From positions 1,240,001 to 1,304,000 of the forward strand of contig BQMF02000013.1 of assembly GCA_027922465.2 (NCBI GenBank): a stretch of DNA of 64,000 nucleotides, in the 5' to 3' direction. The first letter of the stretch is position 1; each line of letters begins with the position of its first letter. A program made the position numbers and the translations under genes. The notes below the pieces were generated by a model. That model was not told the origin of the DNA. It worked only from the letters and a program-made list of their open reading frames with translations, and searched no databases. This stretch comes from Turritopsis dohrnii. Taxonomy: Eukaryota > Cnidaria > Hydrozoa > Anthoathecata > Oceaniidae. Of the stretch, positions 1 through 64,000 are shown one piece after another.

Positions 1-1437
1 TTATGTTGAAAATTTTCAATGTTTTCTTTGCGGTCAAGAAGATATTTTCCATCGAGAATTAATTTGTTAGCAATTACGGCTAAGATTACTCGAAAAAATT
101 TGGCAAACAGATCATGGAAGTTTGATTGATTGACAAAGACACGTTGTCCGACATGTAGTCATCACTTTAATCCGGGTTGTCAATAATACGTGAAAATACA
201 TAGTTTTGTTACTATTCAGGTTGTTGATTGAACTAAAACTGTATTAACTGTTTTGATTTTCAACCGTTAAAAATCATCGTTACTTGTCGGTTATCCCCCC
301 TCCCACCCCCTCCTTTCTCCCTCAACATTAGGGTAATGGTAGGGGTTAAGTATTTTTGTGGTTGTTGGGAGGAGGGGAGATAACCGACAAGTTATATATT
401 ACAATATTTTCATGCGTTTAATCAACATAGAGTCAAAAGAAATCTTCCAATGAAAGTCATTCCATTGACATAAAAAGTTTTTTTTATTATACTTGCTGAA
501 ACAGGCAGAAAATAAGGAGGAATCTGGGTACGAAAGTAGATTTGGTCAATTACCGACCACTTCAATCGTTAATTAGGAAGGAATGTTAAACGCAATTTGA
601 TTTTACTGTCATGACACTTTCCTAATCTGTTTTTTTCTGATTACAATATGTCGTATCTCCTCCTTGCGCTGTAGTATTACCCAATATTGTTTTTTTGTTA
701 TGATTTATTTATTTATTTACTAAGTTTAGATTGTTTGCTGACAACAGAATGTCAAGCATTTTTACCAATCCTTATATAGATTGCTTGTCAAGGATCAAAA
801 CATAAGAGTTGCCGTGAGTTTTTATTTTCATCCGAAAGTGAGATTTTAAGAGTTATAGAAATATGAGCAGGAGGTTTTAACACTTCGGTCACGTAAAATC
901 TGATCATTCACACACAAAACGTTCTCAAATTTGATGGAGTGCGTTTAATAGAATCACAATACTATTCGGGGAATCGGAGTAATTTCCGGTAATAGTTACG
1001 GAAATAGTTCTCCATGACAAAGAAGACTAGCAGAATGTCCACTTTGCCGGAAGTGATTTCGGCTACCGGTTTCCTTTTCTAAAATTTCAACGTTCAAAAT
1101 AAACTTACGTAAATTAACTGACGAATTACGATAGAGATGAACTAACATTTGCAATTTTCTCATTTAATCGAAACCCAAAAAGGTTTTTTTATTTGCGCAG
1201 AGACTGGTAGATGTGACTGGTAGAGTGACCATTTTTGCAATTTTGCTTGAATAGTACCTTACACAGTCGCAGTTTTTTTTCAATGTCAACTTGCCTCTTA
1301 GCACACCACTCATTAATAGTGGAAATTTTCATGGCGCGACGTTTAGGTGAAAGATATTTGTCTATGAAAGTTTAACCATGACATGGACAAGCGTAAAATT
1401 GACCCAGGTTAACATATCAACTATTTCTCAATTTTAG
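1..1437. other. Upstream/intronic sequence of the SLC12 gene, no coding region seen
   Basis: No convincing coding exon was found. The stretch is AT-rich and contains one small inverted-repeat element (283-391). The missing N-terminal codons of the SLC12 transporter may lie here or left of the window: the first recognised exon at 1438 opens after a normal AG acceptor and is not itself a start. Confidence 0.5.
283..391. mobile_element. 109-bp MITE with TTA target duplication
   Basis: The ends are inverted copies (CTTGTCGGTTATC on the left, GATAACCGACAAG on the right) with C-rich and G-rich continuations. TTA flanks it at 280-282 and 392-394. A 3-bp TWA duplication is typical of PIF/Harbinger-like insertion. 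No coding capacity. Confidence 0.7.
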
Positions 1438-4400
1438 GATGCTTCAAAAGAAGAGGAATCGATTGGCAGTAGCGACCAAGATAAAGCGCCCAAGCCATCC
1501 ACTAAGCTCGGTTGGATCAAAGGCGTATTATTTCCAACCTTACTCAACATATGGGGCGTGATTTTGTTCTTGCGGATGCCGTGGATCGTCGGTCAGGCCG
1601 GTATCGGATTATCGAGTATTATCGTTTTGTTAGCGACAGTTGTTACGACTGTTACGGCGCTCTCTATGTCGGCCGTATGTACGAACGGAGAAGTGAAAGG
1701 AGGTAGGCCATATTATCTTCTGTCATCAATTTTGAGATAAAAAAGAGACTCTCCGTGCAACAAACAGCTTGTGTGTTTTGAGGAAGGGCGTGTCAAAACT
1801 GTTATATGCGGGCGGCGTGATGGATGCACAAGTCAATGCTTTGAAATCTGAAAATACAGCGGACACTATATAAAGCGGACACCTCTTTAAGACGGACTGT
1901 TTATATAGGAACGGATGGATTTACAGTCAAACTCTTATGAAGAAGTGGACAATTATATAGCGGACATTCCATAAAGCGGACACTTTTTTCAGGTCCCAAA
2001 TGAACTTTTGGCCTATAAAAAATCTCTCTAAAGCCGACGCAGATACATAAACAATTTTTCAAGTAAAATAGCTAGTATTTTCTGGGAATATTTACTTTTT
2101 ACGATGTTTTACTCTCTTGTCGATACTTTGAATAACTTTTTTCACAGCATTTATGACCATTGCATGGCTTTGGTCCAAGAAATTTTAAATTCACAGGAAT
2201 CTCGAGTCCGTAGTCACACGTTTTTCCACTCACAGCACATTTCATTGCACATGATAGCAAGCATGAGAAAACGCTTGAAGGTTATGTACAGCTTCAAAAC
2301 AAGAAGCACACGTCAATAACATCATATTTCAGCTTATTTCATCAACTGGAATATCGATGTTATTGACTTTTACTTTTTGGTTTCAAAACAAAAACGTTTT
2401 TCATTGCATGAAAAGTGTCCTTTCTTTGTCCTGTACGAAACCTGTTAGCTTTACAAACCTTGAGACTTTTATAAACCTTTAGAGGCGTATTCTCGATTTA
2501 TTTTTGCTAAATATTTATTTTCATATGGATTCCACTGTACACGCATTAACCTTATTAACTGGTGAGATGAACATTAAAAGATTTTCAGGCTTAAAGCATT
2601 GATCATATGTGTAAGTAGGTCATATAGATTACGTCTCTTCACCAACCTCGAACCCGGGGTCTCTTGCCTTTTCAATATACGGACGTATATAAAAGGAAAG
2701 AGACCCTGGATTCAAGGTTGGTCTCTTCACCGCATATTTTATCTGAACGCAATTTCATCTCTTTAACCTTCTACTTTCTTCTTCAAAGGTGGTGCGTACT
2801 ATCTTATTTCAAGAAGTCTGGGACCGGAGTTTGGCGGCAGCATAGGCGTTATATTTTCTGTTGCGAACGCGGTAGCTGTGGCGTTATACCTGGTTGGTTT
2901 TGGAGAAACGGTCCAAGCAGTTATGGCAGATAACGACATCGAAATGGTGAGCAAAACAAACGATATTCGCATCATCGGGATTATCGCGTTGATACTTATA
3001 TTTCTAATCACGCTGGTTGGACTAGATTGGGTCATCCACACCCAGTCATTTTTATTGGCGCTGTTAGTGGCCGCCATCTTGGCTGTGGTGATTGGTACAA
3101 TATATCCTTTGCCACAAGAGAGCCGCGATTACGCAAAGTCTCGTGGTTTGCCAGGTTACACAGCGGAGAATTTTGAAAACAATTTCGGTCCGGATTATCG
3201 GGGCGGAAACGGTTTCTTTGACGTGTTCGCCATTTTTTTCCCAGCAGCTACGGGCATTATGGCGGGCGCTAATCTATCGGGTGACCTCAAGGACCCATCG
3301 AAAGCTGTGCCACTGGGGACATTATTGGCGATTGCAATGACTTCCACATCGTATGTCATCTTATGCTGGTTGCTGGGGGCGTCAACAATGAGAGACGCCA
3401 GTGGCGTTATACCATCTCTTGCGACGAATATTACAAATGGAACGTCTATTTTGAATGTCACTTGTGCGTCTAGTAAATGTAAATATGGCTCCATCGAAGA
3501 CTTACAGGTAAAGTAAAATCACGTCTTTTCATATAGTAAGGTTGTTTTTTTTTTAAGTTCTCGCAAGGATTTGATAATTCATACTTCTTACATCCTCCTC
3601 CACTCAGGAGGATTTTGAGCTGATCAAAGACTTTGATCAATGCTGCAATCTACCCAGTCGGCAAAATCGCCAAAAAGTCACTGTGACGGAGAGAATTTTA
3701 ATTGAAATTGTGTGCATATTTATATAGAAATGCACTCTTTCGCAGAGCTTTTTTAACAAATATGCCAGCTGGGTAAGCTAAACATAGTTGTCCTGACGAC
3801 AACAAAACTTTCGATTATTTGCTTATTGAATATGTTTCTTTTAGATTATGGAAAAAATCTCTTTGTGGGGGCCGCTTGTTCTGATTGGTATATTCGCTGC
3901 CACGCTTTCGTCAGCATTAGCGTCGCTAGTGAGCGCACCGAAAGTCTTTCAAGCCGTGTGCAAAGACAAAATCTTTCCGCATATCGACATATTCGGCAAA
4001 GAGTACGGTAGGAACGGCGAACCGAGAAACGGCTATTTCCTAACCATGATCATCGCGGCCGGGTTTATTGCGGTTGGTGAACTAAATATCATTGCTCCAA
4101 TCATCTCTAATTTTTTCTTGATGGCATATGCGTTGGTGAACTATTCTGTGTAAGTCGTCACGTAAAAAACAATTTTAAGATTTTTTTATGTTTTAAGGAA
4201 AACTTCACGAGCCTATGCAGATATTTTTCTCTTAATACAGATGTGTTTGGTGTACCTTTAATATGAGATAAATATCGATGGTTAGACGTATCTGGGCTAG
4301 AAAAGGAACCTTGTTTCGTGTTGCCTCGTTCTTTCAGACGAAAAAACATAAGCCTTGTTATACAAACATTCTTGAAAACAAGTCAAGATCTTGATCGATG

Positions 4401-7133
4401 TTACTAACCCTTTCCTTTAGATTTCAGTCGTCGTTATCCAAATCACCTGGATGGAGACCATCGTTCAAATACTATAACAAGTGGATCTCCTTCATAGGGT
4501 TCCTATTGTGTGTTGCCATTATGTTTTTGATTAATTGGTGGGCAGCGTTGATTACGATTTTTGTAGTCGCCGTGTTGTATAAATATGTTGATATCAGGAA
4601 ACCCGATGTAAGTTTCGGAATCTTTCAGATTTATTTAAAAAAAAACTAAACAAAAAGGCGGGAGGGAGGTCACAGATTGTGTGGTTTTCTATTTGTATGA
4701 AAGGATTGACCAACAAATGTTACATGTCCCTCAAAGTCAATGTGCGTTTTTGAAGAGTTATGTTCGAAACATAACAAAAAGCTTCTTATGAATTCTTACC
4801 AAAAATCCAAATTTCGCGTGAACTTTTATTTGTGAGAATTACTTAGGATGTTTCGCTGACACTGAAATTTTATTTCATATTCCAGATCAATTGGGGCTCA
4901 TCCGGGCAAGCACATACATATTTGAAAGCATTGCGATTCACACGCCGTCTGGATGAAGTTGAAGACCATGTGAAAAATTTCCGTATCCAATGTTTATGCT
5001 TGACGGGTCAGCCATCTTTACGCCCGAATCTCGTTCAATTCGCATCGCACATTACAAAGCATTATGGTCTATTGATTTGTGGTGAAGTTGTCATTTCTGA
5101 TCGATTGACGCCGATGGGTGGTAACGAAGGAAAATGGCTTCAAAAGCATAAAGTGAAGGCGTTTCATCAAATCGTACAGGGTCAGCTATTACTATTCCTA
5201 TAGTTTCGTAAGGGCGTGCCCCATTCCAAGCGGGTGGAAAACATAAACTTTCCGATGATTGGTTGTAAAAAAAAGTCTATAGAAAAAGTCTAAGAAAAAC
5301 CGACTTGTTTCTGTCCGCCAATGAATAAAAATTCTTTTTTGGGAAAAAAAAGTTGTTTATTTTCGTGTAGACGAAACACTGCGCAGAGGCGTTCGATGCA
5401 TGCTTCAGTCTGCTGGAATTGGAAAACTAAAACCAAACACGATGCTGATTGGCTACATGAACAGGTGGCAGAATGTTGATGTCAGCAAAGTTGAAGAGTA
5501 TTTCTCCACTGTTCACGACGCTTTTAATTTGCGATATGGTGTCGGCATACTTCGTTTGCAAGACGGCTTCGATATCACTGATGAGGTACTCGACGATGAA
5601 ATAGAAAATGGTGTCGTTGAGAATCACGAACCAGACTGGTACACAGAGGATTGGGATGAAAGCCAGAAAGCTAATGGTGCTCAAGGTGAGCTTGGAATTT
5701 AATCGGTTGAAAATTCTTTTAAACTTTAAAATCCAAGGATTTCCATGAGAAGGTAAAATAGTAAAACGGTGTGTAACCACATATCAATCACTACTTTGTT
5801 ATGTCTGGGTTAGCGTGACAACATTCTCTCCCAAACCAAAAGAAGAGACTTTGTGAAATATTTTGTGATCTTAAGTGTATGTGAAAATGTTTCAACGATA
5901 TATATACTTATAATTACGTCATGGCAGCAAAGCGAAATAGCGTATTAAAACAGCCTCGAGTGTTACTACTAATGTCTTTGAAAGTTATCTCTTTGTTGTG
6001 GTTGTGGTTTATGGAAGTCAAACAATGTGTGGCTTCACCATTTTAGGGGGTGTGCCCTAACATACATAAAGGGAATACAGAGCTTTAACCACGTCATCTC
6101 ATTACGTAGATTAATCGGGAAATTAGAAACAATTCTCCTTACAATAAACAATATTACAATAATATATATTTTGTATTTGAGAGCTGATTTAGAATTTTAT
6201 AATTTAGGCGGAAAGAAGACATTTTGGTATAAACTTGGACCAAATTTTGAAAATCATCATGACATTTCTATAAAACTTGACTGCGCTGATTTCGAATTTA
6301 AGGCCAATTAACCTAAAGGTCCGATTCTAGTGAGAGTTTGCACGTAGTACAAAATAATGATAATTTGGAAAGTGTTGAGGTAGTTGCTAAATGTGACGCT
6401 TATTGGACTTATTACTACACCTTGTAAATAAACGTTCGTAAATTGTCAAGAATAGTTGCCTACACACTATGAACACACACTATGGCTGTATTACTACACC
6501 CTGTTAATGAGGTTGTTTTTTTTTTCCATAGCGAGTGATGGCGGTAGCGACCAAGTTAACGGCGTTCAGAATCCTGCGGTAATCCAAACCCCCGATATCG
6601 TGATGGAATTCCACAAGAAACGAAAGGGTTATATCGACGTATGGTGGTTGTATGATGACGGGGGTTTAACTATCCTGGTGCCACACGTTTTGTCGCTTAG
6701 CTCTCATTGGCGTGGATGCAAACTACGAATTTTCACCCCCGCGTCCGACAAGAAAATAAAAGCCAATCAGATCCGTATGGCGAATCTGTTGAAGAAATTC
6801 CGTATTGATTTTTCCAGTGTGGTGGAATTTCGCGGGATAAACAAACATCCAAAAGACGATAGCATCCGAGCATTCAAGAAACTTCGAAACGGAGAGCATC
6901 TGCCGGCTGACGGTAATTTAGATAAGAAAACCCTGCGGCAGATTCGTCTTGGTGAATTGCTTCACGAGCACTCGTCCGACGCCAAACTGATCGTGTTGAC
7001 GCTTCCCATACCAAAGCAAAGTGTCGTCACGTCGCTTATGTATATGAGTTGGTTGGAAGTTTTGTCGGCCGATCTTCCACCCGTTCTTCTCATTCGTGGT
7101 AACCAAACTAGTGTATTGACATTTTATTCATAG
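1438..7133 (+). CDS. SLC12A2: Cation-chloride cotransporter, NKCC/NCC (SLC12A1-3) type, 5' end missing
   Basis: Plasma-membrane Na-(K)-Cl cotransporter driving chloride uptake. Exons 1438-1702, 2789-3507, 3845-4149, 4421-4607, 4886-5180, 5371-5685 and 6532-7133 all have GT/AG borders and join in phase, giving about 895 residues up to the stop. Exon 1 carries the first transmembrane helices ([13 protein letters not shown], then a VGQAGIG loop). The exon 1/2 join restores a [11 protein letters not shown] motif diagnostic of the NKCC branch. Exon 2 has an extracellular loop with NIT, NGT and NVT glycosylation sites. The C-terminal cytosolic domain runs from about 4886 and ends in LTFYS, the usual NKCC terminus. 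The short regulatory N-terminus with kinase-docking motifs is not visible. Assignment to NKCC rather than KCC is firm; which of SLC12A1, A2 or A3 is closest cannot be decided here. Confidence 0.95.
1924..2537. mobile_element. Decayed Tc1/mariner-pogo-like element in SLC12 intron 1
   Basis: The left end is CAGTCAAACTCT just after TA (1922-1923); the right end is the inverted GATTCCACTG followed by TA (2538-2539). GCGGACA motifs recur at 1858, 1876, 1971 and 1980, in and just left of the element. TA duplication and CAGT ends fit the Tc1/mariner-pogo group. No transposase frame is left. The left boundary is uncertain because the GCGGACA motifs start about 65 bp outside it. Confidence 0.45.
2643..2720. 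repeat. 78-bp foldback repeat, CAACCTCGAACCC family
   Basis: Near-perfect hairpin: CAACCTCGAACCCGGGGTCT on the left and its imperfect complement on the right, around a loop that includes a TATACGG motif. The same family occurs at 43980-44050 and 44126-44190. Confidence 0.6.
3635..3780. repeat. Dispersed repeat, copy 1 (SLC12 intron 2)
   Basis: Contains GGGCAAAATCG-like, AAGTCACTG, ATTGAAAT and CACTCTTTCGCAGAG segments in the same order as two copies at about 8365-8455 and 8470-8605. Non-coding; probably a decayed transposon fragment. Confidence 0.5.
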
Positions 7134-7198
7134 ACTAGTTAAAGTTTATATTTTAGTTTGCGTTTTGTAAGCGTTAGTTCCAAGACTAGCCGGTAATC

Positions 7199-7204
7199 AA
7201 TAAA
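7199..7204 (+). terminator. Probable poly(A) signal of the SLC12 gene
   Basis: AATAAA lies 66 bp after the TAG stop of the transporter and is the first such hexamer downstream. Confidence 0.5.
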
Positions 7205-8661
7205 GAGATATATAGAAATAATAGATTGACAATAAATTTCATTGGCTAGAAAGATATATAAACAATGGATTTCATTGGCTGGAAAGAGACACAAACAAGA
7301 AACCAATCAAAGAGAATGCTGACTGTTACGAAATTACGACATAGATATTATTTAATGTATTTTTACTACAGGGGACAAACTATTATATCCTATATAAATC
7401 CTTATGTATTTTTCACTAAGACAACAGAAATTACAAAACATCTTTTATCCTTACCTGGCTTGCATGAAGATAAAATTACCGGAAAACCCCTCCCTGATGT
7501 ACAAGGAGGGTGCTTTGCACTCTGGAAATTTTAACACAACGGATATTATACTTACTCTTTTCCCACCATGGTATCTTGATATGATTTTGGATTTTGCTCA
7601 ACACTCTTCATGAAACAAAAATATGCAGACGAAAATAAGTCCGCAAGTTTGGAAGTGACTGACGAGAGTTTCTTAAGGAATTTTCAACGTGCCAAGAAGT
7701 AAATCGTTCGAATTAAGGAGATTTTCGAATTACAGGAAGTCGAATTATGGTCTCTTTGAGTGTCTTTTTATTCGGCATCATTTGATTTGAAGTGACCGAA
7801 TAGGAATCATAATTTGGGTAGGGGGTACTCTCAAGTACTAGATTGTTTTTCAAAGTTTTTGATATTTGATTGACGTTTTTGTGTGGCAGGAAATTTTAAA
7901 TCGGCGGGAAAGTTCAGATTAATTTCCCGAAAACGTCAATTAAAGGAGAAATCTACTCATAAAATCAAAATAGATGGTTTTTTTTACCATTTGGAAAATT
8001 CATTTTAGTGATTACATTTATTTTTAGTGATTTGATACCTATTGGTGTTTCTCACTATACATACAAAATTCTAGCAATGTATCACTAAAATTCCTGAGCT
8101 ATCTACATGTTTGTATGTCAGCAATTTATTCTTGCACGTTGCGATGTCACGTTGCCATGGAGATCAAGTTTTGAGCAAAAACTTTAAATGGCAATATCTG
8201 GTGAACAAAAAATGATAAATTCCAACCAACCAGAGTACAATTCCCTGAGGAAAAAGGGTCATGATGTGTTAAAGGTTCCCAGGAAATCAGGGTTCTGAAG
8301 TCCTTATTTGCAATATAGAGATTATGATCTACTGTTGCATTAGGAGCATCATAGAAAGAAGAATCCCAATGGGCAAAATCTTCAACAAGTCACTGCGTTG
8401 AAGAGTATTTTTATTGAAATATTGTGTATATATCATGCGTAAAGAACAGGTCGTGTGAATCCTATGAAATGGATTTCCAACGGGCAAAATCGTCAAAAAA
8501 GGTAACTGCAGTGAAGTGCATTGAAATGGTATATTTGTGTGGCTTTATATAATAAATGTACTCTTCCGCAGAGATTATTCAACAAATTTTCCCGGTGGAT
8601 TCCTTTAACGTCAAACTACAAACAGGTGTGACAACAACACGATATAGAAGAAAAATAAGAA
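7205..8661. other. Gene-free spacer between convergent SLC12 and CCDC93
   Basis: No coding exon recognised. It holds two degenerate copies of the dispersed repeat also present at 3635-3780 and otherwise plain AT-rich sequence. The two flanking genes point toward each other. Confidence 0.5.
8365..8605. repeat. Dispersed repeat, copies 2 and 3 in tandem
   Basis: Two adjacent copies (about 8365-8455 and 8470-8605) each begin with CAAC/CAATGGGCAAAATC and continue with a Thr/Lys-free AT-rich tail; the second shares the ACTCTTCCGCAGAG and AACAAAT-TCCCGG-type ending with the copy at 3635. Confidence 0.5.
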
Positions 8662-8667
8662 TTTATT
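8662..8667 (-). terminator. Probable poly(A) signal of CCDC93
   Basis: TTTATT on the plus strand (AATAAA on the minus strand) about 180 bp after the CCDC93 stop. Confidence 0.4.
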
Positions 8668-8842
8668 ATTGCGCTGACGTAAAAGACATGGTGGAATTTT
8701 TTCAGTTATAAAAATTACAACCCGTAAAAGAAAATTCAACAACAAAAAGGTTATCAAAAATTATTTTTTCTACAAATTTAATTTAATTTCTAATTTCTGA
8801 CAGATCATTAAAACAGAATGTCGATTTAGGACTGGGAATGAG

Positions 8843-11800
8843 TTATGTCACAATACCAGCCGCACGTAGCTTTGATTGGATGAGTTCACTTTTTTTGCAT
8901 TCCTAAAAATAAACAAGAACGGTAACCGTAGCAACAAACTTTTACAAACAAAACATATCACAGAACAAGTGCATGACAACCTTTCGAGAATTTCAGTTTC
9001 AAAAAATGATGTAATGCCTCGTTATCACGCTCTGCCTCGTTTCTATGTATAATAATTTTCATTCCCAATCCCCAGTGAAATAATTAGAAGAATGGGTTGA
9101 TTCCACACAAGAAAAGTTCGTAAATATAAGGTGTAACTGTTGAATTGAAACAGGTGGAAAGTCTAAAGCCTGGTTCAGACCTGGAGATTACAACGATTAC
9201 GACGAAAATTCAGTGTAATCGTCATAATGGTCCAATGTGAACACTTTTACTGATTGATTACCAATTGCTATTGAAATATTTGAGTGTTCACACCTGGCGA
9301 TTTGCGATTGCGAAGATTAATTTTTTTTTAATCATCGTAATCGCCAGGCCTGAACCAGCTTAATAAAAAATTTAAAACATTTTTCGTGTAATTGATTCAT
9401 TGATTCAATGAATTTGTCTAAAAATAAACTGTGCAGACACCAGCCCTCGATGCCCTTGAATCCATCACTTACAAACAGTTGTTCGCAAACCTCTTGAATC
9501 TATCACTCACAAACAAATGTTCAACATACCTCTTGAAAATCTCGAACCGTCTTCACATACGAACGTTGTTTTTCCACTAATTCCATGTATTTCTCGCTAA
9601 CGCCATCTCGCTTTCCTTTTTCAAGTGCAAATCTCTTTTCAACCTGAAACCCAGAAAAGAAGTTTCCATAGTTTTTATTATTATTATTGAAATCTGATTT
9701 CACTTCCTATGAGAGATTTAGCGGTTAGTGCAGAGGGTTGATGTATGGGTCAAGTGACCATTGACAGTAAAAATCACTTATCACTTCATACTTCGAACAT
9801 CTGAACTGACCTTGCTCTTCATCAATTGAACCCCCTGAACGATGTGTTCTAACTGCAGTAGAAATTCCGATTTAGAAGAAGCTGACTGCGCCATTGCCCT
9901 ACGAAAAACAAATCTATGGGATGGGAGGGGGGTTCATATCATAATTAAGAAGGAGAAAATGAGACAAAAACGCCCTTAGCAGTACTTTCATTGTTTTCAC
10001 ATTTTATATAATTTTCTCATATGCAAGAAAAATTATATAAATAAATATCTGTCTTCCCAAAAAGAACATACTAGGCTAGGTTAAATGGTTATAATAGTCT
10101 ACTTACTGCTCGAAGCCGTCATGAATGGAATTCAAGTATCCAACCTAAGACAGAAATAGTAAGGGATAAGGGTTGCTTGTTGAAAACATAGACTAACTTG
10201 GTACAGATAAAAACCTCCTTCACATCCCATCTTCAGTCATTATATCGCGATCATTCTTATTATCAAAGTATCATTCTTATTATCAAAGTATCATTCTTAT
10301 TATCAAAGTATCATTCTTATTATCAAAGTCATTTCGGATACCCTTTACAAGGAAAACTAATTCTTTGCATTCTGCTTCCAGCGCGTTTCACTTCAGTCAA
10401 ACCAAGTTGAAGACATATAAAATGTTAAGGCATTGAACATATTTGATGAGAGTTTGTCGTATACCTCTTTTTCTAAGTAGACTTTTGTATCATCTAGCGT
10501 GTTGTACAGCGAATAGAATTGTTTTGTTTCTTTATGTGTAGACGCAACTAACGAAAATAAACGAATAGAATTAAATCCAAAGAATACCTTATCGGTAAAA
10601 ATCTTTGTCGCTACAAATTTTCGTCGGCACAAATCTTCGTCACTTGGACAAAAATTCGTCACTTTCGTCCGACGAATAACTTAAGACGACTAAAAATGTC
10701 GATCTTTTTCGAAATTTCGTTATTCCATGTTTTTAGTTTATTTACTCGATCTCATCCTTGGAACAAGAAGAATCGACAAATCGGCAAAATCAACCAATCA
10801 TATACGAAAAATGGTATCAAATAAGTAATTATCAAGGTAATTCTTGAAATCGCATAGTATCCGAATTTGGTACTTATAAGTAAACAATTTCCGCGCTGAA
10901 ACGGATATTTTCATGTGTCATTGCTAATCTTACCTTGATTATATAACTCGATGAAGCGGCCTTGATATTGCGCCAATTCTGCTCGAGATGGCACGTCGTC
11001 AATTTTCCATTGATAAGATGCTATTTCGCGATTCTTTTTCGCCTTTGTGTAAACAAGAAAGGAACTCATTTATCAACGGAATTCGTATATTCCCAAAATT
11101 CATTTATAGACAAGAATTAGAAATCCGAAAATACGCACCAACAGTAACCGGATTTTTCGGAATTTCTCAGTGTCACTTGTATGCTGTTCTTCAATCCTTC
11201 TCATACGCTCCTGGAACGAATTTAAAAACAATCGGATGTTCCAAATGAAAATCTCAGAATATTAAATCAAAAGAACCGATTAAAAATACGTTTGACATTA
11301 CCGAGAAATTGGAAAGTCGAAAATTTTACAAAAGACATGGTCCCCTTATCTGGAAATTTTAGGATTTCTTCGAAGGACGAAGAAGGAGTCAATATCTCGT
11401 CAAAGTTGAACAGAAAGGAAGACGGCTTGAGTTTTGAGAATTGAAACTTTTTTTCGTATAACCTTATTACCGTGAAGTCACGGTGATGTCAAAACTCGAA
11501 CTCACTTTTGAAATTTTAAAGCCATATTGACTTATGTTAATATGAAGTCCATATCTCGAGAATTGATTATGTCATTTTATCCTGAACATTGTTTATCATT
11601 ATATATTATTTATTTTTATTTTTACTTCGTAATTTTCCAGACTCCCTATAGCTAGGTTCGCCATGAATTCTGTTCACTATACCACGTACCAGTTCAGGAT
11701 CATCTTCGGCACCTCCATCTAACTGCAATCTTTCAATTTTCTCTTCTAACTCCTTTAACTCTACCTAAGAAAAAAAATATGGAACATAGATATTCAGAAC

Positions 11801-14800
11801 ATTGACTTGTAAGATAATTCACACCTGAAGGCCTATCCACACATCACATGACAAACTGTATCACACTGTCATTATAAAACGTCCATATGTACTTAGTTTC
11901 GAAGTTTCTTTGATTTTATACTCTATTACGTAAGGCTTACTTTACACTGTGCTTTAAATTCTTGTTCTTGTTTCTTAAGGTTTTCATTCAGTGCAACCAA
12001 TGAACGAAGTTGAGCGAGAACTCTGAAAATGAAAAAGAGATTGGTAGCAAAGTATATATGACGTGCAAAGCACAGCACACACGTTTATCGAAACAAAGTT
12101 GAAAAGAAAACTCGCCCGTCTACCTTTTTGTTTCATCAGACGACTCCATGTTAGTCAACTCCTCTGAAGCCACTTTTAGCTTTTCTTTCATTCCATCTTG
12201 CTGAAAGTCCCATCATTATCATTATTACATTGTGATTACTTTGTGATATAACTAGCTCTCTCTCTTACAAAGATAGGTTCATTACAGTAACTTGAAGTGC
12301 AGTTATTATATACTTATTTTCAAAGTATTATTTGTATTCACTAATGTAAACAAAAAAAGGGTATTTTCAAACATTTACCTTCTCCAACTCTAATTTTGAA
12401 TCTTCAAATGCTGTTTCGATACCTTTGAGCTCATTTTGTGCCTGAACAACAAGTAGAAGGAAGAAGTAAAACATGGTTGGTTAATCAATGTTAAAAACTT
12501 CTATGGATCACACAAGGAGAAAGGAGAAATGAATTACATTTTCCACTTTGTTTTTCTCAGCTTCAATGGCTTTCTCCATAATAGCGACTTGGCGTTTGTG
12601 TGTCTGCAGTCCGCCAGCCTTTCCAGCCTTTAATTCATTTGTTTCCTGTTGTAACATTTCATGACGTTGGGCATACTCTAATGCGATCTGCGATATGGTA
12701 TCGGACTGTAGGCCAACAATGGAACCAACTGTTTGAGAAGAAAGCATCTGAAACAAACAGGATTTCAGGTTTTACTGTCATTGTGTTTTGCTTTATAAAG
12801 AAAAATTACTTTGTACTAACACAAATCTAGACTACAATAATTTATGTGTCTTTAAAGGGATCCTGTGACGACAAATGATAATTTGGTACATAATAGAGCT
12901 CAAAAAGTTGATTAACAAGTCTTTTTACAGTTTTTGAAAATTTCCTCTCCTTTTGTTGATAGTTCAATTTAAAAATATCAAATTATGCAATGCATAATTA
13001 TAATGTAATAGGAGAGTGAACTGTTGATGTGTGTAACTTTTGAACTACTACTTATTCTTAGTAGTAGTAGTTTTAAACTTGTTCATACTTCTATCATTTC
13101 ACTTAGAATTCTTGATTCATTTTATGAAGTACAAAGATCCAATATTCATTTTTATATCAGTAAAAGCAATGAAAAATCTTAACTACTCACTTATTACATC
13201 ATAATTATGTGCTGCATATAAATCAAATCTAAGATCTTGAAATTGACATATCTCGAAAACAAAAAAGAATTATAAAAAATTGCAAAAAGACTTGTTAATC
13301 AGCTTTTAGAGCTCTATCATGTCCCAAAAAATAATTTTTCATCACAGGATCCCTTTAAGGAAAGCTCAAAAGAACAGCATTTCCAACATTGGCTTAAAAA
13401 TATGTTTTAAACAATTTTAAAGAGACTTAGAATTAAAGAGAAGTTCAACCTGTTTGATATCAGTCTCAGACATGCCCTTCATTAACGACTTGATTCTTTC
13501 TTCCTCAATTTCTTTCTCGTTAACTTCATCACCTTTAGCTAATGCAGTTGATACAGCCTTCTTTTGGGAGCTCACTTCTTTTTCATTCTGAGCTGTTCGA
13601 CTTGCACCATAGCGACGTCCATACTCAAGTAAAGTACTGTGGACTTGCGTTTCTTCATCAACATCATCATTTTGTGGTTTCTTGTACATACGTTTTGGAC
13701 GATAAGAATTCTAGACATGGTTATAAGCATATCAACAATGAATAACTTCAGAATGAGGTGGAGAAGACATACAAAAAATACTGGTATTGCGAAGCAATCC
13801 ACCTTTTACAGAAAACAAAACAAAACAAAACAAAATACAAACAAGAAACTCTGGTTAACACAAGCTTAAGTAAAAATTTTTTATACGGGTTACTATGTTT
13901 AAGAAAAAAACTACAATATTCAGTTGAAAGTTGTAAGATCTTTAGATATTTACAAAAAGACTTATACATTAAGTACATAAAGATTTGTGACATCAAGTAG
14001 GCTCTTTCCATTGAATTATTATAAGGTCTACAAAGTAGAATTTGAATAGATAGATATATAGGTATCGATCAACATTCCCTTCCATACTTTTAAAGTATTA
14101 AACTGGAAAGCCTATAATGTTTCCAATAATATCTCCCTACACAATTCGAAAAGATAAATTTTTTGTAACACATATCAAATGCCTAAATGAGCTAAAAACC
14201 TAGCCTTGTGGTTTACGTTATATTTGAGTTTTTATATAATGTGTCTTTCATTCAAATTGACCCCTCATCTTCTGAAATGAAGTATAAATTGTTTTATCTT
14301 TCTTCTTAGCTGAAATACTCACTGATCATAATGAAAGTTAAATTTATCAGACATCTTCTGCTCCATTATATTTTTTTTACAAAGTTGAAATGCTGGATAG
14401 TAATTTAGAGCCACTCATACATCAGAAAATCCAACAACTATGGTAACAACAGAGTAACTTTAAAGCACTCTTTCTTCTGATTGGCATTGAATTAAAATAT
14501 CAAAGTTGCATGTTTTTTTGTCTTCTCTACTGTGTCAAAGAATAAAAAAGTATATATTTTTTGACCTCGCACCCCCTTTAACTTTAGATTTTCTTACTCT
14601 GAGAAGATATGGCGAAATATGAACCAGAAAATGCCAGAAAATAAGTTATACATAAAGGATAATAAAGCAATAATCAGATCAACTCACTTTTAACGTTTTG
14701 ATTGCCTCTATGCATTGCGGTTTCTTCTTTTTAGCTTCAGCTTCTTGTGGCAAAGAAAAATTTTTGGAAAACTGAGTGATGGAATAAGCACGAATTTGAT

Positions 14801-16050
14801 CTCCTAGTTCTTCTCGAGTTTCAATGGCACGTTTCACCAGCCACTTAATGGAAATAGAAATAACTATCACTTTTTGAAATCATTGAATTTTGACTACTCC
14901 ATTAATAAAATTTACCTGGATGACAGGAAATATGTTGATGAAATCAAGACCTTGAATTTGATGCGGTTCAATGCGATGCGGGCATTTCATTTTTGGAAGA
15001 ACGGAAACAATCTTTTCTGTTAAAGCTCTGAAGACGAAGAACAATATCTAAGATCCAAGTCGAAAATAAAAGAAGTAAAAAATTGCACATTTTAGTGAAA
15101 ACTGTTTCGATGATTTTTTTTTTATGAAAGATGACACAAACAGTAAATCAAATGATGTCAAAAGAACAGTCTTGTGATGCAACTTATTTCTTCCAAGACC
15201 AGCTGCAAGATGTGAAATTGGAACGAAATTCAATATTGCATATGTTGTCTCATGCAAAAAAGAACCTTTTGTTATGTTGCAAACAGAAGATCTAAAGAAA
15301 GACTCGACATAAGAGCACTGAATTTTTGTCTCCTAGTCAAAGAGTGCTGGTTTGATGTGGTGATTTGATCCAAATCATCAATAATGCAAAAATTTTGTAA
15401 TCTAGAAATACTTCAAAAGAAACAAGGAATAAAAGAGTTTATGAGAGGATTGCATTCTTTTTCCATGAGCTTTTGAAAATGATTATATGAAACAAACAAT
15501 ATCCTGATCTCAACTATTACACAAATGGATGCAAGGCTATTTGAAAAAATCAATTGTTGTCATTGGGAAGATCTTTTATAAACAAAAAAGGGAGCACCTG
15601 AATCAGTTTGTTTATATACTTCAACAGGTTTTATTGCTTAAAATTTATTAAAAAAATGTTTTTCGAAGATCACCACATATTTGGAATATCATGTTACTTG
15701 CAGGTGTGGATCTGTGCATACAATGACAAAAGGAAGTAAAGACCAATTTTTCTTACATTTTCTGGCCTATAGTGGAGTTTTCTTGAAACAACAGATCAAC
15801 ATCCACATCAAAATCACAAGTAGACATACACCAAACCATACCACCAACAACCTACCATTACATAATCATACAACATTGAAAACATCATAGTACCAGTACA
15901 AAAAGTTTGGATATTACACAAGAAATCAGATGATACCTTATCAAATGGTGATAAACCCTTTATTCTAGCTCGAAAATAACCAGCAGCCAGTAACAGCTCA
16001 ACTGTTTCAGACAACTTCTTCCCTTGCTCTTCATCTTCCCTAGTTTCAAC
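8843..16050 (-). CDS. CCDC93: CCDC93, CCC/Commander complex subunit
   Basis: Endosomal recycling factor that works with CCDC22 and COMMD proteins. Minus-strand exons in transcript order: 16050-15937, 15851-15757, 15027-14916, 14843-14688, 13710-13450, 12747-12538, 12441-12379, 12200-12124, 12022-11941, 11764-11690, 11210-11139, 11042-10934, 10547-10465, 10144-10107, 9898-9811, 9643-9530, 8902-8843. All borders are GT/AG and all phases agree, giving about 602 residues against roughly 630 in human. Recognised blocks: REDEEQ and [20 protein letters not shown] near the N-terminus, [53 protein letters not shown], then long coiled coil with [27 protein letters not shown] and a C-terminal [15 protein letters not shown]. 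The small first coding exon upstream of 16050 was not located. Confidence 0.96.
9167..9360. mobile_element. 194-bp MITE with TAA duplication in a CCDC93 intron
   Basis: Ends AGCCTGGTTCAGACCTGG and the inverse of AGCTGGTTCAGGCCTGG, flanked by TAA at 9164-9166 and 9361-9363. The AGC-TGGTTCA end resembles the elements at 35911 and 49349, suggesting one Harbinger-like family. Confidence 0.7.
10251..10329. repeat. 20-bp tandem repeat, four units
   Basis: TCATTCTTATTATCAAAGTA repeats four times, the last unit with one change, inside a CCDC93 intron. Confidence 0.85.
12854..13356. mobile_element. 503-bp terminal-inverted-repeat element in a CCDC93 intron
   Basis: About 80-bp imperfect inverted ends starting AAAGGGATCCTGTGA. 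Both ends keep GATAATTTGG-like, AGAGCTC and AACAAGTCTTTTT blocks in mirrored order. The target duplication is ambiguous (TA or TTAA) because the junction is itself palindromic. No ORF; non-autonomous. Confidence 0.7.
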
Positions 16051-17154
16051 CTGAAGACAAGAGTTAGGAGAAATACTTCTGTACTATAATGAATTACAAA
16101 AATAGTTGTTTTTTTCCCATATCATCAAAAAGTGTGAAGAAAATAGTATTTAAACATAAAAAACCATTGAAATCCACATAGACACTTGGTAATTGCCAAG
16201 GCAAACTTTCATCATTTTTACATACATTGTAACTAACTTTATTATGAAAACATTTTAAATTCATTTAAGTAAAATTCGAAAAAAAACTAATTTCATACAC
16301 ATCTCCCTTTATTAGTTGTTGCTAAAAGATTAAAACACATGGTGTAACTTATCGTGCAAGAGAGGATTAATCTCATGAAGTGAACTCACAGTATGAATTA
16401 AAATTTTGACTTTTTTACTTCTTGTCCATTAATTTTTTTTTCTCCGTCTTTAGCACATGTGTGATGTTACATAATAGAAAAACATTTCTTTAATAGGTTA
16501 TTTGTCTGAATCTGTAGAAATCTCGACTACATCTCAATCATCCAATGTTTATATCTATAACATTGTTTATTATTATTATTACTATTATCATAAACATTTT
16601 CTTGGGTTTCATAAAAAATGATTCTTCTCCAAACATAAATGAAGAAGACAGTATTAAAGATAGGATTATATAATGAAATATAGAATTTTAAATGGGATGG
16701 GATAAATTCCAGTTGCAAGCTGCTACCAATTTGTGTAAGATAACACATGGAGAACATAAATGAATGATTGGCTGAGAAAAAGTCAGGAGTTGGTAGTTCT
16801 GGGATAGCAAAAGAGGGATTGAAGTCACCAATAGTTTGGTCTGTTGCTATTTAATAGCTTTAAAGGCATAGTTACCAAGAATCCTTTCCACCGTTTTTTT
16901 TTTATATATATATTTATTATGTAAGTGAACCGTTTTGGGATGCTGAACTCATTGAAGTCGACGGTTACAATATTTCGTGATTTGTAAGTAATCAATGTTG
17001 TAATAAGACAATTTTGATAAAACCAACAATTTTACAAGTATTTTCCTCACATTATGGTGTAGATCAATAATTTTAACTGCTTAAGCACTCTTTGTAAAAC
17101 TACATTTATTAGTTCGATCCAAGTGAATTTCAAGTGATCCAAGTTTGCATATTT

Positions 17155-17420
17155 GCCAGGAGTTTTAATAGCAATGTAGCAGTATTCAAAGTACCCTTTC
17201 TGAAGACCGGATTAGGCGTTGTTTTGAATGTTCTTTTCAACATGGCTCATCATTTGATTAAGAATGGCTTTTTCTAGAACTTTGGACAGCATAGGAAGAA
17301 CTGAAACTGGACGGAAATCCTTGGCATTTTGTTGATGTTCTTACTTTGAGTATTTTGGACACACTCCAGTCTGGGATCTTTGATAATCAATTTATCATCA
17401 TCTCCAAATTCCCTAGCAGG
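17155..17420 (-). pseudogene. Non-LTR reverse transcriptase fragment
   Basis: On the minus strand one frame reads NAKDFRPVSVLPMLSKVLEK followed by AILNQMMSHVEKN and a stop. This is the RPxSVLPxLSKxLEK block that opens the reverse-transcriptase domain of CR1/L2-like LINEs. The frame is broken on both sides, so only a fossil remains. Confidence 0.7.
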
Positions 17421-18039
17421 ATTTCATCATCACATGGTTTGTTTTCATTGTGGCATGGACATGAAGCAATACTTGTAAATATAAAGTTCATTTAAGGCAC
17501 CTATATTGAACTGGATTCTAGATGTTAGCAGAATTTGGCCGATTTTATGCCATTGAAGCAAGCAACTAAATTTTATCGCTATGCACAAGCAAAAAGATTC
17601 TGCAGTATTATTATTATAGCAACTATTTCTATCCAAATTTCAATAGTTGTGAATAAAACTATAAAGCATTAATTGTTGATCATCTTCTGAAGTATATTAT
17701 TATATGCTTTTTCCTATTTATTCCTGTTAATTTATTTATTTATTTACGTATATTTTAACAAGATAAGCCAAATCAAAAATATGAAATAATACATATTACA
17801 AATTTCTGTTGTTATATGGGTCTTGTGTTAAATATTATAAAAAATCTAAAATATAAGAAGGCATTGATAAAATAACTTAAATCTGATATGAAACAAATTC
17901 TAAATGTTTGTTTCAAATATTGAACTGCAATTCTCGAGAGTTTTTAGTCCTTGGGTTTCCATCCGTAATGGTTGGTTCTTCTGCTCGCCGACTTGCAAAT
18001 AGTAGTTGACTTACCGCCAGAGATACATATAGCATTGCT

Positions 18040-18175
18040 CTAACTTGCCCGAAGGCCAGTGTGCAGTCAGTCCATGGCTCCTAATGGGCTGATACGCTGC
18101 TTTTAAAGCGCATCGGAGTGGGGTATCGAGATATGACATAACTGGACTCGAACACGGGTCACATTGGTCGCACAC
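18040..18175 (-). repeat. Possible tRNA-derived SINE fragment
   Basis: On the minus strand GACCCGTGTTCGAGTCC at 18160-18144 matches an RNA polymerase III B box. An A box was not identified with confidence. Confidence 0.3.
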
Positions 18176-19151
18176 TAATTCTTTGTTTATTTATCAATGG
18201 TTACCCGGAAATGTTTTATTTATTCCTATTAACTTATTTATTTATTTACGTATCTTTATTAGAACTTTTATCATGTGCAGGATGTCTTAGAGCTTTTTAT
18301 GAAAGATAACTTCAAGACAACTGTTGCACAAGATCTCCTCAGACCATCAATCCCACTCTTGCTGGGTACTAATCTGTGTGGATTGACACACTTATATTGT
18401 ATAGTTGTGCTGGCATGACTGGGCTAGATTTTGAACTAGTCAATAATACAAGCAACAAGAAAAAACAGAAAACTCTGATACTTATTGACACAGACATTCC
18501 AACCCTAGAGAATCTGATATCGGGAGTTTTGCTGAGGGTGGGAATTTTGGTTTTTATCTTTGTCTAGAACACCGGAAAGCGCCATCTTGAAGAATAAATT
18601 TGAGATTTAAACTAGTCAGTGATGAGCATTGTCGCTGTGAACTATTTCATTGAACTTCCAATCAGGGAAGCCTGAAATTTATTTTCATTTTCAATTCAAA
18701 GCGGAACACTGTTTCGAATCTTTTCAAAAATTTGAAAATATTCAAAATTCTCCGAAATTTTCCTTTCAATTTGCTTTTGTATGCTTTTTTATTTTATTTT
18801 TTTATCATTTTGTGTTGGAAAACATTAAAGGAACCTAGAAAGGAGGTTAGTTTACATATGCTATCTTTTACGGTTATGCCGGCACCGACTAGCTACAACA
18901 AGCAATTTGTACAGGTGCTTGCTTGCCGCTTTGTTTACAACTATATATGGTGGAGTGATATATGTTGAACTGCGAGCTTGTCATTAAAATTAGAATTAGC
19001 ACATTTTGAAAAAATGTGGTCTTTTTATATGCTGACATCGGGAGATCATCTGGCTCATCGGGAGATTGGGATTGTCATCTTGAGATCGAGAGTCTCCCGG
19101 TCATATTGGGAGAGGGTTGGGATGTATGTTGACAAGAAAAGAAGTGTACCG

Positions 19152-20437
19152 TAAAGCGGGGTGACTTGAAACACCCAGGCTGACTTGAAATAGCGTCGAA
19201 AAACGATAATTTCTCATGAAATAATGAATGAAACTCCGAATTTCTTTCAGATTCTGTTCGGAGACTATCTAGCGCAACATTCGATAGAAAAAATTTATTA
19301 ATCAAGGAAGTTCTTCGGAAGCTGAAGATGAACAAAGCGCTGAAAATCAGTACCCCTGTAACATTAGCACGTCACGGTGATATAGCATATCGCCAAATAT
19401 AATTTTTTTTACATTTGTAAAATAGAAAGGTTAAAGGAAATAATTCCAGAGTTTTATCGAAAAATATTTAAAATTGACAGAAATATATGCCATTAAAATG
19501 TTTCGTTTTTTTTCACTCGATATACTTCGTCTCTTCGATTATTGCATAAATATTCTTATCAATTATGATGCAATCGAATCATTGATGTGTGATAAAGTTC
19601 AGCCGATGGAGTTTCAAAGGTGGTATAAGTCATTTGGTAATTATCATAAGTTCAATTAATAGAAAAGGTTGATATCTAAGAATTTAACCTCAATAAACTC
19701 GTTTTACTAAGTGCCGTAACTGAATACTAATCAGAATTCTGAACAAATCGGTGCTGTAATTATATCCTCGGTTCAAGGCTATGACCACACCATACTTATT
19801 GTAGAATTAGCGGTAGACAGGGCTGCGTGTTGTTACTAATAAAATTTCATACTTAACCATGTTACTAGGGCTCCTTCTTGCCTTTTTGATATACGGACAC
19901 TGTTTCATACTCCGTGTGTATACATGTCATATGCAATGGCGCAACAAATTCGCGTAATCCGGATGAAATGATGAAGCGCTTGTGTGGAAAAAACATAGAC
20001 GATAGATCAATTTCTAAGTGACATCTCTATTGAAATGGTAAAGGAAATATATCCCAACCTAAGAGAAGCACGAGAAAGAAAGGTGGATACTCTGAAACAG
20101 GAATTATATTATATATGTTCAATTTGCAAGTTTTAATTAAGTACAGTCGTGTAAACTAGCTATAAATTCAAATTCATCTTTCCTGCTTTCGATATTGTTT
20201 CTGAAACAATTATGTTATGACATGCTTAATGATTTTAAAGGCTTCAGATAACTTATTTTTTACAATGTTTTACCATTCTGAAATTTTGAGTTTTCAAAAT
20301 TTACTAACACTCTCCATCACTTAATTATTTTAATTTATGTTTTATACGCAATCAATCGTAGATCACACGTTTTCTGTTTTGGCACTCTATACAACAACAT
20401 TTTTGTGCAAACAGCACTGTTTCAAGTTACCCCCGCA
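19152..20437. mobile_element. Inverted-repeat element with GGGGTGACTTGAAAC ends
   Basis: The left end TAAAGCGGGGTGACTTGAAA (from 19152) is mirrored by GTTTCAAGTTACCCCC ending near 20435. A second inverted copy, GTTTCAAGTCACCCCG, sits at 27777, so the true right partner could be either. No transposase recognised; pairing is inference. Confidence 0.4.
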
Positions 20438-21823
20438 CGAGGTATATATACTTTGTGAAGCAATAACTTGAGATGCAGTTAGGACCACTCGACCAAAACT
20501 TGCGATAAAAAGCGTTTCATACTACTTTATGACAGCCACACGACGAAGTGCATTCACAACGTTTTCTACTGATTTCAGAATACAACATTGAGAAATGTAT
20601 TGTAAAATCCTGAAAGAAGTAATTATCAATCTGATTTAATTTGTAACTTAGGACTCTTTACTTTGTACATTCACGCTGATATAAATAAATTGTCCAGAAC
20701 AAATTATTTGTGTTTTTTCTATGAAGCCCGAGAATATGTGAATAGAATTCGTCGAGATACAGACGAAGTTCATCGTAAGTACAAAAGATCGGGAACACAA
20801 AAATTCTCGCGACTTTCGCGACATTTTTTCACGACTTTATGCTGGCGACTTTTAAATATTTTCACAGAAAAACATTTCACGGATTTGCAGCCATTTTTTG
20901 AAGGGTGAAGTGTGCTCTCGCGACTTTTTGTGTTATTTATTTTTGTATTCAGATTGAATAACTTCGTTTCCAGATCCCCAAAATAAGTAGGCAGTGGCGT
21001 AACCCGGGGGTTGCTTTGTGTGCGATCGCACCACCCTCGGATTTAGTTGGCCTTCTTTTTTTACCAAGCAATTTTTCAAGCGATATACTACCTACCAAAC
21101 ATTTCTGGAACACTAAGTTTAAGCTAAGGGATCATCTCCAATTACCGTTCCGTTCCGTTCTGGCCTTAATAGTTCTAATTTCGTCCTTACTAAAAAATGA
21201 TTCGTTCTATTTTTAATCAGTGGAATGAAATTTTCGTTCGAAACTTATTTCAGATTTAAGCACTTTCGTTCCAATTCACTCCACGTTCCGTTAACAATAC
21301 TTTCGTTCTCGTTCGTTCCTGTACGTTCCGTATTGTACAATTTGTCAAATTAGCAATCATTATTAATTAATTCTTGCTTCGCACATGTCGGGAGCCGACA
21401 GGGAAAAAAACGTGTTTATGTTTTTTTTTCGTGTACAAAAGTATAACTCATGTTCTGTCCAAAATCAAAAGATACAACGTTTTTAGATCTATCCTTTAGC
21501 ACCTTAGCCAAATCTCCATCTCAGAGCTTTTTCAAGTTTGTAAACGGAACATCAAAGGTGATCTTTCATGCTCACGAATGATTAACTAATTAACCGTAAA
21601 ACGTTTTTAGCCACTACCTGAAAAAGTAGTTTCATCATTGGTAAATTAAATACTTTTATCTCTGTTTCTCGCATATCGCAGAGTCAGCATTCGTAAATAA
21701 AACAAATAATAGTTTTATTATGTCTTTTACTCTATCAAAAATTTAACTATTAACAGTAAAATATACATACATTAAAGTTCGTAAAAACATACAATAAATA
21801 GAATTAAAAAATATATTAGTATT

Positions 21824-22014
21824 AATGACGTAAAATTCTATTTATTTCTATTTATAATTCTAATATTAACTAGTGAATTGTGGCTTCCTTATCATCAATG
21901 AACTTTTTGGGGGCGTTATGATAAACTATGGGGATTTCAAGCTTATTATGACTCTAGGGTAGTTACTTTTCTCTGTAGAATTATAAATAGAAATAAATAG
22001 AATTTTACGTCATT
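21824..22014. repeat. Hairpin/MITE with 38-bp arms at the 3' end of the BEN-like gene
   Basis: AATGACGTAAAATTCTATTT at 21824 and its inverse ending at 22014 form long arms around a 110-bp loop. The right arm overlaps the stop codon of the BEN-like ORF (22005-22007), so it supplies the last codons. It could be a small nested MITE or a 3'-end structure. Confidence 0.6.
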
Positions 22015-24055
22015 CTATTTTTTATTTTATTGGCAACTTTTCTGCATTTGGAATTAAAAGCTTCATTAAGGAGGCTTTTGTCGATCATAAAATCAACAGC
22101 CTCCTTATTGTACCAGCGTGCCTTTGCAACTATCGATTGCACCCGATTTGGCGATAGTTTCGTTTTCTCCTTTACGGTGCCGTTGCACATTCGTTTTCCC
22201 CCAGCCAACGACCCATTTGCCATCTCTTCCTCCGTAAATCTTTTCCCCATCTCGTCCTTGATTATTTGGCGGCATTTCGCCACTTCATGGATTATGTCTT
22301 CCTGCTGGGGTTCGGCGGCTGGAATGGATACCAGCGGTGATGTCACTGGGAGGTCGTCTCTAGTATCAGCTGGAAAGCATTGCCGTTTGGCAGATTTTGC
22401 CTGCACTAATTCCAGCAAAACGTCCATGTTTTTTTGTATACTCCACACAGCAGCCTTTACTTCGTGGATCTCCTGGCGAAGTGCTGTTATTTCCTTACTA
22501 CACGAACATGAACATGGTGCAAGTGATTTTTGGGGAGATGGAAGACACCTTTCATGCAACACTAACGGCTGAAATATCTTTTCCAGACACACGACACCAC
22601 TTTCAGCAGTGGTGGAAGTGATTGGGGTCGCCTCGTCGCCAGGAGTGGTAGTGGTGTTGACAGGAGTTGCTGCATCTGTTACACTGTCAGATTCACTGCC
22701 AAAGCTTATGTTCTTGTCGATGTCAACTTCTTTTACGAATTCGTACAAAATCTTGCAGCCATCGGAAGTTGTTATCTAAACAAGCAAAAAGAATAATAAA
22801 TAAAGGTTCAAAATCATACCGGACATGATCTAGTAACTAAGGTGGTTGATCGAACATTCTATTTGAGAATAGAATTCTATGATGGAAAATAGAATGCAGT
22901 GCACGTGAGAGTGAATATAGAAATTTACGATTTTGATGCGTGATGATGTACATGCATTTGCTGCTGGTAAGTTGATTTTTCCATTTAACTCTGTTTTCTA
23001 TGAAAGTCTGCATGTAATTGGTAATACTTACATTATTTGTTATTTACATTATTTACATACATATTTCAACCTTACATTTAACAAATCACTGGCAGACTTA
23101 ACATTTCTGATATTTATTTAATAATGAATAGACAAATTTGGTTTATCCTTTCCTTTAAAATTTGTATGATATTCCTTTGATGTTATTTCCAACCTGTTGG
23201 CTCAGTTTGTCGTGTGTCGTTGTATTCTGTTCTTTTTAAAGACTTTTTTCCACGCTTGTGAATTCATAAAAAAAATTTGCTTTAAACTTTATTTCTAAGT
23301 AAACTTGAATTAGCGTCCTAATCTGAAATGAACACTGTTTTAAAGTAACCAGTGAATATTCTTCTTCTGATCTTTTTTACTTTCAACGAATAAGAAAATG
23401 ATTTAATCCTTTTTGCGTATATTTACAATGTTAAGTCATGGATAATTTTTAGTGTGATAAAGGAAAACAAGTCGTTCTTAAGTTGCTCTTATTTGCGGTC
23501 ATTTTAAGTTTAATGTTAACATATAATTAAATCTTCTCTTATAAAAAAGAGTGAGCGATGTGATACTATAAAGACCTGCACAAACAAATCAAACATGTTT
23601 TTACATGTGTTCTTTAGGATTTAAAAACACTGTAATATTACGTAGAAATCACGTGACCAAAACATTCGATTGATTAAAAATAGAATTTTAATATTTTTTT
23701 TTGAGAGGATGTCAAATAAATTTTATTCAAATGAAGGAATACAGTTAAAATAAATTCACCTGCGCCTTAAATGGATCATTTACGTCCACAATAAATACTT
23801 TATCTTGGCCCTTGTCGTAAACTGCGTCCCCGGTCTGCAGTTGCGCTGGATGGCCACGAGTTTGAAAATCGGCCTTATCGATCACGACCGTCCTTTTCTC
23901 TATTGCCAATCTTACGACCCTTGCTGGAAGCCAGCAGTCATATGCTCTGCTGTATCCACACCAACTGACTTTATAGCTCTCGCTCTCTTTGTCGATGTCG
24001 ATGATCGTTGCTCTCAGCCATAGCTTTAACTGCGGGTCAATGGCATGGACACGAG
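22005..24055 (-). CDS. Tudor/chromo-barrel-like plus BEN-like protein encoded by the transposon
   Basis: Two exons on the minus strand, 24055-23760 and 22775-22005, join in phase across GT/AG borders (FKAQ then ITTSDG). The first reads as a compact beta-rich reader-like fold: ARVHAIDPQLKLWLRATI, YKVSWCGYSRAYDCW, then a VFIVDVNDPFKAQ end. The second has an acidic Ser/Thr-rich linker, a CSCSC cluster, a coiled coil (EITALRQEIHEVKAAVW) and a C-terminal region whose spacing suggests a BEN domain (VAKCRQIIKDEMGKRFTEEE to the end). Its role is unknown; in the transposon it may bind DNA or chromatin. The start is unresolved: a possible ATGGACGAG exon at 24164-24156 does not join in phase. Domain names are by eye only. 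Confidence 0.55.
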
Positions 24056-24546
24056 CTTTTTTTTTAATAATAATCTATAAAGAATAGTAAGAAAGATGTA
24101 AATCAAGGCTTTCTTGAGCTGTATGACACATGAAGGATGTATGTCATATGCTTACCTCGTCCATATCTTTGAAGTGACCAAGCAAGTGACAAGCGAATGT
24201 TGATAGTAATGTTGTTTTAAAAAAAACAGTTTTGGATTTTTTGACAGTCGAAGTCGATAAAAATCAAAGTTAATGTTGCTTTAAAAAAAACAGTTTTGTA
24301 AAGAAACAGGACAAGGATAGACAGCCGAAGTTGCTAAAAAGTGGATGTTGATGATCGCTCGACAGTCTGTTTTTATTTTTGATTTGTTTTGGTTTTTATA
24401 CGATTTGAGAGGAAACCATTGCATTGTGACTCAAAATTCCAAAAATAGAAAACGAGTTTGTAAATGAAAAAGTTATTAAAACTACTTTTCCCAATAATGA
24501 TAAAATTATACATAACGTCCAAAAATATCAATGTTTTGTGTTCTTT

Positions 24547-26409
24547 TCACTTGTGTTGCATCAGCCTGAAATGGCGTTCTTTGTCACGTTTTGTAAAAAA
24601 GCAATAATTGCAACCAACGTATGGGCAATAGTCATAATCCAAATTGTCTGGTGTTACATTTTGTTTCAATTTCAAAGATCTGTAAATTTCCAGGAAAGTC
24701 TTAAAATGGCCATGATGTATTTCCGAGGAAACAGGATTAGGGCAGGATCCACCAAATTCTTTTATCATATTTAAAAATTGGTTATCTCGTCTTGGCAATG
24801 ACTCACAATGATGACAAGCCCTATCAGAACATCGCAGAAATTCAATCTGATAAGGTTTTCTGTTGCAGTGTTTCACGAAAAATTTATAAATGTTTTGAAG
24901 TTCTTGGTAGTCGCGATTTTCTTGCAACTTTTTCTTTGATGCCTCTGAAAACTCTTGAATCAGCTTGTGCGTCTTTTTCATGGACTCGATCATGGGATTG
25001 CTGGAAAGAAAAGTGCTCACAGAAATTGAAAAACCTTCGAGGATTTTATTGTGCCAGAATCGCGAGCATAAAATAGCAGCATTATCCAAAACTTGGTCCC
25101 ACAGCTCCACTTCCCTTTCCTTTGGAATTTTACCGTTTATTTCAACTGGAAGCACAACACCTGTTAACCACTTTGTCAATTTTGACCAACTCCTTTCAAT
25201 GGGATTAAAACGTGAGTGACCTGGTGCATAGCATTGTACGACAAGAACATCAAGTTTTAAATTTCGCCAAAGATAACCCAATGAAACCAAATTTATTAGA
25301 CCTTTCACAGACCAATCCGGTCCTCCATCTGCTATTGCGACGACGTTGTAATAGCTTCTATATTGTATTTTTGATAATAAAGTTATCAAAAAGCTGACAT
25401 GCATGACATTAGTACTCTCAATGATTCGAGCAGGATACAGTTGAACATGCAGTGGTCCAGTACGGGGCCAAGATACTTTTTCGCGACCGATTCGATCTTG
25501 TGTACAAGGGAAATTAGTTTTTATGCTCCTTAGGAAATTCGAATCAACAGAATAACTCCTCCTGACGGGTTTTTTCGGTTTCCTTTTCGGTGATAGCGAT
25601 CGTGACCGTCGTAACCGTGCCTTTAGAATTTTATACCCAGCAGGCACTAACTTTGCATTGCGATATGGGAAATCGTGATCGTTTAAAACAGGTCTCATGT
25701 TATCCAGATGAAACGTTGCATTAACATTACGACGATCTGTTGCAGGTGTTCCAACCGGTACTTTGTTTTTGTTATCCACGGATAGTGAAATTGTGTTATC
25801 ATCACAAATTGCTGCCATTTCTTGCACAATGTTAATTTGCGAAGAAGAGTAATGGAAATGAGGATGAACTTCCTTTTCACCACTGTTGCATTTAGGTGGA
25901 ATCCTTGCAGGAACTAAGGACTTAAATCGTTTGGCGGCGATTGTGTCTTTTCGGTGTGGCTTCAGAAGCCTATGGATAGTGTTTTTACTTATGTCAATTT
26001 TCAATACTGTTTTAACGTGTGCTTGGATGTTTACCAAACTCACTCCATTTGTGTACATTGCATCATCACGGCGTCGGAGATGTGCTTCCGCTGAGTTTTG
26101 TTCGATAAAGGATTTTATTGTTGGTACCAAATCCGTAACTTTTTCATGAATGGGTATGGGTCCAGGTCTTTTTCTACCTGTTATACAAGAAAATAAAAAT
26201 TATTAATTATACTTTCATCAAAATAAAGAAACAATGCAGCGTACATCAGTTGGCATAAAAATGGAAATTGCACATCATCTAAATTCATTTTTCATCAACT
26301 ACTTCCTAAAACTATACTCACATTGCTGTAATTTCTTTTCAGCTTCTTTTCTTTCATGCGCTAAAGGCTCATCGACATCCTCAAACAGCCAAGAAAAATC
26401 GTCATCCAT
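24547..26409 (-). CDS. DDE transposase, Zator/ISAzo13-like
   Basis: Two exons, 26409-26322 and 26177-24547, join in phase and give about 572 residues with no internal stop. It opens MDDDFSWLFEDVDEP. A helix-turn-helix-like stretch lies at about residues 75-105 (VSLVNIQAHVKTVL, SKNTIHRLLKPH). The catalytic triad candidates are Asp164 (SLSVDNKNKVPVG), Asp313 (VVAIADGGPDW) and Glu357 (YAPGHSRFNPIERSWS). The intervening LNDHDFP and KLVPAGYKI blocks mirror bacterial ISAzo13-type transposases. The C-terminus has Cys/His clusters (CSDRACHHCE and CPYVGCNYCFFTKRDKERH) that look like zinc fingers. It sits inside matched inverted repeats. Function: cut-and-paste transposition. Confidence is high for transposase, moderate for the superfamily name. 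Confidence 0.85.
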
Positions 26410-27797
26410 TTATAAGTACTTAAATACAGCTTTTTGATATGCAGTTAAAGACGCTAATGATGGTTTTTTGAAATAGCCGCATATCATTGAAATATCACTT
26501 CAATTTATATAGGAAACAAAGCAACTTCAATCCCACTGATTTTTTTGGCTTCAGGTTGGTTTGCCTGCTCGTATGAGAAGAACCGGACTTAAGTTGCTAA
26601 CTTCGTTCTGAAGTGTTCCGCTTCGTTCTGGACATTTTTTTGAAAATATTACATCCAAAAGAGACCCCATTATTATTATTGTGATATTGTTTTTAGTAGT
26701 TCATTTTTAATCCATGAAAATAAAATTAGAAAGAAAAATGATTTCTGTTTGATTTTTTTTACTTTTTCATGACGAAAGATCATACTGAATTATGTCGTGG
26801 TCGTTTTCATTTGATGTATATTTGATGTATACCTGAAGGAAAAAAATTGTTTTCTACGATTCTTATAATAAAAAAGTAACTTTAACTTTCGTTCTACTTC
26901 GTTCTACTTCGTTCTAGGAATCGTTCCGAATTAATTCGTTCTTTCCCGTTCTATGTTGATGCAAAATTTGTTCGACATATAATCGTTCCATGTAAAGTTC
27001 GTTCCGAAATATGTTGCAGAACGAAATAGAACGAATTATTCGTTCTTCAGCGGAGCGATTATAGAACGAAGATGGAACGTTATTTGGAGATGATCCCTAA
27101 GGGGAGGACTGAGCGTATAATTACGAAATATGTTCTGGTGAACATGCAATAACCATTCGTTCGTTTGAATTATTCATTCCGAACGCTTCCCGAAAATTAA
27201 TTATTGCAATGTTTGGTATTGTTATGTTATTGACTTTAATAATCGTTTTGTCGATACGCCACACAATAGCGCCAATTTAATTTTACGGCCATTATTGAAA
27301 CTTATGCTAATGTATCGCTAGAAAAGCGGTACTCCTCTGAAGATGCAGAAATTGTTCGTTTTCTTCTTTCTTCATTTTCTGAAGAACTAAGCCGAAAGGG
27401 AAATTTTGACACGGTAAAAAGTTTTGTTTTTGCATAGTTTCACCACCCCCAAAATAAAAAAAATTTACTGTGTCGAATTTTCCCTAGAGCTATGTTTCTA
27501 TGCGGTTGCTATGCTAGATCGTCATCATTCAATCAGATGCATTCAAATAGGAGAGTAAAATAAAATTATCGAGGCAATCCTTTATAATAAATCACGATTA
27601 TTTTAGCAACGAATTCTGGTCGAGTGGTCCTAACTGAGATGGTCATGTATCAATTAGTTTGAACACTTCGTTATCTGAAAGATAAAAGATGAATGGACCT
27701 TTTTTCAAAATTTCATAGTAATTACTTTCTTAGATTAAATGTTATGAGCAAATCTTTTCAAAAAACGGCGAATTTTGTTTCAAGTCACCCCGTTTTT

Positions 27798-29005
27798 TTA
27801 AAAGTTAATACCTTCTGATCCACATTTTCTTGATCCATTTTAATTATGTAGGCAATATATTATATGCTTCTAAAACAAAAACAAAAGAAATAAGTGTATT
27901 ATATATAAAAGTTTCTAAACGTTTAATATATGCTACAAAAATTCTTAAAGTTTATGGGAATGAGAGAATCATCTCAAAATTATGATTTTTAGAGCTATAC
28001 TTTTTTATATATTATGTTACGGTAATACTACTGTATGTATGGCATCATAAAAATTAATGACCATATGATGGGTCAAAGTAAGGAGTCTATCTTAGCAACA
28101 TTTATAAATATAAACAAAAAGCTAAAACACCAGCTGCTACATGGCAGTGGAAACTCTTATCCTTTCTTAACTTTTACTAAAACGTTGAATGCATTATAAT
28201 TTTAAGCATAGGAAGAAAGGTAAGGATTTTCATAGGAGAAACGTAAGTATATATTTTTTCCAAAACTGACTGCAAGGTTCTCACATGATTATTTGCATAA
28301 CTCCCGTACCATATTGGATTTGCTATGAAAAAACCCCACACAAATTCGGCACTATACCACCAAATACGCAGCTCAGAAAAGTGCCATTGACTTCCCCTCC
28401 CCATCTCTTAATTTCACATCGGTATGGCGAGATTCAAACTTAGAAGAGTTTATTGCGTAGTTAACGATTGTTGTTGTTTTTTATTTTGTTTTGTTTTGTT
28501 GTTTTTCTTTGCCAGGAGGGCGCATGGCGTATATTAGCAACATTTTTTGCGGAAGTGCACATTTCGTTTACAGTGTTGTTCTAATGTTGATGGGAGAAAC
28601 GTTCACTTGGAGATCACCCCTTTCGTGTATTCACGTATAGGTCTTTGAACGCGGTGATATGTTCATGCTTCCTGTAATCATCGATGTTTGATGAATGACG
28701 TTCAGAGATTTTCCAGCGAACAAGGCTTTCTCGATCTGGAACCCCGAATGCATGTGGTCGTTGAACGGAGTAGTGAAAATAATGACGTTTTCGCTCGGAT
28801 CGAGCTTGTGGTATCGCTAACTCGAATTTTCTTCTTTTCGAGACGTACATTACAGCTAATCTTATATAGAATGCGATGCATTCTTTTGCCATCGCTGCAC
28901 ACACCGTTCGTTGTTAACGATTGTTTTGTGTTGACAGCGTGTATTATTTGTGTGCATTGTATTATGATATTGACTCCGTGCCAGGGCTAATTGGTTTTAT
29001 TCTAT
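27798..29005. other. Spacer without a recognised gene
   Basis: Mostly AT-rich sequence. A more balanced stretch at 28614-28904 has open frames on both strands (a minus frame contains FELAIPQARSERKRHYFHYS), but no family, start or splice partner could be recognised, so it is left uncalled. Confidence 0.4.
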
Positions 29006-29371
29006 ACAATCGACGCTCGTTATCTCGAACTTTCACTATTATCTCGAACTTTTTCATCGTTATTTACGCTCGTTATCTCGAACTCTGTGCGGGAATTTGA
29101 AAAAAAAAGAAGACCTTGCATTGCATTTATTTTTATTGATTTTCTTTTCTTAATCGAGCAGTTCCTTCAAGTACCCTTACTTATAAAAGGTACCTTCAGG
29201 TGATCTTTAATCAGCTACACATAGTTTGCCCACGGAAGAACTGATGACCGAACTACTGACACGTCCTTTCTGAAAATTTCCAAAATCCCGTTATCTCGAA
29301 CTTTTCAAGATTCACGCTCGTTATCTCGAACTTTTGGTCCCTTGGAAGTTCGAGATGATGAGCATCGACTG
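29006..29371. mobile_element. 366-bp pogo-like MITE, TA duplication
   Basis: Ends CAATCGACGCTCGTTATCTC and the inverse of CAGTCGATGCTCATCATCTC, flanked by TA at 29004-29005 and 29372-29373. CGTTATCTCGAAC recurs inside at about 29019, 29071, 29289 and 29319. These ends resemble pogo/Tigger-type elements. Non-autonomous. Confidence 0.75.
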
Positions 29372-29597
29372 TATTGTAACTTCATAATCAATTTCATTTT
29401 CTTTAGGGACTGTTTATATGATAAGCCGGACAGAACGATTATTTTTTTTATATACGGACATTTTCGCAGCCGTCCGTTATGAAAAAGACAAGAAATCCTG
29501 GGCTTGAAGTTGACTGATGACGTTAATTACAATGTTTATAACTTGACGTCAAATAACTGTACAAGCGTCTTTCTCTTGATCGACTCTACCAGTAAAG

Positions 29598-31510
29598 ATG
29601 TGGACTTTATTGGCGAAAATATTGACAATGTATTTGGCTGTATTCACGGTCACCAACATTGTCAGAAAACACAGCTCAATTGGTTTGATTGAATTTCAAT
29701 CATTCACTAAAAAAATGTTCGTTTCAAGGTCGCTGCCATTGTTATTAGGAGGAAAAGAAGGAGCTGAATTCGATTATTCGCAACAAATGGATGATAGAGA
29801 TAATAGCTTACAAAACAAATGTCTTAGCACTGTACGATCAACTTTTTTTATGGTAAAGCCGTCCATGGATTATAAAGGAAGCAGCACAGCAACTGATAAC
29901 AAATATATTAAAAACACAACTATCACTCTTGGTGATCATCGTGTAGTGTGTGAGGTGCCTTATCATTTAAAGCCATCTTACATCTGGCATCAGTACACTT
30001 GCGATTTATATGAAACGGAAACGCTGTGGAATGGTACAAACGAAATCTTCAACGAACACAGCTCTGTTGAAAGCAAGGCGGATAAATTCAAAGTGAACGT
30101 GGAGCAGATCACATACATCGATGTCTTTTTAGAGGATGTTTGTGATGACGAGTATGGAGGTGACATGGAATTGTATTACACCAAAACCGACAACTATTCT
30201 GAAAATACCGTCCAAGAAGACTTTTGCCTTACAGTGACTGAAGACGATATTGAAAGCATCAGAAATCCCGTTACTTACTCTGTTGCAAACAAAGCAAGAA
30301 AACACAGGTAAATTGTTTTGAGAACTGTACAGTAGAAGTTCTCTAAAGTTGCATCTCAGTGGACACCTCTCGAAATATTTTTGCTGCTATAAGCCAATCT
30401 CGCTGGGCCGTCTCTATAATGCTTATTTCTTGGCCAGATAGAGTGTGCACAGTAATAACAGGAAATCACCAAAAACCAATGCGTCTAACTTTTTCTCTTT
30501 CTTTCTGGTTCAATGCCTCTTTAAAACGTCCTGCCCTCTATAAGGCGGACATCTCGCTAAAACAGACAAAACGTTTGGTCCCGTAGGTGTCTGGATTTAT
30601 GGAGATTGCACCGTATATCCTTTCTGATTCTTATAATAAGTTTTTCGCATGTCTTACATCGCATCGTATATCCTTTCTGATTCTTATAATAAGTTTTTCT
30701 TACATTGCAAGTTCTTGACGTAAACCTTATGAAATCTGGATGACTGAGTTTATATCACAACCTAACAAGACGATTGATGAACATGTCACGTGATTATATT
30801 ATTTTAATGTAAACACATTCGTTCTTTCTCTTTAAAAGAATCGATTTCCCACTTAAATTCGCTGACCCGCCACAGACGCCTCACACAACAACCAAGCCTC
30901 GCACCACAACCAAGTCAACGCCACAAGTGCACCACCATCATTACGCGTACCCAACCTATTACCCAGTCTACCCTGAATATATCAACTACTACGATCCAAA
31001 TGTACCAGTCTACTCACCAGCAGATATGTATTCTTCACAATATGACGTGTATTACGACACGTTCGCAGGTGGTGTATATGGCAGTAACGTAAAGTATGAT
31101 GGAGAAGCAAATGACAGCAACATAAGATATGATGGAGATGTACATGACAGCAACATAAGATATGATGGAGATGAACATGACAGCAACGCAAGATGCAATG
31201 GAGATGATGGCGGTAAGTCGATTAAAGGGAATTTTCTTCAGATTATTTCCAAAGTGTTAAGAGTATTTTTATTCAGAGTTTCTTTATGAAAATTTCTATG
31301 ACATTATGACATTTTAGATCTAGTTTATCTAGAGCCTGTCAGCTTTCTTTCTAGACTTGTATTGCTTGAAAGTAAAAACGATCGTGTACCTATGTTAAGG
31401 AATTACGTCTCTCTCTCATACAAGCATCAATTTTCAGAACATATGAAAGTTGAGTTCAACCAAGAAATTATTTTCTTTTTCTAGTTTCATCATCACACGT
31501 CATTTGTTAG
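29598..31510 (+). CDS. Unknown secreted protein with Tyr/Pro-rich and YDGD-repeat C-terminus
   Basis: Exons 29598-30307, 30839-31212 and 31485-31510 join in phase with GT/AG borders, giving about 369 residues. I do not recognise the family. The N-terminus MWTLLAKILTMYLAVFTVT looks like a signal peptide or signal anchor. The middle has potential N-glycosylation sites (KNTT, WNGT, DNYS) and several Cys. Exon 2 opens with Thr/Pro-rich linker, then a HHHHYAYPTYYPVYPEY stretch and near-identical 12-13 residue repeats (SNIRYDGDVHD, SNIRYDGDEHD). The last exon adds VSSSHVIC. A poly(A) signal follows at 31641. The composition suggests a matrix, mucus or capsule protein, but that is inference. Alternatively it is a lineage-specific membrane-anchored protein. 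Confidence 0.6.
30330..30613. mobile_element. 284-bp Tc1/mariner-pogo-like MITE in intron 1 of the unknown gene
   Basis: TA flanks at 30328-30329 and 30614-30615. Left end CAGTAGAAGTTCTCTAAAG and right end the inverse of CGGTGCAATCTCCATAAAT, both followed inward by AGTGGACACC/CCAGACACC. The interior has a GCGGACATCTC motif related to the element at 1924. Confidence 0.5.
30613..30700. repeat. Tandem duplication of about 36 bp
   Basis: CGTATATCCTTTCTGATTCT and its continuation to AAGTTTTTC occur twice, about 54 bp apart. Confidence 0.7.
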
Positions 31511-31640
31511 ACGAATGTTTTGTGCAGTCAGGTCAGATGTCATATCTGCTATTGGAAACCAGTAAACAATACAACCTGTGACTGGACAGCCGTCAGTCAA
31601 ACCGGCGTCGTTGCTTTCGAAACGGCTGACGGTATTCTTG

Positions 31641-31646
31641 AATAAA
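31641..31646 (+). terminator. Probable poly(A) signal of the unknown secreted-protein gene
   Basis: AATAAA 131 bp after the TAG stop at 31508-31510, preceded by a small GC-rich inverted repeat (GCCGTCAG and CTGACGG). Confidence 0.45.
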
Positions 31647-31649
31647 AAA

Positions 31650-32749
31650 AAAGAAGATAAAAACAATCTTATGAGTGTAGTTTTGAAATATTAACCCAAG
31701 TTGCTATGTGCAATATTCAAAGAACTACACACCATTCCAACTACACAACTACAAGTTCCGAGCAAACGAATGCTACATATTCCAAAATCGCATGCGTTTG
31801 GCAACTGTTTTTTATGCTACATACTACAAACTTCTCGTAGCATACCACATGAACATGGTCAGCTAATACTGTTTTCTATATTGTGGCCAAATGAACGCTA
31901 CAATGTAACATGTTTTTGTGTGACTTTGTACAGGAGCTAATATAGACTGATTTTGACATCAATAACCGGTATTGGGCGTAAAAAATCGGCGTCCCCCAAA
32001 ACATATTCACTTGCAAATTACTCACCACAAAACAGCATATGTCAGCATATGTTATATGTCAGAAAATCCACAACCCACCAAATAATGAAGAAATAATGAA
32101 AATAATGCAAAGATCGGCAGATACCGATCCGTCGTTGATCTTCTTAGACATTACACTATGTTAACACCTAACACAATCATGTCTATTTAATTCATGAACT
32201 GGGGGAGTAGTACTATTTTTATTTTTTTTTACTGCAGACAGAACATCGAATCTTTTTAAGCTGAAATCTATCATGGTTTATGTTTGTGGAAATTAACTTT
32301 AAAATATTTCTTAGAACCATTTCTTTTCTTCCAGTAAATGACATAATAACAGGTTCCATTCATCAACACCATTGATTTCAGGTACCTTACAAAAGCAAAC
32401 CAATATGTTCGTAATATAAAAATATTTTGTCCATTGACCTCTAGCGATAAGCTTTATATCAGATCGCAAGATTGAAATGTTAGAGGATAAACTCAAAGTA
32501 TGAGTAGTTCACAGGGGGGGTCTCAATGCCACAACCTTCATAAAAGCGTATATTTTAATCTGGCCCCCGGACAATAGCACAACATAAACAAGACAGTATA
32601 TGACTTCTCAGATCCAGACACAACTTTGCTGTCGTAACTTCGTTATAAATCATGCCACCGTAAATCCAAACATCGTCAGACGAATGGATCAACGAACTGT
32701 ATAGTAACGATGTATGGTAATCCTAACGATTATAAATGCGCAAAGCCAA
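31650..32749. other. Gene-free spacer
   Basis: Nothing recognisable as a gene or mobile element. The flanking genes converge here, so it should hold both 3' ends. Confidence 0.4.
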
Positions 32750-35700
32750 TCAAGACCTCCATAATAATCCTCTTATCTTTAAAGGTGGCGGATGTTTAAC
32801 TTCGTCTTTTACAAAAGGTAATTCTGATAGTCCACAATAATCTAAAACTGTTCGCACCAATTTATCTAATTGGCTTTCTGTTGGGACCTCGTGCCATTGT
32901 TTCAATAAAAAGTTCTTCAGACTATACGGCAGGTGCTGTAAAACCTTCTGGAATTGAGTAGTTAAACGGTTTTGCTCGACAATGTTTAAAAGCCAATATT
33001 CGAAGGATGGCCATTGTTTGCTAGTCATAATTTTGGTCAGGTATGTGTTAGAGCCATTATCACCAAAAAATATATTCATTGATATAGTTACCACAGGGCT
33101 GGTAATTTGATGCCACCAAAATGCTGGAAAATACAACATATCACCAGCATTCAATTTGCACTAAAGGAATGGAAATATTTACAATTAAAAAAAAAAAGCG
33201 ACTCTATTATAAGCAACATTAAACCTTTTCGAGGAAAACATTAAAGCTGAACCAGTTTTCAAGATTTGAACATTTTTATAAGCAATTTGGAATTTTGACC
33301 AGAACTCAACTTCAAAAGATTCAATCTGCACTAAATGTGCCTAATGGTTGCTTAATTTTTCATCTTAGATAAAATTGAAAGGATGAACGATAATGGCTAT
33401 ATAATTAGGTGGGGCAAAAAAAAAGCAGAAAATCTTAACTTCCATATAATTCTAAAGCACTGTGTTCCAGACTGTTGTTGGTAATACCACATAATAGGGT
33501 ACACCTAGGCCCTACAGGGGCTATATATACTTTAATGGGAGAAACTTTTGCAAGAGAAACTTTCGCGAATTTCGCGAATTTTGGACATTTTCGCGAAAGT
33601 AAATCCCAAAATATTTTTGATTTCGACCACACGCGAAAATAAATCCCATAAAAATTTACAAAAAGTGGCATTCGCGAAAATAAATCCCGCAAAGATTTTT
33701 TCAAAAATTCAAAAATTTCAAAATGTTTACAAAACAAGTTTTTGACTGTATCCGACGACGAGGTTGAAAACTGATAAAAACACGTCTTGAACTAAAAGAA
33801 TACACGTATATTTCACAGAATTCGTGCTGTCTTTGAACCGATTGAAGTGACAAAAAGTGTTACAGTGAGGTTTATTTGAAATTTCATGCGTGTAAAATAA
33901 AGGGAAACATTGAACTAATTCAAGCTTAACAAAATTTGTTTCTTAATCATCTATATTTATAATTGTTATTTTCTTCGAAGCATCAGGCATTTTGGTTTTT
34001 GAAGACCCTGATGATGGTTTCGATGGTTGTCGAAACATGTCTCGGATGTGTAGTGTTTTGCTTTTTTCCAGAATTTGGGAATTTTCCTTGGGAATTTCAG
34101 TTTTTTCATTCGCACCACCTTGAAGTGAAATCTCATTACCAAAAATAGAGCCAAGGAATTCCGGATTTTCATTTGATCTCTTTGACGAGTTACATGATGA
34201 TGAATAAAGTAGTTTCTATAGTTGTTCAAAAGAAAAATATCTATCATAATCATTGATTTTTTCTGTTTGGTCGTAGGTTTATCGTTAATTCAACTTTAAC
34301 TTCAAAGCCTTGTGAAATTCTGAGGTTAAAACGTAAGAAAAAGTGATAAAAGTTACTCTCTCAAAATGTATTTTTGGCTAAGTTTAAGGAAATTTTCAGG
34401 CAATTCGCGAAAGTTTATCTCGCAAAAATTTCCCAAAATCCACATTCGCGAAAATAAATCCCGCGAAAATGTTTAAAATGTGGCATTCGCGAAAGTAAAT
34501 CCCATAAATTTCGCGAGTTTTTGACCTCGCGAAAGTTTCTCCCGCGAAGGTTTCTCCCATTAAAGTAGTTTGTGAAGTTTTTTACCCCTCTTAAAGGAAA
34601 AAATATAAAATACTGGGTGCTTTTTTTACCCACGAAAAGTCTAAAAAAAAAACACCCAGTGGGGTAAAAAAAAGCCACCACATTCTCCATAGGAATTGCA
34701 CTTGAATGGTGAAAGTTACTTACTGGACCATGTACCTATGACTCTCCTCTCTTAACCCTGTGTTAGAAATTGATGTGTCCTATCTCTAACCATGGGTCCT
34801 GAATGATTAATTGAAGACAAAGGAAATGAAACTCACACGAAACTCATTCACACATAAGCATTACTTAGATTAAATAGTAATGTAGTATGCAGTTACAGGA
34901 AAGGTTCCTATGCTATATAAAACTATGATAATAAAGCACCTAAAAATCAACTTTTCGAAGGATATAAAAGACGCTTGGAAGGAATGTCTATTTCTTTCGA
35001 CACTAACTTCATATTGCTAGTCAAATGGCTGGGTTCAAAATTTTAGATTGTGTTTACCGGAGTGTTCTCCATGAAATAGGTTAAAAATCCTCCTCCACAG
35101 TAATAAATAATGATCTTGAAAACCCTGATTGGTTTTACCGGAAGCATGAGATACTACGTTACTATACTAAGAAACAAATTATGTATTTACGTATTTACAC
35201 AACAGATGTTTGAGTCTTCCGAAGTCAATGTTTATTTTTCTTTTTGCCTTATTAAACAATGCCATCACTTTCTCCTTACAATCAATCATTATTTTTTTAC
35301 CCCATATTGATTTAAAAAAATGGGGTAAAAAAAACACCCCTCCTTTTCAGCTAACAAAGAAACATTTAGAATTAATTACATTAGCAATCCAAAGGCATAC
35401 TATCACCCTCCAAACTGAGACTTGCAGTAAATACATCCTTAGTAATCACAAAGTTTACAAACACACTGATAAAACTTTTTTGGTATATTTTTTAACCATT
35501 TCTCTGTTTTCCTGCATAATTTTTCTTTTAACAATAATAGAATTAAATTTGACATATTCTGAAATACTAGATATATCAGACAAACATAAAAAATAACAAC
35601 TTTCAACTTTTAATTTTTTTTCTTCGTTCTAGGTTGGGGTTCTTTTTTTTACCCACGCACACCCCATGTTTTTTTTACCCCATCTGACTATTATACAGTA

Positions 35701-37122
35701 TAATCTTCATAGTTTCTTATACAAAAAAAAAACAATCACAAAAAACGTACTACAAATAAAATCAATCAAGCAAAAATTGTTTCCATAGTGACCATTACAT
35801 CTATTAAGTTTTTAAAAAACAACATGATCTGTTTTCTGGTTGTTTACTAGATTGAGCACTAAGTATTCATGTTGCTGAATTTTTTTCCCAGAGATGCATA
35901 TTGTTGCTTAAGCTTGGTTTCCAATAAAATTATTTTTGTTGCGCAACCGTTTTGCAGCACTTTGTTGTGCAACAAGTGTAGGAAATTGTTGCAGAGATAG
36001 ATTTTATTCTATCTCTGCAACAGGTGTTGTACAACATATCTTTTGTTCTGAAAAACGGTTGCACAACCGTTGTGCAACAAAAATAATTTTATTGGAAACC
36101 AAGCTTTACAAAAAAACACGCAGGGTAATGTTCTTGTCCTCGTTTTGTTGTTGTTTTTTTTTTGCAATAGACCTTTCCTGAAAGACTATGTGGTAACTCC
36201 AAACTCCTCAATGATGGTTAAGAACAATTTTAGCAATTAAAAATGAGATTAGATGTACTAGCTCAAAACAGAATAGTTAAACAGTAATCACTTGGTTTTG
36301 ATTGGTTAAATATGCGAGACAATAATTTTGAAATACAATAAAAAGAAAAGGAAAGGCCATTGGGTATAGGCAAACATAATTCTCTGAACCAAGTTTGATG
36401 GTCAGAAATTGGTAGATAAACACTCAGAGTATTCTTGGCAGTACTTTGAACTTAATTATTGGTTGTAATTTTGTAAAACAGAATCTGGAAAAATCAAAAC
36501 CTACCTCATAACACTTTGATGAAGCAAATTTTGGAAATTGGTCCAGATCAGGCTTGCTACAGTTAACCCTGGATTGTATAGTCTTTCCTTTAGACCCTAA
36601 TGGATTAGGATATAAGTATTGCAAATCTGCAGCAGGGTACAATTTCACTTCTTTCTGGCCAGAAAATACCAACAAAATATTATCGTCTGGGTCAAAGTGG
36701 CAGAACTCATAATGTCCTTGTCTTGCAATCCACAAGTATGGACCACAATGGAGCTTCTGGACATAGGCTGGAACTCGAATATCTTCCAGGAGTTCTGGTA
36801 ATGCCTTTTTAATGTTTTGAACTGCTAGATAGGAGTTTTGTGATTTCTTGTTACCTACTTCAATATTGTCAACGTAATCTGAAAACTTCATGGATTCAAT
36901 ATTATACTTTTTTCCCACTTTGTATGATTCATCAGCTGTATTTTGACGGACAAATATTGTATTATGACCTGCCTTATTCTTAATTGACTGTAATGTCCAT
37001 TTCATTGCTGGCCAATCATCAATAGCATTTTCAATAACAACCGGACATCCTTTATTGAAATAATTCTTTTCAAAATCTTCCACTGACATGTTGGAAATAC
37101 GATCAACAAGGCACCTATCCAT
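32750..37122 (-). CDS. JmjC/cupin-8 Fe(II)-2-oxoglutarate oxygenase, TYW5-like
   Basis: Two exons, 37122-36505 and 33160-32750, join in phase (KCYE then CKLNAGDM) to give about 342 residues, close to the 315 of human TYW5. Residues 20-40 hold the family's PVVIENAIDDWP opening. The iron-binding HxD is in HYEFCHFDPDDN and the distal His in FPAFWWHQIT. NAGDMLYFPAFWWH and YLYPNPLGSKG are the usual strands of the double-stranded beta-helix. The protein has no transmembrane segment or signal. Close relatives hydroxylate proteins or modified tRNA bases; the substrate here is unknown. The 3.3 kb intron (33161-36504) holds at least two mobile elements. The start at 37122 gives a complete domain, though a spliced upstream exon cannot be excluded. 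Confidence 0.85.
33530..34565. mobile_element. 1.04 kb TIR element with CGCGAAA-rich ends
   Basis: CTTTAATGGGAGAAACTTT on the left and its inverse on the right, flanked by TA (33528-33529, 34566-34567). Each arm is about 190 bp and repeats TTCGCGAAA-TAAATCCC units. No transposase frame. The TA duplication suggests a Tc1/mariner-type origin. Confidence 0.75.
34576..35690. repeat. Cluster of T-tract ACCCC hairpins
   Basis: TTTTTTACCCC or its complement GGGGTAAAAAA recurs at about 34577, 34662, 35295, 35323, 35648 and 35678, in opposite orientations. The outer pair could be the ends of a 1.1 kb element; no target duplication is clear. Confidence 0.4.
35911..36105. mobile_element. 195-bp foldback MITE with TTA duplication
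   Basis: About 75-bp near-perfect inverted arms beginning AGCTTGGTTTCCAATAAAAT, with GTTGCGCAACCGTT inside. TTA flanks at 35908-35910 and 36106-36108. Same AGC-TGGTT end type as the elements at 9167 and 49349. Confidence 0.8.
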
Positions 37123-38790
37123 AATGCAATTTTACACTTATATAAATATCACATTCTTTTTTTGACTTTTGTGGGAAATGCTGTAAAGTTGTATTTTTCT
37201 ATAATGCAGAAATGTTATATGATATATCTCTATCTTTTCTTGTTCTTTAGCACTTTTCTTCAAATGAGTAAAATTATACTGTATTAAATTGTATGATCTT
37301 TTTCAATGTATTATTATCAAATAATTACCAATCAATTAGTGCATAATGAACTTACAGTTTGTTTTTACTAGTATAAAATATGAAAAACGCTCAAATACCT
37401 CTGGAAACAACCAAGAGAGAATGCTTAAAAGAATGTGGAAAACATGAGGAAACATGATGTATCTTGCGTAGTCTGAGCCACAGTCAGCAACATTTTGAAC
37501 ATTCTGTAATAGAGTATACAACATTCACAGAATTTTTTCAAGGTTTTTTTGCAGACAAAACCTTGATTTTTATATTTATTTACATTAATTTTATTTTATT
37601 AACAAATTTTATGCAGCAAATCTATAGTCCTTTCCTCCTGCATATTAAGGACTTACAAAAAATCTACTTTATAAAAGAAATTATGGTTTTAAACAGTGAA
37701 AAAGATGTTTCTTTTAATTTCACAAATTCGAACGAAGATGTTTGTCCCTTGTGTGTTCAAATTAGAGAATGTATACTGTATACAACACACAAATCTTTTA
37801 TATACTTGTAATAAGAACTCAGGTCAATCTCTAAAAATCTTTTATATACTTGTAATAAGAACTCAGGTCAATCTCTAAAAAAGTACCTATATGGTATAAA
37901 AATTGTTGTGTACGTACAGGTGGTTTAAAAAAGCAAAGTAAAGAGATTCATTCTATAAACATGAAGCAGCTAATCAACAAAGAATTTCTCTAACTTTATT
38001 TATAAAACATGATGGAAGAAGGCCACTGAGTTAGAGAAATAAAAACTTTTTATAACTTCACCACCTTCTCCCCACACATGGTGACTGCAAAACATAAGTT
38101 CTGGTGAGTCTCAATGGCAGAAAGGATAAAATTAGGCAAATGATTGAGTAAGCTGGAAACTCGTATGACGGATCCTCAAACCATAGTCACTTAAAGTTAA
38201 TTTTCTGTACACACACATGCTCCTGCAACTCGACTCTTCTGAATTTGTAATCTTGAATGAACTAGCCTATCATAAAAAACATTCTCAACTAGGCATCTTA
38301 AAGGTTGTTGTCGATGTCCTGTATTTATAGGCTAAATTCGTGAAAGCATAAGGAAAATCTCCATCGCAAATACCCTAACTATTTCCTGAAATAACTGACT
38401 ATACTAAAGTCTATTCAGCAAATCTCAAGATTTTGATGCAGGAATTTTCCTAAAAGTTCAGCTATAAGAAAATTAATTTTCTTGTTGGAGACAACCTGAA
38501 GAGTTCTTGTGAAACTTCTCTTTAAAGTAAGCATGGTGAAGTGCTGTTACCGACAAAATAACTTTTGTTTTCGTAAACTCGATGTTCTGCGCTAAATTCA
38601 TAGAACGTATTTGAAGAACAGAGACAAAACATTCTAACCTGCACTTTCTCCTAAAACGTGCGGTTGTCAAGGGTTAGAAAAGTATTTGAAGTAAAACTTT
38701 GCTAAATGAGTTCGTCAACATTATTCATTATGCATATTAACGTTGAGTTCAGAACAAGCTCTAATAAGAGTATAACTTGTTATTTTTATT
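37123..38790. other. Divergent spacer between the JmjC gene and the DCLK gene
   Basis: The two genes face away from each other, so both promoters should be within this 1.67 kb. A 44-bp unit is duplicated in tandem at 37791-37880. A minus-strand open stretch (37503-37399, DYARYIMFPHVFHILLS) is flanked by plausible splice sites but does not join the JmjC gene in phase. Confidence 0.45.
37791..37880. repeat. 44-bp tandem duplication
   Basis: AAATCTTTTATATACTTGTA through CTCAGGTCAATCTCT is present twice in direct succession with no visible differences. Confidence 0.85.
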
Positions 38791-41497
38791 ATGGTTATTA
38801 ATGACAATTTGCCATTAATCTATCTCCACAACTCAACGCACAAGAAGAAGCAACACGCACTTCTCGCTTCAACTAAATTGATTTCAAAACCAAGAGCACG
38901 TACCAATAGTCATCGTTATTACAGGCAAAAAAACTTTAGAAGAATGGATGAGCTACCATCAATTGTTGATACTTATTCCAAGCCAAAGGTGGTCCTGTTT
39001 TTTAAAAATGGGGACAGAAATTTCCGAGGATATCATGTTACAGTTACCCCAAGACGATTTCGAAATTTTGATAATTTGTTGAATGAGTTGACTCGTATTA
39101 CCAATCTCCCTCAAGGAGCACGCTTCATTTTTACTCCAGAAAATGGAAAACGTATTCTATCATTAGAGGAGTTGGATGATGGAAAATCTTATGTTTGTGG
39201 ATCTTTTCCCAAATTAAAGAAGATAAAATATGGATGTGCGCCTGATGGATCATTGCGTAAAACACCTGTTAGCAGAAATTTTATTCCAATTACAAATAAT
39301 ACAAAGCTTAAAGTGGAAACAGAAAAACCACCAACCAATATAAAACCTAAAATAATCACTATTATCCGGAATGGTAATAGTCGTCCACGAAGAAGTGTGA
39401 AGATTTTATTGAACAAACGAACTGCACAAACATATGACCAAGTTTTAAATGACATTGCATCTGCAGTTGGAGTTGGTAATGGCTCTGGAGTACGAAAATT
39501 ATATAATGTTGATTGTAAGCCAGTTCTAAGTTTAGCTGAACTATTTAGTGGTGGTGATGTATTCATTGCAGTGGGTAATGAAAAATTTCGACCTTCAGAC
39601 TTAAATGTCATTCTTGATGATTTCAGTGTGAATAAAAGTAGTAAACATGATAAAGCTGGTTCACAAACAAGTTCTATGCAATCTGACAATTCACCAAAAC
39701 AGTATAAGAAAGGGAATTCAAAACATCCTGTGAAATCAAATAATGATAAAAATGACAACAAAGTTCAAAAGTTTTCTTCTTTAAAGAAATTGCCTGAAAT
39801 TAAGAAAACTTCATCAGAAGACAAACAAAATGATACTAAGCCAACACAGGTAAATAACGAGGCCTTAGAAAAAAATAACAGTAACTCTGATCAATACCAC
39901 CACGTTGTTATCGATAATGAAGCCTTGTTGCCACTGGAAAAAAATAATGATAATGGACTGGAAGCAGCAATAAACAGTAGCAATATACCTCCTATTGAAA
40001 AGACTACCCCTTCGGAAAAAGAAGGTCGTGCATCAGATGTTGTTTCCACTGATCGAAACGAAAGCATTAAATCAAGCAATACTGGATTGATTGATTCACA
40101 GAACTCCTCGAAGCATGAAGGAATCTCTGATGAGGCTGATGATAGTACTACCATCTCTGGTGATCAAGAAAATTCAATTCAACAACCTTCAGATGTAATT
40201 GAGGGAAATGATGATGACACACATATTGTTTTAGAAGCTGAAAATGCATCTGATTCTGAGTCATCATCATCAGATGTTGTGTCTGTCAAAAGTGTAGTTG
40301 CCTCTGAAGCAACAGAAAATCTGGAAATTGGTAACACTGAAAAGAAACTGCCTTCTGCGCCACCTATGTCTCCTATCTCTACCAGCATACCTATCAAATC
40401 TGAAGAAACTGTACAAAAGACTGATCACTTTCAAACAAGTGATGAAATAATGGAGTTGTATGAATTTAGTGATAAGCTGGGTGATGGAAATTTTGCAGTT
40501 GTTAAAAAAGCTGTTGACAAATTAACAAGAAAATTGTATGCTGTAAAGATAATTGATGCAGCGAAAATTGAAGGTAAAGAAGGACTGCTACGAAATGAAA
40601 TTAAAATTCAACGTAATTGTGCCCATCCGAATATTGTTCAACTTTACCATGATTATCATTCCCCTACAAGTATTTTTCTTGTTATGGAACTTGTGACTGG
40701 AGGTGATTTCTTTGACTTGATTGCAACTAACATAAGTTTTGAAGAAGAAGAAGCTGTGAACTATGTTCGTGACCTTTGTAGTGGTCTGGACTATTTACAC
40801 CAAAGAAACATTGTGCATCGTGATATTAAGCCAGAGAATTTAATGGTGAGATAATTTTCTTTTGAGACAGCTTGAAAATATAAAAATTCATCTGAGGTTT
40901 TTTAAACAACTCTGAATTGTTTATTTATAGGTATTTGAAGGTTCTACTGGACAACAAATTTTGAAGATCGCAGATTTTGGGCTAGCAATGAAAGTTATAC
41001 AGCCGATATTTACGATATGTGGAACTCCAACATATGTTGCACCTGAAATTCTAGCTGAAAAAGGCTATGGCCTGGAGGTGGACATGTGGGCTGCGGGAGT
41101 CATTATGTATATCATGTTATGTGGTTTCCCGCCATTCAGGAGTCCAAATCGGAAGCAGACTGAGCTATTTGATTTGATTGAATCAGGGGAATTTGAATTT
41201 TTGGCACCGTACTGGGATGATGTAACAGATGCAGCAAAGGATTTAATAAGCAAAATCTTGGTTGTTGATATTGGAGAACGTTTGAAAGCTGCACAAGTAT
41301 TCTCTCATCCTTGGCTTACACACTATCGCTTATCAAGAAACAATTCTATTGACTCTCCAAAGAAGATAAATCGGTTTAAGACTACAGCACGGACAATTCA
41401 GTCCATACAGAGAATGAAGTTCCTTTTGGATTTGAAAATGCAAAGGAACGAAAACTTCATAACTCATGGTCAAGTACGTGATAGTATGACAGAGTAA
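38791..41497 (+). CDS. DCLK: Doublecortin-like protein kinase
   Basis: Microtubule-binding Ser/Thr kinase. Exons 38791-40845 and 40931-41497 join in phase, giving about 873 residues. Two doublecortin domains: about 65-147 (KVVLFFKNGDRNFRGY to KSYVCGSFPKLKKI) and about 183-275 (KIITIIRNGNSRPRRS to DVFIAVGNEKF). A Ser/Asn/Asp-rich linker of roughly 280 residues follows, longer than in human DCLK1. The kinase starts near residue 557 with GDGNFAVV, the lysine in YAVKII, HRDIKPEN at the exon end, DFGLA, and CGTPTYVAPE with GYGLEVDMWAAGV, all typical of DCLK. Motifs for an active kinase are complete. The first ATG is at 38791; Met52 (38944), just before the first domain, is an alternative, and an AG at 38931 could be a 5'UTR acceptor. 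Confidence 0.95.
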
Positions 41498-43321
41498 ATA
41501 TCTTTTTTAACTATTTTCACTTTGATTTTAATTTTTATTTTTAAGTGGTACTTAAAGAATATCTGCAATAATTCCGGGGGTCATTTATTTTTTAACTTCG
41601 CTATTGGGCAATCTCAATAATGTATACAGTGGCGGATCTAGAGGTATGTCGAAATTTGTGTAGGAGAGCAGTAACATAATTTGTGAATTCAATTTATATT
41701 ACCAATGGGATTATTTTCTTTTATGGTTAGATTGCTTAAACTCTCCTACACAAATTTCGACATACCTCTAGATCCGTCACTGGTATACATATAAAATTGG
41801 AAAAATATGAACTAAATTAATCCCTTGTTACTTTATAACAAAATTGTAATGAAAAGCTAGACATTTAACTAAGTAATAGCTTCTTTTTGTGCTGTAAATA
41901 TTTTTTTTGTGGAAAATATTGGTCGCTATTTTCATAATGGTTGTTTTTTAATTATAATGTTGATACAAATTTCATTTAATATATATAAAGATTCTATTTT
42001 GTGGTTGCTGATCAAATGTATATAGTGGTATAACAGAACTGTGTTGTAAAAAGTTTCTATTGATGATTGTGACTTAATGCTTTTTTTATCTATAATATAA
42101 ATACAATATAAAAACTTGACTTGAAAGAGAAATTCCGTAATACTTCTATACTCAAGGCATTGATTATTTTCCCTCCTTGCTATTTGCTAAATATTGAATT
42201 TCCCATTTTAGTATTTGCTAAATATTGAATGTGTTTTAATATTTAAAACAAGGTAACAAGATATTTTCCTTATAGCAGGTTATATGTTTATTGCTTTTTA
42301 AGTTTTGTAGTAGTTATTTCTCCTTGCGTACGACTCCTAACAAGTCTTTCCAATCGATTCTCTGCTCTGGAAAGCAATTTTGAAAACTTAGCTTCCAGTA
42401 GTTCTTGAATTTTCAATTTATAAGAAAATTTTATTTTGCAGTCACTTCAAATGACATCACATTATTTTTATCAAATATAAAAGGCTAATCTTAGCGACAG
42501 GACATTTTTTAATAAGACTTGCCAAAGCACCGCCTAAAATCAGCAATTTTGACTTCTTAATTTCTTTATGAGCAAAGAAATGAATTAACTACAAAGTGTA
42601 GAAATTCTATGTTGGATGGTTAAGTAGCTGTATTATTTATTATGGTTTTGAATGAAGTTGTGACCCTCCTACTCTCTTCATCTATATCGAACGTGAAATG
42701 AAATCCTTCAAAAAGATAACAGTACAACGGAAGAGCTGTGGTCAAATCTCATCCAAAGTCAATAGTCAATAGTTTAACAATTCTTGCCTCATCAATCTGT
42801 GGCCTTACGAGGATGCGGTAACCCTTGAGTTCTTCCCAAGATGTTTGTTCAGTAAAGATGATCATAAAAATGATCGTTATTCCATAATTCTGTTCGCGGG
42901 GACGATCACTTTATCAGTGAGTTCCTGAATTGCGTACACATCGAATGAAATGTTTTGTTCTTTCACCAATAGTTTAACCAAAAATTCGGCCAAAATTTGT
43001 AGAAAGCTTGTAAACGTACGAACAACTATTCCTTTTAACCGATGTTTTCACTGAGAACTTTGGTAGATAAACGCCTTCCTTAATAGATAAACGCCCTTCT
43101 TGATAGATAGATTGAACACGTGACAAGTTTTCATCCTCCCCTTTTTATCTATACCATAAAAAAAAGGAAGAAAAACAACAATCATCAGCTAGATTTAAAA
43201 TACTACAACAAAACATCACTTATGCATGTTTAGGTGCACAGATTTCTTCATTCAGTAAAATGCCGAATATGATAATTTATTTCAACAACATTGAGCATCC
43301 TCTCTAAAACATTTTGAGAAA
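41498..43321. other. Gene-free spacer downstream of DCLK
   Basis: AT-rich 3' flank with one 156-bp MITE (41627-41782). No other gene recognised. Confidence 0.45.
41627..41782. mobile_element. 156-bp hAT-like MITE, CAGTGGCGGATC ends, 5-bp duplication
   Basis: Arms of about 42 bp beginning CAGTGGCGGATCTAGAGG are almost perfectly inverted (one G/A change). GTATA flanks both sides (41622-41626, 41783-41787). CAGTGGCG-type ends recur in hAT-like elements; a 5-bp duplication fits the hAT5 group. Confidence 0.75.
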
Positions 43322-43666
43322 ATGGGAACTGTATTAAGCATAGGAAAGGAAACCGACAGTGTGATAGAAGAAATCAAAGAGATTCTTACTGTTACTTTAC
43401 GTGTCATTATAAGTCTTGTTACGATCATGCAAGCGATAGAGGACATTATGTTGGAGTTACAGGAAGTCTCGGACTTTCTACATTTCTCTATACATTCCAT
43501 AGACCGCGATAACGTGCAGCAAAAACTTAACGAAATTAAGAGTTTGACGCAAAAGCTGAGGGAAGAAACGAAACAGAAGTATTCTTCAATACTTGTATTG
43601 TCTTTAGCGATCGAAGATGCTTTAAAGTTAAGATACGGCAAGTCTGAAAGCAACGATCCTCAGTAA
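43322..43666 (+). CDS. Orphan 114-residue helical protein, possibly myristoylated
   Basis: Single-exon ORF starting MGTVLSIGKET, a plausible N-myristoylation context (Met-Gly with Ser at position 6). The rest is predicted by eye to be amphipathic helix: a hydrophobic segment (TLRVIISLVTIMQAIEDIML), then coiled-coil-like heptads (NEIKSLTQKLREETKQKY) and a charged tail. No family is recognised and no neighbour gives context. Composition is more gene-like than the flanks, but chance survival of the ORF cannot be excluded. Confidence 0.4.
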   Translation: MGTVLSIGKETDSVIEEIKEILTVTLRVIISLVTIMQAIEDIMLELQEVSDFLHFSIHSIDRDNVQQKLNEIKSLTQKLREETKQKYSSILVLSLAIEDALKLRYGKSESNDPQ

Positions 43667-43979
43667 ATAATTCGTGTATATTATCTCTGTCGCAGCTGTT
43701 AGCTGACCTGGTGACGCGAATTCTTGTGGGAACAACGGACCGTTTACTTTATCGAAGTCGTACATACTGGAAGTTGTTTGACAGCTGGTTTATATTTGAT
43801 CTTTATGCTGAAAAGTGTTACAAAATAAGTTTGAGAGAGCGAGACCTATGCCAAACAAACCTTGATGACCTCATACTAGTTTTCCCAGGTTTTCATTTTT
43901 TGACAATCTCAAATTAGCAGATAAATTTACGTTAAAGTAGTCTAATTTATTCGTAACGTTGTCTCAGCATAAAACAGTA

Positions 43980-44050
43980 CAGCCTCGGACCCAGGGTTTT
44001 CGCCATCGTACGTATATCGAAGTGGCAAGAAAACCATGGGTTCGAGGTTG
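43980..44050. repeat. Foldback repeat, CAACCTCGAACCC family, copy 2
   Basis: CAGCCTCGGACCCAGGG pairs with CCATGGGTTCGAGGTTG around a loop containing CGTATATCGAAGTGGCAAG. Same architecture as 2643-2720. Confidence 0.6.
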
Positions 44051-44125
44051 AAAACAGTACTTACTACCGACAACAGTAAATTAATAACATAACAATAACA
44101 TGCATTTTACGACGAATCTTGTTTG

Positions 44126-44190
44126 CAACCTCGAACCCAGGGTCTTTTGTCCGTTTATCGAAAAGGCAAGAGACCCTTGGTTCGAGGTTG
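44126..44190. repeat. Foldback repeat, CAACCTCGAACCC family, copy 3
   Basis: CAACCTCGAACCCAGGGTCT pairs with AGACCCTTGGTTCGAGGTTG around a short TTATCGAAAAGG loop; the best-preserved copy. Confidence 0.65.
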
Positions 44191-45652
44191 ATCTTGTTAG
44201 ATGGCTACCACCTCACTATTTTGCTGTAATGTACTGAAGAATAATGCAACGATAAAACTAATTACTTTCCAACAAGAAACCATATTCAATGCCTTACTGA
44301 AGTCATTAAATTATCTTCCAAATGCCCTGCTTTTAATATGCCGCATGGATTTCTTCGTTACCATATATTTTCCAATTACTCTGCAATCTTTGAGATCAAT
44401 TTTATACTTTACATACCATGAACAATGGAAAATGCGGCTTTGTTTAGAAGTTGCACTTAATATGCTTTAGAAAAAAATATAAATTGGTCAATAATGAGGA
44501 CCAAATCTCGTAATAACTTACGCATGTAAGAATGATTTCATAGTGCTCATTTGAAGGTTTTCAGTCACTCTTCATAAGTTGGTCGGGAAAGTTGCATTGC
44601 ATTGTTGTTGCACCGGATAACTCTCTTTCCATGCCAGCACTTTTTGGTTTTCGAAATGCGAAAACAGAATACTAAATAGAGTCATTAACAAGAAAAAAAT
44701 GTGGTATGATCGGTCTTGAAGATATATTCTTTTTCTGATTAGAACAAAGAGGTATGACGTCACCCTATGTGGTAGTTGAATTTACTTATAAACCCTCCGG
44801 TGGTACAAGCGGCATACACCGCATGTGGTGTTCTGATTTGGGCAATTTCGCTCATCACCTTTATCTGCGTTATCCAAGTTGAATTGCTTAACTGCGCTTA
44901 AATTGTGCTGTACCGACAACACTTCCGAGGTACTTGTGACCAGACGTCGAAATAATTACGTCAATCCCTCGGAAGATCCTGCGTGCTTCTTCTATTCTTC
45001 TTCTCTCTCCTCGTGTTCTGGTTCTTTCAAGAAGCACACCAGAATTAAAATAGCGCGCGCCACAGAGTTGTTGTTTTGTGACGAAGCAGCGCACCATTTG
45101 GTCACTATTTCATAATGGAAGCAAAGCTGCAGTATTACGTTAAGCGCGAAAATATTTTGTTTTTAAAGATAAATCTCATGTTTATAATTTGTATTTAATC
45201 CTCTAAATCATCCGTTATGTACCATTCTGATCGTGGCATGGTAACTGCACTGCTTGTATATGTAATTCATGTAAACAAAATTGTTTTTCTTAGGGGCGAT
45301 TTCATAACACAATACAAAATACAATGCAAAATGTACAAATGTACAAAATGTATCATTGAATGAACATAACAAACAATATTAACGTAAATATCGTTATTTA
45401 TATACATTATATACATTATTTTCACAAAGAAATGAATATGTCAAAAGAAAGATTATTTAAAAAAACACTGCTGAATCGTTTGCGTATCTTTCTCTGCTCT
45501 TTTGTGATTTTGCAGCACTTTTGATTTTTTTCCAGAGAAATAACTTCATCTTTCCCCAACAAAACGACAATTGATTATGGGGTGACTTTGATCAGCTTAT
45601 GAGGAGTGCCAAATTACTTATGATTATATTTGGCAATGTTTTTAAAGTGCTA

Positions 45653-46353
45653 CCGTCTTCGTGTCTAATTACGGACAGCCTTTGTAATTACGGACATCAA
45701 AATGTAAACAAACATTCTTGTCACGAAAATAGACATGCGTTCTTGCCAAGTTCACCACGTATAACTGAATAAAATGTTTTATGAAACAGAGCAATCCAAT
45801 AGAGAGCAATTAGCACTAACACTTGAAGAATAATAATAGACCGTGAAAATCATAATGAATGGCCTATATTTTAATACTCAGTAAAAAGTGTCCTCCCCCA
45901 CTGTGATTGACGTACAAAAACTTTATTTATTTGACGTGTTTTATGATAATTAACTTTCTAAAAGCATGATCTAAAAACATTTTCATTCCTCAATTCATTT
46001 TTAAACATAAATTTTCGACCTGTCGATATTTCATGACGGAGGTGGCCATTATTATTTTTTATCCGTAAATGTGGCTACCATAGTACACACGGAGCTCATA
46101 AAAATACGCATGATTCTCAAGAGGGCGCAGTCTATTTTAAATCTTTAAAGTTTAGAAAAATAAATTCTAAATGGCATATTGGTAATTTTCTCTAGCGTTC
46201 AAATAAATTTAATTATCTCTCTCTGAAGTTTGTTTTATTACAGTTTGGTTGACAGTACGTGATGTGCCGTGTTTTTAATTTACAGACGGTTGGAATTATG
46301 TTTTGATCATGTCCGTAATTACCAAGGCTGTCCGTAATTAGACACGAAGACGG
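45653..46353. mobile_element. 701-bp TA-flanked TIR element
   Basis: CCGTCTTCGTGTCTAATTAC continues into GGACAGCC and TAATTACGGACAT and is mirrored at the right end. TA flanks at 45651-45652 and 46354-46355. No intact ORF; Tc1/mariner-like non-autonomous element. Confidence 0.75.
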
Positions 46354-46559
46354 TATTGTTGCAATATTAACAAACCACCATTTCTCATTTGCGATAAATG
46401 TTCAACTGTAAAAGGTCAGCGAATATTAGTGAAACAAAAAATATTTACGACGGCCACACGTGTGACCCTCGTTAATACAAAACGAAATTAACATTGAAAT
46501 TTAATTGAATCTCATCATGTTCATCATAGCGTTAATCTCCCCGACTAGCCTTCATTTTC

Positions 46560-46680
46560 CCTGAAATACATCAGGGAATCGAGCTAGTTGCAGTACCTCC
46601 AGGAGTCGTGACTTTTTCAACACCCGACCTCAGCATATTGGGTTCCTAAGCTCAATGCTTTAGCCACTAAGCCACTAGTA
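46560..46680 (-). repeat. Possible tRNA-derived SINE
   Basis: On the minus strand GGCTTAGTGGCTAAAGCATT resembles a tRNA 5' end with an A box, followed by GAACCCAATATGCTGAGGTC. The B box is degenerate. Confidence 0.35.
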
Positions 46681-47128
46681 AACAAGTAGAAACCGTCTGC
46701 TATAATTCCTTTTTCTGAATTGTTCGACAGGATTGCCATTCTATAATGCTCTTGGGAGAAAAAGTTAACGTTATTAAAGACACATTACATTAAAAACATT
46801 TTTCAATAGCGAAACCTTTATCACTCTTTTTTCAACAAACATTTCATTTGCACTAGGTGGAGTTGTATATACCCTTAATTAAATTGATTGTATTGCAACG
46901 TTTTTAGTGATCATTGTTGACTTTGAATTTCTTACGCCATAGTCAAGCATAAAAAAGAATTAACGTTGATATCATTTGTATCAAAATCCCCTGGTACGTC
47001 ACATATGTTTCTTCTTTATAAAAGATTAAATTATATTGTGAATTATATAGTATAAGCAATAATGGGATAGGACATGTGTGCTATGTTGAATTTTTTCTCT
47101 GCTACATATAAATCTCCTTGCCTCTATG

Positions 47129-47321
47129 CAGTTAGGATCACTCTGCCGAAATTTGCAGTAAAAAGTGCTTCATACTGCTTTGTGACAGCCATAAGAGGAT
47201 TATCAATTATAATCAATATGATTTTATTTGTAATTTAGGACTCTTTAATTTGTAACATTCATTTTTGAATTGTTCATTCCTGGATGCTTTCGGAAATTTG
47301 AGTCCTGTAATTTTTGGCATT

Positions 47322-47353
<32 letters not shown>

Positions 47354-48033
47354 TCATTTGGTAAAGCAGGTTACAAAAAAGGCAGCATAAGCTGATGTGG
47401 ACCTACTATGATAAAAAATAATGGTCTATATACAATAAAAATATTACATAATAAATATTGAATAAATAAAATATAAGGAATAAAATGTTCTTAGATGTTT
47501 TAGTCGATATAGTTAAGGTAATGGAAACTAAAAGACTAGAATGGATATTATGAACTAAGACACAGGACACGAAAGTAGGTTTGCACAAAACTAAAAAGGA
47601 TTTTTGATCAAAACTATGTTAATGATTTTAATATTCGTTTTGACAATACGCCACACAATAGCACAATTTAATTTTACAGCCATTATTGAAACTGATGCTA
47701 ATGTATTTATCGCTAGAAAAGCAGTACTCCTCCGAAGATGTAAAAATTGTTTGTTTTCTTCTTTCTTCATTTTCTGAAGAACTAACTAAGCCATTAAGGA
47801 AAAAGTGCAGTGGTAAAAAGTTTTGTTTTTTACATAAAGTTTCACCATCCCCAAAATAAAAAAAATTTACCAAATTTTCCCTAGAGCTATGTTTCTATGT
47901 GGTTGCTATGCTAAATCGTCATCTTTTAATCGGATGTATTTGAATAGGGGAGTAACAATATATTATCTAGGTAATTCTGTACAATAAATCATGATTATTT
48001 TACCGACTGATTCTGGTGGAGCGGTCCTTATTG
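47129..48033. mobile_element. Second, decayed CAGTTAGG-ended element
   Basis: Left end CAGTTAGGATCACTCTGCCG, right end the inverse of CAATAAGGACCGCTCCACC. Interior blocks (ACAATACGCCACACAATAGC, GCAGTACTCCTC) match 27250-27350. It contains a (TTA)n microsatellite at about 47322-47352. No clean duplication. It lies 230 bp upstream of the CC2D2A start exon. Confidence 0.55.
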
Positions 48034-48262
48034 TTTATTGCTACTCGTAGTATCTTTAAAATATGTTCTTCTAACAACCTTAGATATTTGTCCATCAGAC
48101 TTATTACAATAGGGTCTTCTTTATAATTTTTTCCAATAGTTCCAATTCTTCTGTTATTTCATAAAACCCATGATGTTGAGTTTTTCAAAGATAATCATGT
48201 TTTTAATGTTTGCCTCAAGAAAAAAAGAAATTCACTCAATTACATGATATAAATCAAACAAG

Positions 48263-51200
48263 ATGATTTCTCAAAGAATGAAAGAGCGACGTCAACAGTT
48301 ACGGAAAGTATGCTCTGTTTTGTTGCATTGTTAATGTTTATTTTCACATCATGCAGCAATGCTGTTTCATCTTTTTCTTTTTTGTTTTTTTGAAGTCCTT
48401 ACAAACACAATCAGATGCTGAAGAACCTTCAACAAGTTCACAAACACCAATGGTAGGGTGTCATAGCTGAAATTCAATGTTTCTCAATTTCATGTCTTTT
48501 CTACTTGATGTTAATAAATGAACATTTCCTATTTCTAGATTCCTCTACAGCCTTTAAACAGAACTGAACAGGTACATGCTAGTATTTATTTCAAGGAACT
48601 CAAAGAGCATAATTCTAAATAAACTGCAATATACTGCAATATACCTTATACTCAAGTTCAGCTATAAGCACCTTGTTTCTCCCTTTTATACACTTACATA
48701 AAACTTTCCTTGGTTTGAATATACCTTGCTGTATCTCAGAAAAATGTTTTCTGACATATGCCACTGTTAAAAAGGATTTTCAGAAAATAAAATATACTAT
48801 ATAACAAGTATTTATCTGTTGTGTTGACTTAATGTTATTTTTGGAATTGCCATCTGGTCTACATAAATCCTTCTGCCTCGGATAACTAATAAACTAAAGA
48901 TCTTTAAACCTAAAACTGGTATGGTCAACCAACTTGACACACGGAATGTATTTGGCAGACCAAAACTAGCAGGTCAACCCCTTAAATCCAAAAAGCTTTT
49001 TTGAATAAATTATTAACATGATTGTTTGGAAATTTAGATTGACAATGAATCTGAGGATATGTTGGAAGCTTTGCAAACAAGAAGAACCCAACGTTTTGCA
49101 GAAGTATAGATTCATACTAATTATAAACGTTTATACCCGAAAATTTCTTCTGTTTTGTGCTTATTTGCTTTTTTTTTTTTTAGATGAATGAAATTGATCA
49201 TTCAGATAGAATAGGTAAGTGTAACTTTTAATATTATTTTTCAGGTCATAACCTAGTCTCCTGACAAAGCAAAACTAGTAGCTGCTATACTAAGTACTCT
49301 TTTTTGTTGTGACTTTTGAAAGCAAAGTCCTATCTATGCTCTCTGTAAAGCATGGTTCACACTGCACGTTTAAAATATACACCACGTTTAAAAAAGCGTT
49401 TATGAAATGCGTATATTTTTTACCGGAAATGGCTGTACTGAAAGCGATACAGTTCACATTGCACGTATAAATAAACAAGATATTCACCAAAGGCAAATTT
49501 AAATGAAAACTGTGTAACGTAAAATGACGAACTCTGATAGCGAAGCTGACGAAATTTTAGCAATATCATTCTACTTATTATTTGAAGATGATGGTGAACC
49601 TATGATGAAAAAAACGTACTTCGGTTCGTGATATATTCAAAGGAACAAAGGCATACGGTCAATTCCATACCCTTTTCCAAGAAATGAGAAATATTGACAG
49701 GGAGAACGTTTTTGGGTGTAAGAGAAAAGGTCAAACAAAATACGAAAATTTTGCAAAAAAAGTTCAAAATTTGATAGCGCACCTGTTCGAGTATGAAAAC
49801 AATAGATTCCATTAAAAATTTAAAAGGAATATGCGGCAAGTCTTTGAAGTTCATAAACGCGGTGTATATCGATGGTGTATATATCAAACTGATTTGATAT
49901 ATACACCGTCTATATACACCGCGTTTATGAACAAATGTTCGCAAAATGAGTGCTCTTATTTTGTTCACACTACGCGTTTATATTAAACACCGCGTTTAAA
50001 AATGCGCAGGGTTCGAATTAAATCTACTAAGTGATCCGCGAAAAATTGAAAACCTCCGGGGAGCACCTCCCCCACGATGTTTTTATTTCAAAATGATACC
50101 AGTAAAATAAAATACATTTTTTTTAGCATAAAAGTAAAGTTATCAAAATAAAAAACACAACCAAGATCATACGATAAACGTAATAAAAGAAGTTATTTTA
50201 CACGCAAAAATAATACATTAATGTTCTTCATCGCTATCTAAATCTTCTATGTCTGAAAGTGTCATTGCACCAAGGTCTACAATACAAGATTTCTCATTAG
50301 ATGTTTTTCTTTTCTTGGGGTAATTGTGAGGGCCCGAAGATAGTCTGCGCACTTTCGCATCATACCACTCCGATATCGCAACGTCTGGATTAAAGCTTTC
50401 GATGTCAGAGCCTTCTTCACATATCTGCAATGTAGCACTTAGTCGGTCACGATATAATCTGTTACGCCAATCATTTTTTACACGTAACATTCTCGAAAAC
50501 ATCCGCTCAAGTTTTGCATTTGAGAAAGGTGTAATCAGAAGTATCTCGAAGATGTGAAGTACATTTTTGCATTCTTCGATGATAACATCATTTGTGAAAA
50601 CACGCTCCCAAATTTCCAAATACTTTACTTTTGGCGAATTATTACGCATAGGTATAACAAACGTTTTCAAAGTCGTCCACTCACGGTGTATTTCACCAAT
50701 TTCACAGCCGTTGTTGTCGAGCAACTGACAAAAATGCTTTTTTAACGATTCCATCTCGGGAGATCCAAAATCAGTTAATTCTTTTGGCCAAGAAGATACA
50801 TCAAGAAGTGAAACAAGATTTTTAAAAGGCGGTGAGGAGGAGAGTTCTTCGAAACAATTTTCCATACTATCTGTTATACTAGCAATAGTAGAATCAAAAA
50901 TGATAGTAACAAAGAAAAGAACATTTTGGATTCTCTTTTTGAATCGAAAATAAACGCACTCCTTAGTAGAGATTATTTCTTACAATGTACATGAATGTTA
51001 TGCACAAATTTCTAATGTCAAAACAATGTCGTTTTTTTCTTTCATTCGATTTCCGGATGTACAAAATTCGAAAAATTCAATTTCAACCAATCAGAGTGCG
51101 TCCTTCATATGCGGCAAATGCGCAGAAGAAAAAATTTAGAAGTTTGAATGAATTTTTTGAGATTTCCCTTGTGTTTATTAGTATCAAATAAAAACTTTTT

Positions 51201-54200
51201 AAAGAAAATGGCGTGCCACTGTCATGCGAAGATAAATTTTGTAAATGTCAGGTTCCTCTAAGATCAGCTTCCTAAGAAGTTGTGCATAAAAACCATGGCC
51301 ATCTGTACGCTGTAACCAGGGCTTTGCGCAATCACTTCTACGCTTTCTTAGTTTTTATCATCATCACGGCATAGCGCGATTATAATAGATGCGGTTGCAA
51401 TTTTCACCTTCTCTAGCACATCCATCTTCACTTTTATTACTATTATCAAAAAGTATAATATGATTTTACATAACGTGTATTTTACTATTACATTTATGAT
51501 TTTTTCCATACATCAATTGAGTATGTAAAATCTGTAAAATCAGATGGTGTATTTTGACCTTAAGAAGTTAAAAGAATACGTTTTTCATCTATTCGGAACT
51601 AAAGAGTAGACTGTAGAGGAGCGCTTAAGAAACGTATGTGAATTTTCTTCGCACTAAAAAACGTTTTTATTGAAGTTCAAATTGTTTTAAAACTATCAAA
51701 ATCAATTCGCGAATATGATGAAAATTTGGAAAAAGTATTCCGCGAAATCTTAAAACCAGATCGCGAATCACGATTCGCGGACCGCTTATTCGAACCCTGA
51801 TGCGTTTATTGACGGTGTATAATTTAAACGCGCAGTGTGAACTACGCTTAAGGGAGAACATTATTGGTCTAGATTTTTAGTAAACTCTGCATGATCGAAA
51901 CGACAAAGCAAGCATAAGCAACAAAGCAAGCATAAACATAATCATTATGTAAAAAAGTTTGCAGCAGGGCAGTCTTCTTCGGTTGCAGTGAGCAATGTTA
52001 TCAATACCTTGCTCTGGAATGCAATGACAAATTTAACATTTATATCTTCGGGATGAGAGATTTTAATTTTTGTCAAGCTTCTCAATCTTATGAATAAAAA
52101 TTGAAACCCTTTTCTTGGCAAAACCTTGTGTTTATGATTTTATGAACAATCGACCCAACAAACATATTTTTGTTGCCTATCTTGTGAATAAGTTTTTAGA
52201 GCAAATCAATGAATCAAGTGTGAATAACATGAATTGTTTGTTATAAATGCAGAACTCACTTTTTTCAAAACAGATAAGCCTGTGTTGTATGAATGTTCTT
52301 AAAGGGGGCTGATTGGCTCATTTTGATGGCTTAAGAGATATTATTTTGAAATGCAATTTAATTGAACATGATAAAGTTGGAATGACTAATTCCACTTTTT
52401 CTGTATTCTCTTCGCTTTTTTCCTGAGACTTAAATGATCGTTCAGCTGTTAAGATTGTATATAGTTGGTCAACTTTATGTATCGATTCTATGCGATGGGC
52501 TTAACTTCTTTTTTGACTCAATTCTTTAGTTGCACCTATTTTAGACTGTCAGTTTTAGACCTTGTTCATAATTTGATGAACACTTTTTCAGCATCCCCTC
52601 CGCAAGTGCCATCTGCCGATTTGAGTTTCGATGAAGGTCATTCAAGAACCCAATCAGCTGCAAGCAGTAATTTAAATTTATCAATACGGGAACGCTTAAG
52701 AAGTCGTGTTAAGTCTTCAGCGTCTGACGTAAGTTATGAAAATTTAATTTTATGAAATATAATTTGTTTACAAAACTTTGTAGAAAGTTCAGAAGTTTTT
52801 TTTTATTTTTTATTTGGAGTTTTTTTTTGACCTTTTTTTAAAAGTGGGATTTATGAGTTAAAAATCAAAATTCATTAAAAACCAGTAATTCAAGAGCCAG
52901 TGCTTCAAGAGATAAAATATTGATCTTGTTTTTCTATGCACATTGAAAAGCAATACTTAGTTCATGGAACTCTTCAGTTGTTTGCAAATTATAAAGGTGT
53001 GTAATTTAAGACAACTATGTGACTCGATAGGGTTGGTTGAAAATGCTTGTGTATTGTAGCAAATTTCATTTTTAATAATGTGACATGTCTTTCAGGCCCT
53101 ACCAGGAAGAAATTAGTACACGAGCTATACTTCGCTCGTGTCATAGAGTTTGCACGTGCGATGAAGTCTTTTTTAGTAATATTGCACGTGTGATGAAGGT
53201 CGAAAGGGAAAATAATTTATGTAGTATTGGTGAAGGGGACGATTCTAGCAACCTTAGCGTCCTAAAGTCAGCTAGTTATCAGTGAACCCTAAATACTGAA
53301 ACTAACAAAGTTAGCCTTATCATTTCACCAATGATGGTACAGCTCTGCGGTAGATTATGTAATATTCTGAAATCATAGCGCTTGTGGCACGTAATCTTTC
53401 ACGAAATAATTATTTGAGGAAATTGCTCTATCGTCAACAGTATTATCTTAAGAGAATCAGAAAAAATGAGAGGAGTTTACGTGAGGGCAACCACTAAACT
53501 TTCTTTTTGTTTCTTACTTATTTACAATACATCTTCATCACTGACACCATACTCATCCTCATCTTTTCCGTCATCTTCGCTTGTGCTGCCCGCATTGTCA
53601 TTGAGATCGATCTTCGGGATCTTTTCAGGGGGCTCATCTTTCCTTTCCTTACACAACGTTTTGCTCACTCGTATTTTTCTGCGGCATCTTTTATTACAGC
53701 TTCGCGTTCGTTAAGAGTCCACAGTTTACATTTCTGTGTTCTTAATGAATTTTTGCATGTGCGATGAAATGATTTATATCATTACTTGCAGGTGCGATAT
53801 TTCACTCGTGTAAAAAAATTTGCACGTGTGCTGGCACGTGCACGTGCGATCGCACGTGTCTCCGGGTAGGGACTGGTCTTTAAATGACACACCAGATCAC
53901 TATGAAAGTGTGCTTTATTTTAATTGTTTTAGACATCCCAAAATCGTAAACTACGGGGACTTCGTGGAAGAGCTCTACCAAATCGGTTTGATGATTCTAA
54001 AGTATGTTTACTTATAGATCTCAAATTTTACACCAAAGAACAATTCTACTTGAAGATATTGGGAAATGATATGCTGATTTAGTATATACATCCATTATAA
54101 TACTCTTTATTTTAGTCATTTGCTGCTGTGGAGGAAGAATTGAATCCATATCTTCAAGAAAGTATCGCAACAACCAAGGAATGGAAGCGACTGAAAATCA

Positions 54201-57200
54201 AGAAAGACACTGAAACTACTGTAACTAAATTTAAATGCATTTTTATTAATTGTAATGTAATATTATTTTCCTTTTTTCAGCCCTCAGAATTTGATTTAAG
54301 ATAGGTCGACAAAATATAGTAATTTCAGGTCGGCTTTTGGAATTTTGCATTGATTTAAGGTCCGCTTTTGCCAAGTGCTGACCTAAATTCAGATGACTGT
54401 TCTTTCCTATGTGTCTATGAGTCCTGACCTTGAATTATACATAAATCATAAATTGGTTAATATAAGGAGTACAGCAGATGGATCTAGATAGTTGGAACAA
54501 CATTAAACTCCCAGAAGGTTGTAAAAAAAAAGGACTACAATATTCCAATTATAAGTCTTGGGATTTACATTTAGGTGGGAGAGGGGGGTCATGTTCATCT
54601 TGTCGGTTTCAATCAGTACTTTAATGTCAACTTTGTCTGCAGATTTTGTTAGTTTGAATTCTTAAAACAATGTTCAGAAACATGAGTACTGTTTTGAGTA
54701 CTTTCTATTCTTATACTCCTATACTTTAAACTACAATACTTTGAAAAAGTATTACTTTAAATTTTAAGGGACTCGTAACTGAAGAAGAAGCTTTCCAGTT
54801 TTTTGTTGGAGGATTGGATGAAGAAAAAGATGAAGAAATTGATACAAATGTTAGTAAACACGGCTTTTCAAAATAATTTAGTATAATGCTATCCACTACA
54901 CTAAATTACTACACTGTCATTTTAATAGCTCCGAAGGGCTCTTTCAAAATAGTCCTTACAAAATAGGCTAATGATAATCTAGTATACTGCATAAAGATTC
55001 TTTATATTGTATGGAGAATGATAGTTTGATCCATTTTGTTGTCATGAATCAAATAGAACTGTGCTGATGACTCCTGTTCTTTTGAAGCAACATAGAGGGA
55101 ATTTACTTGAAACATGACTGGAGCAATTATTTTTTTATGCTTTTCTTTATGCTTTTCAGGTGCCCCCAGTGGAATCAGCAGTTGTTTTAGAAATGGAAGA
55201 TGAACACCTTATTTACAATGCAAAACCTATCTATAGAACCACGAAAGAACGACAAGAAATAGAAAACAGAATGTACCACTATCCATCGTCAATTCCAGGT
55301 AAATCTGACATATTCCTTCTGTGTTTTAGAATCCTGCTAGTTCATGAAGGTTTTTAAAATCTTATTATTTTACTCTTTTTATTCTCCCAAGCATTTTTTA
55401 CTTTTAGTAACATAACGTTTCTTGTTTGCTTGCTTTATAGCACCATCAGAAATGAAGGTACCACCAGGGACTGTGCCACGTAATTTAGAAGACGAAGGAT
55501 TTTATGTTGGCAACACTCCAACAGTATCGCGTGCTACTCTCAGTAAAATGGAACATCGTATCCTTGCAGCTGATAAAGTACGAAACATTCTGTGTTTCGT
55601 TTGCATTTTCATATGATCAAACGTGTTTTTATATAGTAGATGAATGCAAACACAAACTTAACAATGCTTAAGAATGACCGACTGGTTTTATTTTTGTGTT
55701 GGAGGGTTTTCACCTAGAAAAATGTCAAGAAGGACTGCGACTTTGGAATAGAATTTTGAAGTGATCTCTACCCTAGGTTGAAATAGTTTTTGAAAGTAGT
55801 TGATAATTATTGTACTTTTAAAAATTCAATGTATCACTTCATGACAAGTATTAATTCCTCACATATCAAACAATTTTGGAATCAAGATGAATTTTGATGT
55901 TTTATATTACACATCCTTCATTTTTCAGAACTCTGGCTGGTTCAATGAAGATGGCAATTTAAAGCGACAACCAAACCCATTAAAAGAACAATCTGTCCGC
56001 CAAGTTCTAATAGATGAACTTGATGTAGATCCTATGTTACAATTAGATTGGCAAAAGGTACCATAATTGTTGTGCTATGTGCTATAAAGACTACACAGTG
56101 TAAATGTTTCCTATACCAGCCATTGTTAATTCTGTGCCTGATCATTTTGTTAGGCTCAACCTTCGTTGTTAGATACAAGATATATCGATGAACAAGGTGA
56201 AGAAAAATTAAAATTTTTATTCTTATTCCTTCTTAACTCACGTTCGTTTACGGCAGCAGAGAAGGCGGACATTTAGCAATGCGCATGCGCGAACAATATT
56301 TTAAAAAACCTTTGGCAGGAGTGATTTCCTGGCCACACACCAATGCATGAATTTTGCCCCAAATTAGGCAAAATTTAAATACCAGGTAGGGAAATTGAAA
56401 TTCAGATGAAAAAAAGAAGACCAAGGAATACTTTGAAGTGCAAGTTGCTTTGAGTTTTCCGCGAGAACTTTGATTTTCGTGGGAAAACAAGAGTGCACTT
56501 CGTGAGAAAAATTTACATAACCCGACCAAATTGGACCCAAGACCCTGTACTTTTATAAAAGTAAGTTATACATCAAATTGTAGTTGCACCCTACCCACCT
56601 GTTCCCCTACCATGGATCACCACGATAATCTCAAAAAACTTTGCAGAATATGTGGAAATTTAGTGCAGAAAGATTCAATAGACATTCTTACCAATCCAGA
56701 AAGAAGGCAAAAACTCAAAATTGCATTGTTCATAGATATCAATGCAGACAATAAGGACATCCACCCACCAAATATTTGTCTGAAGTGCTATTCTACAGTG
56801 AGGAATGTAACAGAAAAGCAGACCACGAACCATTTAAAGCCTGTTACTTGGACTCCTCATAGTGAAGTCAACTGTACTACATGTCATTGGGCCAAGGCTT
56901 ACAAAGTTGGAGGGAGGCCAAGAAAAAACAAATTCATTGGGTGTCCAGACTTGGAGAAAAAAACATGGAATAGGGAGATGATAAACAACATCGACACATC
57001 AACACCTGTTGATACTTATTCAATTCCCATTCAAAATATCGACCCTCTGAAAAACCCACATTTGTCATTGTGCATTTGCAGTTTTTGAAAGAATATTTTC
57101 TCACAACCATTAATGTTAAATGTATGCCAACTCTTCTCTGCCTTACATGTTTACTACCAACTTTGGAGGGGCAGGGAATAAGAGACAGTAAATGCCCACA

Positions 57201-60200
57201 GTGTGGAAAATCTTTTACGCAGAAAAATGTGCAACCTTCTGCTAATTTGAAAAAGTTGGTAGAATGTCTAAAGCTTTTTTGCAACAAATGCAATGAATCA
57301 TTTCACCAAAACCAATGCACCCCAAACCATGTAAATTTGGCTGAGCTTCTTACAGACCAATAGTGCTGACATGCAGAGGAAAGCAGAGGAAGTTGCCTTT
57401 CATGTTGTAAGAAATGAATTGGAAGAATCGAAAAGTAAATCTGCGCACAGGTGGTTCCAGCAGGGTAAGCACATTTTTCTGGCATAACACAAAATATGAA
57501 AATTTTTACCAATTACAATAAAAAAAACTATTTTAATGGATTTATTTTAGCCTGTTGTTTACACTCAAAAGTCTGAAATCAAGAAAAGCAGTGATCAAGT
57601 TTGCAAAAGGACTCTCAGACGGAAAAATAAAAGTTTTGAAAGAATGTTTCGACAAAACTTCAGGTCAAAACACGAATGCTGTTGTCACGCAAACTTCGCA
57701 TTTTTTTGAAACAATTTAAGAAGAAGATCATCGTCAGTTCTGATTTACCATCAGCAGACATAACTGCCGAGTCCATGGTGGCCCTGAAAGCAGAAATGGG
57801 GATTCTGTGGGAAAAGCTGAAAAATATGTCTTGGTAAAGTTTTTGAAACAAGTTTGTGCGGATTAAATTTTCTGAAAGATTAGAAAGATTAACCGATTGA
57901 TTTTTATGTGAATTTTTCTACCATTTCAAGAGGTTCAAATATTTTCAAATTCATAAAATTCAATCCACACAAAAAAAACAATTTGAATTATTGAAAAATT
58001 ACTTAGAATTAGATTAGAATTGTGGGGAAAACAAATTCACTATAAAGAGAAAAAATAAATAATTTGTCAAGGAGTATAATTGAGAATTTAATTTGTTTGC
58101 CCAATGCAAAAGAAAAGTTTTTCTCTCAATTCACTTTTGTCCATACTTTGCATACTGCAGCAATAAATAACTAATTATTCCTTTCAAAAACTATAGTTGG
58201 CTGAAAAGACACAATATTTCTACTGCGTCTCATGTAAAGTAACGCAGCATAGCAACATCTTGGTCTGGTGAAGATGTCATTGTTGAGGATACTCCATTCA
58301 CATTCATGGATGAATCAAAATCCGTATACATAAAAACAGCACCATGGGGATATGTGGAAGATCTTCCAAACCATGTGCTAGGAGTGACCTAGAAGAGTGA
58401 GTTTTTAAGTATCATTATTAACACAACTAGTAATATTCAAGGCTATAAAAAGAAAACAATTTACAATTTTTAGAAACAATTTACTTGAAGAGTCCATAAA
58501 TAACGAAATCCACGTGAAGATTGGAGGAGATCATGGCAGTGGCTCATTTAAAATGAGCTACCAAATCTGTAATGTCAAACGGCCCAACAGCAAAGACAAT
58601 ACGATTGCCTTCAACTTCTTTGAAGCCAAAGATTACCGCATCAACCTGAAAGTGACATTGAATAGATTTAAAGAACAGGTTGACCGACTGCAAGACCTTA
58701 CATGGGAGTAAGATATTAATGTAAATATTCTTACATGATCCCTATGTAAATTGGTACAGTAAAAGGTATAGTAAAATTTCATTGATTCTTTTTTAGAGGG
58801 AAAACCATCAGAGTATTCACGTTTGGGGATTATGAACTTCTTTGTGCTTTGTATGGTATAACTGGTGCGATAGGTGAGATATAGAAAAAAAAGCTTTATG
58901 TGGATAAAAATATCCATGGATCAGATGTTATGTACAGGCACACAGAGAGAAAAACCTTCTCAAGGACAACTTTTAAACCTTTTTAGGTCGCCACTGTTGC
59001 CTTTTTGCAAAATTTTTAAAGGTGAATTAAAAGTTTCAAAAGCTTATCACCAAAACGTACACTGGAGAATCTGAAGTCAAATTACGATGGTTTTGTGGAC
59101 AGTGGAGATGATATAAAGCAAGCAAAACATTTCAACAACGTGATAGATACCTGCATGTTTAAGTTCCAATAATACAAGTAAGCATACCAAGATCTTTTTT
59201 AGCAACGGTGTATTTATTTATTTTCAATGAACATAAATCATTTTCAAGGTTGCAACCCCAGTTCTTGATATTTCTCTGGGAGTATACTTAAAGTTTTTTA
59301 ATATGTTGGAAAATAACTGTTGTGAGTTGGATACCTTGATTGAAGCTGAGTTAGCTTTAAAACAAAAGAAAATCAACATACCTTTGTATATATCAACGCA
59401 CAAAGAGATTTTAAACCTGAAGTCTCAAATAGCAGACGCAGACACAAAAATTGATCTCATCATTGACGCAATCGGAAGGGGCATTATCAGCCATCCTGAA
59501 AAGGAAGAGGAAATAAGGTCAACATACCATCTGCGAATTGACCATTTTCAAAAGATAAAAAATGACAACGTAAGAACAACGTTTTTTCTTATAAAGTAAC
59601 TTTTAACTGAATGGTTATAATTAATTGTCAATAAATTTTTATAGCTTGGAAAAATAAAGAGATTAACAGAAAACATGGTTACGGACAAAGGAGCAGGTCC
59701 AAGCGTTACAGTATTGGACGAAATACTGAACAAGTTGAACGTTCAGCGACAAGCGTACCATGGCAAAAGTTTTGTTGGTAATCACGTCCACAAAATGTTA
59801 CAGGTAATTTATATTTTTATCTGCACTTTTAATATTTATAGCAAAATGTCTTAAATGAATCTACTTTCAAAACTGATGCAGGATGTTCACATCATCAAAC
59901 TTTGTAATTCTATTCCAAAAACTGTGGCAAGACTGGGGCTTACCGATAGCAGTATCCATCACAAATCGGCTGAAGTGGCACACGATTTTAAACTGCTTTT
60001 TCATAATATGGTCTATGTCACAACATAATCAATAACTGCAATAGAATTCAAGATGACGACATTGCAAAATTAGGTAAGTATTGCATTGCTTTTGCATATA
60101 ATAATTTATCATACAAATAAAAATACAAATTAGCTGAATTTTTAGAAACTAACATCGAAGAACTGATGAAATATTTGAGAACAAAATTTCCTGGTAGCTC

Positions 60201-63200
60201 CATCACACCAAAACTACACATGCTGGAGGATCATGTGGTGGAATTTGTTAGAAATTGGAAGGGGCAAATAGGGATGTATAGTGAACAGGGCGGACAGTCC
60301 ATCCATCCCGAATTTAATGGCATCCACCAATTGTTCTGCCGGATGAAGCCTAACATCAGGCGTGTGAAAAGTATGCTCAAAGAGCATCATATGAGGGTAA
60401 ATCCAAATGCCAAAAGGCTTAGAACAATTAAAAACAGTCGGAAAAGAAAGGTTGCTGACTAGAACACCAAATGTTTATATAAGAATTAATATAAAGTTTG
60501 AAGTAAAATAAGTTATGAATAAAAAAATACAGGTGAATTTGGTTTTTTTGTACCTTGTAAACGTACCTATGCTCTATCCAATTCCAATTTCCTTATGCTT
60601 GGAAAAACTTTGAAAATCTTTAAAATGCTTTCCAACCTTTTACCATGTCGATTCCACAAATTCAACATTATCTCTGGTAATTCCTAAGAACTGACACACT
60701 GCTCGAGAAATCCTCTTGTCAGTCTTTCAAGTGAATGTTCTTAGACCATGCTGTCAGCGGTTAGAGGTCTGAAACTGGTTATTTCAGCACTAAAATTCGC
60801 ATAACTTATGCAACAATGACGGCGTGGCACCCTAGATAAACTTACGCCACTCTCCCTGCCATTATGATTTAACGGAAGCAAGCCAGCGCGCCCGCATTCA
60901 GCTATGTCCGCCTCAAAACGAACGTGAACTGAAAACTGAAAAAGTATTGTTTATAGTTATAGTTATGCAGTTAAAATGTGACCACCTCCTTTATACGACC
61001 AGTTTGTGATCTGCCTAGGTTAATTTTAGTACAAACATAATTGCGTAAAACAACCACCTGTCTAAATTTTTCCATATCCCTGAAAGTAATTGTTATAGAG
61101 AGGTTTAACTGTGGTGCTTGACTTTTGTTAAAATAACACTATGTTCTGCATGCTCTTTTTGATGTTAACATGATCGAGCAGATATTGATATCTGATTTTC
61201 ATATTTCTTAGGAATGTCTGAAAGAGATGTTGATATCTGAAACATCTATAACAAACCTGTAAATACTAGTTGTGTCATTCATATGTTTCTATTACCAGAG
61301 GGTAATACACGTCAAAAACCAAAGCACAATGCGCCATTGGGCATCGAGATCTCAGCGCCCAAATTCAAACCTCACTTCTTCATGTTTGAACTTTTGTTTA
61401 TTCAGTTAATCATGAATATAAAAGTTTCTCTTATTATATGCATGGATGAAACAATCATTTTTTTCTTAACCCGCGTGATCAGAATATGTGTAGCAAGAGG
61501 ATAAATAGAAATACGAACATAAGTTTGAGCAATTTTAGGCAAATATAGATTGAAGATTTATAGCTCCCACCATCCAGACCCCCCAGATAGCTGCCATGGC
61601 TCACGTGGCAATTAACGCCACCCAAATTCAAATCTTGTATAACCCCCTGATTACACTGTAGTATGCAACCAGATCACTGCAAATTATGTTTAAAGAATTA
61701 TGAATCTCAATAGATAATAATCTTTCCACCAAAATTCACCTAACAAGTGGCATGCCACAAGGATCAATATTGGATCCTTTGACGTTAATATGATTGGTTA
61801 AGTATTAATAACAAATCCAAAATATAATCAAATTATGCCATTGTTATTGCCAGGTAAAAAACATTACCAGATAGATGTTGACATTTCCGAGATCAGGTTC
61901 ACCCACCAATCTCTGTTCAGTCGTGAGCATGTCCTAGAATCAAGGTTGATACAGCTTTACAGGCATTTTGTTCTTCGTCAGAAAAGTGGAGTGCAAGAAC
62001 ATTTGGAGCATAAGGTATTCTTTTTTCACAACTCTTACAATGGTCCGTTTAAATCGTTGAATTGGATATTGTGCATTATGAATATGATTTTCTTATCAGC
62101 TTGAGGCATTGCGAACATCATTGCAACAGCTGAAGAATGAAAGTGAAAATATTGAGCAAAAACAAAGTAAAATGCTGTCACGAGAGCATAACAAGCGGAT
62201 CAAAAGTGTTCTTCTTGAAATGAGGTAAAGTCTCCTCCTAGATGATGATATGTTTAAAATCCAACAAACGAATTCTGACTTGATTATCATGCAAGGGCAA
62301 GGCATTTGCAAATAAAAAATTTGTGCTTTTATCCTTTGTTTTTATTAACTTTTGTGAAGTTCAAGTTATTGTACAAAAAATCAATCCTTTACCAAGAATA
62401 TTTGCACCATTCAGTTTTTCGTTATTGAATTATGGTGAATCCAAAGTTCTCCCAAGAAAAAAGCAATATTTCTATTTTTTTCTACCAGTAATTACACCCA
62501 GTAAATTGAATGGAAATAGAAAACTCCTTACGTGCAAATGCTATTAATTGTATTTGGGAAGGAAAAGTAAGTCTATTAGGAACTGAGTTTATCTCTAATA
62601 ACATCTTTATGATCAGTTTTTTCACTCTCTGTATGATGAATACACCTTCCGTTCACTGTTCTGTAATTTTTTGACTCAGAATGCACAAGAGAGTGACACG
62701 GTTTTATAACTGCCATGATGATTGATCTTTATAGAGATTTGTACCTACTAAAAGAAAATGAAGAGGTGCGTGAACGTGCGTTGTTATTAAATATACTCCA
62801 GACGTGGCAAAAGATGAAAAAGTTACGTGAAGCTCAAGAGTATACTAACACCAGCAGTTGTTTGAAAGTTCGAAAGTACGAGTTTTTCTTTGTAATTGAA
62901 TGGTAGTTTTGTCAATCAGTAATTTTAAATTCATTACTGCTTTAAATCCACAGAGGTCATGTTTATGCAGTAATGACTTTGGGTGATTTTAATGGTAGTT
63001 TTAATGGTATTGTTTTTAGAGAATTATCGAATAAGGCGTCAGATGAACAGAAGTATCAACGAGAAGTTGACGAACGTATCGAGAGTGAAAGGTAAACTTT
63101 AATTCTAATTTTTATTTACAAATCCAATAGGCACTTCAACTCCAGCTGACACATCTCAATTTGACACAATTTCTCAATTTAATTTATTACCCCTCACCCA

Positions 63201-63928
63201 GCGCTATTGACCCCAAAATATCTGAAGACTTCACAGGGGAATGGGTAAGTGGCAGTACCACCTGGCATGCAGCCGGTAGAACATTGTGTTCATTCACAGC
63301 AGGACTCAAATCTAGAACCTCTGGTGTTCCAGCCGAACATGTTACCGTTATGCCACCGCTGCTTTTAAGTTAGTATATAGTTCATACAACTGGTTTGAAT
63401 TGAACTTCTTCTGAATTTTCATATTTAGGCAGTACTTTTCTGAACAGCACAAGGATGAGTTTGCAGAATATCATACCAAGCTAACACAGTGGAAAAAGTA
63501 TCGGAAACACTTAGTAAGAATTTATTGAAATTTTGCCTGGTGTTTGCTGTCTAGTCTTGGTTAAGAAATTATGTGTAATTGTATGAGAATCCTGAGACAA
63601 CTTATTTATAATGGTTTTGCAATATCATGAAATAGTTAGTTTTGATGACAGCTATTAGGATGTTAAACTATGGAGGTGTTTCGTTATTCCACAAAATTAT
63701 TCTAATCTGTTCTTGAATTGCCAGCTTTCCTACTTGTTTTTGTTATTGCTTTGAAATGTATTTGTGAGATCTTCTGAAAAAAGGGTGTAATCATATAAGA
63801 ACTGGCTGCTACAGTTATTGTGGTAATTAGTAAATTTCCTTTTTTTTCCTTAAAATTTTTTTCCTCTGCTTAGAAGAAAAAGCTCCAAAATGCTGATAAC
63901 AAAGACAATGAAAAAGAACTTGTTGCTG
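48263..63928 (+). CDS. CC2D2A: CC2D2A, ciliary transition-zone protein, N-terminal half (continues past the window)
   Basis: Scaffold of the MKS/transition-zone complex at the base of cilia. Exons: 48263-48307 (start MISQRMKERR), 48396-48452, 48539-48571, 49038-49103, 49184-49214, 52592-52728, 53933-54001, 54116-54220, 54769-54849, 55160-55298, 55441-55577, 55929-56057, 56154-56196, 61854-62014, 62100-62224, 62735-62875, 63020-63091, 63429-63513, 63874-63928. Phases agree at every join; about 570 residues so far. Diagnostic blocks: RERLRSRVKSSASD, EEEAFQFF, RNLEDEGFYVG, GWFNEDGNLKRQPNPLK, YQIDVDISEIRFTH with FSREHVLESRLIQLY, LLLNILQTWQKMKKLREAQEY and WKKYRKH. The C2 and peptidase-like C-terminal parts lie to the right. 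Intron 13 (56197-61853) holds a RAG1-like transposon; intron 5 holds nested Harbinger and hAT elements. Confidence 0.95.
50007..51799. mobile_element. 1.79 kb hAT element with 5-bp duplication, nested
   Basis: Ends CAGGGTTCGAAT and its inverse; ATGCG flanks both sides (50002-50006, 51800-51804). GATCCGCGAA-like blocks are shared by both subterminal regions. It encodes a truncated transposase on the minus strand (50865-50218). A 5-bp duplication points to the hAT5 branch rather than the usual 8 bp. Confidence 0.8.
50218..50865 (-). pseudogene. hAT transposase C-terminal fragment
   Basis: 215 residues ending in an acidic tail. The hAT dimerisation domain is clear: LLITPFSNAKLERMFSRMLR then DWRNRLYRDRLSATLQI, as in ZNF862-type transposases. 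The N-terminal BED finger and the catalytic RNase H part are missing within the element, so it is internally deleted and needs help in trans. Confidence 0.8.
53093..53875. mobile_element. 783-bp TIR element in CC2D2A intron 6
   Basis: Ends CAGGCCCTACCAGG and the inverse of CAGTCCCTACCCGG, flanked by GTCTTT (53087-53092 and 53876-53881). Sub-ends are rich in GCACGTGCGATG-type motifs in both orientations. No conserved transposase was seen. CAG ends suggest a hAT relative; the 6-bp duplication is unusual. Confidence 0.55.
56239..60926. mobile_element. RAG1-like DNA transposon, 4.69 kb, in CC2D2A intron 13
   Basis: The ends share CACGTTCGTTT in inverted orientation and, further in, GGCGGACAT and AATGCG blocks (the left arm has a short insertion). 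AACT flanks both sides (56235-56238, 60927-60930). Between them lies one plus-strand multi-exon gene with a RAG1-like N-terminal zinc region and a DDE-type core. RAG/Transib elements also begin with CAC, though they usually make 5-bp duplications. It matches what I know of RAG1-N-terminus-bearing elements reported in molluscs and cnidarians. No RAG2-like frame is present. Confidence 0.75.
56531..60462 (+). pseudogene. RAG1-like transposase gene, frame-broken copy
   Basis: Probable start 56531 or 56611. The first exon encodes LKKLCRICGNLV, DIHPPNICLKCYS, CTTCHWAK and GGRPRKNK, in the order of the RAG1 N-terminal zinc region. A frameshift near 57084 leads into a RING-like part (CLTCLLPTL, CPQCGKSF, CNKCNESFH). 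More shifts occur near 57350 and 57704, with in-frame stops at about 58240 and 58390. Later exons, all with GT/AG borders: about 58199, 58472-58709 (VKIGGDHGSGSFKM), 58797-58873 (RVFTFGDYELLCALYG) continuing at 58986 (GRHCCLFCKI), 59250-59569, 59645-59802, 59881-60028, 60147-60462 (KLHMLEDHVVEF, GMYSEQGGQSIHPEFN). Candidate triad: Asp codons 58529 and 58828, Glu codon 60283. The copy is inactive as written. Confidence 0.7.
60927..61853. other. Remainder of CC2D2A intron 13
   Basis: No exon accepted. An open stretch after an AG at 61298 (EGNTRQKPKHNAPLG) would be in phase with exon 13 but has no donor that restores phase to the next exon, whereas exon 13 joins 61854 directly. Confidence 0.5.
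63190..63363 (-). repeat. tRNA-derived SINE in CC2D2A intron 17
   Basis: On the minus strand the head reads GCAGCGGTGGCATAACGG (tRNA-like 5' end with A box) and GATTTGAGTCC (B box at 63312-63302), spaced as in a tRNA. The body runs toward 63190. Polymerase III promoter boxes are inferred from consensus. Confidence 0.55.
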
Positions 63929-64000
63929 GTATTGTACCAACTTTTCCCATTTCCTCGTTTATCCTATTTGTTTTCCAGGTTCCTAGTTTTTGAAAGTCAT

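Follow-up and report, generated by a model that had tools for sequence, protein, structure and literature searches.

Introduction

Chapaev transposons are characterized by CAC/GTG ends and target-site duplications of 3-4 bp (PMC4079192). In 2015 it was described that Chapaevs carry a RAG1-type N-terminal region ('Chapa'), in two subgroups also a RING finger, and the bearing of this on the assembly of RAG1 was discussed; in the same work Chapaev was placed within a wide Transib superfamily, Chapaevs were reported from sea anemone and lancelet, and the tree legend names C. elegans, Hydra and Nematostella (PMC4411706). The RAG1-like (RAGL) transposons duplicate 5 bp of target, as for the most part do Transib and RAG (PMC7204232), and RAG transposons have been discussed in terms of their asymmetric bipartite ends, most Transibs being said to be symmetric (PMC8289069). 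N-RAG-TP of Aplysia is likewise a transposon with a RAG1 N-terminal-like sequence (PMC8355894), but is described as made up of the N-terminal part and nothing else, whereas the element described here has a core as well.

The window analysed, a 64,000-nt stretch of the Turritopsis dohrnii genome, contains a transposon at 56239-60926 with 11-bp inverted ends and AACT on either flank. A sequence-only reading had described it as a RAG1-like element inside CC2D2A, and the ends, coordinates, AACT flanks, N-terminal zinc/RING region and DDE-like core that it claimed are all present in the window sequence. We conclude from the ends, the domains and the other copies that this is very probably a dead member, with both ends kept, of a multicopy family of Chapaev-type cut-and-paste DNA transposons.

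Results and Discussion

The element and its copies

The features are as follows, sister copies elsewhere in the genome being designated L011, L012 and so on.

55416..56063, +, upstream host-gene exons, matching the DUF5523 profile at 165-212 (PF17661, E 1.2e-12, above cut-off) and then weakly at 211-251 (E 0.0034, below cut-off)
56235..56238, no strand, left target-site duplication AACT
56239..56249, +, 5' outer end block CACGTTCGTTT
56250..56263, +, 5' spacer, 14 nt
56264..56272, +, 5' inner block GGCGGACAT
56612..57085, +, first coding piece, RAG1 N-terminal (importin-binding, 'Chapa') zinc region (PF12560, E 6.4e-11)
57071..57360, +, RING finger and ensuing cysteine/histidine stretch, broken here by a frame change, intact in L011 and L012
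57362..57463, +, end of exon 1, past another frame change, donor GT at 57465 (limits by eye)
57552..57831, +, pre-core exon, frame change near 57651 (by comparison with L011 and L012)
58198..58389, +, exon preceding the first Asp, in-frame stops TAA (58240-58242) and TAG (58390-58392)
58475..58705, +, exon with presumed first catalytic Asp (GGDHGSGSFKMS, Asp codon 58529-58531), DUF1280 (PF06918, E 6.1e-13, and alignment)
58798..58875, +, exon with presumed second catalytic Asp (TFGDYELLCALYG, Asp codon 58828-58830), a role that we infer
58989..59169, +, exon with CCLF(C), its CxxC frame-broken near 59007
59249..59569, +, core exon VATPVLDISLG...
59645..59803, +, core exon
59882..60025, +, core exon, open frame stopping after 60025
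60130..60459, +, last exon, presumed catalytic Glu block SEQGGQSIH, Glu codon 60283-60285
60904..60912, -, 3' inner block GGCGGACAT
60913..60915, -, 3' spacer, 3 nt (TGA)
60916..60926, -, 3' outer end block CACGTTCGTTT
60927..60930, no strand, right target-site duplication AACT

The recognised coding pieces make up one gene on the forward strand, with exon limits that in this broken copy were set partly by eye; frames on the reverse strand reach up to 122 residues.

Terminal repeats and a target duplication can arise by chance. Inverted 11-bp pairs starting with CAC, 1-8 kb apart and flanked by a 4-bp duplication, occurred once in the window and in none of 20 first-order random sequences; when the CAC condition was dropped, four pairs were counted in the window against 0-6 in the random sequences, and repeats and duplication by themselves are thus not significant. 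Chance is ruled out by the recurrence of the ends. As the sequence-only reading required, they bound elements elsewhere: the 5' end was found at 13 other places in the genome (L011-L023), and all eight independent insertions readable at both ends had perfect 4-bp duplications, each different (AACT, CACA, GTAT, TATG, CTAT, CATA, AGTT and CATT). Altogether 13 insertions were read at the 5' end, five of which (L013, L014, L016, L019/L020 and L062, the copy on C614) lacked a readable 3' end and thus gave no duplication. The element starts with CAC at both window ends, at 13 of 16 5'-end loci and at all ten 3'-end loci. A first base other than C was found in two of the 13 insertions, L013 (AAC) and L017/L018 (TAC, one insertion on two loci).

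Bipartite, unequal ends

Each end is composed of the outer 11-mer and an inner 9-mer, which are separated by 14 nt at the 5' end and by 3 nt at the 3' end, a difference of 11. The 14-nt spacer was found at 16/16 5'-end loci and the 3-nt spacer at 9/10 3'-end loci, the exception being L011 with 5 nt. Among the matches listed (100 of 156), 28 of 29 facing end pairs were 14/3 and one was 13/3. The asymmetric layout was not found in print, and 14/3 bipartite ends go unmentioned in the passages of PMC4411706 that were consulted.

A pair of conserved blocks, held at set distances that differ between the two partners, is also what characterizes V(D)J recombination signal sequences, which share with the element a CAC-starting outer block, a 9-bp inner block and two spacer lengths 11 apart. 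The sequences themselves are unrelated, and the spacers are 12/23 as opposed to 14/3 here (18/7 if counted from the first seven bases); moreover, the 12/23 pairing rule belongs to V(D)J signals and would for the element be a conjecture. Like the element, ProtoRAG has ends that are asymmetric and in two parts, a conserved outer and a conserved inner block being set apart by spacers of fixed length, 27/31, which differ by 4 as against 11 in the family of the window element (PMC8289069, PMC7204232). By analogy, the 14/3 layout resembles 12/23 logic.

The main rival to a functional layout, to which we give somewhat better than an even chance, is that the 14/3 spacers are a frozen accident, an 11-nt indel that arose once, long ago, at one of the ends, was inherited by all copies and has no function. 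The families are of common ancestry, so copies are not independent, for which reason no binomial figure for all pairs being unlike is relied upon; the ends sampled are those that fit the searched patterns, with 100 of 156 matches listed; and it has been argued that invertebrate RAGL proteins should be fairly insensitive to end asymmetry (PMC7204232). The layout, furthermore, is known from the DNA sequence. Nonetheless, the spacers have turned over in sequence while blocks and lengths persisted: with one representative from each of four families, mean identity was 0.42 and 0.33 in the spacers and 0.83-0.94 in the outer and inner blocks, at constant lengths of 14 and 3. In family F7, known here from its ends, the spacers are ACTCTGCAGTGCAA and CAC. 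Deviants are also few, amounting, besides the 3' end of L011, to three of 97 plausible ends among the matches listed (two of 13 nt, one of 16 nt).

Set against this accident is the possibility, which we regard as doubtful, that Chapaevs in this genome follow a rule of the 12/23 kind, in which bipartite ends with spacers 11 nt apart in length would have to pair long with short. In the mechanism that we propose, the two Asp and the Glu would form the catalytic triad of a transposase that binds outer and inner blocks alike, cuts at CAC and integrates with a stagger of 4 bp, and the RING might act as a ubiquitin ligase, as was stated for RAG1 (PMC4411706). Much less certain than these steps is a role for the constant difference of 11 nt, close to one helical turn, which may enable a single complex to bring a long-spacer and a short-spacer end together.

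The combination of RAG1-type N-terminus, RING and DDE core in Chapaev has been largely known since 2015, and the element alone therefore changes little. The structure of the ends may be of consequence, as Chapaevs in which spacers of 14 and 3 nt, offset by 11, are fixed would provide a distant and testable outgroup for the origin of the 12/23 rule. If the 12/23-like rule is true, the pairing of unlike ends offset by one turn either predates the split between Chapaev and RAG/Transib or arose twice, in the latter case in transposases bearing RAG1-type N-termini.

N-terminal region, core and classification

The RAG1-type N-terminal region that had been claimed was borne out by profile search, PF12560 (used as a stand-in for a Chapa model) matching both the window and L012 (E 7.8e-9 in the latter). 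In sister copies the first exon stays open and encodes the RAG1 N-terminal region followed by a full RING, colinear with RAG1; RING profiles scored above the Pfam cut-off in L012 and L023. Exon 1 of L012 is colinear with RAG1 159-409 (E 1.8e-5), a stretch in which other RING proteins score higher. Against the PDB, the exon-1 piece of the window placed zinc-finger chains on top and matched a RAG1 chain at E 0.002.

Relatives of the first-Asp exon numbered 53, of which 52 were annotated PF06918, the only named one being P0034 from Hydra vulgaris; DUF1280 presumably belongs to the Chapaev core. An HGSG block beside the first Asp, previously taken as a RAG1 and Transib feature, is present in the window and in P0043, two of the 28 sequences aligned, against 16 with HGGG; of the sister copies, L012 also has HGSG and L011 has HGGG. 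The CxxC after the second Asp, claimed on the same grounds, is intact in L011 and L012 but frame-broken in the window copy. At 60295-60297 the window copy has Gln where all nine relatives have Glu.

The 4-bp duplications, the CAC...GTG ends and the DUF1280-type core exon very probably place the element in Chapaev and not in RAG1/Transib with their 5 bp, a grouping that rests on domains, ends and duplications as compared with published descriptions. Like Chapaevs with Chapa and RING, the element has CAC/GTG ends, a duplication within 3-4 bp, the RAG1 N-terminal region followed by RING as in two subgroups, and a core that is apparently only distantly related to RAG1 (PMC4411706).

It is very unlikely that the element belongs to a branch of the Chapaev-Mirage-CACTA group other than Chapaev. 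Relatedness among these groups (PMC4079192) would speak for this, but the termini here read CACGT and not CACTA, the CACTA terminus being given in PMC1636069, the duplications are of 4 bp, and Chapa and RING were stated to be unknown from any other transposable elements (PMC4411706). Since RING fingers have been reported in retrotransposons (PMC3630058), only the Chapa part of that last point counts.

Scarcely tenable is membership in RAGL or in Transib in the narrow sense, even though CAC ends, shared with ProtoRAG/RAGL (PMC8289069, PMC7204232), the RAG1-type N-terminus with RING, and a CxxC past the second Asp would all be in keeping with it. It is rejected on the duplications, 4 bp and not 5 bp at 8/8 insertions; ProtoRAG/RAGL are described as having a RAG1 core and a RAG2-like partner gene (PMC8289069, PMC7204232). 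The absence of a core match gives weaker support: the RAG1 core family (PF12940) was matched neither by the scanned core pieces of the window nor, at E up to 10, by eight of L012, pieces which at 26-120 residues each make a weak test, and a PDB search with profiles of two core exons returned no RAG1 or Transib chain and no meaningful match. A RAG1-core search of the genome also gave no match, with 14/14 controls equally silent. Of the RAG1-like reading, the transposon, the order of RAG1-type N-terminus, RING and DDE-like core, and the recurring ends are supported, and the assignment to RAG1/Transib is not; as Chapaev lies in the wide Transib superfamily (PMC4411706), 'Transib-like' is valid in that wide sense.

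Genomic setting and activity

The element lies downstream of the DUF5523 exons, presumably in the next intron of a host gene that we take to be CC2D2A. That it is a domesticated gene and not a transposon remnant, as its adjoining host exons might suggest, can practically be dismissed in view of its several frame changes and in-frame stops, for which this copy is considered dead, and of the many other copies. Two pattern-scan matches were found in viral contigs; one (L001, 181 bases) is G+C-rich and unlike the element, and their number is near an estimated chance expectation for a collection of that size. In the genome, the first-Asp exon gave 150 matches, in part single insertions that appear on two contigs each, and ends were legible for a minority of the other families among them. 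Recent activity is suggested by an identity of 99.6% over 3.2 kb between two copies that occupy different sites, so that a transposition assay may be feasible.

Element boundaries and copies

56239-60926: element of 4688 bp, bounded by perfect inverted ends of 11 bp, CACGTTCGTTT, with AACT at either flank

The boundaries proposed in the sequence-only reading, CAC-starting 11-bp inverted ends flanked by AACT, were borne out. No other such pair, with a 4-bp duplication and a separation of 1-8 kb, occurs in the window, and none was seen in 20 first-order random sequences; with the CAC condition dropped, the four pairs found in the window are at chance level (0-6 per random sequence). An inner block, GGCGGACAT, is common to both ends (2 matches; 0 in 100 shuffles), and the likeness of the inner end parts was equalled in 4 of 1000 shuffles. 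The element lies after host-gene exons (55416-56063, +) that match DUF5523 (PF17661).

When the genome (436 Mb, 891 contigs) was searched with the first 200 bp of the element, 16 matches were obtained, one in the window and the rest at 13 other places, two of which matched in two pieces. All 13 places (L011-L023) were read, as were extensions of eight (L024-L031). Shared flanks revealed that L017/L018, L019/L020 and L022/L023 are each the same insertion on two contigs, and there are therefore 11 independent insertions, window included. Exon search of the genome gave 150 scored matches from 354 candidates, some being one insertion on two contigs, and provided two further insertions, of family F2, on C19 (L064, L065) and C614 (L062, L063). 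The genome search suggested by the sequence-only reading thus found the boundaries recurring at other insertions, with a perfect 4-bp duplication, different each time, in all eight of the 13 independent insertions readable at both ends. The 3' end was not found for L013, L014, L016, L019/L020 and the C614 copy (5/13).

4-bp duplications of the eight both-ended insertions: AACT, CACA, GTAT, TATG, CTAT, CATA, AGTT, CATT

The window copy is dead: its reading frame changes near 57086, 57361, 57651 and 59007 and is interrupted by stop codons at 58240 and 58390, with exon limits set partly by eye and GT/AG sites checked. Two sister copies, L011 and L012 (also read as L035 and L034), occupy different sites and share 99.6% identity over 3.2 kb, which suggests recent movement of the window family.

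Transposase and family assignment

The first coding piece (56612-57085) matches the Pfam family RAG1_imp_bd (E 6.4e-11), as does its one protein-search relative, P0054. A RING-like stretch follows, with the frame broken in the window copy. Exon 1 stays open in sister copies (L012 609-1556, 315 residues), and in L012 it matches RAG1_imp_bd (E 7.8e-9) and RING profiles, all above cut-offs, and is colinear with RAG1 residues 159-409 (E 1.8e-5); among the best 60 of 96 rows, the 19 scoring above RAG1 are other RING proteins. The claim of a RAG1-type N-terminal region followed by RING was therefore confirmed, by RAG1_imp_bd in the window and by both profiles in L012.

The exon with the presumed first catalytic Asp matches PF06918 (DUF1280; E 6.1e-13), an annotation carried by 52 of its 53 protein relatives, the single named one being from Hydra vulgaris. 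The HGSG block beside this Asp, which had been tied to RAG1, is indeed present in the window, but among 28 aligned sequences (window and 27 of the 53 relatives) it occurs in only two (window, P0043), versus HGGG in 16; L012 has HGSG and L011 HGGG. The last exon has nine protein relatives, none with a Pfam domain, and at one position the window has Gln where all nine, as well as L011 and L012, have Glu. No match to the RAG1 core family was found with the window core pieces (E <=1) or eight L012 pieces (E <=10), a weak test with pieces of 26-120 residues, and profiles of two alignments (first-Asp exon, last exon) found no RAG1 or Transib chains in PDB at E <=10.

As published, Chapaev is in general marked by 3-4-bp duplications and by ends of the form CAC...GTG (PMC4079192). 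Chapaevs, which are reported from lancelet and sea anemone, bear the RAG1 N-terminal "Chapa" domain, followed in two subgroups by RING, as in RAG1, and only a distant relationship links their cores to other Transibs (PMC4411706). Duplications are 5 bp in RAGL, and also in most Transib and RAG (PMC7204232). On these published hallmarks, Chapaev is the name that fits the element best; a RAG1/Transib-type element, as earlier proposed, was not upheld, its duplications being 4 bp in 8/8 versus the 5 bp of RAGL. Chapaev is counted within a wide Transib superfamily in PMC4411706 and grouped with Mirage and CACTA in PMC4079192. The evolutionary point drawn earlier, on RAG1 assembly, is largely already published.

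Bipartite ends

Each end consists of an outer 11-mer, a spacer and an inner 9-mer. The spacer was 14 nt at the 5' end in 16/16 loci (window, L011-L023, L062, L064) and 3 nt at the 3' end in nine of ten (window, L011, L012, L017, L018, L021, L024, L028, L029, L065), with 5 nt in L011. A genome-wide search with an end pattern whose gap could take any length of 0-30 nt found 61 matches (14 nt in 9, 3 nt in 51, 5 nt in 1), versus none in a reversed control and 0.08 expected from base composition. A wider pattern gave 156 matches versus 5 in control; among the 100 listed, the spacer was 14 nt in 53, 3 nt in 41, 13 nt in 2 and 16 nt in 1, the remaining three (25-28 nt) being chance-like. These 100 include 29 facing neighbour pairs <=15 kb apart (14/3 in 28, 13/3 in one), which share descent and are not 29 independent tests.

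More telling than the pair count is a comparison of four families, one representative each, all with spacers of 14 and 3 nt. Mean pairwise identity of outer block, spacer and inner block was 0.94, 0.42 and 0.83 at the 5' end and 0.88, 0.33 and 0.94 at the 3' end, although the family searches favoured these end letters and F7 was found via the end pattern, so that its block conservation is partly built in. F1b (65-83% DNA identity to window-family copies) was recovered by 5'-end DNA search and by exon search as well, and F2 (64-73% over matching stretches) by exon search alone, its ends then being placed by homology and the letters CACGTT and AACGTG. F7, known from its ends alone, has the 14-nt spacer ACTCTGCAGTGCAA and the 3-nt spacer CAC; copies are often ~3.6 kb, some 1.1-1.8 kb (examples in the same genome, C14:312332-315506, C162:800677-802142, C242:576908-578002). 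In another family, an end with the 3-nt spacer AAA (C13:128068-128090), fitting the same 3' layout, lies 2.5 kb downstream of a DUF1280-type exon (L049, C13:125333-125575) and faces it.

In layout, the ends resemble 12/23 RSSs, with two conserved blocks, fixed unequal spacing and an offset of 11. ProtoRAG prefers its own asymmetric ends, 27/31, and ends are symmetric in most Transibs, according to PMC8289069. The main rival to a functional offset is that 14/3 is a frozen 11-nt indel, which we consider about as likely as not, or slightly more so; the shared descent of the copies speaks for it. In PMC7204232 it is argued that RAGL proteins of invertebrates probably depend on the outermost 15-17 bp and respond rather little to asymmetry, which favours the indel and counts against the RAG parallel. 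Against the indel, both lengths are kept in four families despite spacer identities of 0.42 and 0.33. Among the titles and abstract beginnings listed in searches of the Chapaev, RAG1-like and Transib literature, none reports Chapaev ends of the 14/3 kind; Repbase may have them.

Other features of the window

2767-3513 and 6456-7130 (+): matches to amino-acid permease (E 2.2e-33) and SLC12 (E 9.6e-71) in exons that probably belong to one cotransporter gene
24550-26199 (-): 550-residue open frame matching DDE_Tnp_ISAZ013 (E 2e-7), probably another transposase
36427-37131 (-): Cupin_8 domain (E 1.2e-28)
38776-41494 (+): Doublecortin domains, then a protein kinase domain
50221-50979 (-): match to the hAT C-terminal dimerisation region (E 3.1e-5)
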